NCBI GenBank assembly: GCA_002457305.1
Contig: NTKG01000003.1
Coordinates: forward strand, 1 to 51,875
Reading direction: 5' to 3'
DNA from: Bacteroidetes bacterium MED-G21
GTDB lineage: Bacteria; Bacteroidota; Bacteroidia; Flavobacteriales; UBA7430
Length of the DNA: 51,875 bases
In this document: piece by piece, positions 1 through 51,875 of the stretch
Layout of the letters: each line of letters opens with the position of its first letter
How positions within the stretch are numbered: the stretch's first letter is position 1
Notes under the pieces: generated by a model
Databases searched by the model: none
What the model was told of the DNA's origin: nothing
The model's input: the letters and a program-made list of their open reading frames with translations, nothing else
Made by a program: the position numbers and the translations under genes

Positions 1-2045
1 ACCTTACATTATTTGTTAGCAACGGAGATGTAATTTTTGATTCAAATGGGACCCCATACACTGTTTCTGGTTCACAATCTGAATCGGGCGGATCACTCAC
101 AAGAATAGCATTTACATCATCGGTTCAGGGTGTATTTACAAATGGTAATTCCTATACCTCAAATATCGCATCGTGTGCTATTGAGGGTTGTACAGAGTCT
201 ACTGCTCAAAACTACATGTCTGATGCAAATACGGATGACGGATCTTGTGTTGTTTTTGGGTGTATGGACGAAAGCGCAAGTAATTTTAATTCAATAGCCA
301 ATAATGAAGATGATTCTTGTTTATACCCTGGTTGTACTGACCCTAATTATTTAGAATATGATGAAAACGCAAATACCGATGATGGCTCATGTTCTTGCGT
401 AAGCTCTGTAGAAATTAGCGTAACTACAACTTATGAAGAACCATTTGAGGCTGTCGTATCTGTCGTTGGAGACCATAACCTCTATTCTTCTGGTATTACT
501 GGTGATGATTTGATGGCTATCGCAAATTATAATTATGAGTGGGAGGAAGGTCAATATTGTTTTAATTACGGAGATCCAATGATGTGTGATGAGTTCGCAA
601 ACATTTTGAATTCCGAGATTTCTTTTGGTATTACTGGTGATGATTTGATGGCTATCGCAAATTATACTTATGAGTGGGAGGAAGGTCAATATTGTTTTAA
701 TTACGGAGATCCAATGATGTGTTATGAGTTCGCAAACATTTTGAATTCCGAGATTTCTTTTGGTGGTTCTAATTTTGAATGGTCTAATGATGAAGGTGTA
801 TTATCTACTTCAGAAGAATTTATTCTCAGCACTCCAGGAGAATATACTTTATCTCTCTCTCAAAATGGATGTGAGACACTAAATCAAAACTTTGTTGTAA
901 TAAGTGGTGAAGTAGTTTCAGGTTGTACAAATTCTACTGCAATAAATTATAATGAAGAAGCTAATTCAGATGATGGTTCTTGTATCATCGAGGGATGTAC
1001 TGATTCCATTGCATTAAACTATAATCCTTCCGCAAACCAAAATGATAATTTATGTCAATATATACTTGGGTGTACAGATAGTACCGCATATAATTTTGAC
1101 GCTGTGGCAACTCAAGATGACGGGTCTTGTGTATCGATTATTTTTGGATGTACTGATAGTACTGCTTTTAACTTTGATTCTCAAGCAAATACTGATGACG
1201 GAGCTTGTTTACCAAAAATATTTGGCTGCACTGACCAAAGTGCCTCTAACTTCAACTCTATTGCAAATACTGATGATGGCTTATGCATCCCTTATGTTCA
1301 ACTTCCTGAAGGCTGGAGTATGTTTGGGTATACATGCTTAGAGTCACTAGATGTAGTGGATGCCTTTTCTGAGATATCTGCTAGTATAGAAATTGTAAAA
1401 GATGAATGGGGGCTAGCCTACCTTCCAGCTTGGGGCTTTAGCGCATTTGATAATTTAGAATTTGGTGAGGGATACCAAATTAAAATGATAGAGAATGTTA
1501 CAGATTTTGAATTTTGTACTACAATCGCTGGAGGTGCATCTCAGAATGAATTGGATGCTGCTTATGCAGAAGGTGCAGCCTCGGTAATACCTGAAGATGG
1601 AATCAGTCAATCTGATGTAGAAGATGCTTATGCAGATGGTGTTGCATCAGTTGAAATTCCTGAATTTGAAAGATTTATTGGTGATTATTACCAAGGTGGT
1701 TATATATTGCAAATCAACGAAGATGGCACAGGTTTGGTAGTTGACATACAAGATTTAGGAGTATTTGCTTGGTATATTGCTATTGAAGAAGCTGAAAGTG
1801 CTACCTCCCAAGGCTACGACGATTGGTATCTTCCAAGTAAAGAAGAATTAGAGTTAATGTACAACACTATAGGTCAAAACGGACCGCAAGGTAATAGAGG
1901 GGTTTTTGAAAATGATTTTTATTGGTCTTCCTCGCAGTATTATGACAATAATTTCGGTGCGTGGGGCGTAGATTTCTCTGGTGGTGGTGCGGGAGGTGAC
2001 GTTATTCACAATAGTTACAGGGTTCGTGTTATTCGCGCTTTTTAA
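1..2045 (+). CDS. Large repeat-rich surface/secreted protein, 3' part (5' end outside window)
   Basis: The reading frame is open from base 3, so the ATG at 216 in the ORF track is internal and the gene starts left of the window. Visible order: about 60 residues of Ser/Thr/Gly-rich sequence; three Cys repeats of the form GCTxSxAxNYxxxANTDDGSC; a PKD/Ig-like domain (VSVVGDHNLYSS ... GGSNFEWSNDEG ... STPGEYTLSLSQNGC) interrupted by two copies of a 45-residue unit; five more Cys repeats; an LPEGWSMFGYTC segment; two related linkers (AAYAEGAASV, DAYADGVASV); and a C-terminal DUF1566/Lcl-like domain (DWYLPSKEEL ... YWSSSQY ... YRVRVIRAF). The Asp-rich Cys repeats resemble calcium-binding repeats common in marine Bacteroidetes surface proteins; adhesion or matrix function is inference. 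No type IX sorting domain is recognisable at the C terminus. A hairpin terminator follows. Certain as a gene, uncertain in role. Confidence 0.9.
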   Translation, partial: LTLFVSNGDVIFDSNGTPYTVSGSQSESGGSLTRIAFTSSVQGVFTNGNSYTSNIASCAIEGCTESTAQNYMSDANTDDGSCVVFGCMDESASNFNSIANNEDDSCLYPGCTDPNYLEYDENANTDDGSCSCVSSVEISVTTTYEEPFEAVVSVVGDHNLYSSGITGDDLMAIANYNYEWEEGQYCFNYGDPMMCDEFANILNSEISFGITGDDLMAIANYTYEWEEGQYCFNYGDPMMCYEFANILNSEISFGGSNFEWSNDEGVLSTSEEFILSTPGEYTLSLSQNGCETLNQNFVVISGEVVSGCTNSTAINYNEEANSDDGSCIIEGCTDSIALNYNPSANQNDNLCQYILGCTDSTAYNFDAVATQDDGSCVSIIFGCTDSTAFNFDSQANTDDGACLPKIFGCTDQSASNFNSIANTDDGLCIPYVQLPEGWSMFGYTCLESLDVVDAFSEISASIEIVKDEWGLAYLPAWGFSAFDNLEFGEGYQIKMIENVTDFEFCTTIAGGASQNELDAAYAEGAASVIPEDGISQSDVEDAYADGVASVEIPEFERFIGDYYQGGYILQINEDGTGLVVDIQDLGVFAWYIAIEEAESATSQGYDDWYLPSKEELELMYNTIGQNGPQGNRGVFENDFYWSSSQYYDNNFGAWGVDFSGGGAGGDVIHNSYRVRVIRAF
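492..761 (+). repeat. Two tandem 135-bp direct repeats inside the surface-protein gene
   Basis: Copy 1 is 492-626 and copy 2 is 627-761. Each encodes GITGDDLMAIANY..., 45 residues. I see two base differences between copies (codons AAT/ACT and GAT/TAT, giving N/T and D/Y), so the duplication is recent or maintained by conversion. The unit length is a multiple of three, so frame is kept. Confidence 0.95.
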
Positions 2046-2067
2046 CAATTTTAAGTATAAATACTGA

Positions 2068-2099
2068 AAAAAGCCACTCTAAAAGGGTGGCTTCTTTTA
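2068..2099 (+). terminator. Rho-independent terminator after the surface-protein gene
   Basis: AAGCCACTCT, a short AAA loop, then AGGGTGGCTT forms a 10-bp stem with one G-T pair, followed by CTTTT. It lies about 25 bp past the stop codon. Confidence 0.85.
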
Positions 2100-2396
2100 T
2101 GATATCTAAACTCAAAAAATAATTGATTTAACAATCTTCCACCCCTAATTACCCATCTATCCAAGCAAATTAAATTAATGTGTTAAATCAATTTTATTCA
2201 ATTTATATCGTACTATTTTATGTGGTAGTTTGATGAGAATATTATTCTCTCTATTTAGAATGAAAAAGTCTAATTATAAATTATTTTGACAAGAATATTT
2301 ATCAAAAATGAAGTGATTTAAGTCTTATTTTTGATTTTGTTAATCACTCTATAACCCCTATAAAACCTCAGAAAAAGGACTCGAAGAGGCTAAAAT
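2100..2396. other. AT-rich intergenic spacer, no gene seen
   Basis: Convergent spacer between the surface-protein terminator and the glmS stop codon. No ORF, tRNA or strong hairpin is apparent; a weak 7-bp inverted repeat (AGTGATT / AATCACT) lies near 2310-2350. No obvious glmS terminator was found. Confidence 0.6.
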
Positions 2397-4238
2397 CTAC
2401 TCAACTGTAACCGACTTTGCTAAATTACGAGGCTGGTCTACATGACAGCCTCTCATTACTGCAATATGATACGAAATCAATTGTAAAGGAATAGTGGTAA
2501 GGAGTGGGCTTAACCGTTCATCTACCTCTGGTATTTCAATCACGTGATCGGCAATTTTACTGACAACAGAGTCTCCGTCATTTACAATGGCAATGATTTT
2601 TCCGTTTCTTGCTTTAATTTCCTGAATGTTACTAACCACTTTTTCGTAATGCTCGGTTTTTATTGCAACCACAACGGTAGGCATGTCTGCATCTATTAAA
2701 GCAATCGGACCGTGTTTCATCTCCGCTGCTGGGTAGCCCTCTGCGTGGATATAAGAAATCTCTTTAAGCTTTAAAGCGCCTTCTAGTGCTACTGGAAAGT
2801 TTATACCCCTGCCTAAGAACAAACAGTTTGAGACATCTTTATAAACTGAGGCAATGTGCTTCGATTGCGCGTCTAGATTAAGTGTTTGCTGAACTTTTTT
2901 GGGAATTGCATTCAACTCTCTAATCAGCTTTCTATATAGTTTTTTAGAAATCGACCCCTTTTTTTCAGCCAGGCTCATCGCAATCAAAGTAAATAATGTT
3001 ACTTGTGCAGTAAATGCTTTTGTTGAGGCCACACCAATTTCTGGCCCTGCATGCGTGTAAGCACCTATGTGGGCTTCTCTGGCGATGCTTGACCCAACAA
3101 CATTACAAATACCAAAAATAGTTGCTCCTTTAGCTTTAGCTAACTGTATCGCAGAAAGAGTGTCTGCGGTTTCGCCAGACTGTGATACAGCAATTACAAT
3201 GTCTCGCTCAGTGATAATGGGGTTTCTATATCTAAACTCTGATGCGTATTCAACCTCAACCGGAATACGAGCGAGGCCTTCAATTAAATACTCAGCAACC
3301 AAGCCGGCGTGCCAAGAGGTTCCGCAAGCAACAATAACGATGCGGTCTGCATTCAAGAATTTTTTTTCGTACTGATTGAGGGCGTTTATACTAATGTTGT
3401 TTTTATCGACAATCAAGCGACCTCTAAGGGTATCAAAAATAGATTTAGGCTGCTCATTTACCTCCTTCAACATAAAATGGTCGTAACCGGCTTTTTCTAT
3501 AGACTCTATTTCTAAGGCCAGCTCTTGAATGTATGGGCGAATCAATTTGTTAGCAATCGTTCTTATTTCTAATCCTTTTTTCAATGAAATTAAAGCAACT
3601 TCTTCTTCTTCCAGGTAAACGGCTTGGTTGGTATATTCAATAAAGGGGGTTGCGTCGGAAGCAATGTAGTACTCACCGGTACCAATACCAATAACTAAGG
3701 GGCTCCCTTTTTTTGCAACAACTATTTGATCATTGTTGCCTTCTTCAATAACTGCTATGGCATAAGCGCCAACTACCTGATTTAAAGCAATGCGAACAGC
3801 TTCGGCCAAAGAAACTTCTGTGTGCAGCAACACATCTTCTATTAAATTCACCAGAACCTCAGTATCTGTTTCGCTTTCAAAAGTGTAACCACGCTTTAAA
3901 AGACCTTCTTTTATTGAGGCATAATTCTCAATAATACCGTTGTGAATAATTGCTATACGTCCTGAATTAGAATAGTGCGGATGAGAGTTGATATCGTTTG
4001 GGGAGCCGTGTGTTGCCCAGCGGGTGTGACCAATACCTAATGAAGATTGGGGATCTGCATCTAATACAAGGTTTTCCATTTCGGCAACTTTACCTTGCTT
4101 TTTAAAAACCTCTATTCGGGAATCATTTATTATAGCAATCCCCGAACTATCGTAGCCGCGGTACTCTAGCCTCTTTAAACCTTTAATTAAAACCGGGGGC
4201 GCTTGCTTATCACCAATATAACCAACTATTCCACACAT
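2397..4238 (-). CDS. glmS: Glutamine--fructose-6-phosphate aminotransferase (isomerizing)
   Basis: Cytosolic enzyme making glucosamine-6-phosphate from fructose-6-phosphate and glutamine, the first committed step to UDP-GlcNAc for peptidoglycan and lipid A. The 613-residue length is normal. The N terminus MCGIVGYIGD places the catalytic Cys at position 2 of an Ntn-type glutaminase domain (GHTRWATHG and HNGIIENY follow). Two SIS domains make up the second half (VACGTSWHAGL, SQSGETADTL, LGRGINFPVALEGALKLKE, EMKHGPIAL), and the protein ends in the usual AKSVTVE. It is last in a minus-strand run after the glgA-like and DUF4270 genes, a neighbourhood common in Flavobacteriia. No glmS ribozyme or other regulatory RNA was noticed in its 30-bp leader. 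Confidence 0.98.
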   Translation of the reverse strand: MCGIVGYIGDKQAPPVLIKGLKRLEYRGYDSSGIAIINDSRIEVFKKQGKVAEMENLVLDADPQSSLGIGHTRWATHGSPNDINSHPHYSNSGRIAIIHNGIIENYASIKEGLLKRGYTFESETDTEVLVNLIEDVLLHTEVSLAEAVRIALNQVVGAYAIAVIEEGNNDQIVVAKKGSPLVIGIGTGEYYIASDATPFIEYTNQAVYLEEEEVALISLKKGLEIRTIANKLIRPYIQELALEIESIEKAGYDHFMLKEVNEQPKSIFDTLRGRLIVDKNNISINALNQYEKKFLNADRIVIVACGTSWHAGLVAEYLIEGLARIPVEVEYASEFRYRNPIITERDIVIAVSQSGETADTLSAIQLAKAKGATIFGICNVVGSSIAREAHIGAYTHAGPEIGVASTKAFTAQVTLFTLIAMSLAEKKGSISKKLYRKLIRELNAIPKKVQQTLNLDAQSKHIASVYKDVSNCLFLGRGINFPVALEGALKLKEISYIHAEGYPAAEMKHGPIALIDADMPTVVVAIKTEHYEKVVSNIQEIKARNGKIIAIVNDGDSVVSKIADHVIEIPEVDERLSPLLTTIPLQLISYHIAVMRGCHVDQPRNLAKSVTVE

Positions 4239-4268
4239 TTAATATGTTCTTTAAAATTATCTCTATCG

Positions 4269-5546
4269 TTAATGAGAAACCAACAAGTTTAATCGAAGCC
4301 CCACACTGTCTACAGAATGATTATTAATGATAACTCGCTCTGGTTGTGAAACAGAAATCGGCACATATAGCGCCAACCTATTTGAATAACCCTCCTGAAC
4401 AACCTTATGAATATAACGTGCTATATTAAATGTATACGTTTGGGCTGACTCATTTTTATTGCCATCAAAATAACTGCTTCCCAGAACGTTTTGGTCTTCC
4501 GTTAGAACCTCTAAATTTCCATCGCTGTTAACCGCGGCTAAGCCCAACTTTTCGGGACTTGAAAAAATACTATCTGCTTCGGTTGAAATATAAGGAATGG
4601 TTAATTCTGCACTATGAAAAACATAATTAGAATCTTTTAAACTCTTGAGGTCAGGTAGTTCAATATAGGTTCTTAAGCCAACGCTACCTTGAACATATGA
4701 CTGAGAGACATATTCCATGTCTAGTGCTGTTTCTATTTCAGTCGCAGAATAATCGTGTGCCCACCGCGTCATTCTGTCTGTACTACTATTTATTTGGAAG
4801 TCGTAAGACAAAGAGTCTGACGTCTCGTTATGGTAATATATCGTTAGTTTACTGTTTTCAGCTAACAAATCAAGTTCTAATAGCAGGCCGCTTCCGGGGC
4901 CTTGGTCTGCCGAAACATACAAGCCGTTAAAAAGGCTCTGAAAAGCGTCGTTATCTGTGTAGTTTGCGGTGTCTGCATCTAATATGTGCTGAGCAAAGGT
5001 GTTTGAAAGCTTTACTTTTAGCTCAGAATTAACAATAGACTGAAGGGTCTGTTGGGGCTCATTAAGAAGTTGAGGGTCAAAATCAAAATCATCTGTAGAA
5101 TAAATGTTAACCGAACTCTCAACATCTAAACCCTCTGTTGTTGTGGTTTCTATTGTCTCTAGCATTTCTCTTACGCTAATGCTCAAAGGGGAAAGGGTGT
5201 CGCCATAATAGCTCGCTATATCTAAATATAACACAATTGAGTCTGCTTGAGCAGAGCTCCCAAAGTCAACATCTGTCGAAGGAATGCGAAATTCTGTATA
5301 TAAAGATGCTGTTGTGTTTCCAAAATAAGGATCCTGTATAGATCCAATAAAAGATGTGGGCCGGTTTAAGGTTGATAATGAGTCTTCCCTTACGGTAGAG
5401 ATTTTAATTTCTTGATCATCAAAAGAAAAGACCTCTAGGTCGTCAGACACAACCAATTGAGATCCCAACTCATTCCACTCTTTTTTACATGCGGTAAAAA
5501 GAACAACTACAGCCAATATGGCTATAGATCTAAGTGTGTATTTCAT
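4269..5546 (-). CDS. DUF4270-type lipoprotein
   Basis: 425 residues with a lipoprotein signal peptide (MKYTLRSIAILAVVVLFTAC, lipobox LFTAC), so probably anchored in the inner or outer membrane facing the periplasm or the surface. The rest is beta-rich without catalytic motifs; phrases such as DSIVLYLDI and AELTIPYIS recur in the Bacteroidetes DUF4270 family. Function of the family is unknown to me. It sits 5 bp after the glgA-like gene and 30 bp before glmS, so the three are likely cotranscribed. The family call rests on sequence feel and synteny rather than on a search. Confidence 0.75.
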   Translation of the reverse strand: MKYTLRSIAILAVVVLFTACKKEWNELGSQLVVSDDLEVFSFDDQEIKISTVREDSLSTLNRPTSFIGSIQDPYFGNTTASLYTEFRIPSTDVDFGSSAQADSIVLYLDIASYYGDTLSPLSISVREMLETIETTTTEGLDVESSVNIYSTDDFDFDPQLLNEPQQTLQSIVNSELKVKLSNTFAQHILDADTANYTDNDAFQSLFNGLYVSADQGPGSGLLLELDLLAENSKLTIYYHNETSDSLSYDFQINSSTDRMTRWAHDYSATEIETALDMEYVSQSYVQGSVGLRTYIELPDLKSLKDSNYVFHSAELTIPYISTEADSIFSSPEKLGLAAVNSDGNLEVLTEDQNVLGSSYFDGNKNESAQTYTFNIARYIHKVVQEGYSNRLALYVPISVSQPERVIINNHSVDSVGLRLNLLVSH

Positions 5547-5551
5547 ATAAA

Positions 5552-6358
5552 TTATTCCTCAAACAAGGTTTCGTAAAAAGGCTTGTACTGCTCCTTATAT
5601 TCGCCATCTGCATACTCTAGGGTTGGCAACTTAGAATCCTCAATGAGCTTTAATAGGTCTTCATCAAGTTCTGTACTACCCTTAATAACAGCGTCTGAGT
5701 AATTTAATGCCGTTTCTGCTAGCTTTTTATAGTCTACTTTTTCAAATCCGGCAAGATCCTCTTCGCTGTAACCGTCAAACTTTAGCTTATCTGTTAGCCC
5801 ATCACTTAGGGTTCCTTCGAAAGACTGGTTGTAAAGGGAAACAACAATTTTGGTTTTCTCAAAAATAGGGTCGTCGTGATAAAACTTTTTCAAATACATC
5901 GGCAAAAAGCTCGCCATCCAACCATTACAGTGAATAACGTCTGGAGACCAACCCAGTTTTTTAACAGACTCTATGACTCCTCGACAAAAGAAAAGTGCGC
6001 GCTCATCATTGTCTGAATAAAAAGCTCCTTTTTTGTCTTCTGTTGTAAACTTGCGTTTGAAATATTCTTCGTTATCTATAAAGTATACTTGCATTCTCGC
6101 TTGTGGTATTGACGCCACCTTAATGATTAGGGGTTGGTCAATATCGTTAACAATTAGGTTCATCCCTGAAAGTCGGATGACCTCATGTAGTTGGTGTCTT
6201 CTTTCATTAATACACCCAAAGCGAGGCATAAACAATCTAACATCTATTCCAGATTCATTCATTGCTTGTGGCAAAAACCGAGAGGTTTTAGACAAATCGT
6301 TCTCCGGTAAATACGGGGTTATTTCTTGTGAAACGTATAATATTCTTTTCTTAACCAT
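5552..6358 (-). CDS. Short glycogen/starch synthase-like protein (GT5 N-terminal half only)
   Basis: 268 residues that resemble the N-terminal catalytic half of GT5 glycogen synthases: KKRILYVSQEITPYLPE at the start, DVRLFMPRFGCINERRHQLHEVIRL, and a PDVIHCNGWMASFLPMYLKK block. Full-length GlgA is about 480 residues or more; the C-terminal GT1 nucleotide-sugar-binding half is absent, and the ORF is intact rather than broken. Short versions like this beside panC and glmS are usual in Flavobacteriia, so it is unlikely to be a local pseudogene. Glycogen synthesis should not be assumed; a partner subunit or another role is possible. It is transcribed divergently from panC with a TAnnTTTG promoter 36 bp upstream. 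Confidence 0.8.
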   Translation of the reverse strand: MVKKRILYVSQEITPYLPENDLSKTSRFLPQAMNESGIDVRLFMPRFGCINERRHQLHEVIRLSGMNLIVNDIDQPLIIKVASIPQARMQVYFIDNEEYFKRKFTTEDKKGAFYSDNDERALFFCRGVIESVKKLGWSPDVIHCNGWMASFLPMYLKKFYHDDPIFEKTKIVVSLYNQSFEGTLSDGLTDKLKFDGYSEEDLAGFEKVDYKKLAETALNYSDAVIKGSTELDEDLLKLIEDSKLPTLEYADGEYKEQYKPFYETLFEE

Positions 6359-6393
6359 GGCCCAACTTTCTTTTTAATCATAAAACAAACACA

Positions 6394-6401
6394 CAAAAAT
6401 A
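6394..6401 (-). promoter_or_regulatory. Putative sigma-A -7 box for the glgA-DUF4270-glmS run
   Basis: Minus-strand TATTTTTG matches the Bacteroidetes TAnnTTTG box 35-36 bp before the start codon. The -33 element is weak. Confidence 0.55.
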
Positions 6402-6468
6402 CAAAATTTTATCCACTTTATTAAGTTTTTCAGTAGCTTTAGCTCCATTTTGCAATATTTTACGGTGC

Positions 6469-7317
6469 ATGAAAATTATTTCAAGCGTATACGAATTAAC
6501 TCTTTTTCTGGGTAAGCATTCAAAAAAGATGTCACTTGGATTTGTTCCAACGATGGGCGCACTTCATCAAGGCCACCTTAGCTTGTTAAAAAAATCACGC
6601 TCTCAAAACGAGCTTAGCCTATGTTCTATTTTTATAAATCCAACTCAATTTAACAACAAGGCTGACTTAAAAAACTATCCCAGCAGACTTAAAGAAGACA
6701 TAAAGTTATTAGGTGCGGCTGGATGCGATGTGGTGTTTACACCACCAGTCTCTGAAATATACCCTGGTGGGTTGCCGTCCGAAGAATATGATTTTGGGCA
6801 ACTCGATAAAGTGATGGAAGGTGTTCAGCGTCCGGGTCACTTTAATGGTGTGGCAATGGTGGTGGCTCGATTCTTCGAAATCATCCAGCCACAAAGAGCC
6901 TACTTTGGCGAAAAGGACTATCAACAACTCGCGATCATTCGGTCACTTGCTGCACAAAAGTTCAAAAATATTGAAATCGTTTCTTGCCCTACCTTGCGCG
7001 AAAAAAGTGGCTTAGCAATGAGCTCTCGAAATTTACTTCTTAACGAGCGTTATCAAATTGCTGCGCAAAGAATATACCAGCGCTTGTTGTCTGTTAAAAA
7101 GCGCGCAAAGAACGCTAACGTTGCAGAGCTTGAGTTGTGGGTCGCAAATGAATTTAAAAAAGATGGTGACCTGGTTCTTGAATATTTTGAAATAGTAGAT
7201 GCAAAAAGCTTAAAAAAAAGCACGGGTTGGTCTGATTTTCCAGAGCACGTCGCTTGTCTTGCTGTTTTTGCCGGAACCACGCGTTTAATTGATAACATTT
7301 TATTAAAAATTAATTAA
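6469..7317 (+). CDS. panC: Pantothenate synthetase (pantoate--beta-alanine ligase)
   Basis: Cytosolic enzyme joining pantoate and beta-alanine with ATP to give pantothenate for CoA synthesis. 282 residues, normal length. The nucleotidyltransferase motif PTMGALHQGH lies at residues 27-36 (HxGH class signature), INPTQFN and YFGEKDYQQL are the usual substrate-loop blocks, and GLAMSSRN is the KMSKS-like loop. It is 18 bp upstream of panD, the enzyme that supplies beta-alanine, so the two steps are probably cotranscribed. The start ATG is the first in frame and aligns with the family start. Confidence 0.97.
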   Translation: MKIISSVYELTLFLGKHSKKMSLGFVPTMGALHQGHLSLLKKSRSQNELSLCSIFINPTQFNNKADLKNYPSRLKEDIKLLGAAGCDVVFTPPVSEIYPGGLPSEEYDFGQLDKVMEGVQRPGHFNGVAMVVARFFEIIQPQRAYFGEKDYQQLAIIRSLAAQKFKNIEIVSCPTLREKSGLAMSSRNLLLNERYQIAAQRIYQRLLSVKKRAKNANVAELELWVANEFKKDGDLVLEYFEIVDAKSLKKSTGWSDFPEHVACLAVFAGTTRLIDNILLKIN

Positions 7318-7335
7318 AATGTCTAATTTTGAACC

Positions 7336-7686
7336 ATGCAAATAGAGGTTGTAAAATCAAAGATTCATCGCGTTAAGATTACCCAAGCCAATTTAAACTA
7401 CATTGGGAGTATTACCATTGATGAAAAACTCATGGAAGCATCTAACATTGTTGAAGGAGAAAAGGTGCAGGTGGTTAATATAAATAATGGTGAGCGGTTG
7501 GAAACCTATGTTATTAAGGGGGTGCCTCGCTCTGGGGAAGTTTGTATGAATGGCCCGGCGGCTCGAAAAGTTCAATCAGGCGACTTGGTCATTATCATCA
7601 CTTATGCTAGTATGAGTATTAAGGAAGCTAAAGCTTTTAAGCCAACCTTAATTTTTCCAAACGAAGAAACCAACACTCTAGACTAA
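7336..7686 (+). CDS. panD: Aspartate 1-decarboxylase
   Basis: Pyruvoyl-dependent enzyme converting L-aspartate to beta-alanine for pantothenate synthesis. 116 residues, as expected. [10 protein letters not shown] contains the Gly-Ser self-cleavage site that generates the pyruvoyl group (Ser25 class). [12 protein letters not shown] and [18 protein letters not shown] are typical conserved blocks. It follows panC by 18 bp and ends one base before the flippase-like gene, suggesting translational coupling. The HR residues near the N terminus (SKIHRVKIT) are also family-typical. Confidence 0.97.
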
Positions 7687-7687
7687 T

Positions 7688-8701
7688 ATGAAGGATAAAC
7701 TTCTTTCTGTCTTTAAATATCTTTTCTTTTTAATCTTAGGGGGCGGCATTTTATACCTTGTCTTAAAAGGTAAAGATCTTAATAAAATGCTTGAAGATTT
7801 AAAAAGTGCAGAATACAAGTATCTCGTTGCCTCAATGGTCTTTGGTTACGCAGCATATCTTTTTCGTGCACTAAGATGGGTGTTGTTACTTAAAACGATG
7901 AGCTATAAAACGAGTGTTGGCCATGCAACTCACGCTATTGCCGTGGGTTATGTTGCAAATGTCATTTTTCCAAGAGCTGGCGAAATTGTTCGATGCACAA
8001 GTCTTTATAAGGTTACTGGTATTCCGGTAAACAAACTTTTTGGAACAGTGCTCTTGGAGCGTACTATTGATTTAGTGATGTTGGTTGCTTGTATTGCCAT
8101 GGGGTTTGCGTTAAAATATAATGAGCTAAGTTCTTTCCTCGGGTCGGTTAGCGGAGGGGCTGGTTCTGGACATATTAGCAATACAAAGCTGCTTTTGATT
8201 GTTTCCTTATTTATCATTTTAGGCGGGCTGTATTTTTTTCGTGAACAACTAAAACAGAGCAAGCTTTACCGAAAAGTCGTATCGCTTGGTATGGGTGTTA
8301 AAGAGGGGTTTCAGACCGCATACTTTATGAGACAAAAAGAATTATTTGTTTTACACACCCTTCTTATTTGGTTAATGTACCTATTAATGACATACATCTG
8401 CTTCTTTAGCATTCCCGAAACCTCTAATCTGCGTTTTTTAGATGGGCTTTACATTATGGTTATAGGTGGCCTCGGAATGATTGTTCCCGTCCAGGGTGGC
8501 TTGGGCCCATATCATGCAGCCGTAACCTTAGGAATTGTAAGCCTGGGGTTGTCAGAAACGACCGGTATAACACTTGCGGTGTTAATACACACCGCGCAAT
8601 CAATAATGATTCTCATCACAGGAATTATTGCCGCAATTGTTTTATCTTTCGCTAAAAGAAAAGCTGTGCTCAATGAACCAAATAAGTCGTCTTCAGTCTA
8701 A
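7688..8701 (+). CDS. Lysylphosphatidylglycerol synthase TM-like / flippase-like membrane protein
   Basis: 337 residues with about eight hydrophobic segments, beginning MKDKLLSVFKYLFFLILGGGILYLVLKG. ALRWVLLLKTM, FPRAGEIVRCTSLYK, TVLLERTIDLVML and the GGLGMIVPVQGGLGPYHAAV block are characteristic of the UPF0104/LPG-synthase transmembrane family (Pfam LPG_synthase_TM). There is no soluble transferase domain, so it is not a complete MprF. An inner-membrane lipid flippase or transfer role is known for relatives; the substrate here is unknown. It overlaps the next gene by about 29 bp, consistent with one transcript from panC to radA. Confidence 0.88.
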   Translation: MKDKLLSVFKYLFFLILGGGILYLVLKGKDLNKMLEDLKSAEYKYLVASMVFGYAAYLFRALRWVLLLKTMSYKTSVGHATHAIAVGYVANVIFPRAGEIVRCTSLYKVTGIPVNKLFGTVLLERTIDLVMLVACIAMGFALKYNELSSFLGSVSGGAGSGHISNTKLLLIVSLFIILGGLYFFREQLKQSKLYRKVVSLGMGVKEGFQTAYFMRQKELFVLHTLLIWLMYLLMTYICFFSIPETSNLRFLDGLYIMVIGGLGMIVPVQGGLGPYHAAVTLGIVSLGLSETTGITLAVLIHTAQSIMILITGIIAAIVLSFAKRKAVLNEPNKSSSV

Positions 8702-9164
8702 AATTTTATCTTTTGAGGCATTAAAAATTCTGCTGAAAAAATGGCGTGATGAAAACGAAAAAATCATCTTCACAAATGGTTGTTTTGACCTACTTCATTT
8801 AGGTCATGTTGATTATTTAGCAAAAGCGCGTGATTTGGGAGGCCGCTTAGTTGTTGGCTTAAATTCTGATGCCTCAATTAAACGCATAAAAGGGCCGTCA
8901 AGACCTATAAATAATGAGCAAAGCAGGGCTGCTCTGTTGGCTGGAATGACCTACGTAGACGCGGTTGTGCTGTTTGATGAAGAAACCCCCGTAAACCTAA
9001 TTTCTGAAGTCATGCCCGCCGTTCTGGTAAAGGGAGGGGACTATAAAATTAAAGAAATTGTGGGTCATGAAATGGTTTTAAATAACGGAGGCGAGGTATG
9101 CACTATAGACTTTGTAGAAGGCTATTCCAGTTCTGAATTAATAAAAAAATTTAAGGCTAGCTAG
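8673..9164 (+). CDS. D-glycero-beta-D-manno-heptose 1-phosphate adenylyltransferase-like cytidylyltransferase
   Basis: 163 residues from the ATG at 8673 (MNQISRLQSK). The longer ORF start at 8628 lies deep in the preceding gene and adds nothing conserved, so I chose 8673. IIFTNGCFDLLHLGHVDYLAKARDLG is the HxGH nucleotidyltransferase core; VVGLNSDASIKRIKGPSRPIN and VLVKGGDYKI match the RfaE/HldE C-terminal family. The separate kinase domain of HldE is absent, as in other Bacteroidetes that carry the split (RfaE2) form. Predicted role is ADP-heptose precursor synthesis for LPS, by family. Confidence 0.92.
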   Translation: MNQISRLQSKILSFEALKILLKKWRDENEKIIFTNGCFDLLHLGHVDYLAKARDLGGRLVVGLNSDASIKRIKGPSRPINNEQSRAALLAGMTYVDAVVLFDEETPVNLISEVMPAVLVKGGDYKIKEIVGHEMVLNNGGEVCTIDFVEGYSSSELIKKFKAS

Positions 9165-10529
9165 ATGGCGAAAACAAAAGTAAAAACAGCTTATTTTTGC
9201 CAAAATTGTGGCGCGCAATACCCAAAATGGCAAGGTCAATGTTCCGCGTGCAAGGAATGGAATACAATTGTAGAAGAGGTTGTTCAGAAAGAAGTTGGCA
9301 AGCCTTGGGCAAACAAAAGGACTGATTCAAAATCAAAGGCCTTAAAAGTTGCAGACATTTCATTAACAACTGAATCTAGAATAAAAACAGATAACACAGA
9401 GTTAGACCGCGTTTTAGGTGGTGGAATCGTTCCTGGGGCAGTCGTTTTACTTGGTGGGGAGCCTGGTATTGGTAAGTCGACGTTAATGCTTCAATTGGCC
9501 TTAGGGCTAAAGAATTTCAAAACGCTTTATGTTTCTGGAGAAGAAAGCGCCAAGCAAATTAAAATGAGGGCAGAGCGGCTTGGTGAGGGTTCTTCAGATT
9601 GCCTCATATTAACCGAAACCTCTACTCAAAACATTTTTACACACATCGATGCTGTAAAACCAAACCTACTTGTTATTGATTCCATCCAGACCCTACATTC
9701 TCAAGCCATAGATGCTTCGCCGGGTTCTGTTTCTCAAATTAGAGAATCCGCCTCAGAGCTTTTGCGTTTTGCAAAAGAAACCGCCACCCCTGTTATTTTA
9801 ATTGGCCATATTACAAAAGATGGGGGTATTGCAGGGCCAAAAATTTTAGAGCACATGGTCGATGTTGTACTCCAATTCGAGGGCGACCGAAATCATATTT
9901 ATAGAATTCTTAGGGCCCAAAAAAACCGCTTTGGTTCTACCTCAGAGCTGGGTATTTACGAAATGGTTAGCCATGGGCTAAGAGAGGTTCACAACCCTTC
10001 TAAAATCCTTATTTCACAAAAAGATGAAGCACTTAGCGGAACGGCAATCTCTGCAACCATTGAGGGGGTGCGGCCAATGCTCATTGAGGTTCAGGCGCTC
10101 GTAAGCACTGCTGTTTATGGAACACCACAGCGGAGCGCTACTGGTTTTGACCTTCGTCGGTTAAGCATGTTGCTTGCCGTTCTAGAGAAGCGCTGTGGAT
10201 TTAGGTTGGGGGCTAAAGATGTATTCTTAAATATTACTGGGGGTATAAAAGTAGACGATCCTTCTATTGATTTGTGTGTGGTTGCAGCGATCTTGTCGTC
10301 TAATGAAGATGTTGCTATTTCTGATAAAATCTGTTTTGCTGGAGAAGTGGGCTTGTCGGGGGAAATTCGACCCGCCACCAGAATTGAACAGCGCATACTC
10401 GAAGCAGAAAAATTGGGCTTCGAGCAAATCTTTATCTCAAAATACAATAAAATTGAGGTGGGAAAATTCGCAATAAACATTTTGAGCTTTGGTAAGATAG
10501 AAGAAATCTACCAAACCCTGTTTAACTAA
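9165..10529 (+). CDS. radA: DNA repair protein RadA (Sms)
   Basis: 454 residues, normal length. A four-Cys zinc finger lies at residues 12-29 (CQNCGAQYPKWQGQCSAC), a Walker A motif at about residue 100 (GGEPGIGKST), the RadA-specific KNRFGS motif further on, and a C-terminal Lon-protease-like domain (NITGGIKVDDPSIDLC, EVGLSGEIRP). RadA is a RecA-family DnaB-like motor that promotes branch migration of recombination intermediates. The start codon follows the preceding stop (TAG ATG) directly, so it is likely the last gene of the panC operon. It converges on the HMA gene with a 24-bp gap and no clear terminator. Confidence 0.97.
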   Translation: MAKTKVKTAYFCQNCGAQYPKWQGQCSACKEWNTIVEEVVQKEVGKPWANKRTDSKSKALKVADISLTTESRIKTDNTELDRVLGGGIVPGAVVLLGGEPGIGKSTLMLQLALGLKNFKTLYVSGEESAKQIKMRAERLGEGSSDCLILTETSTQNIFTHIDAVKPNLLVIDSIQTLHSQAIDASPGSVSQIRESASELLRFAKETATPVILIGHITKDGGIAGPKILEHMVDVVLQFEGDRNHIYRILRAQKNRFGSTSELGIYEMVSHGLREVHNPSKILISQKDEALSGTAISATIEGVRPMLIEVQALVSTAVYGTPQRSATGFDLRRLSMLLAVLEKRCGFRLGAKDVFLNITGGIKVDDPSIDLCVVAAILSSNEDVAISDKICFAGEVGLSGEIRPATRIEQRILEAEKLGFEQIFISKYNKIEVGKFAINILSFGKIEEIYQTLFN

Positions 10530-10553
10530 CCAAACCCTATATGTTGTTCGTCT

Positions 10554-10892
10554 TTAATGTGGTTTTTTGCAACAAAAATGTAAATTTTCATATGCAAGCG
10601 AATCTGCCTTAACAGAGTCTGCGGAATACCCCAAGCTGCTAATAAGACTCCTTAAGTGCGCGACGGATGTTTTATCTTTTCTGTAATTTACCGTTAAGAC
10701 GCCCGTTTTAACATCCATTTCTGCATACTTAACACCTTTTTCGAAAGCTAGGTTTTTTTGGATAATTAAATCTTCACACATGCCGCAAACAGCGCTTGTT
10801 TGAATTTCTACTGTAGCTGTTTTTTTACCGTTTGTTTGGGCGCTTGCATAGTTTGATAAAAATGCCAACAAAATCCATATTAAATTTTTCAT
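10554..10892 (-). CDS. Exported heavy-metal-associated (HMA) domain protein
   Basis: 112 residues. A Sec signal peptide (MKNLIWILLAFLSNYASAQ) is followed by an HMA fold: VEIQTSAVCGMCEDLI carries the metal-binding CxxC at Cys36 and Cys39, with YAEMDVKTGVLTVNY and LRSLISSLGYSAD completing the ferredoxin-like pattern. The tail LHFCCKKPH adds a further Cys pair and His. It likely binds a soft metal such as copper in the periplasm. It lies 9 bp behind the TonB-dependent receptor and is the last gene of what appears to be a three-gene copper module. Copper rather than mercury is inferred from the neighbours. Confidence 0.85.
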   Translation of the reverse strand: MKNLIWILLAFLSNYASAQTNGKKTATVEIQTSAVCGMCEDLIIQKNLAFEKGVKYAEMDVKTGVLTVNYRKDKTSVAHLRSLISSLGYSADSVKADSLAYENLHFCCKKPH

Positions 10893-10901
10893 ATCACTGT
10901 T

Positions 10902-13175
10902 TTAATTGTTCATATTAAGTCGAATACCTGTAAACCATTTTGTTCCCATAACTGGTCCCCATATCATTCCGGCATCAAAATTATCGCTAAATGGGTTTTC
11001 GACGCCTCGTATAGGATTTGGCTGCATATAATTTAGAGCGTTCTCAACGCCTATATACCAATCAAACTTTTTAAAGCGGCGGGTTATTTGCCCGCTAAGA
11101 AGGTTGAAGTTGTCTGACCAAAATTCCTCTATGTCTCCCTGACCAGGAACACGACTTGGTCCCACATTCTGTAGGGTAATGTTAATGTCCCACTTTTTTT
11201 GCCAAGTGGTGTAATACACTTGTACTAAAGAACGGTACTTTGGAATAAAGGGTGCTTGTTTTGTTACATAATCAAGGCCTGAATCGGTTTCAATATTATA
11301 TGTGGTTTGTGTTTTGTTCCACTTATGTGCATATTTTAACTCCCATCCATCAGCGGGTTCAAAAGTAAAATCTAGCTGCAAGCTTTTAGAATTAGAAGGG
11401 CCTTCTAAATTGTAAATGGCTAGTTTTTGAGTTTGCTCTATATCTGCTACCACTTGATTTTGAAAGTCTGTCTGATAAATGTCTATGTTAAATGATGTCG
11501 CTTTTCCTGCTATATAAAAATTGTGATTAATGTTTGCGCCATAATTGATTGCTTCTTCTGGTTTAAGCGAATTGTAATCTTCGAGTACTAAGTTTCTTGA
11601 GCTAAACAAATAAGACATGTTTTCTGAAATCGGATTGGCTTGTCTGTAAGCTTTTCCTGCAGAAAGCCTAAACGCTGTGTTGTCTGTAGGTTTGTAGCGC
11701 ATATTTAATCGAGGGGTGTGCCAAAGACCAAAATCTTTAGAGTAGTCTGCCCTGTAGCCAATGATGCTGGACAGGCGTGGGCTGTGGCTCACAATAAGCT
11801 CTGTGTACGCGCCTAGAGTTTGATCTGTTCGAACATATAAGCCCTCATATACATAGGGCGTGGAAGGCCTTAGCAATAAAAGTGTTTCATCATAGCGGTC
11901 GCCATAATACGACAAGCCTATTTTATATAGCTTTGTGGTATCTATAATGGTAGACTGGTAACTTGCTTTTACATATAGACTGTATTGCGCTCCTGAATAC
12001 ATTGAGCCCCCAAAGGATGATTCTTGTTTGTGGTAACGTATTTGAGAGGTGATGCCTACACTGGTGAAGGGTTTGTTAAAAATGTGTCCAATTTTTGAAT
12101 TAAATTCGGCCTGCTCCGTTTTTATTTCCACCTCATATGGGCTGTCAAATTCAAACGACTCGGTGTTTAAGTCATCTCCTGATATTTGGCCTGAAAGTTT
12201 GTCCTCCGATAAATATCGAAAACTAAATTCTATATGCCTGTCAGGGCGAGCTATATAGCGCCACCTATTTAATAGGGCTATTCTGTTTATTGCTATTTCG
12301 TCCACAAAAGAATCGCCATTTCTATCTATACTTCTACCTAAATAAGAATAGTGTCCCAAAAGAGCTGTTTTCCAGTCTTTCCCAACAAAAGAAGCGGTAA
12401 TAAAATTGTTTTCAATCATTCCTACACTACTCAAATAAGAATTCCAAAAAAAACCATCTATCGTCTCGGGTTTATAAAGCTCTGTGTTTATTTGACCCGT
12501 AAGCGCTTGAAATCCACTCGTTACTGAGCCCGTTGCTTTCGCAATCTGTATGGATTCAATCCAGGAGCCTGGAATATAATTTAAACCGTAAGTGGCTGCA
12601 AGCCCTCTTAAAAAGGGTTTGTTTTCAACTAAAACATCGCTGTATACACCATCCAGTCCGAGCATTTGTATTTTTTTAGCACCTGTTATGGCGTCTGAAG
12701 AGATAATGTCAACTGATGCGTTTGTTTCAAAACACTCCGAAAGATTACAGCAAGCCGCCTTTTGAAGTTCCTGACCAGATATCCATTCAACATTACTTAC
12801 TTTTAAAATTGATTTTGCATTTGTTTTTTTGCGCTCTATGAGTTTAACCTCATTCAAAGTGCTGGGACTTAATACAAATTCTATTGCTTTCGCCTTTTTT
12901 ACTTCAATCGTGTCGCTTTCATAACCAACAAAACTGGCTGATATGCTTTGAGGAAAAGGGTGGTCTGTGTAAATTAAAAAGAAGCCTTTTTGATCCGTAA
13001 CTGATCCATTTTGATTTGTTACAGAATAAACGTGAGCGCCCGGTAAAGGCTTTAAGTTTCCTTTTGTGTCGCGCTCAAAAACATAACCACTAATCTCTTG
13101 GTTAGGCGTGGTCTGTGCAAACAATATATTTATGCCCGCGAACAACAGGGCAAATAATGCAAGATGTTTTCTCAT
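10902..13175 (-). CDS. TonB-dependent receptor, probably copper-related
   Basis: 757 residues: signal peptide (MRKHLALFALLFAGINILFAQ), a carboxypeptidase-regulatory-like beta domain (EISGYVFERDTKGNLKPLPGAHVYS, FLIYTD, FVGYESDTI), a plug domain (KIQMLGLDGVYSDVLVENKPF) and a C-terminal barrel. The plug carries AACCNLSECFETNASVDI, a Cys-pair motif I associate with the Bacteroidetes receptor group near HMA and HYC_CC_PP proteins. It would import a metal or metal complex across the outer membrane with TonB-ExbBD energy. The last residues (WFTGIRLNMNN) form a plausible final strand. It is between the HYC_CC_PP-like gene upstream and the HMA gene downstream. Substrate assignment is inference. Confidence 0.9.
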   Translation of the reverse strand: MRKHLALFALLFAGINILFAQTTPNQEISGYVFERDTKGNLKPLPGAHVYSVTNQNGSVTDQKGFFLIYTDHPFPQSISASFVGYESDTIEVKKAKAIEFVLSPSTLNEVKLIERKKTNAKSILKVSNVEWISGQELQKAACCNLSECFETNASVDIISSDAITGAKKIQMLGLDGVYSDVLVENKPFLRGLAATYGLNYIPGSWIESIQIAKATGSVTSGFQALTGQINTELYKPETIDGFFWNSYLSSVGMIENNFITASFVGKDWKTALLGHYSYLGRSIDRNGDSFVDEIAINRIALLNRWRYIARPDRHIEFSFRYLSEDKLSGQISGDDLNTESFEFDSPYEVEIKTEQAEFNSKIGHIFNKPFTSVGITSQIRYHKQESSFGGSMYSGAQYSLYVKASYQSTIIDTTKLYKIGLSYYGDRYDETLLLLRPSTPYVYEGLYVRTDQTLGAYTELIVSHSPRLSSIIGYRADYSKDFGLWHTPRLNMRYKPTDNTAFRLSAGKAYRQANPISENMSYLFSSRNLVLEDYNSLKPEEAINYGANINHNFYIAGKATSFNIDIYQTDFQNQVVADIEQTQKLAIYNLEGPSNSKSLQLDFTFEPADGWELKYAHKWNKTQTTYNIETDSGLDYVTKQAPFIPKYRSLVQVYYTTWQKKWDINITLQNVGPSRVPGQGDIEEFWSDNFNLLSGQITRRFKKFDWYIGVENALNYMQPNPIRGVENPFSDNFDAGMIWGPVMGTKWFTGIRLNMNN

Positions 13176-13226
13176 AATAACTTGTAATTAACTGATTTTG
13201 TTTTTAACGGTTTCGTAAAAACAGAA

Positions 13227-13652
13227 TCAAATAACAAGTACGGAATATAGATGAAGTATTTCTCTCCCTGATTTTGGTGGAGGGATGGTGTGGGCGGCTA
13301 TTCTGTTTTGCAACAGTAGTATATGTGGGTTTGGAAGAGAGGTTTCGGAATCAAAAGCTATGCTGGAGTTAAACTCTTCTGTGTCGCCAGGTTGGGCCTC
13401 AAAATTGAACTGTATATACTTACTAAAAGAAAGGTCGCACGATCCGTCACCCATCTCTGAACGCAAACATGCTGCCGCTTGAGGAGCGCCAGAACAACAA
13501 CAAGAGTTTTGGTCCACAACTGCACACACCGGCTCAGCATCAGCATGTAAACAAGCCTCCCAATGGTAAGTATAACCAGTGCTAAGTGTTAAAACAAGCA
13601 GGGCTAATAAGAGGGCTTGGGTTCGAATTATATAGCGTTTCGTTTTACACAT
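13227..13652 (-). CDS. Small exported HYC_CC_PP-like protein
   Basis: 141 residues with a basic N terminus and hydrophobic signal segment (RTQALLLALLVLTLSTGYTY). The mature part is Cys- and His-rich: WEACLHADAEPVC, then DQNSCCCSGAPQAAAC, and a PPP near the end (HTIPPPKSG). The His/Cys, CC and PP order matches the Bacteroidetes HYC_CC_PP family that commonly precedes copper-type TonB receptors. It is first in a minus-strand run with the receptor (51 bp on) and the HMA protein. Metal binding is likely from the Cys/His content; the exact role is not known. A consensus promoter sits so close to the ATG that the mRNA is probably leaderless. Confidence 0.75.
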   Translation of the reverse strand: MCKTKRYIIRTQALLLALLVLTLSTGYTYHWEACLHADAEPVCAVVDQNSCCCSGAPQAAACLRSEMGDGSCDLSFSKYIQFNFEAQPGDTEEFNSSIAFDSETSLPNPHILLLQNRIAAHTIPPPKSGREILHLYSVLVI

Positions 13653-13658
13653 TTAATA

Positions 13659-13688
13659 CAAATATACAAATGTCTAACTATAAATCAA
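13659..13688 (-). promoter_or_regulatory. Canonical Bacteroidetes promoter of the copper module
   Basis: Minus-strand TTG, 19 bp, TATATTTG. The -7 box ends 6 bp before the ATG of the HYC_CC_PP-like gene, leaving room for almost no 5' leader. Confidence 0.8.
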
Positions 13689-13748
13689 CTTTGTGGTTTG
13701 TTTTACAGCTCGTATTAGCCTCCACATTTTTCGTTTAGTTCTTTATCT

Positions 13749-14945
13749 CTAATACAAAAAGGTGTTATATGGATATCTTTTTGTGTGGATTTCTTTAATG
13801 CGCTCATATAAATTCCCTTTAAAGGTGTCCCAATTGTCTTTTTGAGCTGCAGAAATAAAAATACAATTATTGTTCATTTTCGAAATCCAGGTTTTCTTCC
13901 AATCTTCTAGAGAGTTGTTTTTCCATGTTCTTGGGGTTAGGTCGTCTGCTTCTTTTAAATCGTAAGTAAACAAATCCGTTTTATTAAAAACCATTAATGT
14001 TGGTTTGTCTATCGCGTGAATTTCATCTAAAATGCTGTTTACAGACTTTATCTGCTCCTCAAAGTTTTCATGAGAAACATCTACTACGTGTATTAAAAAG
14101 TCGGCTTCTCGAACTTCATCGAGCGTAGACTTAAAAGACTCTACTAATTCTGTAGGTAGTTTGCGAATAAACCCTACTGTATCTGAAAGTAAAAATGGCA
14201 AATTTTCAATAACTACTTTTCTTACGGTGGTGTCTAGAGTTGCAAAGAGTTTGTTTTCCGCAAACACTTGAGATTTACTCAGGGCATTCATAATTGTAGA
14301 TTTACCAACATTGGTGTACCCCACTAAAGAAACGCGGATCATCTGGCCTCTATTTTTTCGCTGCGTGGCCATCTGTTTGTCGATCGTTACTAGTTTCTTT
14401 TTCAAAAGAGAAATTCGTTCGCGGATAATTCGCCTGTCTGTCTCTATTTCAGTTTCCCCCGGTCCCTTCATTCCAATTCCTCCTTTTTGTTTTTGAAGGT
14501 GTGTCCACATTCTTGTTAGACGGGGTAATAAGTATTCGTATTGTGCGAGTTCCACTTGTGTACAAGCGTGTGCTGTTTGAGCTCTACCGGCAAAAATATC
14601 TAGTATGAGGTTGGTTCTGTCTAGTATTTTGCGCTCACCAAAAACCGATTCTATATTTCGCAATTGAGAGGGGCTTAATTCGTCATCAAAAATAACGAGA
14701 TCAATGTCGTTAGCATCTACATAAGCGGCAATTTCATTAATTTTTCCTGAGCCTATAAAGGTTTTTGGATTCGGATTAGACACCTTTTGGGTAAACCTTT
14801 TTACCGGATTAGCACCTGCTGTTTCAACTAAAAATGCAAGTTCGTCTAAATACTCTTTAGACTTTTTTTCATTTTGCTGCTGCGTAATAACACCCACCAA
14901 CACCGCCTTTTCTCCTGTGGGCTTAATAATTACTTTTTGAGACAT
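13749..14945 (-). CDS. hflX: GTPase HflX
   Basis: 398 residues, normal for HflX, a ribosome-associated GTPase that splits stalled 70S particles in bacteria studied so far. The N-terminal domain has NPKTFIGSGKINEI and LVIFDDELSPSQLRNIE; the linker has GGIGMKGPGETEIETDRR, which is HflX-specific; the G domain has G1 GYTNVGKST (about residue 210), G3 DTVGFIRKLP and G4 NKTD. It begins 10 bp after the small membrane protein gene, so the two may be cotranscribed. No terminator was recognised in the 96-bp gap to the copper module. Confidence 0.97.
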   Translation of the reverse strand: MSQKVIIKPTGEKAVLVGVITQQQNEKKSKEYLDELAFLVETAGANPVKRFTQKVSNPNPKTFIGSGKINEIAAYVDANDIDLVIFDDELSPSQLRNIESVFGERKILDRTNLILDIFAGRAQTAHACTQVELAQYEYLLPRLTRMWTHLQKQKGGIGMKGPGETEIETDRRIIRERISLLKKKLVTIDKQMATQRKNRGQMIRVSLVGYTNVGKSTIMNALSKSQVFAENKLFATLDTTVRKVVIENLPFLLSDTVGFIRKLPTELVESFKSTLDEVREADFLIHVVDVSHENFEEQIKSVNSILDEIHAIDKPTLMVFNKTDLFTYDLKEADDLTPRTWKNNSLEDWKKTWISKMNNNCIFISAAQKDNWDTFKGNLYERIKEIHTKRYPYNTFLY

Positions 14946-14955
14946 AAATAGAGTT

Positions 14956-15390
14956 TTATAACCACGCAGACCATGGTATTCTGCTTAATATCAAAAGAAG
15001 AGCAATACCGAAGTAGACGCTCTTCACTTTGTGCTTTAACTGGTCGGAAAGGTCTTTTTTGGATTTTGAATAAGCCATTGTAATAAGCGTAATGGCTAAA
15101 ATCATCATTAGGGGATGTTCTAGTGTGTACAAGCGTAAACTTGAGTCTTTCATGGCTAAACCAAAATCATTTAACCCACTTCTGCTCATGGGGCTCACAA
15201 AATAAAGAACGCAGCCAATTAAAAGCTGTAAGTGTGCAAGTATTAAAACAATCAATCCGTTTTTTCGATGACCCTCTGTGTGGGGGTGCTTGCCTCGATA
15301 AGCAATCACTGATCTTAAAAAGGTAAATAATAATACCGTTAGCAATAAATAGGGTAAAAAACTATGAAGATGTTTTAGTCCGATATACAT
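14956..15390 (-). CDS. Small four-helix membrane protein, unknown function
   Basis: 144 residues with four predicted membrane segments (LHSFLPYLLLTVLLFTFLR, LIVLILAHLQLLIGCVLYFV, LMMILAITLITMAYS, VYFGIALLLILSRIPWSAWL). His residues occur near segment ends (KHLHSF, EHPLMM, AHLQLL), which could suggest haem-b or quinone contact as in cytochrome-b-like small proteins, but no motif is decisive. It resembles a conserved Bacteroidetes family often labelled only as a membrane protein. It precedes hflX by 10 bp and has a TAnnTTTG box 20 bp upstream. Confidence 0.75.
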   Translation of the reverse strand: MYIGLKHLHSFLPYLLLTVLLFTFLRSVIAYRGKHPHTEGHRKNGLIVLILAHLQLLIGCVLYFVSPMSRSGLNDFGLAMKDSSLRLYTLEHPLMMILAITLITMAYSKSKKDLSDQLKHKVKSVYFGIALLLILSRIPWSAWL

Positions 15391-15410
15391 TGTTTGAGTT
15401 TTTGTTTATA

Positions 15411-15418
15411 CAAACTTA
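15411..15418 (-). promoter_or_regulatory. Putative -7 box for the membrane protein-hflX pair
   Basis: Minus-strand TAAGTTTG fits TAnnTTTG, 20 bp before the ATG. No well-spaced -33 element was seen. Confidence 0.5.
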
Positions 15419-15502
15419 CTAATTTTATGGTGCAATGCATATACAAAAGAGGGGGTACATTCCCGGAAATATGTTAATTTCACGCTTGTAAAACTTAATT
15501 TT

Positions 15503-18500
15503 ATGAAAAATATAATCCTCTTGTTTGGTTTTTTGGCTCATTCTGTGGTCACCTGCGCTCAAGAAAACTTTCCCGTAAATGGGGTTGTTTCAAAATACAA
15601 TAGTGTACATGCTTTAATAAATGCTGAGATCCATGTTGATGCTGAAACAATATTAAAAAGAGCTGTGTTGCTCATAAAAAACGATAAAATTATTGGGGTG
15701 GGTAATACTATTGATATTCCTGAGAATGCAATCATTCATAACCTTGAGGGGGCGCACATTTATCCTTCTTTTATTGACTCTTATACCAATTATGGTCTCC
15801 CTGAGGTCAAAAAGTCTGAATGGAAGCCTAATCCTCAAATGAAAAGCAAAACAACCGGGCCTTTCTCTTGGAATCAGTCGGTTAAGCCCGAATTTGACGC
15901 TGCTGCAGTTTTTTCTCCAAACCAAGCTTCTGCCAAGTCTTTCCGTGAAGCGGGTTTTGGTACTGTGTTAACTTTTCAAAATGATGGAATCGTTCGTGGT
16001 AGTTCTGCAGTTGTTAGTCTTGGGGAGGCTTCCGCACAAGAAGTGTTGCTCAAGCCAAGGGTCATGGCTCATTACGCTTTTTCTAAGGGCAGCTCAAGGC
16101 AAAGTTACCCAAATTCTTTTATGGGGGCAGTTGCTCTATTGCGGCAGTCTATTTATGATGCAATATGGGCACATCATAATGGCGATCAAAGAAACTTAGC
16201 TTTAATTGCTTTACATGATAATTTAAAGCTAAAGCCGGTAATTGAGGTTGACAACCACAATGCTATTCGTAATGCATTAAATCTTAGTGAAGAATTTAAA
16301 ATGAACTTTATAATTAAGGGGGCTGGCGATGAGTACTTGAGCTTAGATGACTTAAATGATGCTCAATTTATTCTTCCTGTAAACTTTCCTGATGCCTATG
16401 ATGTTAATGACCCATATGAAAGTTTGGACTTAAGCTTGGAAAAAATGAAACATTGGGAGCTGGCCCCTGCTAATGCAGCTATATTAGCTTCTAAGGGCGT
16501 TGCTTTTGCTTTTACGGCTTTTGGCTTAAAAAACACGGAAGATTTGCTGGAAAATGTAAGGCGTTGTGTAAAATATGGTTTAAGTGAGGAGGTTGCACTA
16601 AAAGCTCTTACAAGTGTTCCGGCAAAAATGCTTGGAATTTCTGACACACATGGGGCTCTCAAAAAAGGCATGAAAGCAAACTTCATTGTGTGTGAAAACA
16701 ATCTTTTTAATTCTAATAGTAAAATTCTAGAAAACTGGATTCTGGGTAAATCTTATATAATAAACCCTAAGCAAAATCACGATTATAGGGGTAATTATAT
16801 CCTTAAAATAAATGGTGAAATTTTTCCTTTAGAAATCGTTGGTGAGCCTGAAAATTTGCAGGCCAAACTCATTTCTAAAGATACAACAAAGGTCTCTTTT
16901 ATAATAGAAGACGAGCTAATTACGCTTTCATACAAAGACAATGGTGGTGGTGTGGTTCGGCTAAGTGGTCACGGCAAAGACCCTATTGAAGGGCAGGGCC
17001 AGCTCTCTAATGGTAGCTGGGTGTCCTTTTTAATAAAAAGAAAGGCGGGGTTTGAGGGGGCTGCAAAAAATGATGCGGAAAACAATTCACTTATAAACGT
17101 AGACCACGTCCAAATGCTAAATAATATGGGAGATCGCTGGTATCCTAACATGGCTTACGGTTGGGTAGAAAAGCCCGAGCAAAAAGCTGTGATTTTTAAA
17201 AACGTCACTTTGTGGACAAATGAAAAAGAAGGGGTTCTCAAAAATTCATCCTTAGCCATTTTAGATGGCGAAATTCTTGCCGTGGGAAATGAGGCTGTTC
17301 AAGAGGTTAAAAACAGGTTTGCTTTTGAAGTTGTCGATGGAAAGGGAAAGCACTTAAGCTCTGGAATAATAGACGAGCATTCTCATATTGCCTTAAGAAG
17401 CATAAATGAGGGCTCCCAGGCCAGCTCTGCAGAAGTAAGAATGTCAGACGCAATTAGGCCTAACGATATTAACATATACCGCCAACTCGCCGGTGGGGTA
17501 ACAATCGCACAATTACTTCACGGTTCTGCCAATCCAATTGGTGGTCAGTCGGCTTTAATAAAAATGAGGTGGGGTTCTAGCGCTAAAGATTTGCTTTATG
17601 ATGGCGCAAAACCTTTTGTGAAATTTGCTCTGGGAGAAAATGTCAAACAAAGCAATTGGGGTGATTATTCTCGCGTTCGCTTTCCTCAAACTCGAATGGG
17701 TGTAGAGCAAGTTTATTATGATGCATTTATTCGGGCTAAAGAATATGATAAAGAATGGCGGTCGTGGCGAAAACTTTCTGCAAACCAGAAAAAAGAGGGT
17801 AAAATGCCTCGAAGAGATTTAGACTTAGATTGTTTATTAGAAATATTAAAGGATGAAAGGGAGATTACTTGTCATTCCTATCGACAATCCGAGATAAATA
17901 TGCTCATGCAGGTTTCAGACTCTATGGGTTTTACCCTAAACACTTTTACGCACATTTTAGAGGGGTATAAGGTCGCTGAAAAGATGAAAGCACACGGTGT
18001 TGGTGCTTCAACGTTTTCAGACTGGTGGGCATATAAGTATGAAGTAAATGATGCGATCCCTCACAACGGCGCCCTGTTAAACGAGATGGGAATTGTTACT
18101 GCTTTTAACTCGGATGACGCAGAAATGGCAAGGCGTTTAAACCAAGAAGCGGCTAAGGCCGTGAAATATGGGGGTGCCTCAGAAGAGGATGCTTGGAAAT
18201 TTATTACGCTTAACCCCGCTAAGTTGCTACATATTGATGACAAAACCGGAAGCTTAAAAAAGGGGAAAGATGCTGACTTAGTGCTCTGGTCTGGACACCC
18301 CCTGTCTGTGTATACCATTGCTGAACAAACATACATTGATGGTCGGCTATATTACTCTTTAAACTTGGATCGGGAAAATAGATTGCGCAACACAAAAGAA
18401 AGAAACCGATTAACACAAAAGATGCTCTCAGAAAAAAATAAAACAAAGGAATATCAAAAAATTAAGAAAGGACGCTCTTATCTTTTCCATTGTGACGATG

Positions 18501-18517
18501 AGTCTTATTCGTTTTAA
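15503..18517 (+). CDS. Exported tandem amidohydrolase-family protein
   Basis: 1004 residues: signal peptide (MKNIILLFGFLAHSVVTCAQ), then two amidohydrolase-like modules. The first (about residues 30-400) has the composite-domain pattern (AVLLIKNDKIIGVG) and the C-terminal LGISDTHGALKKGMKANFIV, but its strand-1 region reads FIDSYTNYG, without the HxH metal ligands. The second (about 560-970) keeps them: GIIDEHSHIAL, then ITCHSYRQSE, FTHILEGYKVAEKM and FNSDDAEMARRL, and closes with DDKTGSLKKGKDADLVLW. Only the second module should bind metal and be catalytic. A periplasmic hydrolase of imidazolonepropionase/dipeptidase type is plausible; substrate unknown. It is followed 19 bp later by a related gene. 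Confidence 0.9.
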   Translation: MKNIILLFGFLAHSVVTCAQENFPVNGVVSKYNSVHALINAEIHVDAETILKRAVLLIKNDKIIGVGNTIDIPENAIIHNLEGAHIYPSFIDSYTNYGLPEVKKSEWKPNPQMKSKTTGPFSWNQSVKPEFDAAAVFSPNQASAKSFREAGFGTVLTFQNDGIVRGSSAVVSLGEASAQEVLLKPRVMAHYAFSKGSSRQSYPNSFMGAVALLRQSIYDAIWAHHNGDQRNLALIALHDNLKLKPVIEVDNHNAIRNALNLSEEFKMNFIIKGAGDEYLSLDDLNDAQFILPVNFPDAYDVNDPYESLDLSLEKMKHWELAPANAAILASKGVAFAFTAFGLKNTEDLLENVRRCVKYGLSEEVALKALTSVPAKMLGISDTHGALKKGMKANFIVCENNLFNSNSKILENWILGKSYIINPKQNHDYRGNYILKINGEIFPLEIVGEPENLQAKLISKDTTKVSFIIEDELITLSYKDNGGGVVRLSGHGKDPIEGQGQLSNGSWVSFLIKRKAGFEGAAKNDAENNSLINVDHVQMLNNMGDRWYPNMAYGWVEKPEQKAVIFKNVTLWTNEKEGVLKNSSLAILDGEILAVGNEAVQEVKNRFAFEVVDGKGKHLSSGIIDEHSHIALRSINEGSQASSAEVRMSDAIRPNDINIYRQLAGGVTIAQLLHGSANPIGGQSALIKMRWGSSAKDLLYDGAKPFVKFALGENVKQSNWGDYSRVRFPQTRMGVEQVYYDAFIRAKEYDKEWRSWRKLSANQKKEGKMPRRDLDLDCLLEILKDEREITCHSYRQSEINMLMQVSDSMGFTLNTFTHILEGYKVAEKMKAHGVGASTFSDWWAYKYEVNDAIPHNGALLNEMGIVTAFNSDDAEMARRLNQEAAKAVKYGGASEEDAWKFITLNPAKLLHIDDKTGSLKKGKDADLVLWSGHPLSVYTIAEQTYIDGRLYYSLNLDRENRLRNTKERNRLTQKMLSEKNKTKEYQKIKKGRSYLFHCDDESYSF

Positions 18518-18536
18518 ATTTTAAACTGAATTAAAC

Positions 18537-19835
18537 ATGAAAAACCTGTCATTAACTATTATTTTTTTAGGCTTCTTTGCTATAAGCCTTGCTCAAACAC
18601 CTGCTCCAAATCAAAACAAAAAAATTCTATTGTATGGTGGCATTGCCCATGTTGGAAATGGTGAAGTTATAGAGAACTCATTAATTATTTTAGAAGATGG
18701 GAAAATTTTAACCATTGAAGACGCAAGCAATATAAGAATAGACATTTCAGATGCGGAATATTATGATGTTATTGGTAAACATATCTACCCAGGGCTTATT
18801 CTTCCAAACACAACTCTTGGTTTAGCTGATATTGATGCCGTTCGAGCAACACGAGATTTTGATGAGGTGGGTGATTTTAACCCTCACGTTCGAAGTATCA
18901 TTGCCTATAATACTGATTCTCCTGTTGTTCCAACGGTTCGAACAAACGGTATTTTGATTGGGCAGATTACACCTCGTGGTGGTGTCGTTTCCGGAACCTC
19001 TAGTCTCGTAGAGTTTGACGCCTGGAATTATGAAGACGCCCTATATAAACAAGACGATGCCGTTCATATGAACTGGCCTAAGTCTTCCTTTTCATATTGG
19101 GGTCTCGATCATCAAGAAAAGGTTGATGATGAATTTGAAAAAAAACTATCAGAGGTTGAAGAATTCTTTAATAAAGCTAGAAGCTATGCAAAATCGTCTA
19201 GTAAAAAAACAGACCTAAGATTAGAGGCTATGAGGGGGGTTTTCAATGGGTCAAAAGGGCTTTTCGTTCATGTTAGAACGGTAAAAGAAATAAAAAGCGC
19301 CGTTTTGTTTGCTAAAAATCTAAACCTAGACAACTTGGTTTTAGTGGGGGCAAATGATGCATGGCGTGTGGCTGACTTTCTTGCGGAAAACGAAATTCCT
19401 GTTGTTTTAAATCGAGTACACAGACTTCCTATGAGAAAAAGTGAAGATGTTGATATTGCATATAAAAGCGCAAAGATTTTACTTGACGCTGGTGTTTTAT
19501 TCTGTTTAGATTACGAGGGAGATATGGAGAGGATGGGCGCCAGAAATCTTCCGTTTACCGCTGGTACCACCGTTGCTTACGGATTAACCAGGGAGGAGGC
19601 TCTTATGAGTATTACGCTTAGCGCTGCTAAGATTCTAAAAATAGACGGCTCTCTTGGAAGCCTTGAACCAGGAAAAGACGCAACTTTATTTGTTTCTGAA
19701 GGGGACGCCTTAGATATGATGACCAATGATGTTAGTTTAGCCTTCATTCGTGGAAAAAAATTAGAGCTTGGAAACCACCAAATAGACCTGTATGAAAAAT
19801 ACAAAAAGCGCCATAAAAAGCTTTCTAATAAATAG
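18537..19835 (+). CDS. Exported amidohydrolase-like protein lacking the HxH metal motif
   Basis: 432 residues with signal peptide (MKNLSLTIIFLGFFAISLAQ). The composite domain (SLIILEDGKILTIED) and the family C terminus (LKIDGSLGSLEPGKDATLFVSEGD) are clear, but the strand-1 site reads YPGLILPNTTLGL where active relatives have a HxH. LDYEGDMERMGARNLPFTAG takes the position of the usual Asp region. It is probably a non-catalytic partner or an enzyme with altered metal binding. It follows the 1004-residue protein by 19 bp and likely shares its transcript, so a heteromer of the two is a reasonable guess. Confidence 0.85.
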   Translation: MKNLSLTIIFLGFFAISLAQTPAPNQNKKILLYGGIAHVGNGEVIENSLIILEDGKILTIEDASNIRIDISDAEYYDVIGKHIYPGLILPNTTLGLADIDAVRATRDFDEVGDFNPHVRSIIAYNTDSPVVPTVRTNGILIGQITPRGGVVSGTSSLVEFDAWNYEDALYKQDDAVHMNWPKSSFSYWGLDHQEKVDDEFEKKLSEVEEFFNKARSYAKSSSKKTDLRLEAMRGVFNGSKGLFVHVRTVKEIKSAVLFAKNLNLDNLVLVGANDAWRVADFLAENEIPVVLNRVHRLPMRKSEDVDIAYKSAKILLDAGVLFCLDYEGDMERMGARNLPFTAGTTVAYGLTREEALMSITLSAAKILKIDGSLGSLEPGKDATLFVSEGDALDMMTNDVSLAFIRGKKLELGNHQIDLYEKYKKRHKKLSNK

Positions 19836-19868
19836 TTGCGCTTCTTACTTGTTTATAAATAATTGTCT

Positions 19869-20351
19869 ATGAAGTACCGTGTTTTGAACACTAAAGAGTT
19901 AGAGCCCTTAAAGGATGATTTCATCAAATTTCTTTCCGCAAACACAATTACTGGAGAGGATTGGGCTAAAATAAAATCGACCAAACCAAGCCAAGCACAC
20001 AAACTTATTGAGCTTTTTAGTGATATTGTTTGGGAAAAATCTATAGAAAAAATAAAATACCTAGAACACAGGGACGATAAATATTTAAAGGTCTTTTATT
20101 GTGGTAAAAATAAAATGGAAATGGTTGGTTTTAAAGTAACCGAAAAAAGCGCGCCCTCTCTTCTTGACGATAAAACTTTTAAATTACTTGGGTCTGGAAA
20201 GCTCAAGTTTTCTAAGCTTAAGGCTGTGTTTTCTTCATGTGAAAAAAAATATACTGTTTCCCGAAATAAAGACCTCTTTTCTATGATTGAATCTGGTTGC
20301 GTTCCCTGTGAAAAAGCCTATTACTACGGAATTAAGTCTTTGTTGAAATAA
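19869..20351 (+). CDS. DUF6495-like cytosolic protein
   Basis: 160 residues from the ATG at 19869 (MKYRVLNTKELEPLKDDFIKFL); the ORF track starts two codons earlier at a TTG, which is less likely. No signal peptide or membrane segment. ITGEDWAKI and a late CxxC (SGCVPCEKAYYYGI) are visible; the sequence is Lys-rich. The opening MKYR..xxELE.L...F..FLxxNxIxxxDW matches what I remember of the Bacteroidetes DUF6495 family, whose function is unknown. It lies 33 bp after the amidohydrolase-like gene and ends just before a terminator hairpin. Confidence 0.75.
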   Translation: MKYRVLNTKELEPLKDDFIKFLSANTITGEDWAKIKSTKPSQAHKLIELFSDIVWEKSIEKIKYLEHRDDKYLKVFYCGKNKMEMVGFKVTEKSAPSLLDDKTFKLLGSGKLKFSKLKAVFSSCEKKYTVSRNKDLFSMIESGCVPCEKAYYYGIKSLLK

Positions 20352-20387
20352 CTTTTTAGTTGCAAGCCTGGGTGATTTTGTGTTTAT

Positions 20388-20416
20388 AAAAAAACCCTCT
20401 TTCGAAGGTTTTTTCT
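20388..20416. terminator. Bidirectional terminator between convergent genes
   Basis: AAAAAAACCCTC, TTTC loop, GAAGGTTTTTTC, with one mismatch in the stem. A/T runs on both sides could serve both the plus-strand DUF6495-like gene and the minus-strand PpiD gene. Confidence 0.75.
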
Positions 20417-20428
20417 TTAATCGCTTTT

Positions 20429-22216
20429 CTAGTAAAATTTAGACCTATTGTCTTCTATGTCGGCCATCTCTTTTAATGCATTAAATACCTCGAGGTTTGC
20501 TCTTGGGTGAAGCTGGCTTTCGAGTTGCCTTTTTAAAGACGTAAAGTCTTTTGGGGCTGCTGATTTTTTTATTCCCTCTGTTGAAACAACATATACTCCG
20601 CTATTGCCAACCACTGGTTTTGACATCTGGCCCTCCTCTATTCCGTAGAAAGCACCAACAACTTTTGGCTCAAATCCGTCTGGTATTGAGTTAGAAGAAA
20701 AAGATAGAAGTGCTGCTGATTCTGGAGCTGTGTTCATTGTTTTTGCCAGTTCGTCTATATCACTTGAATTAGATAAGGCTTTATTAAATTCTTCTTTCAA
20801 TACGTCCGCGCTCTTTTCTCTCTTTACTGCAACTTCTACCTGAAAACGAACATCATCAAGATTTTGTATTCCCTCTTCTGTAATGTTGGTTAGCATTGCA
20901 ACAATAATCCGACTATTTTGATCATCTAGCTTTACGGTGTTTATCGCTGTGTTCTCATTGTAGGCCCAAAACACAAAGTTTCGGGCTTCTCCGATTCCTG
21001 AAACGTTTCGGTCTGCCTCCTGTATTGATGCTGTTGTAAGGGCAATGTTTTTCTCTTCCGCCATTGCTTCAAAGCTACTTAAGTCGGTGGATGAAGCCAT
21101 TTCGCTTGCCTGTGCATAAATTTCGTTTGCTGTCTGCTCGCTCGCGTCCATCGCCACTTCAATTATGGCTACCTGAATGGAGTCGTTAATGCGCGCATTT
21201 AATCTTGCCAATTTATAACTGTTATCTTCTTCGTAAGGGCCATATATAAATCCTATCTCTTCGTTTCTTATTACCGTTTCTATGGCTGGCGAAAGCTGAC
21301 CTTCTGCATAAAACGTTGGGTCAAATGAACCGTCTGAATAGGTGTCAACATATGATGCAGCATCGAGAGTATTTCTAAAGCCCTTTACTATTTCTTTCTT
21401 TTTGCTTGTTTTATTATAAACCTCTTTGTCTTCAATAAGCGCTTCCAGTTGTTCTTTAATTACTTCTTTATCTGATTCGGTAGGAAGGATTTCAAAAACG
21501 GCCAATGTGAGCTCACGTGATTCATTTTGAGGATAAGCGTCTTTATTATCTCTATAATATGACTCTATTTCTGATTCTGTTACCTCAATCTTTGTGTCAA
21601 AAGGCTTAAATACATATCGCCCATTGGCTTGAGCGCCTTGCTCGTCGTAGTAGGTCTGTGCGTCTGTATTTGAGGCTACCAATCCTAGGCGAACTAAGTT
21701 TGAGTATTTTTGACTTAATCGCTCTTTAAGAATAATGTTTTCAAAATACATCCACCTAAGGGGGTCTGTGTCGTGAATTTGTTGAATAACTGAGGCCAAT
21801 TGCTCTGGGGAAACATCTTGTGCGTTTGCTCCAAAAAATTGTCTTGCCGTTGATGACATCTGTGCTGACTTATATCCAAAAGTTAATCCTGCTAATTCTT
21901 CGGCACTAACCATTAAACCTATATCGTTATATTGCTCACCCATAACAATTTCACTTACCTTGTCTGACCACAAGTTATCTCGTAAACCGTTTCGATCTTG
22001 TTGGCCATTAAAAATTCGATCTATATTTTGGGCTTCTGTTTCAAATTCTCGATAGTCTACAACCTCGTCGTTTATTTCTCCCAATACTCCTTGGGCACCG
22101 TTTAACAGAGAGGATCCGGAGTTCATTAAGTCTCCTAAAAGAAAGGCTAAAAGAGCAAAACCAATTGCTGCAATAACGAGGCCTGAGCGTTTTCTGAGTT
22201 TATCAAGTGATATCAT
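20429..22216 (-). CDS. Membrane-anchored peptidylprolyl isomerase (PpiD/SurA type)
   Basis: 595 residues. The N terminus (MISLDKLRKRSGLVIAAIGFALLAFLLGDLMNSGSS) is a basic stretch plus one membrane anchor, typical of PpiD. It is followed by a SurA-N-like chaperone region (GEINDEVVDYREFETEAQ) and a parvulin-like region (FIYGPYEEDNSYKLARLN, VGNSGVYVVSTEGIKKS). It is a periplasmic folding helper for outer-membrane proteins by family. It is somewhat shorter than the about 700 residues I associate with flavobacterial versions. It closes the coaX-to-PpiD cluster, 63 bp after the CNNM/CBS gene, with a TATTTTTG box about 50 bp upstream that may give it its own promoter. Confidence 0.9.
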   Translation of the reverse strand: MISLDKLRKRSGLVIAAIGFALLAFLLGDLMNSGSSLLNGAQGVLGEINDEVVDYREFETEAQNIDRIFNGQQDRNGLRDNLWSDKVSEIVMGEQYNDIGLMVSAEELAGLTFGYKSAQMSSTARQFFGANAQDVSPEQLASVIQQIHDTDPLRWMYFENIILKERLSQKYSNLVRLGLVASNTDAQTYYDEQGAQANGRYVFKPFDTKIEVTESEIESYYRDNKDAYPQNESRELTLAVFEILPTESDKEVIKEQLEALIEDKEVYNKTSKKKEIVKGFRNTLDAASYVDTYSDGSFDPTFYAEGQLSPAIETVIRNEEIGFIYGPYEEDNSYKLARLNARINDSIQVAIIEVAMDASEQTANEIYAQASEMASSTDLSSFEAMAEEKNIALTTASIQEADRNVSGIGEARNFVFWAYNENTAINTVKLDDQNSRIIVAMLTNITEEGIQNLDDVRFQVEVAVKREKSADVLKEEFNKALSNSSDIDELAKTMNTAPESAALLSFSSNSIPDGFEPKVVGAFYGIEEGQMSKPVVGNSGVYVVSTEGIKKSAAPKDFTSLKRQLESQLHPRANLEVFNALKEMADIEDNRSKFY

Positions 22217-22265
22217 TGTTGTTTTCTTTTTCGTTTGTCAAGTCTGCGAATATACAAAAGTTCTT

Positions 22266-22273
22266 CAAAAATA
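22266..22273 (-). promoter_or_regulatory. Putative internal -7 box before the PpiD gene
   Basis: Minus-strand TATTTTTG fits TAnnTTTG and lies just beyond the stop codon of the CNNM/CBS gene. The -33 element is not clear. Confidence 0.4.
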
Positions 22274-22279
22274 GGGGTG

Positions 22280-23545
22280 TTAGGGCTGCCAGAATAGTTT
22301 TACCTTCTCTATGCGAGTCTGATTTACCTCTAGTATTTCGAAAACAAACAAACCAACTTTTATTTGTTCATTTAATTGGGGTATACTCTCGCAGTGGTTA
22401 ACTATAAGGCCGCTAAGGGTTTCATAATAATCTGATTCCGGAAGATTTAAATTGTATTTTTCATTTAGGTAATCTATTTCGTGACGGCCAGAAAAAATAA
22501 ATTTATTCTCGGAAACCTTTTTTTCTTCATGATCTACCGGGTCGTGTTCGTCTTTAATATCTCCAAAAATTTCTTCTATGATGTCTTCAATTGTAAGTAG
22601 GCCAGAGGTTCCCCCAAATTCATCAATAACTAAAGCGATGCTTTTTCTTTCTTTAATAAATAAATTAAGAATCTCGCCCGCTTTCATGGTTTCTGGAACA
22701 AGGGCTATTGGAAGTAAAATAGACTTGATGTGTTTTGGTTTTTTAAAAAGCTCATAAGAGTGTGTGTAACCAATAATTTGATCTATATTTTCTCTGAAAA
22801 TTAAAATTTTAGAAAAACCTGTTTCTACAAACTTATTAGTCAGCTTATTTATATCCTCGCCTATTTCCATTGCTACAATTTCATTTCTTGGAACCATGCA
22901 CTCCCTTGCTTTAACACTTGAAAAGTCAAGTGCGTTTTGAAATATTTGTATTTCGGGTTCAAGTTGGTTTTTGTCTTTCACTGTGGTTGCGTGCTCTTTT
23001 ATGTATTGTTTTAAATCAACCCTACCAAAAACTCTTTTTTGGTCAAGCTGTTTAACTCGCATTATTTTTTTTAATAAAAATTTAGAAATGGACACAATTA
23101 ATGAAACAAAAAAATACAACCCAAAATAACTTAAAGCTGCTGGAACAGCAAATAATCGGACAAGCCGATTCGCGTTTATACTAAATAATACTTTTGGAAT
23201 AAACTCCGCTGTTACCAAAACTATTAGTGTAGATATAACTGTCTGAGCCAACAACACTAAACTATCGTTATTTGTTAAATTTTGTTGAATATGTGGTTCT
23301 AATATGTTTGCCATCTCTACCCCATAAACAACCAAAGCAATGTTATTTCCAACAAGCATTGTAGCAATAAATCGAGATGGTTTTTCTAAAAAGTATGATA
23401 AAACACGAGAATTCATCTCTCCTCGTTTTTTCATAAGCTCTATATGAAGCTTATTAGAGGCAATAAAAGCGATTTCCATACCAGAAAAAAAGGCAGAAAA
23501 TAAAAGAGATAAAATGATAGTCAGAAGACTACTGTCGGGGTCCAT
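22280..23545 (-). CDS. CNNM/CBS/CorC-domain membrane protein (hemolysin-related family)
   Basis: 421 residues. An N-terminal CNNM membrane domain (LSLLFSAFFSGMEIAFIASNK, MLVGNNIALVVYG, FIPKVLFSINANR) is followed by a CBS pair (AMEIGEDINKLTNKFVETGFSKILIFRE; AGEILNLFIKERKSIALVIDEFGGTSGLLTIEDIIEEIFGDIKDEHD) and a CorC_HlyC domain ending IEKVKLFW. Relatives handle Mg2+ or Na+ efflux; the TlyC/hemolysin name is historical. GldE belongs to the same family but normally sits next to gldD, which is not here, so I do not call it GldE. Position between lptC and ppiD is conserved in Flavobacteriia. Confidence 0.93.
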   Translation of the reverse strand: MDPDSSLLTIILSLLFSAFFSGMEIAFIASNKLHIELMKKRGEMNSRVLSYFLEKPSRFIATMLVGNNIALVVYGVEMANILEPHIQQNLTNNDSLVLLAQTVISTLIVLVTAEFIPKVLFSINANRLVRLFAVPAALSYFGLYFFVSLIVSISKFLLKKIMRVKQLDQKRVFGRVDLKQYIKEHATTVKDKNQLEPEIQIFQNALDFSSVKARECMVPRNEIVAMEIGEDINKLTNKFVETGFSKILIFRENIDQIIGYTHSYELFKKPKHIKSILLPIALVPETMKAGEILNLFIKERKSIALVIDEFGGTSGLLTIEDIIEEIFGDIKDEHDPVDHEEKKVSENKFIFSGRHEIDYLNEKYNLNLPESDYYETLSGLIVNHCESIPQLNEQIKVGLFVFEILEVNQTRIEKVKLFWQP

Positions 23546-23605
23546 TAAGGTTTTTTTATTTAGTATTATAAAGACGCTTGTATAGAGTAAAAGCTCAACA
23601 TTAAA

Positions 23606-24199
23606 TTACTCTGGTTGGTCTAAATTAATAATTCCTCGGGTATTTTTAAGGGTATATTTGCTAAAAGACGTATTTGACTCAAAACCATATCCAATAATTG
23701 ATTGCCCTTGCTTGGTTATTTTAACCAGCTCCTCGGTGAAAATTTCATTGCGGTTTTCGTTCCAAACTAAAAACTCTGTTTCTAGTTTTTCTCCTTTTAA
23801 ATTCTCTATAAGAACTGCCCCCTTTGCCTCTATTGTCTTGTCTTCTAAATGTTGAATTGCGTAGTCTGACCTCATAAACGCTTCTTGTTCGCCTTCTGCA
23901 TTAAAAGAAAAAATCTCTAAGCCCAGAGGAAACTCTATATACTCTTTTTCCTCTTTAAACTTAAGCACTTTCGGACTTGTAAGTTTATGTGAAAGTATGC
24001 CGTTTTTTGTGTAAACCCACTCTACACCCTCAGAAGAAACTAGGGGTTCGCGAGTATCATTTACGAGCGCGTCTATTTTTTGTGTGTTGCTTTGGCACGA
24101 AAGAATGAGATTTACGATAAAAAACACTATAGCACATCTTGTTACACTCTGATTTATGTGGCTGGGTGTTTTTTGAAAACGAATAAGTGTGGTAATCAT
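23606..24199 (-). CDS. lptC: LPS export ABC transporter periplasmic protein LptC
   Basis: 197 residues. The N terminus carries a hydrophobic segment ending in a lipobox-like LILSC, so in this lineage it is probably a lipoprotein rather than the single-TM form of E. coli. The body has the repeating beta pattern of LptC/OstA-like domains (FPLGLEIFSFNAEGEQEAFMRSDYAIQHLEDKTIEAKGAVLIENLKGEKLETE), and WNENRNEIFTEELVKI is typical of the Bacteroidetes family. It would pass LPS from LptBFG to LptA. It starts 6 bp after the TPR gene stop, so cotranscription is likely. Confidence 0.88.
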   Translation of the reverse strand: MITTLIRFQKTPSHINQSVTRCAIVFFIVNLILSCQSNTQKIDALVNDTREPLVSSEGVEWVYTKNGILSHKLTSPKVLKFKEEKEYIEFPLGLEIFSFNAEGEQEAFMRSDYAIQHLEDKTIEAKGAVLIENLKGEKLETEFLVWNENRNEIFTEELVKITKQGQSIIGYGFESNTSFSKYTLKNTRGIINLDQPE

Positions 24200-24205
24200 A
24201 AATTA

Positions 24206-25600
24206 TTATGGTACCCTAATTTTTACTGTTTCGCTATACCAACAATCAATTTTATATGTTGGTTCATCTATCAAGCCTTCAGTGAAAATGTCTGTTTTGC
24301 TTGGCATCTGTTCTTTATATTTTTCAATTCGTTCGTTTGCCTTTGTAAGTAGTTGTCGGTCTAATCTCTTTGCGTATTCGTATTTATCTATTGCTGCCCA
24401 ATAGCCAACTCTCTTTAAAAATTCTGTCTTGAGTTCTCCACACTGGCGAGAGGTTTTGGCGTACAAGTCGCCTATTAACATATAGGGCTCACCCCATCCT
24501 GATCGAAAAGAAGCTGCTTTTAATGCATATGATTTTGCAGACTTGTTTTTATTCATAGCGCCATATGTTTGTGCCAAACGATATGCATATTGTGCTTTAT
24601 TAATCTTGTCCAATTCATTATCCAGTGCATAAGTATAAAAACCTTCCGCTTTTTCGTAATCTTTTCGTTTCAAAGATCTAATGCCCATATTTGCTGCTGC
24701 TGATGAAGACGGTTCTATATTATATAGTGCTTCTGATATAGAAAAGAATATGTCTGATTCGGTACACTCTTTTTTATTTAAAAGCTTGGCGGCTCGCCTC
24801 ATCCAGGCAGCGTCTTGTTTATTTTGTTCAAAGTTTTTCGTATACAATTCAATAAGTTTTTCACATGTCGCGTGGGGGGCAAGCGTTTTTTCTAAATTGT
24901 TTTTTACGTCTCCTAGGGTTTTTAGCTCCTTTTGGTTTTTCTTTAATTGTTTCTGCTCTTTTGGACTTATGTCTTCAATCTGTTCCGCATTGTATATGTC
25001 TTGTGTGAGCTTGGCTTCTTTATATGATATAACACCTGAAAGGTCTGAAAATAGACCTATCAAATCCTCTACTTTTAAAACTTTGGCCTGAACTAATTTT
25101 GTTGTTGCCATAAAATAATAATTCAGCACGCTGGCGGTGCTCTCGTTTCCTGCCATTTCAAAAGAACTACGAAGTACTTTGTGTGAAGCCTGAAGGCCTT
25201 CTGTGGTTGTTTTCATGTATTTATACATGTCTGCGCCCTTCATGCCTGTCACGTAGGCTTCTTTTCCTGGGTAATATACATTTCTTTGATCATAAACCAT
25301 CTTTAAAGAGTCAACTAGTGTTGTTTTTCTAGCTTCGTCACTTATGTTTTTTATTAGTCCCTTTATAATTTTAGGGCCGTGTAAATAAATATTCTTTGTT
25401 CGTTTTGGCGCGCTGTTAAACAAATAAGACCACGGTTTATATGCGTCCTCATAATTTTTTTGCTTGTAAAACTCTATATAAATAGATAAGTTTTCCTCAC
25501 AAAGGTCTTTGTTTGTGCCGTATTTTAATACCTCGTCCTGTGCTTGTGATTGGGTTGAAAAAACCGCTATCGCTAATAATAAAATGTTTTTAATTCTCAT
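24206..25600 (-). CDS. Exported tetratricopeptide-repeat protein
   Basis: 464 residues with signal peptide (MRIKNILLLAIAVFSTQSQAQ). Helical repeats resembling TPRs are visible: YIEFYKQKNYEDAYKPWSYLF, GIRSLKRKDYEKAEGFYTYALDNELDKINKAQYAYRLAQTYGAMNKNKSAKSYALKAASFRSGWGEPYMLIGDLYAKT. The C terminus (PTYKIDCWYSETVKIRVP) is conserved-looking and shared with homologues in this cluster. It is likely a periplasmic scaffold for envelope assembly, judged from its neighbours (an outer-membrane protein upstream, lptC downstream). No catalytic motif. Confidence 0.85.
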   Translation of the reverse strand: MRIKNILLLAIAVFSTQSQAQDEVLKYGTNKDLCEENLSIYIEFYKQKNYEDAYKPWSYLFNSAPKRTKNIYLHGPKIIKGLIKNISDEARKTTLVDSLKMVYDQRNVYYPGKEAYVTGMKGADMYKYMKTTTEGLQASHKVLRSSFEMAGNESTASVLNYYFMATTKLVQAKVLKVEDLIGLFSDLSGVISYKEAKLTQDIYNAEQIEDISPKEQKQLKKNQKELKTLGDVKNNLEKTLAPHATCEKLIELYTKNFEQNKQDAAWMRRAAKLLNKKECTESDIFFSISEALYNIEPSSSAAANMGIRSLKRKDYEKAEGFYTYALDNELDKINKAQYAYRLAQTYGAMNKNKSAKSYALKAASFRSGWGEPYMLIGDLYAKTSRQCGELKTEFLKRVGYWAAIDKYEYAKRLDRQLLTKANERIEKYKEQMPSKTDIFTEGLIDEPTYKIDCWYSETVKIRVP

Positions 25601-25611
25601 GTTTTCCTTTC

Positions 25612-26904
25612 TTAATCTATTTTACGCTTTTTAAACCATTTATCATTAAATGTAAATGCCAAGTGAAACTTGATATAGTTTTCTTCAATCAGCCCCGCGT
25701 CTGTTGTACCCCTCTTTCCTATCTGTACCCCTATGTTTGCTGTTGTGTTTGACCGCCTCATTGGAAGCCCCAAACCAAAGCTTAGATTTAGGTCACTAAT
25801 ATCTGTTTGTGGGTTGTTTGTTCCAAGGGCAGAAACCGAGAGATGACCACTGTTATAATTAATGCCGGCGCGGTACTGAATTATATTTAAATAATTGTGA
25901 ACATCTTTAGCGTTTGGAATCCACCATGCACCAATCTTAAAATGCATTGCATCTTTTAAGCTTGGGTCTGTCGTGTTAAAAAAAGTCATTTGTGACCACT
26001 CTTTAAAACCTAGCTCCCCTGATAAAAACCATCGATCCTTCTCCTCTATCGCTAAACCTGCTGTATAAGACTTCGGAAGTACGAAGCCATTTGATTCGTT
26101 ATAAAAAACAGTTGCTGTGTCTAAAATGATTCCAAGATCGTTAGACAAATCATATGTGTAGCTTGCGCCGCTGTTACTTGCGCTTAAATTCGCCTCTGGA
26201 CAATATGTGGCGCCCAGCGTTAAATTCTTATTTGCGCGCTTTATTTGGTATTGAAAACCTAAATCATAAGTATAATCTCGAGTTGTGTAGGAGTTTTCAT
26301 CTCTTCGGTTAAGTATGTTAGGTTGGTCAAATACCAGTTCTCTTTTCTGGTTTATTGTTCCGAAAATCATTGATGCTGTTGCACCGACAGAAAAACCTTT
26401 AAAAAGTTGGGCGCCAAAATTAGCATATGCCCTGTTTAAACCTCCCGATCCGCTGTGATTGACAACATAGGTTAAAGCATCTTGATTCGATACAATATTG
26501 TTTTGCCTTAACTCAAACCCCTTATATGAATACGGAAGTAGCCCTCCACTAACAGCAACCCCTTTTAGTAGTGGGAATCCTAAGCTAAGGTATGAAAGTG
26601 TCGACGTAAAAGCCTCCTGAGACAGTGTGTTATCTGTTAAATAAATTGCAGAGCCGTTAATTCCTGTTTCAAAAACGGTAACACCTATTGCGCTTAATGA
26701 GGCGGGATTTATTGGGTTTAAATAATTCGCCGTTCTCATTGCCACACCAACTCCGCCCAGAGAAGTATTTAGTGAAAACCCTTGTTCTTGGGTGTCTCCT
26801 ATTCCAAAAGACGAGTATGGTGATATTGTACCTTCTTGGGCTAACAAAATTGCTGGCAGGGAAACAAAAAGAATTAATACCGCTTTATATTTATTTATTT
26901 GCAT
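25612..26904 (-). CDS. Outer-membrane beta-barrel protein (FadL/porin-like)
   Basis: 430 residues with signal peptide (MQINKYKAVLILFVSLPAILLAQ). SPYSSFGIGDTQEQGFSLNTSLGGVGVAMRTANYLNPINPASLSA is the FadL/PorV-like opening, with short amphipathic strands afterwards and a final FHLAFTFNDKWFKKRKID. A fold of this type suggests an outer-membrane transport or assembly barrel; it is not the type IX protein PorV by context. Its start overlaps the coaX stop by 14 bp. Together with the TPR protein and LptC it forms a conserved envelope run in Flavobacteriia. Confidence 0.85.
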   Translation of the reverse strand: MQINKYKAVLILFVSLPAILLAQEGTISPYSSFGIGDTQEQGFSLNTSLGGVGVAMRTANYLNPINPASLSAIGVTVFETGINGSAIYLTDNTLSQEAFTSTLSYLSLGFPLLKGVAVSGGLLPYSYKGFELRQNNIVSNQDALTYVVNHSGSGGLNRAYANFGAQLFKGFSVGATASMIFGTINQKRELVFDQPNILNRRDENSYTTRDYTYDLGFQYQIKRANKNLTLGATYCPEANLSASNSGASYTYDLSNDLGIILDTATVFYNESNGFVLPKSYTAGLAIEEKDRWFLSGELGFKEWSQMTFFNTTDPSLKDAMHFKIGAWWIPNAKDVHNYLNIIQYRAGINYNSGHLSVSALGTNNPQTDISDLNLSFGLGLPMRRSNTTANIGVQIGKRGTTDAGLIEENYIKFHLAFTFNDKWFKKRKID

Positions 26905-27616
26905 GTTGCTTTAGTATAAAATACATCCCTTTTAGTAAAATATCTTTATCGGCAAAGATGCTATTTTTTAACTTCTTATCAAAGAAGCCCAGGTCTCCAC
27001 CTGTAAGTACAACGATTGTGTCGGAATAACGCTTTTGATATGAATCTATTGCCCCCTCTAGCTCTTTTATAGCCCCGTTAACAACGCCAGAAAGAATAGA
27101 CTCTTTAGTTGAGGATCCTATAAGGTCTTTTGGTTCAGAAAGCTCAACTAGAGGTAGCGCATCTGTTTGACTGCCCAAGGCTTTTAATCTCATTTTAAGG
27201 CCTGGTGAAATGGATCCCCCAAGATATCTTGTTTTTCTATCTATAAAATCAATTGTTATACAGGTGCCTACATCTATAATTAAAACTGGCCTATTCGGAA
27301 AGACAAAAGCCGCTCCGGCGACTAAGGAGAGCCTATCTGAACCAAGTGTTTTTGGTGTTTCATAAACAATTTTAAAAGGCATTTCCATTTCGGAGGATAA
27401 AACAACAAGGTTGGGTTTGTGTTTTATAGATTCGGATAAAATATTGTCGGGTATGGTTTTTACCGAACTTAACATGACGTTCTTCGCCTTTCCAGAATAA
27501 TGAGATACAATTTTTGGAACATCTTCAAGGGTTCTGTTTCCTTTTTCTTTAATCCTCCCGCCTACAAAATATGCGTACTTAGTTCTTGTGTTTCCTATAT
27601 CAATTACTAAACTCAT
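26891..27616 (-). CDS. coaX: Type III pantothenate kinase
   Basis: 241 residues. The ASKHA-type ATP-binding start SLVIDIGNTRTKYAYF is at residues 2-17, followed by SDRLSLVAGAAF and the second phosphate motif VLIIDVGTCITIDF, then GGSISPGLKMRLKALG and VVLTGGD. It phosphorylates pantothenate in CoA synthesis and so acts downstream of PanC/PanD encoded 20 kb away. It overlaps the next gene by 14 bp. A TATTTTTG box lies 17 bp upstream of the ATG, making coaX the likely first gene of the cluster. Confidence 0.95.
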   Translation of the reverse strand: MSLVIDIGNTRTKYAYFVGGRIKEKGNRTLEDVPKIVSHYSGKAKNVMLSSVKTIPDNILSESIKHKPNLVVLSSEMEMPFKIVYETPKTLGSDRLSLVAGAAFVFPNRPVLIIDVGTCITIDFIDRKTRYLGGSISPGLKMRLKALGSQTDALPLVELSEPKDLIGSSTKESILSGVVNGAIKELEGAIDSYQKRYSDTIVVLTGGDLGFFDKKLKNSIFADKDILLKGMYFILKQHANK

Positions 27617-27633
27617 TTTGACTTATTATTTTC

Positions 27634-27641
27634 CAAAAATA
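27634..27641 (-). promoter_or_regulatory. Putative -7 box for the coaX-to-PpiD cluster
   Basis: Minus-strand TATTTTTG fits TAnnTTTG, 17 bp upstream of the coaX ATG. No clear -33 element. Confidence 0.5.
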
Positions 27642-27670
27642 TGAATAATGTAAATTATTATTCCTTTTTC

Positions 27671-27702
27671 TTTGATAGATAAAATGCTTGTGTTTATATT
27701 TG
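27671..27702 (+). promoter_or_regulatory. Canonical promoter of tRNA-Phe
   Basis: TTTG, 20 bp, TATATTTG, ending 16 bp before the mature tRNA. Matches the Bacteroidetes sigma-A consensus. Confidence 0.85.
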
Positions 27703-27718
27703 CTGCCTTAACAATTAA

Positions 27719-27791
27719 GGTGCTATAGCTCAGTTGGTAGAGCAAAGGACTGAAAATCCTTGTGTCCCCGGTTCGATTCCTGGTAGCACCA
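27719..27791 (+). tRNA. tRNA-Phe (GAA)
   Basis: Cloverleaf by eye: acceptor GGTGCTA/TAGCACC, D stem GCTC/GAGC, anticodon stem AAGGA/TCCTT with loop CTGAAAA (anticodon GAA at 27752-27754), T arm CCCGG-TTCGATT-CCTGG, discriminator A. The CCA end is not encoded. Confidence 0.98.
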
Positions 27792-27792
27792 C

Positions 27793-27829
27793 AAGCGGAA
27801 CCAATCATTTATTTTGGTTCCGTTTTTAT
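27793..27829 (+). terminator. Terminator of tRNA-Phe
   Basis: Perfect 9-bp stem CGGAACCAA / TTGGTTCCG with a 9-nt loop followed by TTTTT. Confidence 0.9.
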
Positions 27830-27894
27830 TTGGCTGTGTTTCGGTATTGGTTCTGATGGCTTATTTGTGGTTGTTTGCCCCTCGTTTTTTACTA

Positions 27895-27922
27895 AAACAA
27901 AAAGCCCCGTCTAAACAAGGCC
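27895..27922 (-). terminator. Terminator after the 78-residue membrane protein
   Basis: On the minus strand GCCTTGT, short loop, ACGGGGC (two G-T pairs) is followed by TTTTTGTTTT. Confidence 0.7.
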
Positions 27923-27945
27923 TGATCAATAATTATTTGGCCCTT

Positions 27946-28182
27946 TTATTGTTTCTTAAAAACAGAATACAAAACCAATAATGTCGCTATTCCAATAAAG
28001 TTACTTTGACCCATTGAATTAATAGCGCTTTGTAAATTTTTAATTGGGTTCCACCCAAAAAGACTCTCTCCAACGATTAGTTGAACCACAACGCCTAAGC
28101 ATAAAAGAGGTACCGCAACATCTAAGGCGCCTCGTAAATACTTTCGGGTTAACTTGAGCTGTTCTTTAAGTTTTTCTCCCAT
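27946..28182 (-). CDS. Small two-helix membrane protein, second of a paralogous pair
   Basis: 78 residues: a charged N terminus (MGEKLKEQLKLTRKYLRG), helix 1 (VAVPLLCLGVVVQLIVG), a loop with GWNPI, and helix 2 (FIGIATLLVLYSVF) ending KKQ. From LxLGVxxQ to the C-terminal Lys residues it aligns with the upstream 73-residue protein with about one gap, so I infer paralogy. Size and topology recall holins, VirB2-like pilins or filamentous-phage coat proteins, but no such neighbours exist. Its start lies 16 bp after a strong hairpin, and no separate promoter was seen, so it probably depends on read-through from the upstream gene. Function unknown. Confidence 0.7.
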   Translation of the reverse strand: MGEKLKEQLKLTRKYLRGALDVAVPLLCLGVVVQLIVGESLFGWNPIKNLQSAINSMGQSNFIGIATLLVLYSVFKKQ

Positions 28183-28197
28183 TTCTTTATTGTTTAA

Positions 28198-28236
28198 ATA
28201 ATTAAAGCCCTCATTTAAAATGAGGGCTTTAATTAT
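28198..28236 (-). terminator. Perfect 19-bp inverted repeat between the two small membrane-protein genes (terminator/attenuator)
   Basis: ATAATTAAAGCCCTCATTT and AAATGAGGGCTTTAATTAT flank a single base. The GC core followed by T-rich sequence makes an intrinsic terminator on either strand. It sits 5 bp after the stop of the first gene and 15 bp before the start of the second. Confidence 0.85.
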
Positions 28237-28241
28237 GTTAA

Positions 28242-28463
28242 TTATTTTTTACCCATAAAGGATAAAATTACTAGTAATGCTACTAATCCTGCGAGATCTG
28301 CTGATGCAAATCTAGACACTAGACCCGATATAGAGCCAATAACATCCATTCCGCCCCAGCCTATTCCTAAAACTTGAGCTGTTATTCCAAGCCCTATTAA
28401 AGACATTAATAAAGCTGTTAAACCTGAGATTAAATCTCCTAGCATTTTAAAAGCGTTAGCCAT
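28242..28463 (-). CDS. Small two-helix membrane protein, first of a paralogous pair
   Basis: 73 residues: MANAFKMLGDLISG, helix 1 (LTALLMSLIGLGITAQVLG), a Gly-rich loop (GWGGMDVIG), a short amphipathic stretch (SISGLVSRFASADL) and helix 2 (AGLVALLVILSFM) ending GKK. No signal peptidase site is obvious. A textbook TTTG-N21-TATATTTG promoter lies 30 bp upstream and a hairpin follows directly, so it may be expressed strongly as a short transcript. I do not recognise the family. Pilin-like, holin-like or ring-forming small subunits are possible shapes, without supporting context. ORF reality is supported by the promoter, terminator and similarity to the next gene. Confidence 0.75.
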   Translation of the reverse strand: MANAFKMLGDLISGLTALLMSLIGLGITAQVLGIGWGGMDVIGSISGLVSRFASADLAGLVALLVILSFMGKK

Positions 28464-28492
28464 AACAATTTATTTTTATTAGTTAATACGTT

Positions 28493-28525
28493 CAAATATA
28501 AGAACATAGGAATTTCCCCACCAAA
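28493..28525 (-). promoter_or_regulatory. Canonical promoter of the small membrane-protein pair
   Basis: Minus-strand TTTG, 21 bp, TATATTTG; the -7 box ends about 30 bp before the ATG. Confidence 0.8.
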
Positions 28526-28538
28526 AAAATAACCCTAC

Positions 28539-28560
28539 CCGAACTAAAGTTCGGTTTTTT
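28539..28560 (+). terminator. Orphan plus-strand terminator-like hairpin
   Basis: CCGAAC, TAAA loop, GTTCGG, then TTTTTT. No plus-strand gene lies directly upstream except the already terminated tRNA-Phe, so its client is unclear. Confidence 0.55.
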
Positions 28561-28782
28561 GTTTTTTTACCTGTTTTTTTTGGTTAATTTGATTTTATTA
28601 TCTTGATTTACAGGCGTTTAATGTTTTTATTCGTGTTTTTTATTTTAGTTTTTGGTAGGGGTTATCAACACCAGTTTGTTATTAACTATAGCACCCCTTT
28701 AGGCCTTGTTTTTGCTGGGTTTTTAGTTAAAAACAGCTTATTTAAGGGGTTTTCAGCATTTTTTTAGCCGCATTTGACATTT
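28561..28782. other. T-rich intergenic spacer with a nested inverted repeat and a DnaA-box-like 9-mer
   Basis: No ORF is supportable. ACCCCTT (28693-28699) pairs with AAGGGGT (28744-28750); inside, GCTG-GG-TTTTT-AGTT-AAAAA-CAGC (28714-28737) forms a second stem with a 2-nt bulge. TTATCAACA at 28662-28670 differs by one base from the DnaA box TTATCCACA. No U-run terminator for the sugar mutase was recognised. Confidence 0.5.
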
Positions 28783-30480
28783 TTACACGTTTAAATTCAT
28801 TTCTAACTGTATTTTTGCGATTTTTTTTGTTAACCGCTTCTTTGTTTTTAAGTATTCTGATTTGCTATTAAGGTGTGTTTGAACTGAAAAATAGTATTTA
28901 ATCTTGGGTTCAGTTCCTGATGGTCGAGCCGTAATCTTTGTTCCTTTTTTTGTAATAAACTGTAAAACATTTGATTTCGGTAAGCCTGTTTTTTCTGAAT
29001 CTAAGTAGTCTATGACGCTTAACACATCTTCTCCTGCAATTTTTTTTGGTGGATTGTTCCGTAAATCAGTCATCTTTTTAGATATCTCTTCTTGGCCCAA
29101 GCGGCCTTGTTTTGTTATAGATATAAGGTCTTCTAGGTAAAACCCGTGCTCAATATACATCTCCTCCATTAGGTTAAATAGTGTTTTACCCGAGCATTTT
29201 GCCCAGGCAACCATTTCTGCTATTAAAGCACAAGACATTACCGCATCTTTATCTCGCACAAAATCTCCTGCTAAATACCCGTAGCTTTCCTCTCCCCCAC
29301 CTATAAAATTTTTCTTTCCTTCTAGTTTTTTTATAATTGCACCTATATGTTTAAACCCCGTTAATGTGTTATACACGCTTACTTTCTTTGCCGCAGCGAG
29401 TTTATCAATTAAATCTGTTGTAACAATTGTTTTGGCAACAAACTCTTTACCTTTAATCTTTCCTAATTCTGCCCACCTTAATATCAAATAATTAACTAAT
29501 AATGAGCCCGTTTGGTTTCCATTTAATAAAACGTATTCACCTTCTGGGCTTGGAATCGCTATACCGACCCTATCTGCGTCCGGGTCCGTTCCCATTACAA
29601 GTTCCGCACCTTTTTCTTTAGCCAACAATATTGCTTGTTCTAAAGCCGACGACTCCTCTGGGTTTGGTGAATATACTGTAGGAAAGCTCCCGTCTATAAC
29701 ATCCTGAGAAGCAACTGTGGTAACATTTTTAAAACCAAATACCTCTAGGGCTTTTGGAACCATGACTACTCCTGTGCCGTGAATTCCAGTAAAAACAATT
29801 GGAAGGTCTTCTTGTTCTTTTATAGATTCTGGAGAAAGGCTTAATGTTTTTAACCGCGCTAGGTAGGTTTTGTCCATTTCCTCGCCCAAACCAAATATTA
29901 AGGCCTTGTTTGCATTAAAATTAACATCGTTTATAGATAGCGCCCTTACTTTTTCTATTAATTCTGTGTCAAAAGGGCTTGTTATTTGGCACCCATCTGC
30001 ACCATACACTTTAAAGCCGTTATATTCTTTTGGATTGTGGGACGCCGTTATAACCACCCCCCCTTTGCATCCCAATTCTCTTACTGCAAATGAAAGTTCG
30101 GGGGTTGGTCGTAAAGAATTAAATAAATATGCTTTTATTCCATTTGCCGTTAAAACCTCTGCCACGCTTAGCGCAAGCTTATTAGAGTTGTTTCTACAGT
30201 CATAGGCAATGGCAACAGAAATGTCTTGGTATTTATATAGATCAACTAGTGTGCTTGCTAAGCCCTGTGTGGCTCTTCCTATTGTATATTTATTAATTCG
30301 GTTTGGACCAACACCCATTATGCCTCTCATCCCTCCTGTACCAAAGTCTAATTCTTTATAAAACGAATCTATTAATTCTTCTCCGCCCTTTTCAATGAGG
30401 CTTTTAACCTTTTCTTGTGTTATTTTATCATAAGGAAAGGAGAGCCACCCCTTGGCTGTTTTTAAGCTTTTTTCGTGCAT
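28783..30480 (-). CDS. Phosphoglucomutase/phosphomannomutase (PGM2-like phospho-sugar mutase)
   Basis: 565 residues from the ATG at 30480 (MHEKSLKTAKGWLSFPYDK); the longer ORF to 30561 would run into the EamA gene and its extra residues look non-conserved. Key motifs are in order: FGTGGMRGIMG near the start, the phosphoserine loop GGVVITASHNPKEYNGFKVYG, the metal loop GTDPDADRVGIAI, the sugar loop GGGEESYG and the phosphate-binding GTKITARPSGTEPKIKYYF. It interconverts hexose 1- and 6-phosphates in the cytosol; glucose or mannose preference cannot be set by eye. It starts 11 bp after the EamA gene, so the two are probably cotranscribed. Confidence 0.95.
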   Translation of the reverse strand: MHEKSLKTAKGWLSFPYDKITQEKVKSLIEKGGEELIDSFYKELDFGTGGMRGIMGVGPNRINKYTIGRATQGLASTLVDLYKYQDISVAIAYDCRNNSNKLALSVAEVLTANGIKAYLFNSLRPTPELSFAVRELGCKGGVVITASHNPKEYNGFKVYGADGCQITSPFDTELIEKVRALSINDVNFNANKALIFGLGEEMDKTYLARLKTLSLSPESIKEQEDLPIVFTGIHGTGVVMVPKALEVFGFKNVTTVASQDVIDGSFPTVYSPNPEESSALEQAILLAKEKGAELVMGTDPDADRVGIAIPSPEGEYVLLNGNQTGSLLVNYLILRWAELGKIKGKEFVAKTIVTTDLIDKLAAAKKVSVYNTLTGFKHIGAIIKKLEGKKNFIGGGEESYGYLAGDFVRDKDAVMSCALIAEMVAWAKCSGKTLFNLMEEMYIEHGFYLEDLISITKQGRLGQEEISKKMTDLRNNPPKKIAGEDVLSVIDYLDSEKTGLPKSNVLQFITKKGTKITARPSGTEPKIKYYFSVQTHLNSKSEYLKTKKRLTKKIAKIQLEMNLNV

Positions 30481-30491
30481 GTTTTTTTGAC

Positions 30492-31328
30492 TTATTTGTT
30501 TTTGAAAGTGGCATTTAATATTACCCCCGAAAGTAATAGGAATATTCCAAATACACTCCAAAATGAATAGGTTTCTTCAAAAATAAAATACCCATAAATA
30601 AAAGCAAAAACAACCCCAATATATTTGTATGTCATTATATTTCCTGCTGAGTCGCTTTGAATACCTTTAGTCATGAAAACTTGAGCCACCTGTGTTACGA
30701 CTCCGAGCACTATAATGTAAACCCAGTCGAGTCCCCGCGGATTAACCCAATTAAAAAGTGATAAAAATCCCATTATTGGTGTTGCCACAAGAGGAAAATA
30801 AAAAACAACGACTAGGGTCGGCTCTGTTGTTCTTAGGTGGCGAATGCAATTGTATGCTAAGCCTGAAAAACAGGCCGAGACAACCCCAACTAAAACAAAA
30901 TAATAAGAGATTTTACCCGAAACGTCAAAGCCTTTTAATAGGCAAACGCCTATAAACGCAAGAGAAAAAAAAAGCCATTGTTTTTTTTTGACACGCTCTC
31001 TTAATATTGCAACTGCAAAAAGTGCGGTAAAAACTGGCGATAAATATTGTATTGTTACTGCCCCTGCTAAAGGAATGTTTTGAAGGGTTATAAAAAACAA
31101 ACAAAGGCCTATTGTTCCAAACAAGCCCCTCGCAAAAAGCACCTTTTTGTTATTGCCAAAAATTGGTGTTCTGCCTTTATTTAAATAAAAAAGGGTTATC
31201 AGTAAAGAGCCTAGTGACCTAAAAAAAACCAACTCAAAAACTGGTATATGTGGCATTGCTTTAACACATAAATGCATTAAAGAAAAAGCAAAAGAAGAGA
31301 TTATCATATACTGAGCACCCTTGTTCAT
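30492..31328 (-). CDS. EamA/DMT-superfamily transporter
   Basis: 278 residues from the ATG at 31328 (MNKGAQYMIISSFAFSLMHLCVKAMPHIPVFELVFFRSLGSLL); the ORF-track start eight codons earlier encodes a Lys-Thr tail of little value. About ten membrane helices in two EamA halves are visible: PVFELVFFRS...L and AVTIQYLSPVFTALFAVAILRERVKKKQW in the first, NIMTYKYIGVVFAFIYGYFIFEETYSFWSVFGIFLLLSGVIL in the second. It is an inner-membrane metabolite or amino-acid exporter by family; the substrate is unknown. A TATCTTTG box lies 21 bp upstream. Confidence 0.92.
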   Translation of the reverse strand: MNKGAQYMIISSFAFSLMHLCVKAMPHIPVFELVFFRSLGSLLITLFYLNKGRTPIFGNNKKVLFARGLFGTIGLCLFFITLQNIPLAGAVTIQYLSPVFTALFAVAILRERVKKKQWLFFSLAFIGVCLLKGFDVSGKISYYFVLVGVVSACFSGLAYNCIRHLRTTEPTLVVVFYFPLVATPIMGFLSLFNWVNPRGLDWVYIIVLGVVTQVAQVFMTKGIQSDSAGNIMTYKYIGVVFAFIYGYFIFEETYSFWSVFGIFLLLSGVILNATFKNK

Positions 31329-31349
31329 TGTTTTTGTTTTTGTTTTTAG

Positions 31350-31357
31350 CAAAGATA
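31350..31357 (-). promoter_or_regulatory. Putative -7 box for the EamA-mutase pair
   Basis: Minus-strand TATCTTTG fits TAnnTTTG, 21 bp before the chosen ATG; the -33 element is weak. Confidence 0.5.
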
Positions 31358-31470
31358 GGCTGCTTTATTGTAATTTATTATTTACACCATTATAATACTG
31401 GTATTTTTAATTCATCTAATTTCTATCTATCAAATTACCTTATATTAGCTCTTTGCCTGAATATAAAAAT

Positions 31471-34287
31471 ATGACACCACTGGTAGATAAAAAACTTTTT
31501 CTGTTTGACGCATTTGCATTGATATATAGAGCATACTTTGCTTTTGCTAAAAACCCTAGAATTAATTCTAAGGGTCAAGACACTTCTGCTGTGTTGGGCT
31601 TAGTGAACACATTAATGGATGTTCAAATGAAAGAGCAGCCAACTCATTGGGCTATTTGCTTTGACACATCAGAACCCACAGAGCGCCACATTGAATATAA
31701 AGAATATAAGGCTCAACGCGAAGCAATGCCTGAGGGGATTTCTTCTGCGCTTCCATATATTTTTAAATTAATGGAAGCGCTTAATATCCCCGTAATAGCT
31801 AAGCCGGGTTTTGAGGCAGATGATGTTATAGGAACGCTTGCAAAAAAGGCTGAAAAAGAGGGGTTTGTAACATACATGATGACGCCTGATAAAGATTTTG
31901 CCCAGCTTGTCTCTGATAATATTTACATGTACCGCCCTCCTAGAATGGGTAATGGTGCTGAAATTTGGGGGATTCCAGAGGTGCTTAAAAAATTTGAAAT
32001 AAATCGTATAGATCAGGTCATTGATTATTTAGGAATGATGGGAGACGCCTCAGATAATATACCTGGTATTCCGGGTGTTGGGGATAAAACAGCAAAAAAA
32101 CTATTGGCTCTATACGATAATATGGACGGCTTGTATCTTCATACTCACGAGTTAAAAGGAAAACAAAAAGAAAAAGTAGAAGCCAATAAGGATTTGGCTT
32201 TTCTTTCTAAAAAATTAGCAACGATAAACACAAGTGTTCCTGTAGAATTTAACTCCGATGATCTCGTCCGAAAAGAAATGAATAAAGATGCGGTGCTTGA
32301 TCTTTTTGAGGAGTTGGAGTTTCGGCGTTTAGCGGAGCGTTGGTTTGGAAAAGATTTACCTAATCCAACTGGTGGTGGTGAAAGTTCGGCTAAGATTAAA
32401 CCTTCTAAAACAGGGCAAATAGATTTATTTGCGGCTGAAGAAAACGGTGGTCAAAAATCTCTTTTTGAATCCTCATATGAGACTATAGAAACCACTAAAG
32501 TCAATTATGAATTAGTAGACAATATTTCTGACTGTTACAGTTTAGTTGAGAAATTGATGGTTCTTAAGTCTTTTGCTTTCGATACAGAAACCTCTTCATT
32601 AAACGCTTTGGAGGCGGAAATTGTGGGTATGTCTTTTTGTTATAAGGCTAAAGAGGCTTATTATGTTCCTACTCCCACTAACACAAAAGAAAGAGATGAA
32701 ATTCTTGCTGTTTTTAAACCATTATTCGAAAATGAACGTATTGAAAAAGTTGGTCAAAACATTAAATTCGACTATCATATTCTTGCCAATTACGGTATCG
32801 AATTAAAGGGTCGGTTATTCGACACAATGATTGCGCACTATCTTATTCAAGCAGATATGCGTCATAATATGACTGTTCTTGCTGAGACCTATTTAAACTA
32901 TTCTCCAATTAAAATTGAATCCATTATAGGAAAAGGAAAAGCGCAATTAAATATGCGTGATCTTCCTGCTATAAAAATAAAGAAATACGCTTGTGAAGAT
33001 GCTGACATCACTTGGCAATTAAAAACTGTTTTTGAACCCCTTTTAAAAAAAGAAGATTTAATTTCTCTATTCCGAGAAATAGAAATGCCCTTGGTTTCTG
33101 TGTTAGCAAAAATGGAGCGACAAGGAATTAATTTAGATAGAGAAGGTTTGAAAGTATTTTCTAAAGAATTAGAATCGTTTGTAAAAGATGTTCAAGTCGA
33201 AATATTTAATGTCGCAGGAACGGAGTTTAATATTTCATCTCCTAAACAGTTGGGGGAGGTTTTATTCGACTACCTTAAAATAGATGATAAAGCAAAAAAG
33301 ACTAAAACAGGACAATATTCGACATCGGAAGAAGTTCTTTCTAAGCTAAAAAAGAAACACCCTATCGTAGAAAAAGTTTTAACTTTTCGCTCCTTACAAA
33401 AACTCCGTTCTACATATGTAGACGCCCTACCAGGACTTATTAATACTAATACTCAACGAATACACACCTCGTTTAACCAAGCGGTTGCTGCTACAGGAAG
33501 GTTGAGTTCTAATAACCCTAACCTACAAAACATTCCTATTCGCACAGAAAGGGGTCGTGAAGTGCGAAAGGCTTTTATTCCTCGTGATGATAACCACGTT
33601 TTACTTGCTGCTGATTATTCTCAAGTTGAGCTTCGTTTAATTGCTGAAATGAGTAAGGACCCGGTAATGGTTGAGGCTTTTCAGCAGGGTTTAGATATTC
33701 ATGCTGCAACTGCTTCAAAAGTTTTTAATGTTCCTTTAAAAGATGTTACTAGGGAAATGCGATCTAATGCTAAAATAGTAAACTTCGGTATTATTTATGG
33801 CGTTTCTGCTTTTGGCTTAAGCCAACAATCTTCACTGTCGCGAAAAGAAGCTGCTGAAATCATAAAAAACTATTTTGCGACCTACCCTAAATTAAAAGAA
33901 TATATGGATGCGAATATTGCTTTCGCACGAGAACATGGTTATGTAAAAACGATTATGAATAGAAAACGACGTTTAAAAGATATTAATTCTAGAAATGCTG
34001 TCGTTCGTGGCCATGCTGAAAGAAATGCTATAAATACCCCCATACAAGGATCTGCTGCTGATATAATCAAGTTGGCTATGATTAAAATTCAAACAGAAAT
34101 AGATGTTTTAGGTTTGCAATCAAAAATGTTATTACAGGTGCATGATGAATTGGTTTTTGATGTTTTAAAAACAGAACTCCCTGTGCTTAAAAAATTAATA
34201 AAAGAAAAAATGGAGGGTGTTTTAGATTCAATTGTTCCTCTTGTTGTTGATTTAGATGTGGGTAAGTCGTGGTTAGAAGCGCATTAA
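31471..34287 (+). CDS. polA: DNA polymerase I
   Basis: 938 residues from the ATG at 31471 (MTPLVDKKLFLFDAFALIYRAYFAF); the track's TTG start six codons earlier is less likely. All three domains are present and appear active: 5'-3' exonuclease with EADDVIGTLA, MMGDASDNIPGIPGVGDKTA; 3'-5' exonuclease with FDTETSS, GQNIKFDYHIL and YACEDADIT; and polymerase with motif A LLAADYSQVELRLIAEMS, motif B RSNAKIVNFGIIYGVSAFG and motif C LLQVHDELVFDV. It processes Okazaki fragments and fills repair gaps. Its stop overlaps the stop of the convergent MBL-rhodanese gene by 4 bp. The 3' half is more AT-rich than genes further left. Confidence 0.98.
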   Translation: MTPLVDKKLFLFDAFALIYRAYFAFAKNPRINSKGQDTSAVLGLVNTLMDVQMKEQPTHWAICFDTSEPTERHIEYKEYKAQREAMPEGISSALPYIFKLMEALNIPVIAKPGFEADDVIGTLAKKAEKEGFVTYMMTPDKDFAQLVSDNIYMYRPPRMGNGAEIWGIPEVLKKFEINRIDQVIDYLGMMGDASDNIPGIPGVGDKTAKKLLALYDNMDGLYLHTHELKGKQKEKVEANKDLAFLSKKLATINTSVPVEFNSDDLVRKEMNKDAVLDLFEELEFRRLAERWFGKDLPNPTGGGESSAKIKPSKTGQIDLFAAEENGGQKSLFESSYETIETTKVNYELVDNISDCYSLVEKLMVLKSFAFDTETSSLNALEAEIVGMSFCYKAKEAYYVPTPTNTKERDEILAVFKPLFENERIEKVGQNIKFDYHILANYGIELKGRLFDTMIAHYLIQADMRHNMTVLAETYLNYSPIKIESIIGKGKAQLNMRDLPAIKIKKYACEDADITWQLKTVFEPLLKKEDLISLFREIEMPLVSVLAKMERQGINLDREGLKVFSKELESFVKDVQVEIFNVAGTEFNISSPKQLGEVLFDYLKIDDKAKKTKTGQYSTSEEVLSKLKKKHPIVEKVLTFRSLQKLRSTYVDALPGLINTNTQRIHTSFNQAVAATGRLSSNNPNLQNIPIRTERGREVRKAFIPRDDNHVLLAADYSQVELRLIAEMSKDPVMVEAFQQGLDIHAATASKVFNVPLKDVTREMRSNAKIVNFGIIYGVSAFGLSQQSSLSRKEAAEIIKNYFATYPKLKEYMDANIAFAREHGYVKTIMNRKRRLKDINSRNAVVRGHAERNAINTPIQGSAADIIKLAMIKIQTEIDVLGLQSKMLLQVHDELVFDVLKTELPVLKKLIKEKMEGVLDSIVPLVVDLDVGKSWLEAH

Positions 34288-35690
34288 TTTTTTGTGTTTG
34301 AACAAAAAATTTCTGTCTTTGGAATTTTTGTTCTTTTTATTGCTGCATACCCTCCTATTACATCAATTAAGTTTTTATATCCTTTTGATTTTAAAATAGA
34401 AATATAAATTACTGAACGGTATCCCCCTGCACAGTGTATGTGGTATTTTTTTTCTTTATCTATTTCTTTATAGTGATTAAATAAATCGTCTAATGGTTTA
34501 TTGTTTACTGATTCTATATGCCCTAAATTATATTCTGATGATTTTCTTACATCTAGTATGTTAATTCCTTTTTTATTTTTTTCTTCAAGCTCTTCCGCTG
34601 TTTCCTGTGTAATTACGTCTACTTTTCTTCCTGTCTTTTCCCAAGAAAGAAAAGATCCTTTTAAAAATCCTACTGAATTATCGTATCCAACCCTTGCTAA
34701 TCGTGTAACAACCTCTTCTTCTCTTCCTTCTGGGCAAACAATCACAATTTTTTGTTTTATATCTTTTATTAAGGTTCCTACCCAAGGAGCAAAACCTCCA
34801 TCTATTCCTATAAACCAAGATCCGGGAATAAAACCTTTAACAAAATCTTTTTGATGGCGAACATCTAAAATTAAAGCTCCTTTTTTTACTTCGTTGTCAA
34901 ACTCTTTAATAGTTAATGGTTTTGCTCCAGAAATAATTATTTGTTCGATTGTTTTTTTTGCTATTGTTTTATTTAATTCTACGTTTTTAGGAAAATATTG
35001 TGGTGGTGGTAAAATTCCTTGTAATACTTCTTTTATAAATTCTTCTTTTTTTAAATTTTTATTTAATGCATAATTTGTTTGTTTTTGATTTCCTAATAAA
35101 TCAAAAGTTTCTTTACTTATGTTTTTTCCGCAAGCAGACCCCGCACCATGTGCTGGATAAACTATTATATCGTTTTTTAAAGGCAGTATTTTGTTTCTTA
35201 ATGAATCAAAAAGAAGGCCTGCTAAATCTTCTTTTGTTAAGTTTGTTTTAACTGCTAAATCTGGCCTACCAACATCTCCTATAAATAATGTGTCTCCTGA
35301 AAAAAGGGCTCTTTCTTTTCCTTTTTCATCAATTAATAAATAACACGTTGATTCTATTGTATGACCAGGAGTATGTATGGCTTTTATTTTAATTTTTCCT
35401 ACTGATAGTATTTCTCCATCTTCTACCTGTTTAAATTTAAATTCTGTTTTTGCATGAGGTCCAAAAACAATTACTGCTCCTGTTTTTTTTGCCAATTCTA
35501 CATGCCCAGAAACAAAATCTGCATGAAAATGTGTTTCTAAAATATATTTAATTTTAGTATTATTTTCTTTCGCCTTTTCTATATAAGGCTCAACTTCCCT
35601 TAAGGGGTCTATAATTAATGATTCTCCTTCTGATTCAATATAATAAGCAGCTTCAGATAAACAACCTGTATATATTTGCTCTATTTTCAT
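34284..35690 (-). CDS. MBL-fold persulfide dioxygenase-like protein with two rhodanese domains (CstB-like)
   Basis: 468 residues. Residues 1-240 form a metallo-beta-lactamase domain of the ETHE1/persulfide dioxygenase type (ETHFHADFVSGH, HTPGHTIESTCYLL, FSGDTLFIGDVGRPDL, VYPAHGAGSACG). Two rhodanese domains follow: ILDVRHQKDFVKGFIPGSWFIG with IVCPEGREEE, and INILDVRKSSEYNLGHIESVNN with the loop HCAGGYRS that holds the likely catalytic Cys. The architecture matches S. aureus CstB, which oxidises persulfides. A tauE-like gene is directly upstream, as in cst-type operons, but no sulfide:quinone reductase or CstR is in view. The gene is very AT-rich. Activity on persulfide is inference. Confidence 0.9.
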   Translation of the reverse strand: MKIEQIYTGCLSEAAYYIESEGESLIIDPLREVEPYIEKAKENNTKIKYILETHFHADFVSGHVELAKKTGAVIVFGPHAKTEFKFKQVEDGEILSVGKIKIKAIHTPGHTIESTCYLLIDEKGKERALFSGDTLFIGDVGRPDLAVKTNLTKEDLAGLLFDSLRNKILPLKNDIIVYPAHGAGSACGKNISKETFDLLGNQKQTNYALNKNLKKEEFIKEVLQGILPPPQYFPKNVELNKTIAKKTIEQIIISGAKPLTIKEFDNEVKKGALILDVRHQKDFVKGFIPGSWFIGIDGGFAPWVGTLIKDIKQKIVIVCPEGREEEVVTRLARVGYDNSVGFLKGSFLSWEKTGRKVDVITQETAEELEEKNKKGINILDVRKSSEYNLGHIESVNNKPLDDLFNHYKEIDKEKKYHIHCAGGYRSVIYISILKSKGYKNLIDVIGGYAAIKRTKIPKTEIFCSNTKN

Positions 35691-35716
35691 GTTTAACCTA
35701 AATAATAATTTTTGTT

Positions 35717-36502
35717 TTAATAAAGTTCTTTTAAAAATATAAATACAGCTATTGATAAAACAAAATAGCCAAATATTTTTTTAAGTTTTTCGCCTGACAT
35801 AAATCTACTAATATATAAACCTATAAACATCCCAAATAAAGAAAAACAAGAAAAACTTAATAAAAAAGGCCAATCAATATTTAATGATAATTGAAAGTCT
35901 CCTATTATTCCAATTAATGATTTTAAGGAAATAATCATTAAAGAGGTACCTATTGCTTTTTTCATAGATAACCCACCAAATAAAACCAACATAGGAATAA
36001 TTAAAAACCCTCCTCCTGCTCCTACTAATCCAGTAACTAATCCAATTATTAGTCCTTCTATTATAATAATAAAATAATTAATTTCTTTTTTTATTATACT
36101 ATTGTTTCTGTTTGTAATCATTGATACTGCAGCTAACACCATAATAAGTGCTAAAAAAATTAATATTAATTGTTCTGTTTTATAATAAAAGGTATCTGTT
36201 ATTTTAATTTTTTGAGGAAGCGAAGGTAAAATAAAACGTCTTGTAAAATATATAGATAATAAAGAAGGCGATGTAAAAATTAGCCCAATCTTAAAATCTA
36301 TATTCCCTTTTTTAATATTTTTTATTGCACCAAAAAAAGCCGTTAAACCAACAATAAATAATGAATAAGTTGTAGCTAAAATTGGTTCAATAGTAAAAAT
36401 ATAAACTAAAACAGGAATGGTTAAAATAGAGCCACCACTACCTATTAAACTTAATATTATTCCAATAATAATAGCGCTTATATATCCTATTGCATCTATC
36501 AT
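35717..36502 (-). CDS. TauE/SafE-family sulfite/sulfur anion exporter
   Basis: 261 residues, mostly hydrophobic, with about eight membrane helices and the two family repeats GSGGSILTIPVLVYIF near the start and VGAGGGFLIIPMLVLFGG in the middle. TauE/SafE proteins move small sulfur or organic anions across the inner membrane; beside a CstB-like gene, export of sulfite or thiosulfate is a sensible inference. It precedes the MBL-rhodanese gene by 26 bp. A strong terminator lies only a few bases before its ATG, with no ribosome-binding site, so how it is expressed is unclear. Base composition is extremely AT-rich. Confidence 0.92.
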   Translation of the reverse strand: MIDAIGYISAIIIGIILSLIGSGGSILTIPVLVYIFTIEPILATTYSLFIVGLTAFFGAIKNIKKGNIDFKIGLIFTSPSLLSIYFTRRFILPSLPQKIKITDTFYYKTEQLILIFLALIMVLAAVSMITNRNNSIIKKEINYFIIIIEGLIIGLVTGLVGAGGGFLIIPMLVLFGGLSMKKAIGTSLMIISLKSLIGIIGDFQLSLNIDWPFLLSFSCFSLFGMFIGLYISRFMSGEKLKKIFGYFVLSIAVFIFLKELY

Positions 36503-36509
36503 TTTATCA

Positions 36510-36543
36510 TAAAAAAAAGACCCTTTTTTGGGTCTTTTTTTAT
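36510..36543 (-). terminator. Terminator after the TlpA-like gene, abutting the tauE start
   Basis: AAAAAAAGACCC, T-rich loop, GGGTCTTTTTTT; symmetrical, so it works on either strand. Its minus-strand T run ends about 8 bp before the tauE ATG at 36502. Confidence 0.85.
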
Positions 36544-36545
36544 TT

Positions 36546-37895
36546 TTACAAATTGTTTTTTAAAAATAACATAAGCTCTTGTTTTCCTTTTGGCTTATTT
36601 ACTATTTTCATTTCCTTATCTAAAACAAAAAATGCAGGTGTTTTATTTATTTTATAATCTTTACAAACGGGAGATTGATAATTTTTAAATTGACTAACAT
36701 TAATCCAATTAAAATTACTGTTTTGTATTGTTGTCTTCCATTTATTTTCATTTACATCTAAAGCAACTCCTATTACTTCTAAACCTTTTGGTTTATATTC
36801 ATTATAAACAGGAACAAATCCAGGTAAATCTCTCATACAGTGTCCACAATGAGAGGCCCAAAACATAATAATTGTGTATTTATTATTAGCACATGTGTTT
36901 TTTAAATTTATTTCTGTTCCAAAATTACTTTTTATAGTAAAATCTGGTGGTATATTTCCAACTTGTAAATTTTTTATTAATTGAGCTTTTTGTCTTAATA
37001 AATCATTTATTTCTATATCTCCACAAGCTTCCCCATAAAAATATTCTTCCATTATATAAGTAGCAATATCTTCTAATCCTGAACCATAAAAGCCATCTAA
37101 TAAATTATATAAAGAAAACTCGAACACTTTTTCATTAACTTTTGCTTTATTCATAATTTCATCTACAGCATTGTAATATCCTACCTCTGTATGTCCACTA
37201 TGTTTAATTATATAATCGGTAAATCTTGTTGCAAATACTTCAGATCTAATAAATGTTTCATTATTAAAATCTAAATCGTCAAAATATTTTTTCTTATCGT
37301 CTTTATTTTTTGCTTTACTAGCAACCTTTGCTTTAGAAAAATAAGAATTTGGGTATTTATTAATTACGTTTTGTGTGTGGTTAAATTTTTCTTTTTCTAT
37401 TTTTTCAATTTCATTTTTAATCTCATTTACTTTAACTTGATTACCTTGAGATTTAAATTGTCCTATTTGCTTTTTTAAACCTTTAACAATTTTATTTAAT
37501 TCTAGTTCTTTATTTTTAAATTCCCAATATGCTTTATTTTCTAATGAATTGATAACGGTTACATCCCTTTCTAAATAAACTTGTCCAAACTCTAATTCTA
37601 CTAATGATTCTTTTGGATTTAAAATAACCTCAATTATATTTTTATCATTTGTTAGTGCTAATTTATAATAACCTAATTCATATTGTTTATTATTAAATAT
37701 AAATGATCCATCTATATTAATTTTAACACTGTCAATTTTATATTTATAATTTCCTTCTGTTCTATAAAGAAATAATTCTTTTCCTTGTTGTCTTTTATTT
37801 AAAAAATTACCTTTTATTGTTTGTGCATTTACAGCCGGATCATTTCCACAGCTTAACACAAATAAACTCATAATTATCAATATTATTTTTTTCAT
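36546..37895 (-). CDS. TlpA-like thioredoxin-domain lipoprotein with DUF4369-like N terminus
   Basis: 449 residues from the ATG at 37895 (MKKIILIIMSLFVLSCGND), chosen because it gives a proper lipoprotein signal with lipobox FVLSC; the 22 extra residues of the longer ORF look like leader. Residues 30-130 resemble DUF4369 (TIKGNFLN, YKIDSVKINIDGSFIF). A Lys/Glu-rich helical middle follows, then a thioredoxin domain (PPDFTIKSNFGTEINLKNT, MFWASHCGHCMRDLPGF with CGHC, NKTPAFFVLDKEMKI with cis-Pro). Likely a membrane-tethered periplasmic thiol reductase or disulfide isomerase. Very AT-rich. Confidence 0.9.
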   Translation of the reverse strand: MKKIILIIMSLFVLSCGNDPAVNAQTIKGNFLNKRQQGKELFLYRTEGNYKYKIDSVKINIDGSFIFNNKQYELGYYKLALTNDKNIIEVILNPKESLVELEFGQVYLERDVTVINSLENKAYWEFKNKELELNKIVKGLKKQIGQFKSQGNQVKVNEIKNEIEKIEKEKFNHTQNVINKYPNSYFSKAKVASKAKNKDDKKKYFDDLDFNNETFIRSEVFATRFTDYIIKHSGHTEVGYYNAVDEIMNKAKVNEKVFEFSLYNLLDGFYGSGLEDIATYIMEEYFYGEACGDIEINDLLRQKAQLIKNLQVGNIPPDFTIKSNFGTEINLKNTCANNKYTIIMFWASHCGHCMRDLPGFVPVYNEYKPKGLEVIGVALDVNENKWKTTIQNSNFNWINVSQFKNYQSPVCKDYKINKTPAFFVLDKEMKIVNKPKGKQELMLFLKNNL

Positions 37896-38518
37896 TTCTC
37901 TTTTTATTTTCGTTGAAAATTTAGAAGCACTAAAATAGTTAAAATTATTAATGCTTAGCAAAGCTATAATATTATAAATAATTTTTTAATTTATAATTTA
38001 ATAACATTTAACAACTATATATATATAATAACATTCTTTTTATTTAAAAAATATAATAAAATATATAATAATAATAGGCTGTTTATTACTTGTATAATAT
38101 TAAGAGGTTTTATTAGGAAATGTGTTTTATTAAAATTAATAAACATAATTTGGAGGTTTATAAACAGGTATAAGTCAAAATAATCAATAGTATAGGGTAA
38201 AAATTAACAGCTGTTGATAAATTAAAAAAGAAGTTTTAATACAATAAAATATTGTGATTTTTAATGTTAAAAAGCAATTTGAAAACACTAATTACATAGT
38301 GATAAAAAATAAATAAATCACCTTGCCTTTTTGGTATAAATTATTCCTTATAAAAATTATAAATAAAAACAATACATAGTTTTAATAAAGGTTTAACAAA
38401 GAAAAAGAAGAATCAATAAAAGATTGTTAATAAACACCTATTGAATATTAAGGTTTTATAAAAAAATGAACAAAGTTTTTTATAATTGTTGATAAGGAGA
38501 AAAAAGAGGAATAATCAT
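37896..38518. other. About 620 bp of extremely AT-rich non-coding DNA with DnaA-box-like sites
   Basis: No ORF is credible. It contains long A/T runs and alternating TATATA tracts (about 38016-38075), TGTTGATAA at 38212-38220 and again at 38487-38495 (reverse complement TTATCAACA, one base off the DnaA box TTATCCACA), a looser TGTTAATAA at 38425-38433, and an inverted repeat TTTATTA-AAAT-TAATAAA at 38126-38143. It separates divergent minus- and plus-strand genes. Whether it is an origin-like, terminus-like or merely a long promoter region cannot be decided here. Confidence 0.6.
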
Positions 38519-38526
38519 TACATTTG
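38519..38526 (+). promoter_or_regulatory. Putative -7 box of rpiB
   Basis: TACATTTG fits TAnnTTTG, 19 bp before the ATG; an AAGGGG stretch lies between them. No -33 element at the usual spacing. Confidence 0.5.
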
Positions 38527-38545
38527 ACACTTAAAAGAAGGGGTT

Positions 38546-38977
38546 ATGAAAATAGCAATAGCATCCGACCACGCAGGTGTTGGGTATAAAATACAGTTGG
38601 TTAACTATCTGAAAACAAAAAAGGTTGAAGTAAAAGATTTTGGACCTATGAATGAAGAAAGTGTAGACTACCCGGATTATGCTCATCCCGTAGCTAATGC
38701 AGTAGAAAAAAAAAATACTGATTTAGGTATTTTATTATGTGGTAGCGGAAACGGAATTAATATGAGCGCAAACAAACATCAAGCCGTTCGTTCAGCATTA
38801 TGTTGGAAAAAGGAAATTGCCGAACTCGCTCGTTTACATAATAATGCAAATGTTTTAGCTATGCCCGCTCGTTTTATTTCATATGAAGAAGCACAAGAAA
38901 TAGTAGATATTTTTTTAGAAACAAAATTTGAAGGAGGAAGACACGAAAGAAGGGTAAATAAAATAGCGTGCCCCTAA
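38546..38977 (+). CDS. rpiB: Ribose-5-phosphate isomerase B
   Basis: 143 residues, normal for RpiB. KIAIASDHAGVGYK at the N terminus is the phosphate/substrate loop, VDYPDYAHPVANAV follows, LLCGSGNGINMSANK contains the catalytic Cys, and ALCWKKEIAELARLHNNANVLAMPARFIS is the family core with the His/Asn pair; GGRHERRVNKI ends the fold. It interconverts ribose-5-phosphate and ribulose-5-phosphate in the pentose phosphate pathway. It stands alone on the plus strand and converges on the AddB-like gene 6 bp away. Composition returns to the window average here, in contrast to the DNA just upstream. Confidence 0.97.
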   Translation: MKIAIASDHAGVGYKIQLVNYLKTKKVEVKDFGPMNEESVDYPDYAHPVANAVEKKNTDLGILLCGSGNGINMSANKHQAVRSALCWKKEIAELARLHNNANVLAMPARFISYEEAQEIVDIFLETKFEGGRHERRVNKIACP

Positions 38978-38983
38978 AAATCG

Positions 38984-41812
38984 TTACGATCTAAATGCTT
39001 CTGGGTCACAAAAGCGACAAGGTTCTTTTCTATTTTTATGTTCAAAATTAATGTTCGGGTTAAAAATTTCTTTTAACAGATTCTTAAATTCTTTTTCAAA
39101 ATCACTCAATAAATCAGAGTTCAAAAGCTTATTAACCTTCCCATCTTCTTTGAATCCTGCAGGTAAAAAGCCTTTTTTCAAAGATCTGAAACTCACAATA
39201 CCTGTTTCCAATAATTCCTGTTCCGGATACATTTGTTGATACATATAAGCATAGAGGTATAGCTGGAACCCTTTATGGAATTTTTTCTCTCGGATTAATT
39301 TTTCCATATCATCGGTTTGTAATTCATTAAGCTCTACTTTACCTGTTTTATAATCTATAATACGGAGTTGACCGTTGAGTTTATCTATTCGGTCGGCATT
39401 TCCATTTAGCTTGACATTGAAGTCGATTTCCTCGATACAAATTTCGGTTTTGAGATCTTTTTCCAAGCCTTTAATATAAATTTCATTTCCTTTTGAAATT
39501 AATTTTATCTCTTTTTTGATAAAAGAGTGTAAAAATTGTTCGGCTACAGTGTAAATCAGCTTGTTTTTACCCTTGTTGAATATTCCGCTTTTAAACTCTT
39601 CCAAGAAGAGTTCTTTCAGTTTAGCAGGAATTTTAGGCAGCATAGATTTTAGATCTTCTGTGTTGATTTCCCGATTTAAATAGGGGCGGTAAAAATCTTC
39701 TAAAGCACGATGAACAACTGTTCCTAAAGTGTTGGCCTCAATCGTTTCTTTCATTACGGCTGGCTCTTTAATATTTAGTATTTTTTCATAATAAAATTGC
39801 AATGGGCAGTTTTTGTAGGTGTTTAATGAAGAAGGAGAAAACCCTTTATCTGTAGCGATTTCTTTTAATCGTTCTTTAATAACCTCATCTTTTATAATAG
39901 ACAACTCTTTAGGTTCTACTTTTTTTAGTGGATGTGATAAAATCTCTTCGTTAAATTTTATTTCTTCAGGATATTTAAACTGAAGTTCGTTTTCGAGTTG
40001 GGTGATAAACCGACTTTTTTCTCCCGAATTCAATGCGTCAGTTTCGGTATTGTAAACCAAAGTCAGCGATTTGCATCGCTGTGCCAACCTGTAGAAATGA
40101 TAAGCAAAAACAGCGTCTTTATCCATATAAGTAGGTAAACCAGTCTCTTTTCGAATATCGAATGGGATAAAAGAGTGATCACTTTTTCCTGTTGGCAGAA
40201 AACCTTCGTTTGCAGAGAGTAAAATAACGTGTTCAAAATCTAGGTTACGCGTTTCCAGCATTCCCATCAATTGCAAACCGGTAAGCGGCTCTCCGAAAAA
40301 AGAAAGGTTTTCAATTTTTGCACTTTGTTGAAAAAGGTGGTGAAGTGTTTTTAACTCTTGAATAAATCCATATTTATCTTGTAAATTTTTAATTTGGTTA
40401 AAGAGCTTTGCAAAGGCAAAAAGCGACTCCAGATCCAATGAATTTTTTCGTCCTTGTGCAATGATCTCATCTTTGATTAAAGCGGTTAATTTCAATGCAT
40501 TGTCAATAATCTCAAAAGGATTTGAGCTTTGATAATTCAGCAGCGCCTTAATCCAGGGTAAAATATCTGATTCACAAGAATTTAAAATATCTTCTTGTGA
40601 CGGAAACGAGTGGTTTTGTTTTTGTAGACTACTCTTTAGTTTTTCCAGGGATTTAGTGCTTCCTGAATTTTGGAACGCCGGGTGTTGCCATATTTTAAAC
40701 AGATCCTGGTAGTAGAATTTTGTTTTACCGCCACTCAATTTTTCTCTATTGATATGTAATTGAAAGAAGGCATCAAAAAAGGCGTACAGATGTACGTTTC
40801 GCAAGGAATTCCCCATGGTGATGTTTAGTTTGTCAATGGAATTTGGTAAGAATTCCAATACAGGTAAGAGCATTTTTTCGTCTGCCAGCACCAGGGCAAC
40901 ATCTTTTAATTCTTGGTTTTTTGATATAGATTTGTCAAGTAAAGAGCCGGCTAATTGTGCCTGGGCAACACCTTTAGGAACCCCGTAAACAGTTATGTTT
41001 TTTGGTTTTTTCAATTCTGAGCAAACCCAGTTAAATTCACGATTCTCGAATTCCGGCCACTGTTGATATTGTCGTAAATACTTCCCCGCTTCCTGTTTTT
41101 TATCTTTAAGGTAATATTCATCAGCATCCCAAAACACTTCCGCAACATCTTCCGCAATAAGCGTTCGCATAATATGGGCTTCACAAGGATTCATGGCATT
41201 AAACCCGAGATAATAAACAGAAGATTTAAGTGGGTTCTTTTTAGTGATCCATTTTGAAACATGATCCGAAGCTTTTCTATAGGCCATTCCTTGAAATGCG
41301 ATATTTTGTTCTTTTAAGCGTGCTTTAAAATCAGTAAAAAGCAAACCCATTAATTCCCAAAAACGAAGATATTTTTTAACCATTTCACTAGGCTCTCCAC
41401 CTAAAGGAGTCCATGCTTCAATCTTTTTTGCTTGATGGATGTAGTTGAATAATTTTTGAGGTTGCTCGAAATAAGAGTCGATATCGTTGAAGTCGGTAAG
41501 TAGCATAGGCGCCCATTTCAAAAACACTTCAAACGAGTCTTGCTCATCTTTAGGAAATACATTTTGGTAAGAAATATACATTTCAAAAAGCAACTGTGTT
41601 TTATCTATAATGGTAAAACCAGAAAGTTCTTCCAACCACTCTTCAATAGAATAAATTTTAGGCATCCAAAGTGGAACATCGCTTAAGTCAGAAAGAGCTT
41701 GCTTAAAAAATGTCCCAGCTCGTTTACTCGGCAATACAATACTTAGCTCTTCTAGTTGATGCTGTTTTGTACCGTAAATTTTTTTGGCTATTTTATTGAT
41801 AAATTTATCCAT
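38984..41812 (-). CDS. AddB-like helicase/PD-(D/E)XK nuclease
   Basis: 942 residues from the ATG at 41812 (MDKFINKIAKKIYG), one base after the stop of the partner gene. The N-terminal part has an inactivated helicase-like fold (LSIVLPSKRAGTFFKQAL), and the middle contains ILLSANEGFLPTGK. The C terminus is a RecB-type nuclease: SPSSLNTYKNCPLQFYYEKIL, NTLGTVVHRALEDFY, and the catalytic LRIIDYKTGKVEL. A CxxC (PCRFCDP) near the end plus the earlier Cys would form part of an iron-sulfur staple, though I see three rather than four Cys. It acts with the AddA-like protein in double-strand break resection. Confidence 0.88.
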   Translation of the reverse strand: MDKFINKIAKKIYGTKQHQLEELSIVLPSKRAGTFFKQALSDLSDVPLWMPKIYSIEEWLEELSGFTIIDKTQLLFEMYISYQNVFPKDEQDSFEVFLKWAPMLLTDFNDIDSYFEQPQKLFNYIHQAKKIEAWTPLGGEPSEMVKKYLRFWELMGLLFTDFKARLKEQNIAFQGMAYRKASDHVSKWITKKNPLKSSVYYLGFNAMNPCEAHIMRTLIAEDVAEVFWDADEYYLKDKKQEAGKYLRQYQQWPEFENREFNWVCSELKKPKNITVYGVPKGVAQAQLAGSLLDKSISKNQELKDVALVLADEKMLLPVLEFLPNSIDKLNITMGNSLRNVHLYAFFDAFFQLHINREKLSGGKTKFYYQDLFKIWQHPAFQNSGSTKSLEKLKSSLQKQNHSFPSQEDILNSCESDILPWIKALLNYQSSNPFEIIDNALKLTALIKDEIIAQGRKNSLDLESLFAFAKLFNQIKNLQDKYGFIQELKTLHHLFQQSAKIENLSFFGEPLTGLQLMGMLETRNLDFEHVILLSANEGFLPTGKSDHSFIPFDIRKETGLPTYMDKDAVFAYHFYRLAQRCKSLTLVYNTETDALNSGEKSRFITQLENELQFKYPEEIKFNEEILSHPLKKVEPKELSIIKDEVIKERLKEIATDKGFSPSSLNTYKNCPLQFYYEKILNIKEPAVMKETIEANTLGTVVHRALEDFYRPYLNREINTEDLKSMLPKIPAKLKELFLEEFKSGIFNKGKNKLIYTVAEQFLHSFIKKEIKLISKGNEIYIKGLEKDLKTEICIEEIDFNVKLNGNADRIDKLNGQLRIIDYKTGKVELNELQTDDMEKLIREKKFHKGFQLYLYAYMYQQMYPEQELLETGIVSFRSLKKGFLPAGFKEDGKVNKLLNSDLLSDFEKEFKNLLKEIFNPNINFEHKNRKEPCRFCDPEAFRS

Positions 41813-41813
41813 A

Positions 41814-44800
41814 CTACACACGCTTCAATTTTATAGATTCATCGTTGATATAAACCAAAAGACACTCTTTTACCTTATAACCCATGTTTTCAATTTCAGT
41901 TTTGTATTCCAAAATTTGTTTTTTATGCGTATTGTTTTCCAGGCCAGTTTTATAGTCAATGATGGTCACTTCATTTTCTTTAAAGATTAATCGGTCTGGC
42001 CTAAGAATATTCCCGTTACTTAAAAGAATTTCTTCTTCATTTTTCACCTTCAAACCCTCAGCGAAATAAGGTTTCATTTTAACATTTTTAAGCACTATAT
42101 TTAAGAGGGATCTCATTTCTCCCTCTTCACAGTTGGTAATTAAGCCCAGGCGGAGTGCTTTTTTTAACGCATCATCAAGATCATTTACTGTTTTGATATA
42201 GGATAGAATTTCGTGTACCCTCCGCCCTTTATCAGCCCCTTTTTCCGGATGATTGACTTCCCACATTTTTGGTGCCTGTCGATTAATCTGAAGAATTTTC
42301 GATAAGTCTTTTACAGGTTGCGATGTCGGAATTTTTTTATTTTCTTTTTGTTTATTGTTAGCCGCTTTTACTGTTTTACCGAAGTTGTATTGAGTTTTTC
42401 CATCTTCCCAAAGACCTTTTGATTGTATGAAAGCATCAAAAAAGGTGTTTAAATTTTTACCTCTTTCTTTAGCAGAGGTAAAGATGTATAGCCGTGTTTT
42501 AGGTCGGGTAAGAGCCACGTAAAGCATGTTTAGATTGTCTAGTAGAACTTTTGCTTTATGCTCTTCATAAATAGCTTGTAACTGTTTCGTGCCAGATTTC
42601 AATTTATCATTTAACGGAATTAAGGAGCTTGGTAAACCTTCTAATTCCGGTTCATTTATTTCTACCCAGGATTTTGCATCCCGCTCACTGGTTGCATTCC
42701 AGTTTGCAAAAGGAAAGAGCACCACTGGAAACTCTAAGCCTTTGGATTTATGGATTGTCATTACCTGTACGGCGTTAATACCTTCCGGAATAATTACAGA
42801 CAACTTGTGTGCGTGCTCTTCCCAATAATTTAAAAAACCAAACAAGTCTTGTGAATATTTGTTGCTATATACCCAGACCTCGTCGAGAAAAAACTGCACA
42901 TAAACACGGGCCCTTTTTTCCAATTGAAAGGCTTTGGTAATTTTATGACACAACTCGATGAGTGAAGAGGAGCGCCATTTTAACAGGTCGAAATCGATGA
43001 CAAGCTCTTTTAGAAAAGCATAAAATTTATTTGCAGAACCCTTACACAACGGTTCTATTTTTTCATTCATCATTTCAGGCGACCAGGGGTAAAACGCTTT
43101 TTCATGTAAAAATTCGATGACCTTAAACCGATATCGAGGATGATTAGGCTCGTTTAAAAATCGAAGGAAGTTTAATATAAAACGGATTTCTGTTGATTGT
43201 TCTAATAATAACGATTCAGAAGAAATTACTGGAATATTTTTATCGGAAAGCGTTTTTACAACTAAAGCCCCCTTGGCTTTGGTTCGTGTTAAAATACAGA
43301 TGTCCCCATAGTTAAAACCATCTTTATTTAGTTCTTTGACCGTTTTTAAACAACGACCCAGTTGTAGTTCATCGTGTCCCGCACCATTTTCCAGATATTC
43401 TAAAGAAACATAACCACCATTACCTTTTACCACTTGTGCTTTGAGGTTTATAAAAAGCTCTTTGTATTTTTTATGCTCTATTTGATGAGCGATGGAAGAG
43501 AATAATTCATTGTTGAAATTGACCACCTCTGCCCTGGAGCGATAATTGTTTTTGAGAGACAAGTGCTCCATTTTATAAGCTCCTTGCGTGTTTGGATTTA
43601 CTGCTACCTGTTGTAGGTTTATAAATTGGTCTACCTCTCCGCCTCTCCATCGGTAAATGGCTTGTTTTGAATCCCCAACAATCATTACCGAACCGGGTTT
43701 TTGGCCATCTGCAATGGCGTTTTCGATTAAGGGCACTAAGTTATTCCACTGTAATTCGGAGGTGTCTTGAAACTCGTCGATAAAGTAATTAGCGTATCGT
43801 TCACCCAACCTTTCGTAGATGAAATTACCCTCCTCATTTTGTAGTACTTCAGCAATTTTTTTATTGAACTCCCCTATAGGGATGATGTTGTTTTGCTCTT
43901 TGATTTGCTCCATTTCTTTGGAAATCTCGTGTAAGACGGCCACAGAATATAAGTTATGAGCGATTAATTTGAAGTGTACGTATTTTGGGTATTCTTCTAA
44001 AATGTCAATCGCCTTTTTAACTAAAGGATAAAACTTTTCTTGAACCGCATCAATTTGACCAGACACCTCTTTTGGCGCCTTTCCGGAACGCCAACTTTCT
44101 TTTTCTATATTCTTAAGGTTTGAATCACTGGGTTTGTATTTTCCCCAATTTTTAGAACTTAGAAATTCAAAGTATTTTGGCAGACCAGAACGAGCCCCCC
44201 CCGCAAACCAATCGGCCTTTAAGCCGCTGTTTTTACAATCAGAAAGAAACCTTTGACCTATAGTTGAAAGTTCATAATCGATTTTATTCGTGAAGCTTTC
44301 AACTTCTTTTCTTAGTTTAAAGAAGCCGTCTAAACTTAAATCTTTCAAATTTTCGCAATGTACCTGACCGCTTTCTTTTAAAAGTTCCTCGGCGATGGCG
44401 TAAAAGTCTTTTTCTATTAACCAGCTTTTATCATCGGCGGTTTTATTTTGTATAAAACTGACAAATAGTTTTGTCAACTTTTTATTTTCTCCAGCTTTAT
44501 TAATTAATAAATCTACCGCTTGTTTAAGCAATAGCTTATGTTCCATTTCCACTTCAAAATTATTTGGCAAGCCCAAGTCTTGTGCAAATGTTTTAAGTAC
44601 CCTGTGGGTAAATTTATCAATGGTTCCAATGGCAAACCTGGAATAATTATGAAGGATATTCTCAAAGATTAATTGAGCCCTAGATTGAAGCTCTTTTTTT
44701 GCAAGCCCAGTCTCTTCTGCTATTAGCATCATCATATCCAGCTCGGTTTGTTCAGCTTTGTTCGGATCTGAAAAAGCCTTTAAACTCTTTATGATGCGCT

Positions 44801-44966
44801 CCTTCATTTCTGTTGCCGCCTTATTAGTAAACGTAATGGCAAGGATTGCCATAAATTTTTGTGGCGACCCTGCTTTTATACAAACCTTAAGGTATTCCTT
44901 CACCAGAGTGAAAGTTTTACCCGATCCGGCTGATGCACTATATATTTTAAAGGGCGCGCTTTTCAT
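41814..44966 (-). CDS. AddA-like UvrD/REP helicase-exonuclease
   Basis: 1050 residues. Helicase motif I is YSASAGSGKTFTLVKEYL at residues 9-26, motif Ia AITFTNKAATEMKERI, motif II FIDEFQDTSELQW, motif III VGDSKQAIYRWRGGE, motif V VQVMTIHKSKGLEFPVVLFPF and motif VI LYVALTRPKTRLYIFT. A RecB-family nuclease domain closes the protein (RVHEILSYI, VTIIDYKTGLEN). It is a UvrD-type ATP-dependent translocase with nuclease, the AddA half of a RecBCD-equivalent complex; the AddB-like gene follows by one base, so synthesis is coupled. It is the first gene of this pair. Confidence 0.93.
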   Translation of the reverse strand: MKSAPFKIYSASAGSGKTFTLVKEYLKVCIKAGSPQKFMAILAITFTNKAATEMKERIIKSLKAFSDPNKAEQTELDMMMLIAEETGLAKKELQSRAQLIFENILHNYSRFAIGTIDKFTHRVLKTFAQDLGLPNNFEVEMEHKLLLKQAVDLLINKAGENKKLTKLFVSFIQNKTADDKSWLIEKDFYAIAEELLKESGQVHCENLKDLSLDGFFKLRKEVESFTNKIDYELSTIGQRFLSDCKNSGLKADWFAGGARSGLPKYFEFLSSKNWGKYKPSDSNLKNIEKESWRSGKAPKEVSGQIDAVQEKFYPLVKKAIDILEEYPKYVHFKLIAHNLYSVAVLHEISKEMEQIKEQNNIIPIGEFNKKIAEVLQNEEGNFIYERLGERYANYFIDEFQDTSELQWNNLVPLIENAIADGQKPGSVMIVGDSKQAIYRWRGGEVDQFINLQQVAVNPNTQGAYKMEHLSLKNNYRSRAEVVNFNNELFSSIAHQIEHKKYKELFINLKAQVVKGNGGYVSLEYLENGAGHDELQLGRCLKTVKELNKDGFNYGDICILTRTKAKGALVVKTLSDKNIPVISSESLLLEQSTEIRFILNFLRFLNEPNHPRYRFKVIEFLHEKAFYPWSPEMMNEKIEPLCKGSANKFYAFLKELVIDFDLLKWRSSSLIELCHKITKAFQLEKRARVYVQFFLDEVWVYSNKYSQDLFGFLNYWEEHAHKLSVIIPEGINAVQVMTIHKSKGLEFPVVLFPFANWNATSERDAKSWVEINEPELEGLPSSLIPLNDKLKSGTKQLQAIYEEHKAKVLLDNLNMLYVALTRPKTRLYIFTSAKERGKNLNTFFDAFIQSKGLWEDGKTQYNFGKTVKAANNKQKENKKIPTSQPVKDLSKILQINRQAPKMWEVNHPEKGADKGRRVHEILSYIKTVNDLDDALKKALRLGLITNCEEGEMRSLLNIVLKNVKMKPYFAEGLKVKNEEEILLSNGNILRPDRLIFKENEVTIIDYKTGLENNTHKKQILEYKTEIENMGYKVKECLLVYINDESIKLKRV

Positions 44967-45522
44967 ACGTACAAGTTTAAGGATTCTTGATTAAATAAAT
45001 TCAGTCTTTAATAGCTTAAAGTGAATAAAGATAAAAACACACAAACGTCTTGATCTGATAATTTAGCCATCTACCTGTTTTGTTTCGATCAGAGTGGATA
45101 TAATAAATAACACAAACAAGCTTAAGGTGTTTTTGGCCCGCTTTTTGAGATATTAATCTTGAAAACTAAAACCGTTACAAGTGTCAGACATTATTACCAA
45201 AACATTAGAAGAGGTAAGGAAAAAAGGAAAATTAAAACGAATAGACGTCGTCATTCGATATTTGAAAATGAAATATAAATTAACCCTGACAAAATCTGTT
45301 TTGGAAAAAAGAATAGGAAACTTATAACAACCCTCATTCGAACAGGTTTAATTTTTTTGTACGCCCAACCACAGCCCAACCTAATCTTAGTTAAGCAAAG
45401 AAGCCAATTAAAAATGATTTTAAAACGAAAGGTCTTCGAAAAAATGGCGCAAACAAGAACAAGCTGTTAATTACTTTTAGGTGAAGAAACACAACCAATG
45501 CTCCGATTAGGAGGCGTCAAGG
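44967..45522. other. Gene-poor spacer of about 550 bp
   Basis: Between the AddA-like gene and tRNA-Cys. Only short overlapping reading frames are present on the plus strand (see 45181). No strong hairpin or repeat was recognised apart from the tRNA terminator at its right end. It may contain decayed coding sequence. Confidence 0.5.
45181..45327 (+). CDS. Possible 48-residue basic protein (GTG start), doubtful
   Basis: Reads MSDIITKTLEEVRKKGKL...VLEKRIGNL from a GTG, too short for the ORF track. It is Lys/Arg-rich and predicted helical, with regular spacing of Leu/Ile. No family is recognised, no convincing promoter was found, and an overlapping frame also stays open for about 40 codons, so chance or a gene remnant is possible. 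Confidence 0.25.
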   Translation: MSDIITKTLEEVRKKGKLKRIDVVIRYLKMKYKLTLTKSVLEKRIGNL

Positions 45523-45559
45523 AAAAAAGTAAGCAAACCGTTAATTATAATGTTTTGCT
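45523..45559 (-). terminator. Probable terminator of tRNA-Cys
   Basis: Minus strand AGCAAA / TTTGCT stem of 6 bp, extended by a mismatch, then TACTTTTTT. Confidence 0.55.
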
Positions 45560-45567
45560 ATTAGTTG

Positions 45568-45639
45568 AGGTCGGAACCGGATTCGAACCGGTGTAGACGG
45601 TTTTGCAGACCGCTGCCTAAGCCTCTCAGCCATCCGACC
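45568..45639 (-). tRNA. tRNA-Cys (GCA)
   Basis: Acceptor GGTCGGA/TCCGACC, anticodon stem GCGGT/ACCGT with loop CTGCAAA (anticodon GCA; plus-strand 45604-45606), T arm ACCGG-TTCGAAT-CCGGT, discriminator U73 as expected for tRNA-Cys. No encoded CCA. Confidence 0.97.
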
Positions 45640-45653
45640 TTATGTAAGGACAG

Positions 45654-45684
45654 CAAATGTAACAAATTCAACAGCTTTCACAAA
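45654..45684 (-). promoter_or_regulatory. Canonical promoter of tRNA-Cys
   Basis: Minus-strand TTTG, 19 bp, TACATTTG, ending 14 bp before the mature tRNA. Confidence 0.85.
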
Positions 45685-45707
45685 TAATATAAAGAGATTT
45701 TGGGCGG

Positions 45708-46064
45708 CTATTTTTTAGCTTCAAGCGTCACGCTTACACGCTTTACCTCTCCATAAATGGGTGCCGCATGCTTTACAACCACGACTTTAGAAGATTCCAC
45801 AGAGCAGAAATCCTGCATCAGGCGCTTAATTATCCTTTGTGCTACGTGTTCAATAAGCTTTGACCTGATAGCCATCTCTTCTTGAACAAGCCGACTAACA
45901 GCAACGTAATCTATCGTGTCGGCAAGTAAATCAGATTTTGCCGAAACACTTAGGTCTGCTTTTAACTCTACATCAACGCTAAACTCTGTTCCAACAACAC
46001 CCTCCTCCTCCAGACACCCATGGTATGCAAAACAACGTATATCTTCTACACGAATAATGCCCAC
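45708..46064 (-). CDS. folB: Dihydroneopterin aldolase
   Basis: 118 residues, normal for FolB. GIIRVEDIRCFAYHGCLEEEGVVGTEFSVDVEL is the family opening with the active-site YHGC-xxEE arrangement, TIDYVAVSRLVQEEM follows, IEHVAQRII supplies the conserved Glu/His, and VVKHAAPIYGEVKRVSVTLEA holds the C-terminal Lys and substrate loop. It converts dihydroneopterin to hydroxymethyl-dihydropterin in folate synthesis. It begins 3 bp after the gltX stop, so the two are cotranscribed; the tRNA-Cys promoter lies just beyond it. Confidence 0.95.
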   Translation of the reverse strand: MGIIRVEDIRCFAYHGCLEEEGVVGTEFSVDVELKADLSVSAKSDLLADTIDYVAVSRLVQEEMAIRSKLIEHVAQRIIKRLMQDFCSVESSKVVVVKHAAPIYGEVKRVSVTLEAKK

Positions 46065-46067
46065 GAC

Positions 46068-47609
46068 CTAATTGTTTATAGAGCTTAAAGCAGAGTCAAT
46101 TCTTTTTAGAACTTCCTCTTTACCTAAAAGCGCCGCAATTTCATTCATTGAGGCGCCAGCCCCCAAACCAGTAACAGACAAACGAAAACCAGGCATTACA
46201 ACCCCAAAGCCAAGGTTTTTTGATTCAAGAAAAGACTTAAAACACAGCCCAATGCTTTCTGGGTCGAAAGACGGAAGTTTCTCTAATAAAAGACTTAATT
46301 CATTTATAATTTCTGGCGTTTGCTCTTTCCATTTTTTATTAACCGTTTTCTCATCGTAAGACTTTGGCGCCTCAAAGAAGTAGCGCCCATCATTTAGGAT
46401 GTCTTTAACGAATGTTGCCCGCTCCTTCATTAGGTTACAAACCTGAACAACATAATTGTTTTCTACGTTAAACCCTTCTTTTTTTAGATGGGGGGTTAGC
46501 TGTTTAGCCAGGTCACCACCCGTTTGGTTTCTTAGGTATTGTTGGTTAAACCATTTTGTTTTATCGAAATCAAATTTAGCACCAGCCTTGCCAACACGAT
46601 CCAAAGAGAATGCACCTATTAATTCTTTCATTGTGAATAGCTCTTGGGTTGTGCCAGGGTTCCAACCTAAAAAGGCTAGCATATTATTAAAGGCCTCAGG
46701 ATAGTACCCGCGTTCACGGTATCCAGAAGACTCTTCTCCTGTTTCGGGGTTGGTCCAATTTGTTGGAAAGACAGGAAAGCCGAGTCGATCTCCATCCCTT
46801 TTTGAAAGCTTTCCGTTTCCATCTGGCTTTAAAATAAGGGGAAGGTGCGCAAATTTTGGCATAACACTTTCCCACCCCAAAAACCGATATAATAAAACAT
46901 GTAAGGGAGCTGAAGGCAACCACTCTTCACCGCGGATGACGTGAGAGATACCCATTAGATAGTCGTCAACAACATTTGCTAAGTGATATGTTGGCATTCC
47001 GTCTGACTTAAACAACACTTTGTCATCAAGGTTGTTTGTGTTGACGCTCACCCACCCTCGAATAATGTCTTCAAATTTAACATCCTCGTTGCGAGGCATT
47101 TTAATTCTAATTACGTATTTATCGCCCCGATCAAGCCGTGTTTTAACATCTTTTGCGGGCAGCGTAAGAGAATTTTTCATACCACTACGCGTAACCGCAT
47201 TGTATTGAGGAGAGGCCATCCCCGCGGATTTCATGCGCTCTCGCATTTCTGTTAATTCCTCTGGCGTGTCAAACGCATAATAAGCGTGTTCGGATTCAAT
47301 TAACAGGTCTGCATATTGTCGGTAAATCGCTTTTCGTTCAGATTGTTTGTAGGGTCCCTTTGATCCACCGGCAGAGACTCCTTCGTCAATATGAATACCA
47401 CACCATTTTAGCGCATCAACAATATAATTCTCAGCACCAGCAACAAAACGAGACTGGTCGGTATCTTCTATGCGAAGTAAAAAATCACCTCCATTTTTTT
47501 TAGCAAACAAGTAGTTGTAAAGAGCCGTTCTTACCCCACCTATATGTAAAGGGCCGGTCGGGCTTGGAGCAAATCGCACTCTAACGCGTCGGTTTTCCAT
47601 TTGTGTCAT
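46068..47609 (-). CDS. gltX: Glutamyl-tRNA synthetase
   Basis: 513 residues, a normal class I enzyme. RVRFAPSPTGPLHIGGVRTALYNYLFA is the HIGH region, LLRIEDTDQSR the Glu-binding block, YHLANVVDDYLMGISHVIRGEEWLPS the next core segment and KLSKRDGD the KMSKS loop. It charges tRNA-Glu, and tRNA-Gln as well if the organism uses the amidotransferase route. Start could be the ATG at 47609 or the one at 47600 (MENRRVRVRF), which is closer to the conserved region. It heads the gltX-folB pair and is divergent from the DUF4175 gene; a near-match TAATTTTA box lies upstream. Confidence 0.97.
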   Translation of the reverse strand: MTQMENRRVRVRFAPSPTGPLHIGGVRTALYNYLFAKKNGGDFLLRIEDTDQSRFVAGAENYIVDALKWCGIHIDEGVSAGGSKGPYKQSERKAIYRQYADLLIESEHAYYAFDTPEELTEMRERMKSAGMASPQYNAVTRSGMKNSLTLPAKDVKTRLDRGDKYVIRIKMPRNEDVKFEDIIRGWVSVNTNNLDDKVLFKSDGMPTYHLANVVDDYLMGISHVIRGEEWLPSAPLHVLLYRFLGWESVMPKFAHLPLILKPDGNGKLSKRDGDRLGFPVFPTNWTNPETGEESSGYRERGYYPEAFNNMLAFLGWNPGTTQELFTMKELIGAFSLDRVGKAGAKFDFDKTKWFNQQYLRNQTGGDLAKQLTPHLKKEGFNVENNYVVQVCNLMKERATFVKDILNDGRYFFEAPKSYDEKTVNKKWKEQTPEIINELSLLLEKLPSFDPESIGLCFKSFLESKNLGFGVVMPGFRLSVTGLGAGASMNEIAALLGKEEVLKRIDSALSSINN

Positions 47610-47814
47610 AAATTAAGAGGCTAAAATTACGAATTATTAAATTGAGGGTTAAAAATATAAAGTTGAAAATAAAACACGAGCAACAAAAAATAATCAAAGC
47701 CTTGCGTTGGGTTATGTCTTCCTGCCACCACCACCACCCAATACCGTCTTTTGTTGTAGGGTTTAGTGGGTATAATCTACTCAGGAAATAAGTAAATAAA
47801 TAAAGAGAATAGTG

Positions 47815-47822
47815 TATTTTTG
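47815..47822 (+). promoter_or_regulatory. Putative -7 box directly before the DUF4175 gene
   Basis: TATTTTTG fits TAnnTTTG and ends 4 bp before the ATG at 47827, implying a leaderless or nearly leaderless mRNA. No good -33 element. Confidence 0.5.
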
Positions 47823-47826
47823 TTTT

Positions 47827-50800
47827 ATGCAAGACGCCTATTCTATATTGATTAATAAGTTAAGTGCCTTTACCCAAAAGTATTACAAAAACCAACTGAT
47901 AAGAGGCTTGGTTTTGTGTTTTACCATAGTAGCAATAGGTCTTATTACTTTTGCTGTGATAGAATATTATGGACGCTTTGGTGTTGTTGCCAGAGCAATT
48001 CTGTTTTGGGTTTTTGTTGTTTTATCCACCCTTATTTTGTCTTTACTTGTATTTAGGCCGCTGTTTAAATTAGCGAAAATAGGAGAGCGGTTAAGTGACG
48101 ATCAGGCAGCAAAAATTATAGGAAGCCACTTTGATGACGTATCAGACAAGCTGCTTAATGTTATTCAACTAAAAAAGCAAAACACGGGCAGCACAGCCTT
48201 AATTGAAGCAAGCATAAATCAAAAAGCAGCTGAGCTAAAACCAATACCCTTTTTAAATGCGGTCCGGTTTTCTGAAAACAAACGGTATATACGCTACGCG
48301 CTTATTCCCCTTTTTATTTTTGCAGGTCTTTATGCTGCAGACAGAGAGGATTTAATTACAGAGAGCTCTGCGCGGATTATCGATTACAAAACGGAGTACA
48401 CCCCACCCAAACCTTTCGAGTTTGATGTTTTAAACAACAGCTTGGTGTGTATACAAAATCAGAATTATACTGTGACGGTTCAGTTACGGGGTAAAGAAAT
48501 CCCATCCGAAGCATACATTCAGATGGCGGGCCAACCCATTAAAATGAAAAAAAAGGAAAACCACCTTTTTGAATACAACCTTATAAATGTTCAAAAGCCA
48601 CAGGTATTTAAATTTAATGCGGGAGGGCTTTATTCCGAACCCTACCAATTAAATGTTTTACCAGCCCCTTCTTTGGCTTCGTTTGAATTGAGTATTGAAT
48701 ATCCAAAATATATCGGAAAAGAAAACCAGTATTTAGAAAACACAGGAGAGGTTTTGATACCCGAAGGGAGTAACGTGAGGTGGGATTTTTTCACTGAAAA
48801 CACAGACACATTTAGGGTGCTTTGGGGCGAAAGACTTTTAAACACAAAAAAAACCTCGAAAAATCATTTTAGTTTTTTCAGAACAGCAAAAACCTCTTTA
48901 AATTACACCCTACTTCCATTTAACTCTGATGTTCAAACGCTTGACTCTGTTAACTATAATTTTAAGGTTGTAAAAGACGGCTTTCCCATAGTAGACGTTT
49001 CTGAAGTGGTCGATTCAACAAACCTAAAAACACGCTACTTCCAAGGACAAATAAAAGACGACTATGGTTTTCGAAAACTACAGTTTGTCGTAAAAAAACC
49101 AAACAATAACTGGGACAGTATTGTGCCCATTACAGTCAACACTGCAACCAACATAGAGAGTTTCTTTTTTGTTTTTGACCTAAACACCACTCAAATTAAG
49201 GAGGGGGAGTCTCTCGAATACTATTTTGAAGTTTATGACAACGATGGCGTAAATGGCTCTAAAAAAAGTCAGAGCAGAGCCTTTGAGTTTAACGCTCCCA
49301 CGGAAGAAGAGCTTCAAGAACAGCAAGAGATAAAAACAAAAGACCTTAAAAACCAGTTAGAAGAAAATGTTGAGCTTGCAAAAGACCTCCAAGAAGAATT
49401 TGAAGAGCTGCGAAAGAAGCTTTTAAATAAAGAGGAGTTGAGCTGGGAAGACAAACAACAAGTGAGCGAGGTTTTAGATAAACAGAAAAAACTTGAAAAA
49501 AGCATCGATCAGATTTCAGAAAAAAACAAAGAAAAAAACGCCCAATTAAATGAATTTTCTGAGCAGGACAAGCGGATTTTAGATAAGCAAAAACAGCTAG
49601 AAGCGCTTATGGAGGAGCTCATGACAGAAGAAATGCGCGAGCTTTTTGATGAAATGGAGGCGCTTATGGAGGAGATGAAGACCGACGAGTGGATGAAGAA
49701 GCTGGAAGAGCTTCAAATGAGTAATGAGGATTTGGAAAAAGAGCTTGACAGAAACCTAGAAATGCTCAAAAAATTTGAATTCGAACAAGCACTTGAAGAA
49801 AGCATAGAAAAGCTGCAAGAAATAATCGAGCAACAAGAGGGTTTAAAAGAATCAAATGACGAAAAGTCCCAACCACAAGAATCAATAACAGAGCAACAAG
49901 AAGAACTGAATAAGGCTTTTGAAAAGCTTTCCGACAAGCTAGACGGGCTCCAGCAAAAGAACGAAGAGCTTGAAAAAAAAGCCAACCTCTCAGACACCGA
50001 CTCCCTTCAGAATACAATTGAGGAACAGATGAAAGAAAGCAAGGAAAGCTCAGAAAAAAACAAGCGAAAGAAAACCACCCAGTCTCAGCAAAAGGCGCTT
50101 GATAAAATGGAGGAGTTAAAGGAAAAACTTCAGCAAGCACAAAGTCAGCCAGGAGAGAGCGGCCCACCAGAGGATATGAATGCTTTAAGGCAGATTTTAG
50201 AAAACCTTATTGACCTTTCGTTAGATGAAGAAAAGCTCTTGAACGACTTGTCAATAACCAACAATGACGACCCCGAATACGTTTCGCTCATTCATTGGCA
50301 AAACAAGCTGAGTGATGATTCTAAAATCCTAGAAGACTCCCTTTACGCACTTAGTAAAAGACAGGCCCAGATAAAAGCAACTATTAACCGAGAGATGCGA
50401 GCAATCAGCAACAACATCGAAAAATCTTTGTATAATATGTCTGAGCGTGAGTCAGAAAAAGCGGTTGGCAAACAACAATTAGTTATGACCTCTGCAAACA
50501 ATCTAGCCCTTATGCTGAGTGACGTTCTTCAGTCTATGCAAGAGGATTTGGCCGACAAAACACCGGGCCAGCAGCAGTGTGACAAACCCGGCTCAGGCAA
50601 CCCAAGCCCATCAGATATTAAAAAGATGCAAGAGCAGCTAAAGAAGCAATTAGAGCAAATGAAAAAAGGCCCAGACGGCTCTAAGAAACCAAAAAATAAG
50701 CCAGGCGGAAAAGACTTGGCTAAAATGATGGGTAGACAAGAAATGATTCGTCAACAGCTGGAAAAGATGGCTGAAAAAATAGAGGAGTCTGAAAGCGGAA

Positions 50801-51126
50801 ATTCTGATAATTTAAGGGATGCAATTGATAAAATGGAGCAAACAGAAGAGGACATTGCAAATGATAGGATTACCCAGGAAACACTTAATCGACAAAATCA
50901 AATAATTGAACATCTTTTAGAGGCGGAAAAGGCTGATCAAGAAAGAGATAAGGATAAGAAGCGAGAGGCAAAAGAGGCAACCCAACTCCCCCACCATGTA
51001 CAAGAATTACTAGAAGAATATCAAAAGAACAAAATCAAACAATCCGAAATGCTTAAAACAATTCCAGCAAAGCTAAAACCATATTATAAAGGCAAGGTAA
51101 AAGAGTATTTTAAAAACATTGATTAA
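47827..51126 (+). CDS. DUF4175-like large membrane-anchored coiled-coil protein
   Basis: 1099 residues from the ATG at 47827 (MQDAYSILINKLSAFTQKYYKNQ); the track start five codons earlier is a GTG inside the promoter. Two or three membrane helices near the N terminus (LVLCFTIVAIGLITFAVIEYY, AILFWVFVVLSTLILSLLVF, YALIPLFIFAGLYAA) precede a beta-rich periplasmic part (residues about 190-490), then about 450 residues of Glu/Lys/Gln-rich coiled coil and a Pro/Gly/Lys-rich low-complexity stretch (GPDGSKKPKNKPGGKDLAKMMGR). The order DUF4175-ybeY-mnmG is frequent in Flavobacteriia. Function unknown; an envelope-spanning structural role is a guess. Confidence 0.9.
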   Translation: MQDAYSILINKLSAFTQKYYKNQLIRGLVLCFTIVAIGLITFAVIEYYGRFGVVARAILFWVFVVLSTLILSLLVFRPLFKLAKIGERLSDDQAAKIIGSHFDDVSDKLLNVIQLKKQNTGSTALIEASINQKAAELKPIPFLNAVRFSENKRYIRYALIPLFIFAGLYAADREDLITESSARIIDYKTEYTPPKPFEFDVLNNSLVCIQNQNYTVTVQLRGKEIPSEAYIQMAGQPIKMKKKENHLFEYNLINVQKPQVFKFNAGGLYSEPYQLNVLPAPSLASFELSIEYPKYIGKENQYLENTGEVLIPEGSNVRWDFFTENTDTFRVLWGERLLNTKKTSKNHFSFFRTAKTSLNYTLLPFNSDVQTLDSVNYNFKVVKDGFPIVDVSEVVDSTNLKTRYFQGQIKDDYGFRKLQFVVKKPNNNWDSIVPITVNTATNIESFFFVFDLNTTQIKEGESLEYYFEVYDNDGVNGSKKSQSRAFEFNAPTEEELQEQQEIKTKDLKNQLEENVELAKDLQEEFEELRKKLLNKEELSWEDKQQVSEVLDKQKKLEKSIDQISEKNKEKNAQLNEFSEQDKRILDKQKQLEALMEELMTEEMRELFDEMEALMEEMKTDEWMKKLEELQMSNEDLEKELDRNLEMLKKFEFEQALEESIEKLQEIIEQQEGLKESNDEKSQPQESITEQQEELNKAFEKLSDKLDGLQQKNEELEKKANLSDTDSLQNTIEEQMKESKESSEKNKRKKTTQSQQKALDKMEELKEKLQQAQSQPGESGPPEDMNALRQILENLIDLSLDEEKLLNDLSITNNDDPEYVSLIHWQNKLSDDSKILEDSLYALSKRQAQIKATINREMRAISNNIEKSLYNMSERESEKAVGKQQLVMTSANNLALMLSDVLQSMQEDLADKTPGQQQCDKPGSGNPSPSDIKKMQEQLKKQLEQMKKGPDGSKKPKNKPGGKDLAKMMGRQEMIRQQLEKMAEKIEESESGNSDNLRDAIDKMEQTEEDIANDRITQETLNRQNQIIEHLLEAEKADQERDKDKKREAKEATQLPHHVQELLEEYQKNKIKQSEMLKTIPAKLKPYYKGKVKEYFKNID

Positions 51127-51129
51127 TAA

Positions 51130-51552
51130 ATGAAGGAGTCAAATATTTCTTTTTACTCTGTTCGTACATTTTCACTAAAGACAGAGGCCGCAGTCACAGC
51201 TTGCATTAAGGCTATAACTGCAGAAGAGTCGCGCGAGATTGGAAACATCACGTTTGTTTTTTGCGATGACAACTACCTTCTTAAAATCAACAAAGAGTTT
51301 CTTGATCACGACACCTATACAGACATTATAACGTTTGACTATTCCGCTGGAAATGAGATAATTAGCGAGATTTATGTGAGCACAGACCGGGTTGAAGAAA
51401 ACGCTAAAAAACACAAACAAACCTTTGAAAAAGAAATGCACCGCGTCATGATTCACGGCGTACTTCATCTTTGTGGCTACAACGACAAGCTTGCAGAAGA
51501 GAAGCAAATTATGCGAGATAAAGAAAACCATTACTTATCTTTGATGGCTTAA
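51130..51552 (+). CDS. ybeY: Endoribonuclease YbeY (rRNA maturation)
   Basis: 140 residues. ITFVFCDDNYLLKINKEFLDHDTYTDIITFDYS and EIYVSTDRVEENAKKH are family blocks, and HRVMIHGVLHLCGYNDK is the metal site. The usual third His of HGxLHLxGYDH is replaced (GYNDK), as I recall for Bacteroidetes homologues generally, so it is not a local loss. It is a single-strand-specific metallo-RNase in 16S rRNA 3' processing. It starts 3 bp after the DUF4175 stop and precedes mnmG by 62 bp. Confidence 0.95.
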   Translation: MKESNISFYSVRTFSLKTEAAVTACIKAITAEESREIGNITFVFCDDNYLLKINKEFLDHDTYTDIITFDYSAGNEIISEIYVSTDRVEENAKKHKQTFEKEMHRVMIHGVLHLCGYNDKLAEEKQIMRDKENHYLSLMA

Positions 51553-51592
51553 GTTGCTGTCGGTCAGCATTAAATAGTTATAAAATCTAAAC

Positions 51593-51608
51593 AGTTCCAC
51601 GTGGAACC
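51593..51608. other. parS-like centromere site
   Basis: AGTTCCACGTGGAACC contains the perfect 14-bp palindrome GTTCCACGTGGAAC, matching the ParB-binding parS consensus (TGTTNCACGTGAAACA class and the Pseudomonas-type GTTCCACGTGGAAC). It lies 6 bp upstream of the mnmG start codon. Confidence 0.75.
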
Positions 51609-51614
51609 ACTTGT

Positions 51615-51875
51615 ATGTTTCTAAAAGAGTACGATGTAATAGTTGTAGGCGCAGGCCATGCGGGCTGTGAAGGCGCAGCAGCTGCGGCTAATCTTGGAGC
51701 TAAAACGCTTTTGGTTACCATGAACATGGATACCATTGCTCAGATGTCGTGCAACCCTGCAATGGGCGGAGTTGCTAAAGGCCAAATTATTAGAGAAATC
51801 GACGCCTTAGGCGGCTACTCTGCCATGGTAACAGACGAAACCATGATTCAGTTTAAAATGCTTAATCAGTCTAAA
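51615..51875 (+). CDS. mnmG: tRNA uridine-5-carboxymethylaminomethyl synthesis enzyme MnmG, 5' part
   Basis: 87 codons to the right edge, missed by the ORF track. [37 protein letters not shown] is the FAD-binding Rossmann motif, followed by [24 protein letters not shown], a family signature. With MnmE it modifies U34 of several tRNAs. The ATG follows a parS-like palindrome by 6 bp. The gene is truncated only by the window end. Confidence 0.97.

Follow-up and report, generated by a model that had tools for sequence, protein, structure and literature searches.

In pufBA-type operons, an intercistronic hairpin, which acts mainly via mRNA stability, sets unequal amounts of small membrane-protein subunits. 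The bacterial gene pair described here (genes A and B) also has an intergenic hairpin, but the encoded proteins are unrelated to those of pufBA. Class II holins (S21 type, from phage 21) possess two membrane helices, an N-in/C-in topology and charged ends (PMC9636201). The A and B proteins resemble them by their size (about 70-80 aa), their two helices and their charged ends, and their phage relatives are encoded beside spanins in two lineages. However, A and B do not match any sequence family, their genes are chromosomal, inherited vertically and arranged in tandem on either side of a terminator, and no endolysin or spanin gene adjoins the bacterial pair. CidA and LrgA from Staphylococcus aureus provide a precedent for cellular holins with a role in transport (PMC8805020). 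Like A and B, these proteins of cellular role are chromosomally encoded, related to each other and holin-like, but they belong to a different family and are encoded by separate operons with CidB and LrgB partners, whereas A and B have no such partner. Furthermore, F1 mycobacteriophages encode two small membrane proteins, LysF1a and LysF1b, in one lysis cassette, one of them having two helices and an N-in/C-in topology (PMC13056207). Two small membrane proteins per cassette are also found in two of the phages analyzed here (L410 and L416), a likeness of arrangement that need not reflect homology, whereas the bacterial A and B are two two-helix paralogs.

No description of the A-B pair was found in the literature. 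Our preferred reading, to which we give a probability of roughly 0.42, is that A and B represent an undescribed family of two-helix proteins of about 70-80 residues, probably N-in/C-in, that works like class II holins, A being the major subunit and B the minor one.

Genes A and B and their origin

The window, i.e. the whole stretch of 51,875 nucleotides that was analyzed, is one contig of a 1.4 Mb genome (73% complete) of the order Flavobacteriales. The two ORFs reported by an earlier note on this DNA were found where it had placed them, on the minus strand; therefore, gene A (73 aa, 28242-28463), encoding the presumed major subunit, is upstream of gene B (78 aa, 27946-28182), encoding the presumed minor one. 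Both annotations rely on homologs, structure models and dN/dS, and that of B also on profiles. The common traits already noticed, namely the LGITAQ / LGVVVQ motif, a GW in the loop, a second helix and a Lys-rich end, were all confirmed. Both genes are under purifying selection (dN/dS of 0.02-0.20 for A and 0.06-0.16 for B) and are paired in all 61 readable loci (see below), which rules out spurious ORFs and bears out the claim that A and B are real genes. In one locus from the genus of the window (L062:5990-6010), the start of B lacks an in-frame ATG; an ATG is present with a shift of one base, suggestive of a single-base error in the assembly.

Plain BLASTP did not align A with B. However, queries with A retrieved the B proteins of relatives and queries with B retrieved their A proteins (E-values of 1e-4 to 1e-7), and the profiles of the two families aligned over 74 columns with an E-value of 1.4e-15, compared to 0.11-0.27 for reversed profiles and 0.002 for the best of 60 hydrophobicity-preserving column shuffles. 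In the tree, whose details are weak and which is based on few columns, all A proteins form one group and all B proteins another (support 94/89 and 93/86), indicating a single duplication that preceded the split of the host families. The duplication that had been suspected from the window is therefore borne out, and A and B are paralogs that go back to a single old duplication.

In the models of both proteins (pLDDT of 79.6 for A and 78.4 for B), a long N-terminal helix is followed by a loop, then by a short helix and finally by a second membrane helix; taken together with the sequences, the models place the helices at residues 2-32 and 57-70 of A and 3-37 and 60-77 of B. A and B thus have two transmembrane helices within about 65-95 residues, as class II holins do. 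Their positively charged ends fit, by eye, the positive-inside rule, and the topology is probably N-in/C-in. A fold search with the model of A did not retrieve any match from PDB or BFVD.

As claimed previously, the pair belongs to no known family: searches of Pfam, PHROG, NCBIfam and PDB gave no matching family. The Pfam near-matches, PUNUT, Pox_A14 (E-value of 0.003) and Holin_SPP1 (E-value of 0.013), are below the cut-off and scattered over the members, and were rejected. Holin_SPP1, found in two of 108 members, is the best hit to described holin families, PHROGs giving none. Neither Pfam nor NCBIfam places A or B in the CidA/LrgA family. Concerning VirB2/TrbC-type pilins, there is no Pfam match, a TrwL chain reaches only an E-value of 0.93, and the neighbors are housekeeping genes without any secretion gene. 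Concerning c-type ring subunits of ATP synthase, there is no Pfam match and no invariant membrane carboxylate, the polar residue of helix 1 being Q in all B proteins and E, Q, D or T in A proteins.

Promoter, intergenic hairpin and expected A:B ratio

The promoter of A (28493-28525, minus strand) comprises a -33 TTTG (28525-28522) separated by 21 nt from the -7 element TATATTTG (28500-28493). It matches the Bacteroidetes consensus (-33 TTTG and -7 TAnnTTTG; PMC2483708), so that the full-consensus promoter announced by the earlier note does exist, but it is not sigma-70-like and a sigma-70 scan found none at this place. A TAnnTTTG is located at 80 nt or less from A in 58 of the 61 loci, nearly always 35-39 nt from the ATG, whereas it is similarly placed before 33 of 606 other genes. 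This promoter is presumed to be strong and of housekeeping type.

The perfect hairpin described between the two genes is present (28198-28236, minus strand), but it has 18 pairs and a 3-nt loop and not 19 pairs. This terminator-like structure, which is presumed to be an attenuator, folds at -23.7 kcal/mol (z = -7.8). Its conservation is complete, since a hairpin was found in 61 of 61 homologous A-B gaps. Long stems (at least 13 pairs, at least four of them G-C) are present in 58 of these gaps, from loci related to one another, compared to one in a small set of 20 co-directional control gaps taken from the fetched loci. Among relatives, the stems have diverged on both sides with, by eye, retention of pairing. 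Another terminator-like hairpin, with nine pairs followed by a T-rich tail, is visible in the sequence 3′ of B (27902-27923, minus strand).

A TAnnTTTG lies between the hairpin and B in only 19 of the 61 loci (such as L009, L020 and L022), and B may have gained or lost a promoter of its own depending on the lineage. In the family of the window, the distance from hairpin to B is only 12-15 nt, which is too short for a promoter; there, B would therefore need read-through (or processing). The promoter before A, the hairpin and the lack of room before B make it likely that the A product exceeds the B product. In five of six genomes, with one contrary case, the codon usage of A is nearer to that of ribosomal proteins than the codon usage of B is, which would weakly back this imbalance. 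We propose that the strong promoter drives transcription of A, that the conserved hairpin stops most transcripts, and that B would be made in lesser amount by read-through and, in about one third of the relatives, possibly from its own promoter.

Distribution in bacteria and phages

Among 60 relatives, A is present in 20 and B in the same 20, side by side. Scanning a genome collection with the B profile gave 62 loci, nearly all from uncultured marine or lake genomes. The association noticed in the window is conserved, A being directly upstream of B in all 61 readable loci; the 62nd match reaches the end of its contig, gave no pair and was left out. An order-wide scan of 398 genomes revealed 69 matching genomes, belonging to four families of Flavobacteriales plus one outlier (G325), whereas only the window's own genome matched in a phylum-wide draw of 396 genomes. 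The matching genomes are about 0.8-2.0 Mb in size. The outlier match (L155; G325:C9, 1-20000) was rejected as a cellular homolog, as it is a misbinned phage contig encoding a polynucleotide kinase and an endonuclease VII.

Outside the family of the window, the pair is convergent with polA, which is directly beside B in 54 of 55 loci. In the family of the window, coaX flanks the pair on one side and a phosphomannomutase-type gene on the other, and polA, where visible, is 2-3 kb away. No constant neighbor other than polA was found among the loci compared. This polA-linked synteny within a housekeeping region indicates that the pair is vertically inherited, and rules out a prophage remnant. One locus registered under the name Chryseobacterium gleum (L118, CAMBDW010000006.1) carries the A-B pair and the polA synteny typical of uncultured Flavobacteriales, and the species name is probably wrong.

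The absence of phage and secretion genes from the vicinity, emphasized in the earlier note, holds for the window, where the neighbors are housekeeping genes, but members of the family are abundant in marine phages. The A profile gave no match when run against viral contigs; the phage protein of the misbinned contig retrieved 186 viral contigs and an alignment query at least 559 marine viral contigs. In the named-phage collection, no member reached a meaningful E-value, nor was anything significant found in PHROG. The phage homologs have 77 aa with a mean column identity of 81%; their profile matches A with an E-value of 8e-15 and B with one of 3e-12, compared to 6e-4 or more for reversed or shuffled controls. 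They form a large clade on a long separate branch of the tree. Only one viral contig close to the bacterial proteins was found, an IMG/VR contig (L154) judged to be T4-like from its tail sheath and tail tube; its single copy lies between tail-tube and baseplate-hub genes and branches between A and the remaining rows of the tree.

Most of the phage copies have no lysis gene nearby and occur singly within blocks of late structural genes. Copies were seen downstream of the major capsid or tail-tube gene, in the baseplate region, or near DUF1127 or ALA-synthase-like genes. The typical copy is a single gene with a strong Shine-Dalgarno site and often a terminator after it, and a CTAAATA motif resembling T4 late promoters is present at several copies. 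To our knowledge, Bacteroidetes genes are devoid of Shine-Dalgarno sites. In a series of marine phages (L164-L195), genes encoding DUF1127, DUF454 and ALA-synthase-like proteins surround the homolog, which hints at alphaproteobacterial hosts.

Lysis cassettes and possible roles of the pair

In three phage contigs (L200, L214 and L218), the gene order is homolog, 52-aa membrane protein, i-spanin and o-spanin. The i- and o-spanin genes beside phage homologs overlap, and those of L200 match PHROG Rz-like spanins (E-values of 2.3e-7 and 3.9e-5). The family of the 52-aa neighbor led to a second, more divergent phage lineage, in which seven of eight loci have the homolog, the small neighbor and spanin genes clustered in a stretch of about 2 kb; the remaining locus is cut off, and some loci are near-copies of each other. 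PHROG spanin E-values are 3.6e-18 / 3.2e-15 for L409, 9.6e-11 / 5.1e-6 for L410 and 1.5e-8 / 3.6e-9 for L416. Profiles built solely from bacterial proteins recognize the lysis-cassette homologs (E-values of about 1e-14 for A and of 1e-7 to 2e-11 for B). Lysis-cassette position is thus found in phage homologs of two lineages and not in the bacterial pair. From the pilin-, holin- or ring-like assembly initially guessed, the holin has gained evidence by these relatives and the pilin has gained none.

The holin-like reading is favored because the phage homologs adjoin a second tiny membrane protein and spanins, and because A and B agree with the definition of class II by their size, their two helices and their positively charged ends. 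In the cytoplasmic membrane, the helical hairpins of A and B would oligomerize to form a channel, a raft or a ring, which B would join as a minor or regulatory subunit. Given its vertical inheritance and its housekeeping-type promoter, the pair is more likely, by analogy with CidA/LrgA, to be a tame permeability or transport device than a lysis gene. However, several points count against a holin-like function: (i) the phage copies are unusually conserved for a holin, (ii) most of them are away from lysis genes and no match to a holin family exceeds the cut-off, (iii) a chromosome would be an unusual place for a lethal pore under strong transcription, (iv) the second small phage protein could be the holin instead of the A/B homolog, and (v) the holins for which T4-like phages are known are of class III (PMC9636201).

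The signals for strong expression as a single gene, seen in hosts and in phages, the phage copies located after the major capsid or tail-tube gene and the very high conservation in phages would also suit an abundant membrane protein with a structural or scaffolding function. In that case, a non-conducting ring, raft or lipid-organizing assembly would be formed by A with some B, and the phage copy would serve head assembly at the membrane or upkeep of the host membrane and not lysis; the fixed lysis-cassette position in two phage lineages makes this rather unlikely. Tiny two-helix proteins are often subunits of larger membrane complexes, and A and B could be small accessory subunits of an inner-membrane complex (transporter, respiratory or secretion) encoded elsewhere, with which the unlinked housekeeping neighbors agree. 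That the single-copy phage homologs occur in several unrelated contexts without common complex genes, and that polA is the sole constant neighbor, argue against such subunits, which we consider improbable.

The presence of the same family in phages and hosts, and the T4-like contig whose copy branches between A and the other rows of the tree, raise the idea that A and B are cellular antiholin-like relatives that co-assemble with the phage holin-like homologs and shift lysis timing. This is very doubtful: this contig is the only viral one that was found to be close to the bacterial proteins, the long-branched phage clade has DUF1127 and ALA-synthase neighbors suggesting other hosts, and no defence gene was found near the pair in the window. 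Little credence is likewise given to a constitutive, vertically inherited cellular holin/antiholin-type pair, with an A:B ratio set by the attenuator, that would gate the inner membrane in small-genome aquatic Flavobacteriales and could mix with homologous phage lysis proteins; if true, the lysis clock would have parts common to host and phage.

The unnamed family extends over the above marine viral contigs and four families of small-genome aquatic Flavobacteriales. If A and B are holin-like, many uncultured marine phages would gain a candidate lysis protein, and the bacterial pair would be an example of two membrane subunits whose ratio appears to be set by a conserved terminator between their genes.

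The small neighbor of the lysis-cassette homologs (a membrane protein of about 53 aa) defines another unnamed family of marine phages, present in at least 490 viral contigs (e.g., L222:6266-6427, L200:6260-6418 and L416:1389-1550) and located at 3 kb or less from a spanin or endolysin gene in 19 of the 80 loci read; this context makes it a holin or antiholin candidate of its own. A lipase-like gene (GHSLGG) is found after the spanin pair or near the homolog in several phage contigs (L416:2493-3497; L187:10940-11725).

What the first reader, a model, noticed from the sequence alone, without database searches (positions are those of the whole stretch)
37896..38518. Long AT-rich non-coding block with repeated TTATCAACA sites
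About 620 bp without genes, with two exact TTATCAACA sites, one looser copy and TATATA tracts. DnaA-like boxes plus an unwinding-prone sequence resemble an origin, which conflicts with the terminus reading of the skew. One of the two must be wrong, or the block serves another role such as nucleoid organisation.
Basis: partly seen in the sequence, partly recalled or inferred. Interest (0 to 1): 0.5.

Follow-up and report, generated by a model that had tools for sequence, protein, structure and literature searches.

The report
Likely chromosome replication origin beside rpiB
The 650-bp, very AT-rich gap upstream of rpiB is most likely the chromosome's replication start site (oriC) of an uncultured marine Flavobacteriales bacterium: its initiator-type binding sites are conserved in relatives, and it lies 13 kb from a centromere-like parS site in the origin neighbourhood published for related bacteria.

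Summary
37896-38545 is a 650-bp, 18% GC gap between a divergent thioredoxin-like gene and rpiB. It is the least stable DNA in the window. It holds four TTATNAACA sites (0.23 expected). In a same-genus relative read nearly whole (1.74 Mb) it is the only 500-bp stretch with four; the next best have two. The gap is kept in a same-genus genome and in relatives from three other genus groups. Site positions are conserved while the central N drifts, as in a protein-binding site. Similar AT-rich gaps with TTATNAACA precede rpiB in many Flavobacteriales, where this is the most enriched 9-mer of its form (40 vs 3.4).

Location supports an origin, not a terminus: a parS-type palindrome at 51594 beside mnmG (genome-unique), the gltX-mnmG neighbourhood that published Flavobacteriaceae genomes name as the origin, and rRNA/r-protein orientation plus gene-corrected GC skew in relatives. 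dnaA lies elsewhere, as reported for Bacteroidetes. Best reading: oriC, with TTATNAACA as the lineage's DnaA box. Weak points: skew switches only over about 100 kb, no experiment exists, and oriC could lie elsewhere within about 15 kb. A new member of a known kind, with a non-canonical box.

The parts
37896..38545 (.). Whole intergenic region, candidate oriC (650 bp, 18% GC)
   Evidence: conserved at 636-675 bp in G001, G005, G006, G008, G009, G010 and 382 bp in G007
37965..38114 (.). Candidate DNA unwinding element: lowest nearest-neighbour duplex stability of the window
   Evidence: the homologous stretch is one of only 2 loci that unstable in the 1.74 Mb of G001
38158..38166 (+). Box 1 TTATAAACA (candidate DnaA box)
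   Evidence: 7 of 8 specified positions invariant in 7 genomes, central N free
38212..38220 (-). Box 2 TTATCAACA (candidate DnaA box), next to TTAACA to its left
   Evidence: Exact TTATNAACA in 4 of 7 genomes, one mismatch in G010, lost in genus group g2
38425..38433 (-). Box 3 TTATTAACA (candidate DnaA box)
   Evidence: 8 of 8 specified positions invariant in 7 genomes; central base T, C or G
38487..38495 (-). Box 4 TTATCAACA (candidate DnaA box)
   Evidence: 7 of 8 specified positions invariant in 7 genomes
38519..38526 (+). Probable rpiB promoter -7 element TACATTTG (Bacteroidota type TAnnTTTG)
   Evidence: Sequence, conserved in alignment A1; promoter consensus from general knowledge
38546..38977 (+). 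rpiB, ribose-5-phosphate isomerase B (right flank)
   Evidence: Pfam PF02502, E 1.2e-58
36546..37895 (-). TlpA-like protein, DUF4369 + AhpC/TSA (left flank)
   Evidence: Pfam; divergent tlpA/rpiB arrangement kept in the family
46068..47609 (-). gltX, the gene at the GC-skew switch in Flavobacterium enshiense
   Evidence: PMC9867689
51594..51607 (.). parS-type palindrome GTTCCACGTGGAAC just 5' of mnmG
   Evidence: Only copy in the assembly; relatives with the motif have 1-4 copies, beside mnmG wherever both could be mapped to one contig, apart from two sites on another contig in G028
51633..51875 (+). mnmG (5' part, runs off the window), the gene named as oriC neighbour in Mariniflexile and Algorimicrobium
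   Evidence: PF01134; PMC11278836, PMC12843772

Best explanation
The block is the chromosomal replication origin (oriC), or its core, of this Flavobacteriales genome. DnaA, encoded elsewhere on the chromosome, binds four TTATNAACA boxes in the rpiB-side part of the gap. The adjoining A/T-only stretch (about 37965-38114) melts, DnaB is loaded and two forks leave in both directions. ParB on the parS site at mnmG, 13 kb away, then moves the new origins apart. Shown here: anatomy, conservation, box enrichment, and proximity to parS and to published origin genes. Inferred: binding by DnaA, melting, and actual initiation.
For: (1) Four TTATNAACA in 650 bp against 0.23 expected; in the 1.74-Mb relative G001 no other 500 bp has more than two. 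(2) In 7 genomes of three genus groups, 23 of 32 specified box positions are invariant (background 30.5%, P 9e-7) while the central N varies, as in the E. coli box TTATNCACA. (3) Unbiased scan: TTATNAACA is the most enriched of all 4N4 9-mers in pooled rpiB-upstream gaps (40 vs 3.4). Many families have a 450-600 bp, 8-20% GC gap there; a Bacteroidales MAG (L146) has 8 boxes in 524 bp (0.1 expected). (4) Lowest duplex stability of the window; one of two such loci in G001. (5) The parS palindrome is unique in the assembly, at 51594 beside mnmG; relatives carrying the motif have 1-4 copies, nearly all at mnmG. (6) Published: oriC at mnmG or at the gltX skew switch in Flavobacteriaceae, and oriC usually far from dnaA in Bacteroidetes. 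(7) In G001, 23S rRNA and L2 are on the minus strand of GC-negative contigs, so forks come from the right end of C1, where corrected skew falls from about -20 to 0 or slightly positive around rpiB. In G007 and G008 it is negative left and positive right of rpiB; in G002 it is positive to the right. dnaA shows no such switch in G002 or G009. (8) In all five complete relatives tRNA/rRNA/L2 orientation fits mnmG better than dnaA, and rpiB better than dnaA in four with a tie in G023.
Against: No experiment. The skew switch is not sharp: in G001 about 100 kb around rpiB is near zero, and corrected GC skew over about +-10-20 kb at 24 rpiB loci shows no consistent sign (right > left in 12 of 24), while AT skew runs opposite to the chromosome-scale pattern. 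Orientation optima lie roughly 100-250 kb from rpiB (rpiB in the best 12-36% of positions in four of the genomes). The box differs from canonical TTATCCACA, and DnaA binding to it is not shown. Genus group g2 keeps only one or two exact boxes. Some relatives with rpiB near mnmG have no AT-rich gap at rpiB (G025, G036, G017, G030, G018, G013), so the exact origin must sit elsewhere there. The genome is a 73% complete MAG without a dnaA contig.
Confidence: 0.78

Rival explanations
1. The origin is in this neighbourhood but not in this gap: it lies nearer gltX/DUF4175/mnmG, and the rpiB gap is an accessory DnaA-binding or regulatory site.
For: Published Flavobacteriaceae calls name gltX or mnmG; parS sits at mnmG; some relatives lack the rpiB gap although rpiB and mnmG are linked.
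Against: In the window the gltX/DUF4175 gap is 202 bp at 32% GC with no box, and no TTATNAACA occurs anywhere from 38496 to 51875. parS is normally near but not in oriC.
Confidence: 0.13
2. The block is a long regulatory region for the divergent rpiB and tlpA-like genes, bound at TTATNAACA by a transcription factor.
For: It is a divergent promoter region with a conserved TAnnTTTG element before rpiB. A TTATCAACA pair also stands upstream of an HU gene (G000:C19 8469 and 8489), so the motif occurs at promoters too.
Against: Far longer and more unstable than promoters need; four boxes occur together only here in G001; similar gaps with boxes persist before rpiB in families where the left neighbour has another orientation; location is origin-proximal by parS and published synteny.
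Confidence: 0.06
3. A terminus or nucleoid-organising region, or decayed AT-rich DNA without function.
For: Raw skew inside the window has no clear minimum here; 34-39 kb is an AT-rich island with GC down to 0.23.
Against: rRNA/L2 orientation and corrected skew in G001 put this side at the origin end; parS sites are origin markers (PMC7022226); conservation of length and box positions excludes decay. No conserved RNA fold and no Rfam hit at the gap.
Confidence: 0.03

Closest known systems
Flavobacteriaceae origins predicted at mnmG (Mariniflexile litorale PMC11278836, Algorimicrobium PMC12843772) and at gltX (Flavobacterium enshiense PMC9867689)
   Same: Same neighbourhood genes (gltX, mnmG); in Mariniflexile, as here, dnaA is not at the skew minimum.
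   Different: Here the box-bearing gap is 8 kb from gltX and 13 kb from mnmG, next to rpiB; the box is TTATNAACA.
Prevotella intermedia OMA14 predicted oriC (PMC4755523)
   Same: DnaA-box cluster at a skew switch, far from dnaA; the authors note this is common in Bacteroidetes.
   Different: Found with the E. coli box allowing one mismatch; other order; neighbours not compared here.
Elizabethkingia meningoseptica predicted oriC (PMC8994065)
   Same: 649-bp block with three boxes and AT-rich unwinding elements, far from dnaA.
   Different: Boxes scored against TTATCCACA with at most one mismatch.
E. coli-type oriC (general knowledge)
   Same: DnaA-box array beside an AT-rich unwinding element; box has a free fifth position.
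   Different: Sixth base is A, not C; no linkage to the parts known from E. coli was tested.

Membership tests
Bacterial chromosomal origin (oriC) | Cluster of DnaA-box-like 9-mers beyond chance, unique in the genome | tested here: met
   4 vs 0.23 expected; only 4-site 500-bp cluster in G001
Bacterial chromosomal origin (oriC) | Adjacent AT-rich unwinding element | tested here: met
   Lowest duplex stability in the window, one of two such loci in G001
Bacterial chromosomal origin (oriC) | Boxes conserved in relatives | tested here: met
   wider gap conservation
Bacterial chromosomal origin (oriC) | At the GC-skew minimum / fork divergence point | tested here: inconclusive
   Chromosome-scale orientation and skew place it within about 100 kb; local skew shows no clear switch
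Bacterial chromosomal origin (oriC) | parS sites nearby | tested here: met
   GTTCCACGTGGAAC at 51594, genome-unique, 13 kb away
Bacterial chromosomal origin (oriC) | Canonical DnaA box TTATNCACA | tested here: not met
   None in the gap; variant TTATNAACA instead. Box sequence is known to vary by species (PMC10225481), so the canonical letters do not define an oriC; this limits the box assignment rather than the origin call
Bacterial chromosomal origin (oriC) | DnaA binding, melting and initiation in vivo | not testable with these tools
   Needs experiment or coverage data
dnaA-linked oriC | Adjacent to dnaA/dnaN | tested here: not met
   No dnaA in window or assembly; in relatives dnaA lies on other contigs or far from rpiB, nearest in G023 at 120 kb
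Replication terminus (ter/dif zone) | Forks converge; skew maximum | tested here: not met
   rRNA and L2 orientation in G001 indicate the origin side
Structured non-coding RNA | Conserved covarying fold or Rfam hit | tested here: not met
   Consensus fold -4.7 kcal/mol over 706 columns; no Rfam hit at the gap

The most novel reading that the evidence does not exclude
An ancient oriC fixed next to rpiB, with a lineage-wide DnaA box TTATNAACA instead of TTATNCACA, is shared by most Flavobacteriales families and possibly parts of Bacteroidales, with a ParB centromere at mnmG and with dnaA unlinked.
Probability: 0.45. Interest if true: 0.55.

Novelty: new member of a known kind. Interest (0 to 1): 0.45.

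Why it matters
Origins of Bacteroidota cannot be found by looking for dnaA, so they are often mislabelled (genomes are rotated to dnaA). A recognisable signature (AT-rich gap 5' of rpiB, TTATNAACA boxes, parS palindrome at mnmG) would let origins be placed in uncultured marine Flavobacteriales, which is needed for growth-rate estimates from read coverage, and makes a lineage-specific DnaA box directly testable.

Tried and rejected
Searching for dnaA in the own genome: none in the 73% complete MAG, uninformative because relatives carry it elsewhere. The second TTATCAACA group (G000:C19 8355-8489) was checked as a rival origin: it is the promoter of an HU gene, recurring in G002 and G009, with no long AT-rich gap and no skew switch. 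The raw window skew was not usable because GC skew follows gene strand (r 0.82 in G001), so a strand-corrected skew was used. Local skew over 24 rpiB loci gave no GC signal. The canonical parS motif TGTTTCACGTGAAACA gave only scattered imperfect hits; the GTTCCACGTGGAAC form gave the mnmG sites. RNA reading rejected. No paper of the held library joins rpiB with oriC and Bacteroidetes, or 'ribose 5-phosphate isomerase B' with oriC and DnaA, and none gives TTATCAACA as a Bacteroidota DnaA box (one search finds one Cyanothece paper only).

Full report
OBSERVATION. The block exists: 37896-38545 (650 bp, 18% GC) separates a TlpA-like gene (DUF4369 + AhpC/TSA, minus strand) from rpiB (plus strand). 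It holds two exact TTATCAACA (38212 and 38487, both minus) and two relatives, TTATTAACA 38425 (-) and TTATAAACA 38158 (+). TTATCAACA with one mismatch is not enriched in the window (26 vs 24.9 expected), so single sites mean nothing. The cluster does: four TTATNAACA in the gap against 0.23 expected from shuffles of the gap itself. The gap has the lowest GC and lowest duplex stability of the window.

GENOME CONTEXT. The window is contig 23 of a 1.40-Mb, 66-contig, 73% complete MAG without a dnaA hit. Named relatives are marine Flavobacteriales MAGs such as UBA6772 and UBA7430; the same-genus genome G001 is the record 'Cryomorphaceae bacterium CM1_5m.P23'.

CONSERVATION. The divergent tlpA/rpiB pair with a 636-675 bp AT-rich gap recurs in G001, G005, G006, G008, G009 and G010, and with a 382-bp gap of 7% GC in G007. 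Across seven aligned gaps 30.5% of positions are invariant, but 23 of 32 specified box positions are (P 9e-7), and box 3 is TTATNAACA in all seven with T, C or G at N. A free fifth base is a feature of the DnaA box TTATNCACA (general knowledge). Beyond the family, many Flavobacteriales loci have a 450-600 bp, 8-20% GC gap before rpiB, in one group with sites at about -280 and -94. An unbiased count of every 4N4 9-mer in a reduced set of 17 such gaps puts TTATNAACA first: 40 observed, 3.4 expected. A Bacteroidales MAG (L146) has eight in 524 bp.

UNIQUENESS. G001 was read nearly whole. The rpiB gap is the only 500-bp stretch with four TTATNAACA; the next best have two. It is one of two loci of lowest 150-bp stability.

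ORIGIN OR TERMINUS. GC skew in G001 follows gene strand closely (r 0.82 for neighbouring 5-kb bins), so it was corrected for strand. Contigs C2 and C4 are uniformly negative, C3 and C5 positive, and C1 negative until about 500 kb, then near zero to its end at 617 kb; the rpiB gap is at 565.5-566.1 kb. The 23S rRNA matches and L2 lie on the minus strand of negative contigs. Since rRNA and r-protein genes run with the fork (general knowledge), forks in C1 come from its right end, so the origin is on this side. In G007 corrected skew is negative left of rpiB and positive right of it, in G008 likewise, and in G002 positive to the right; at dnaA in G002 and G009 there is no sign switch. In five complete relatives the orientation of tRNA, rRNA and L2 genes fits mnmG better than dnaA in every case, and rpiB better than dnaA in four (tie in G023, where rpiB lies 420 kb from mnmG and has no AT-rich gap). 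The tRNA list was cut by the tool, optima are broad and not centred on rpiB, and skew close around 24 rpiB loci gives no consistent GC sign, so position is good only to about 100 kb by these means.

INDEPENDENT MARKERS. The palindrome GTTCCACGTGGAAC, the core of the ParB site parS in Pseudomonas and Myxococcus (PMC7022226, PMC4368675), occurs once in this assembly, at 51594-51607, just before mnmG. Seventeen of the 40 genomes searched (own genome included) hold it, with one to four copies each; wherever mnmG was mapped it stands beside mnmG, except two of the four copies in G028; the reversed control pattern is almost absent. ParB itself is encoded (G000:C19). Published work places oriC next to mnmG in Mariniflexile and Algorimicrobium and the skew switch at gltX in Flavobacterium enshiense, and states that oriC is commonly far from dnaA in Bacteroidetes (PMC11278836, PMC12843772, PMC9867689, PMC4755523). 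In the window gltX starts 8 kb and mnmG 13 kb to the right of the gap.

MECHANISM. Shown: anatomy, conservation, enrichment, neighbourhood. Inferred: DnaA binds the TTATNAACA boxes, the A/T-rich stretch at about 37965-38114 opens, helicase loads, and forks leave in both directions; ParB at mnmG segregates the copies.

MEMBERSHIP. Box cluster, unwinding element, conservation and parS proximity are met. The skew-minimum criterion is inconclusive. The canonical box is not met: the box is a variant, so 'DnaA box' is an inference from pattern and place. Linkage to dnaA is not met, as usual in this phylum.

RIVALS. The main one is an origin a few kb away, near gltX or mnmG, with the gap as accessory site: several relatives with linked rpiB and mnmG lack the gap. 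In this window, however, no other intergenic region between 38.5 and 51.9 kb carries a box. A pure promoter region, a terminus or a structured RNA are each poorly supported.

VERDICT. A probable oriC, confidence 0.78. Ordinary in kind, useful in detail: non-canonical boxes, linkage to rpiB across many Flavobacteriales, and a parS site at mnmG.

Noticed in passing
L078 (G000:C19) 8355-8489: A pair of TTATCAACA 20 bp apart stands upstream of an HU-type gene, with TTATGAACA at the HU start; the same trio recurs in G002:C38 (151605-151737) and G009:C59. Possibly DnaA control of HU or a titration site.
   Followed up: partly
window 51594-51607: Single parS-type palindrome beside mnmG; in relatives 1-4 copies, mostly at mnmG, while parB was found on other contigs or far away where it was mapped.
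   Followed up: yes
window 34284-38545: AT-rich island (GC down to 0.23 against about 0.38) with metallo-beta-lactamase/rhodanese and TauE genes; both are present in G001 but were not found between polA/EamA and tlpA in G005, G006 and G008.
   Followed up: partly
L146, about 160-490 bp upstream of rpiB: A Bacteroidales MAG has eight TTATNAACA within about 330 bp before rpiB, the densest cluster seen.
   Followed up: no
window 216-2045: Secreted-type protein with cysteine repeats (CTDSxAxNF..A...DDGSC) and an internal near-exact duplication of about 35 residues (ITGDDLMAIANYxYEWEEGQYCFNYGDPMMC).
   Followed up: no
G001 (L081-L100, L208-L224, L228-L280): The same-genus assembly lacks a stretch of about 100 kb around dnaA that G002 has, and many genes are broken by frameshifts, probably sequencing error.
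   Followed up: partly
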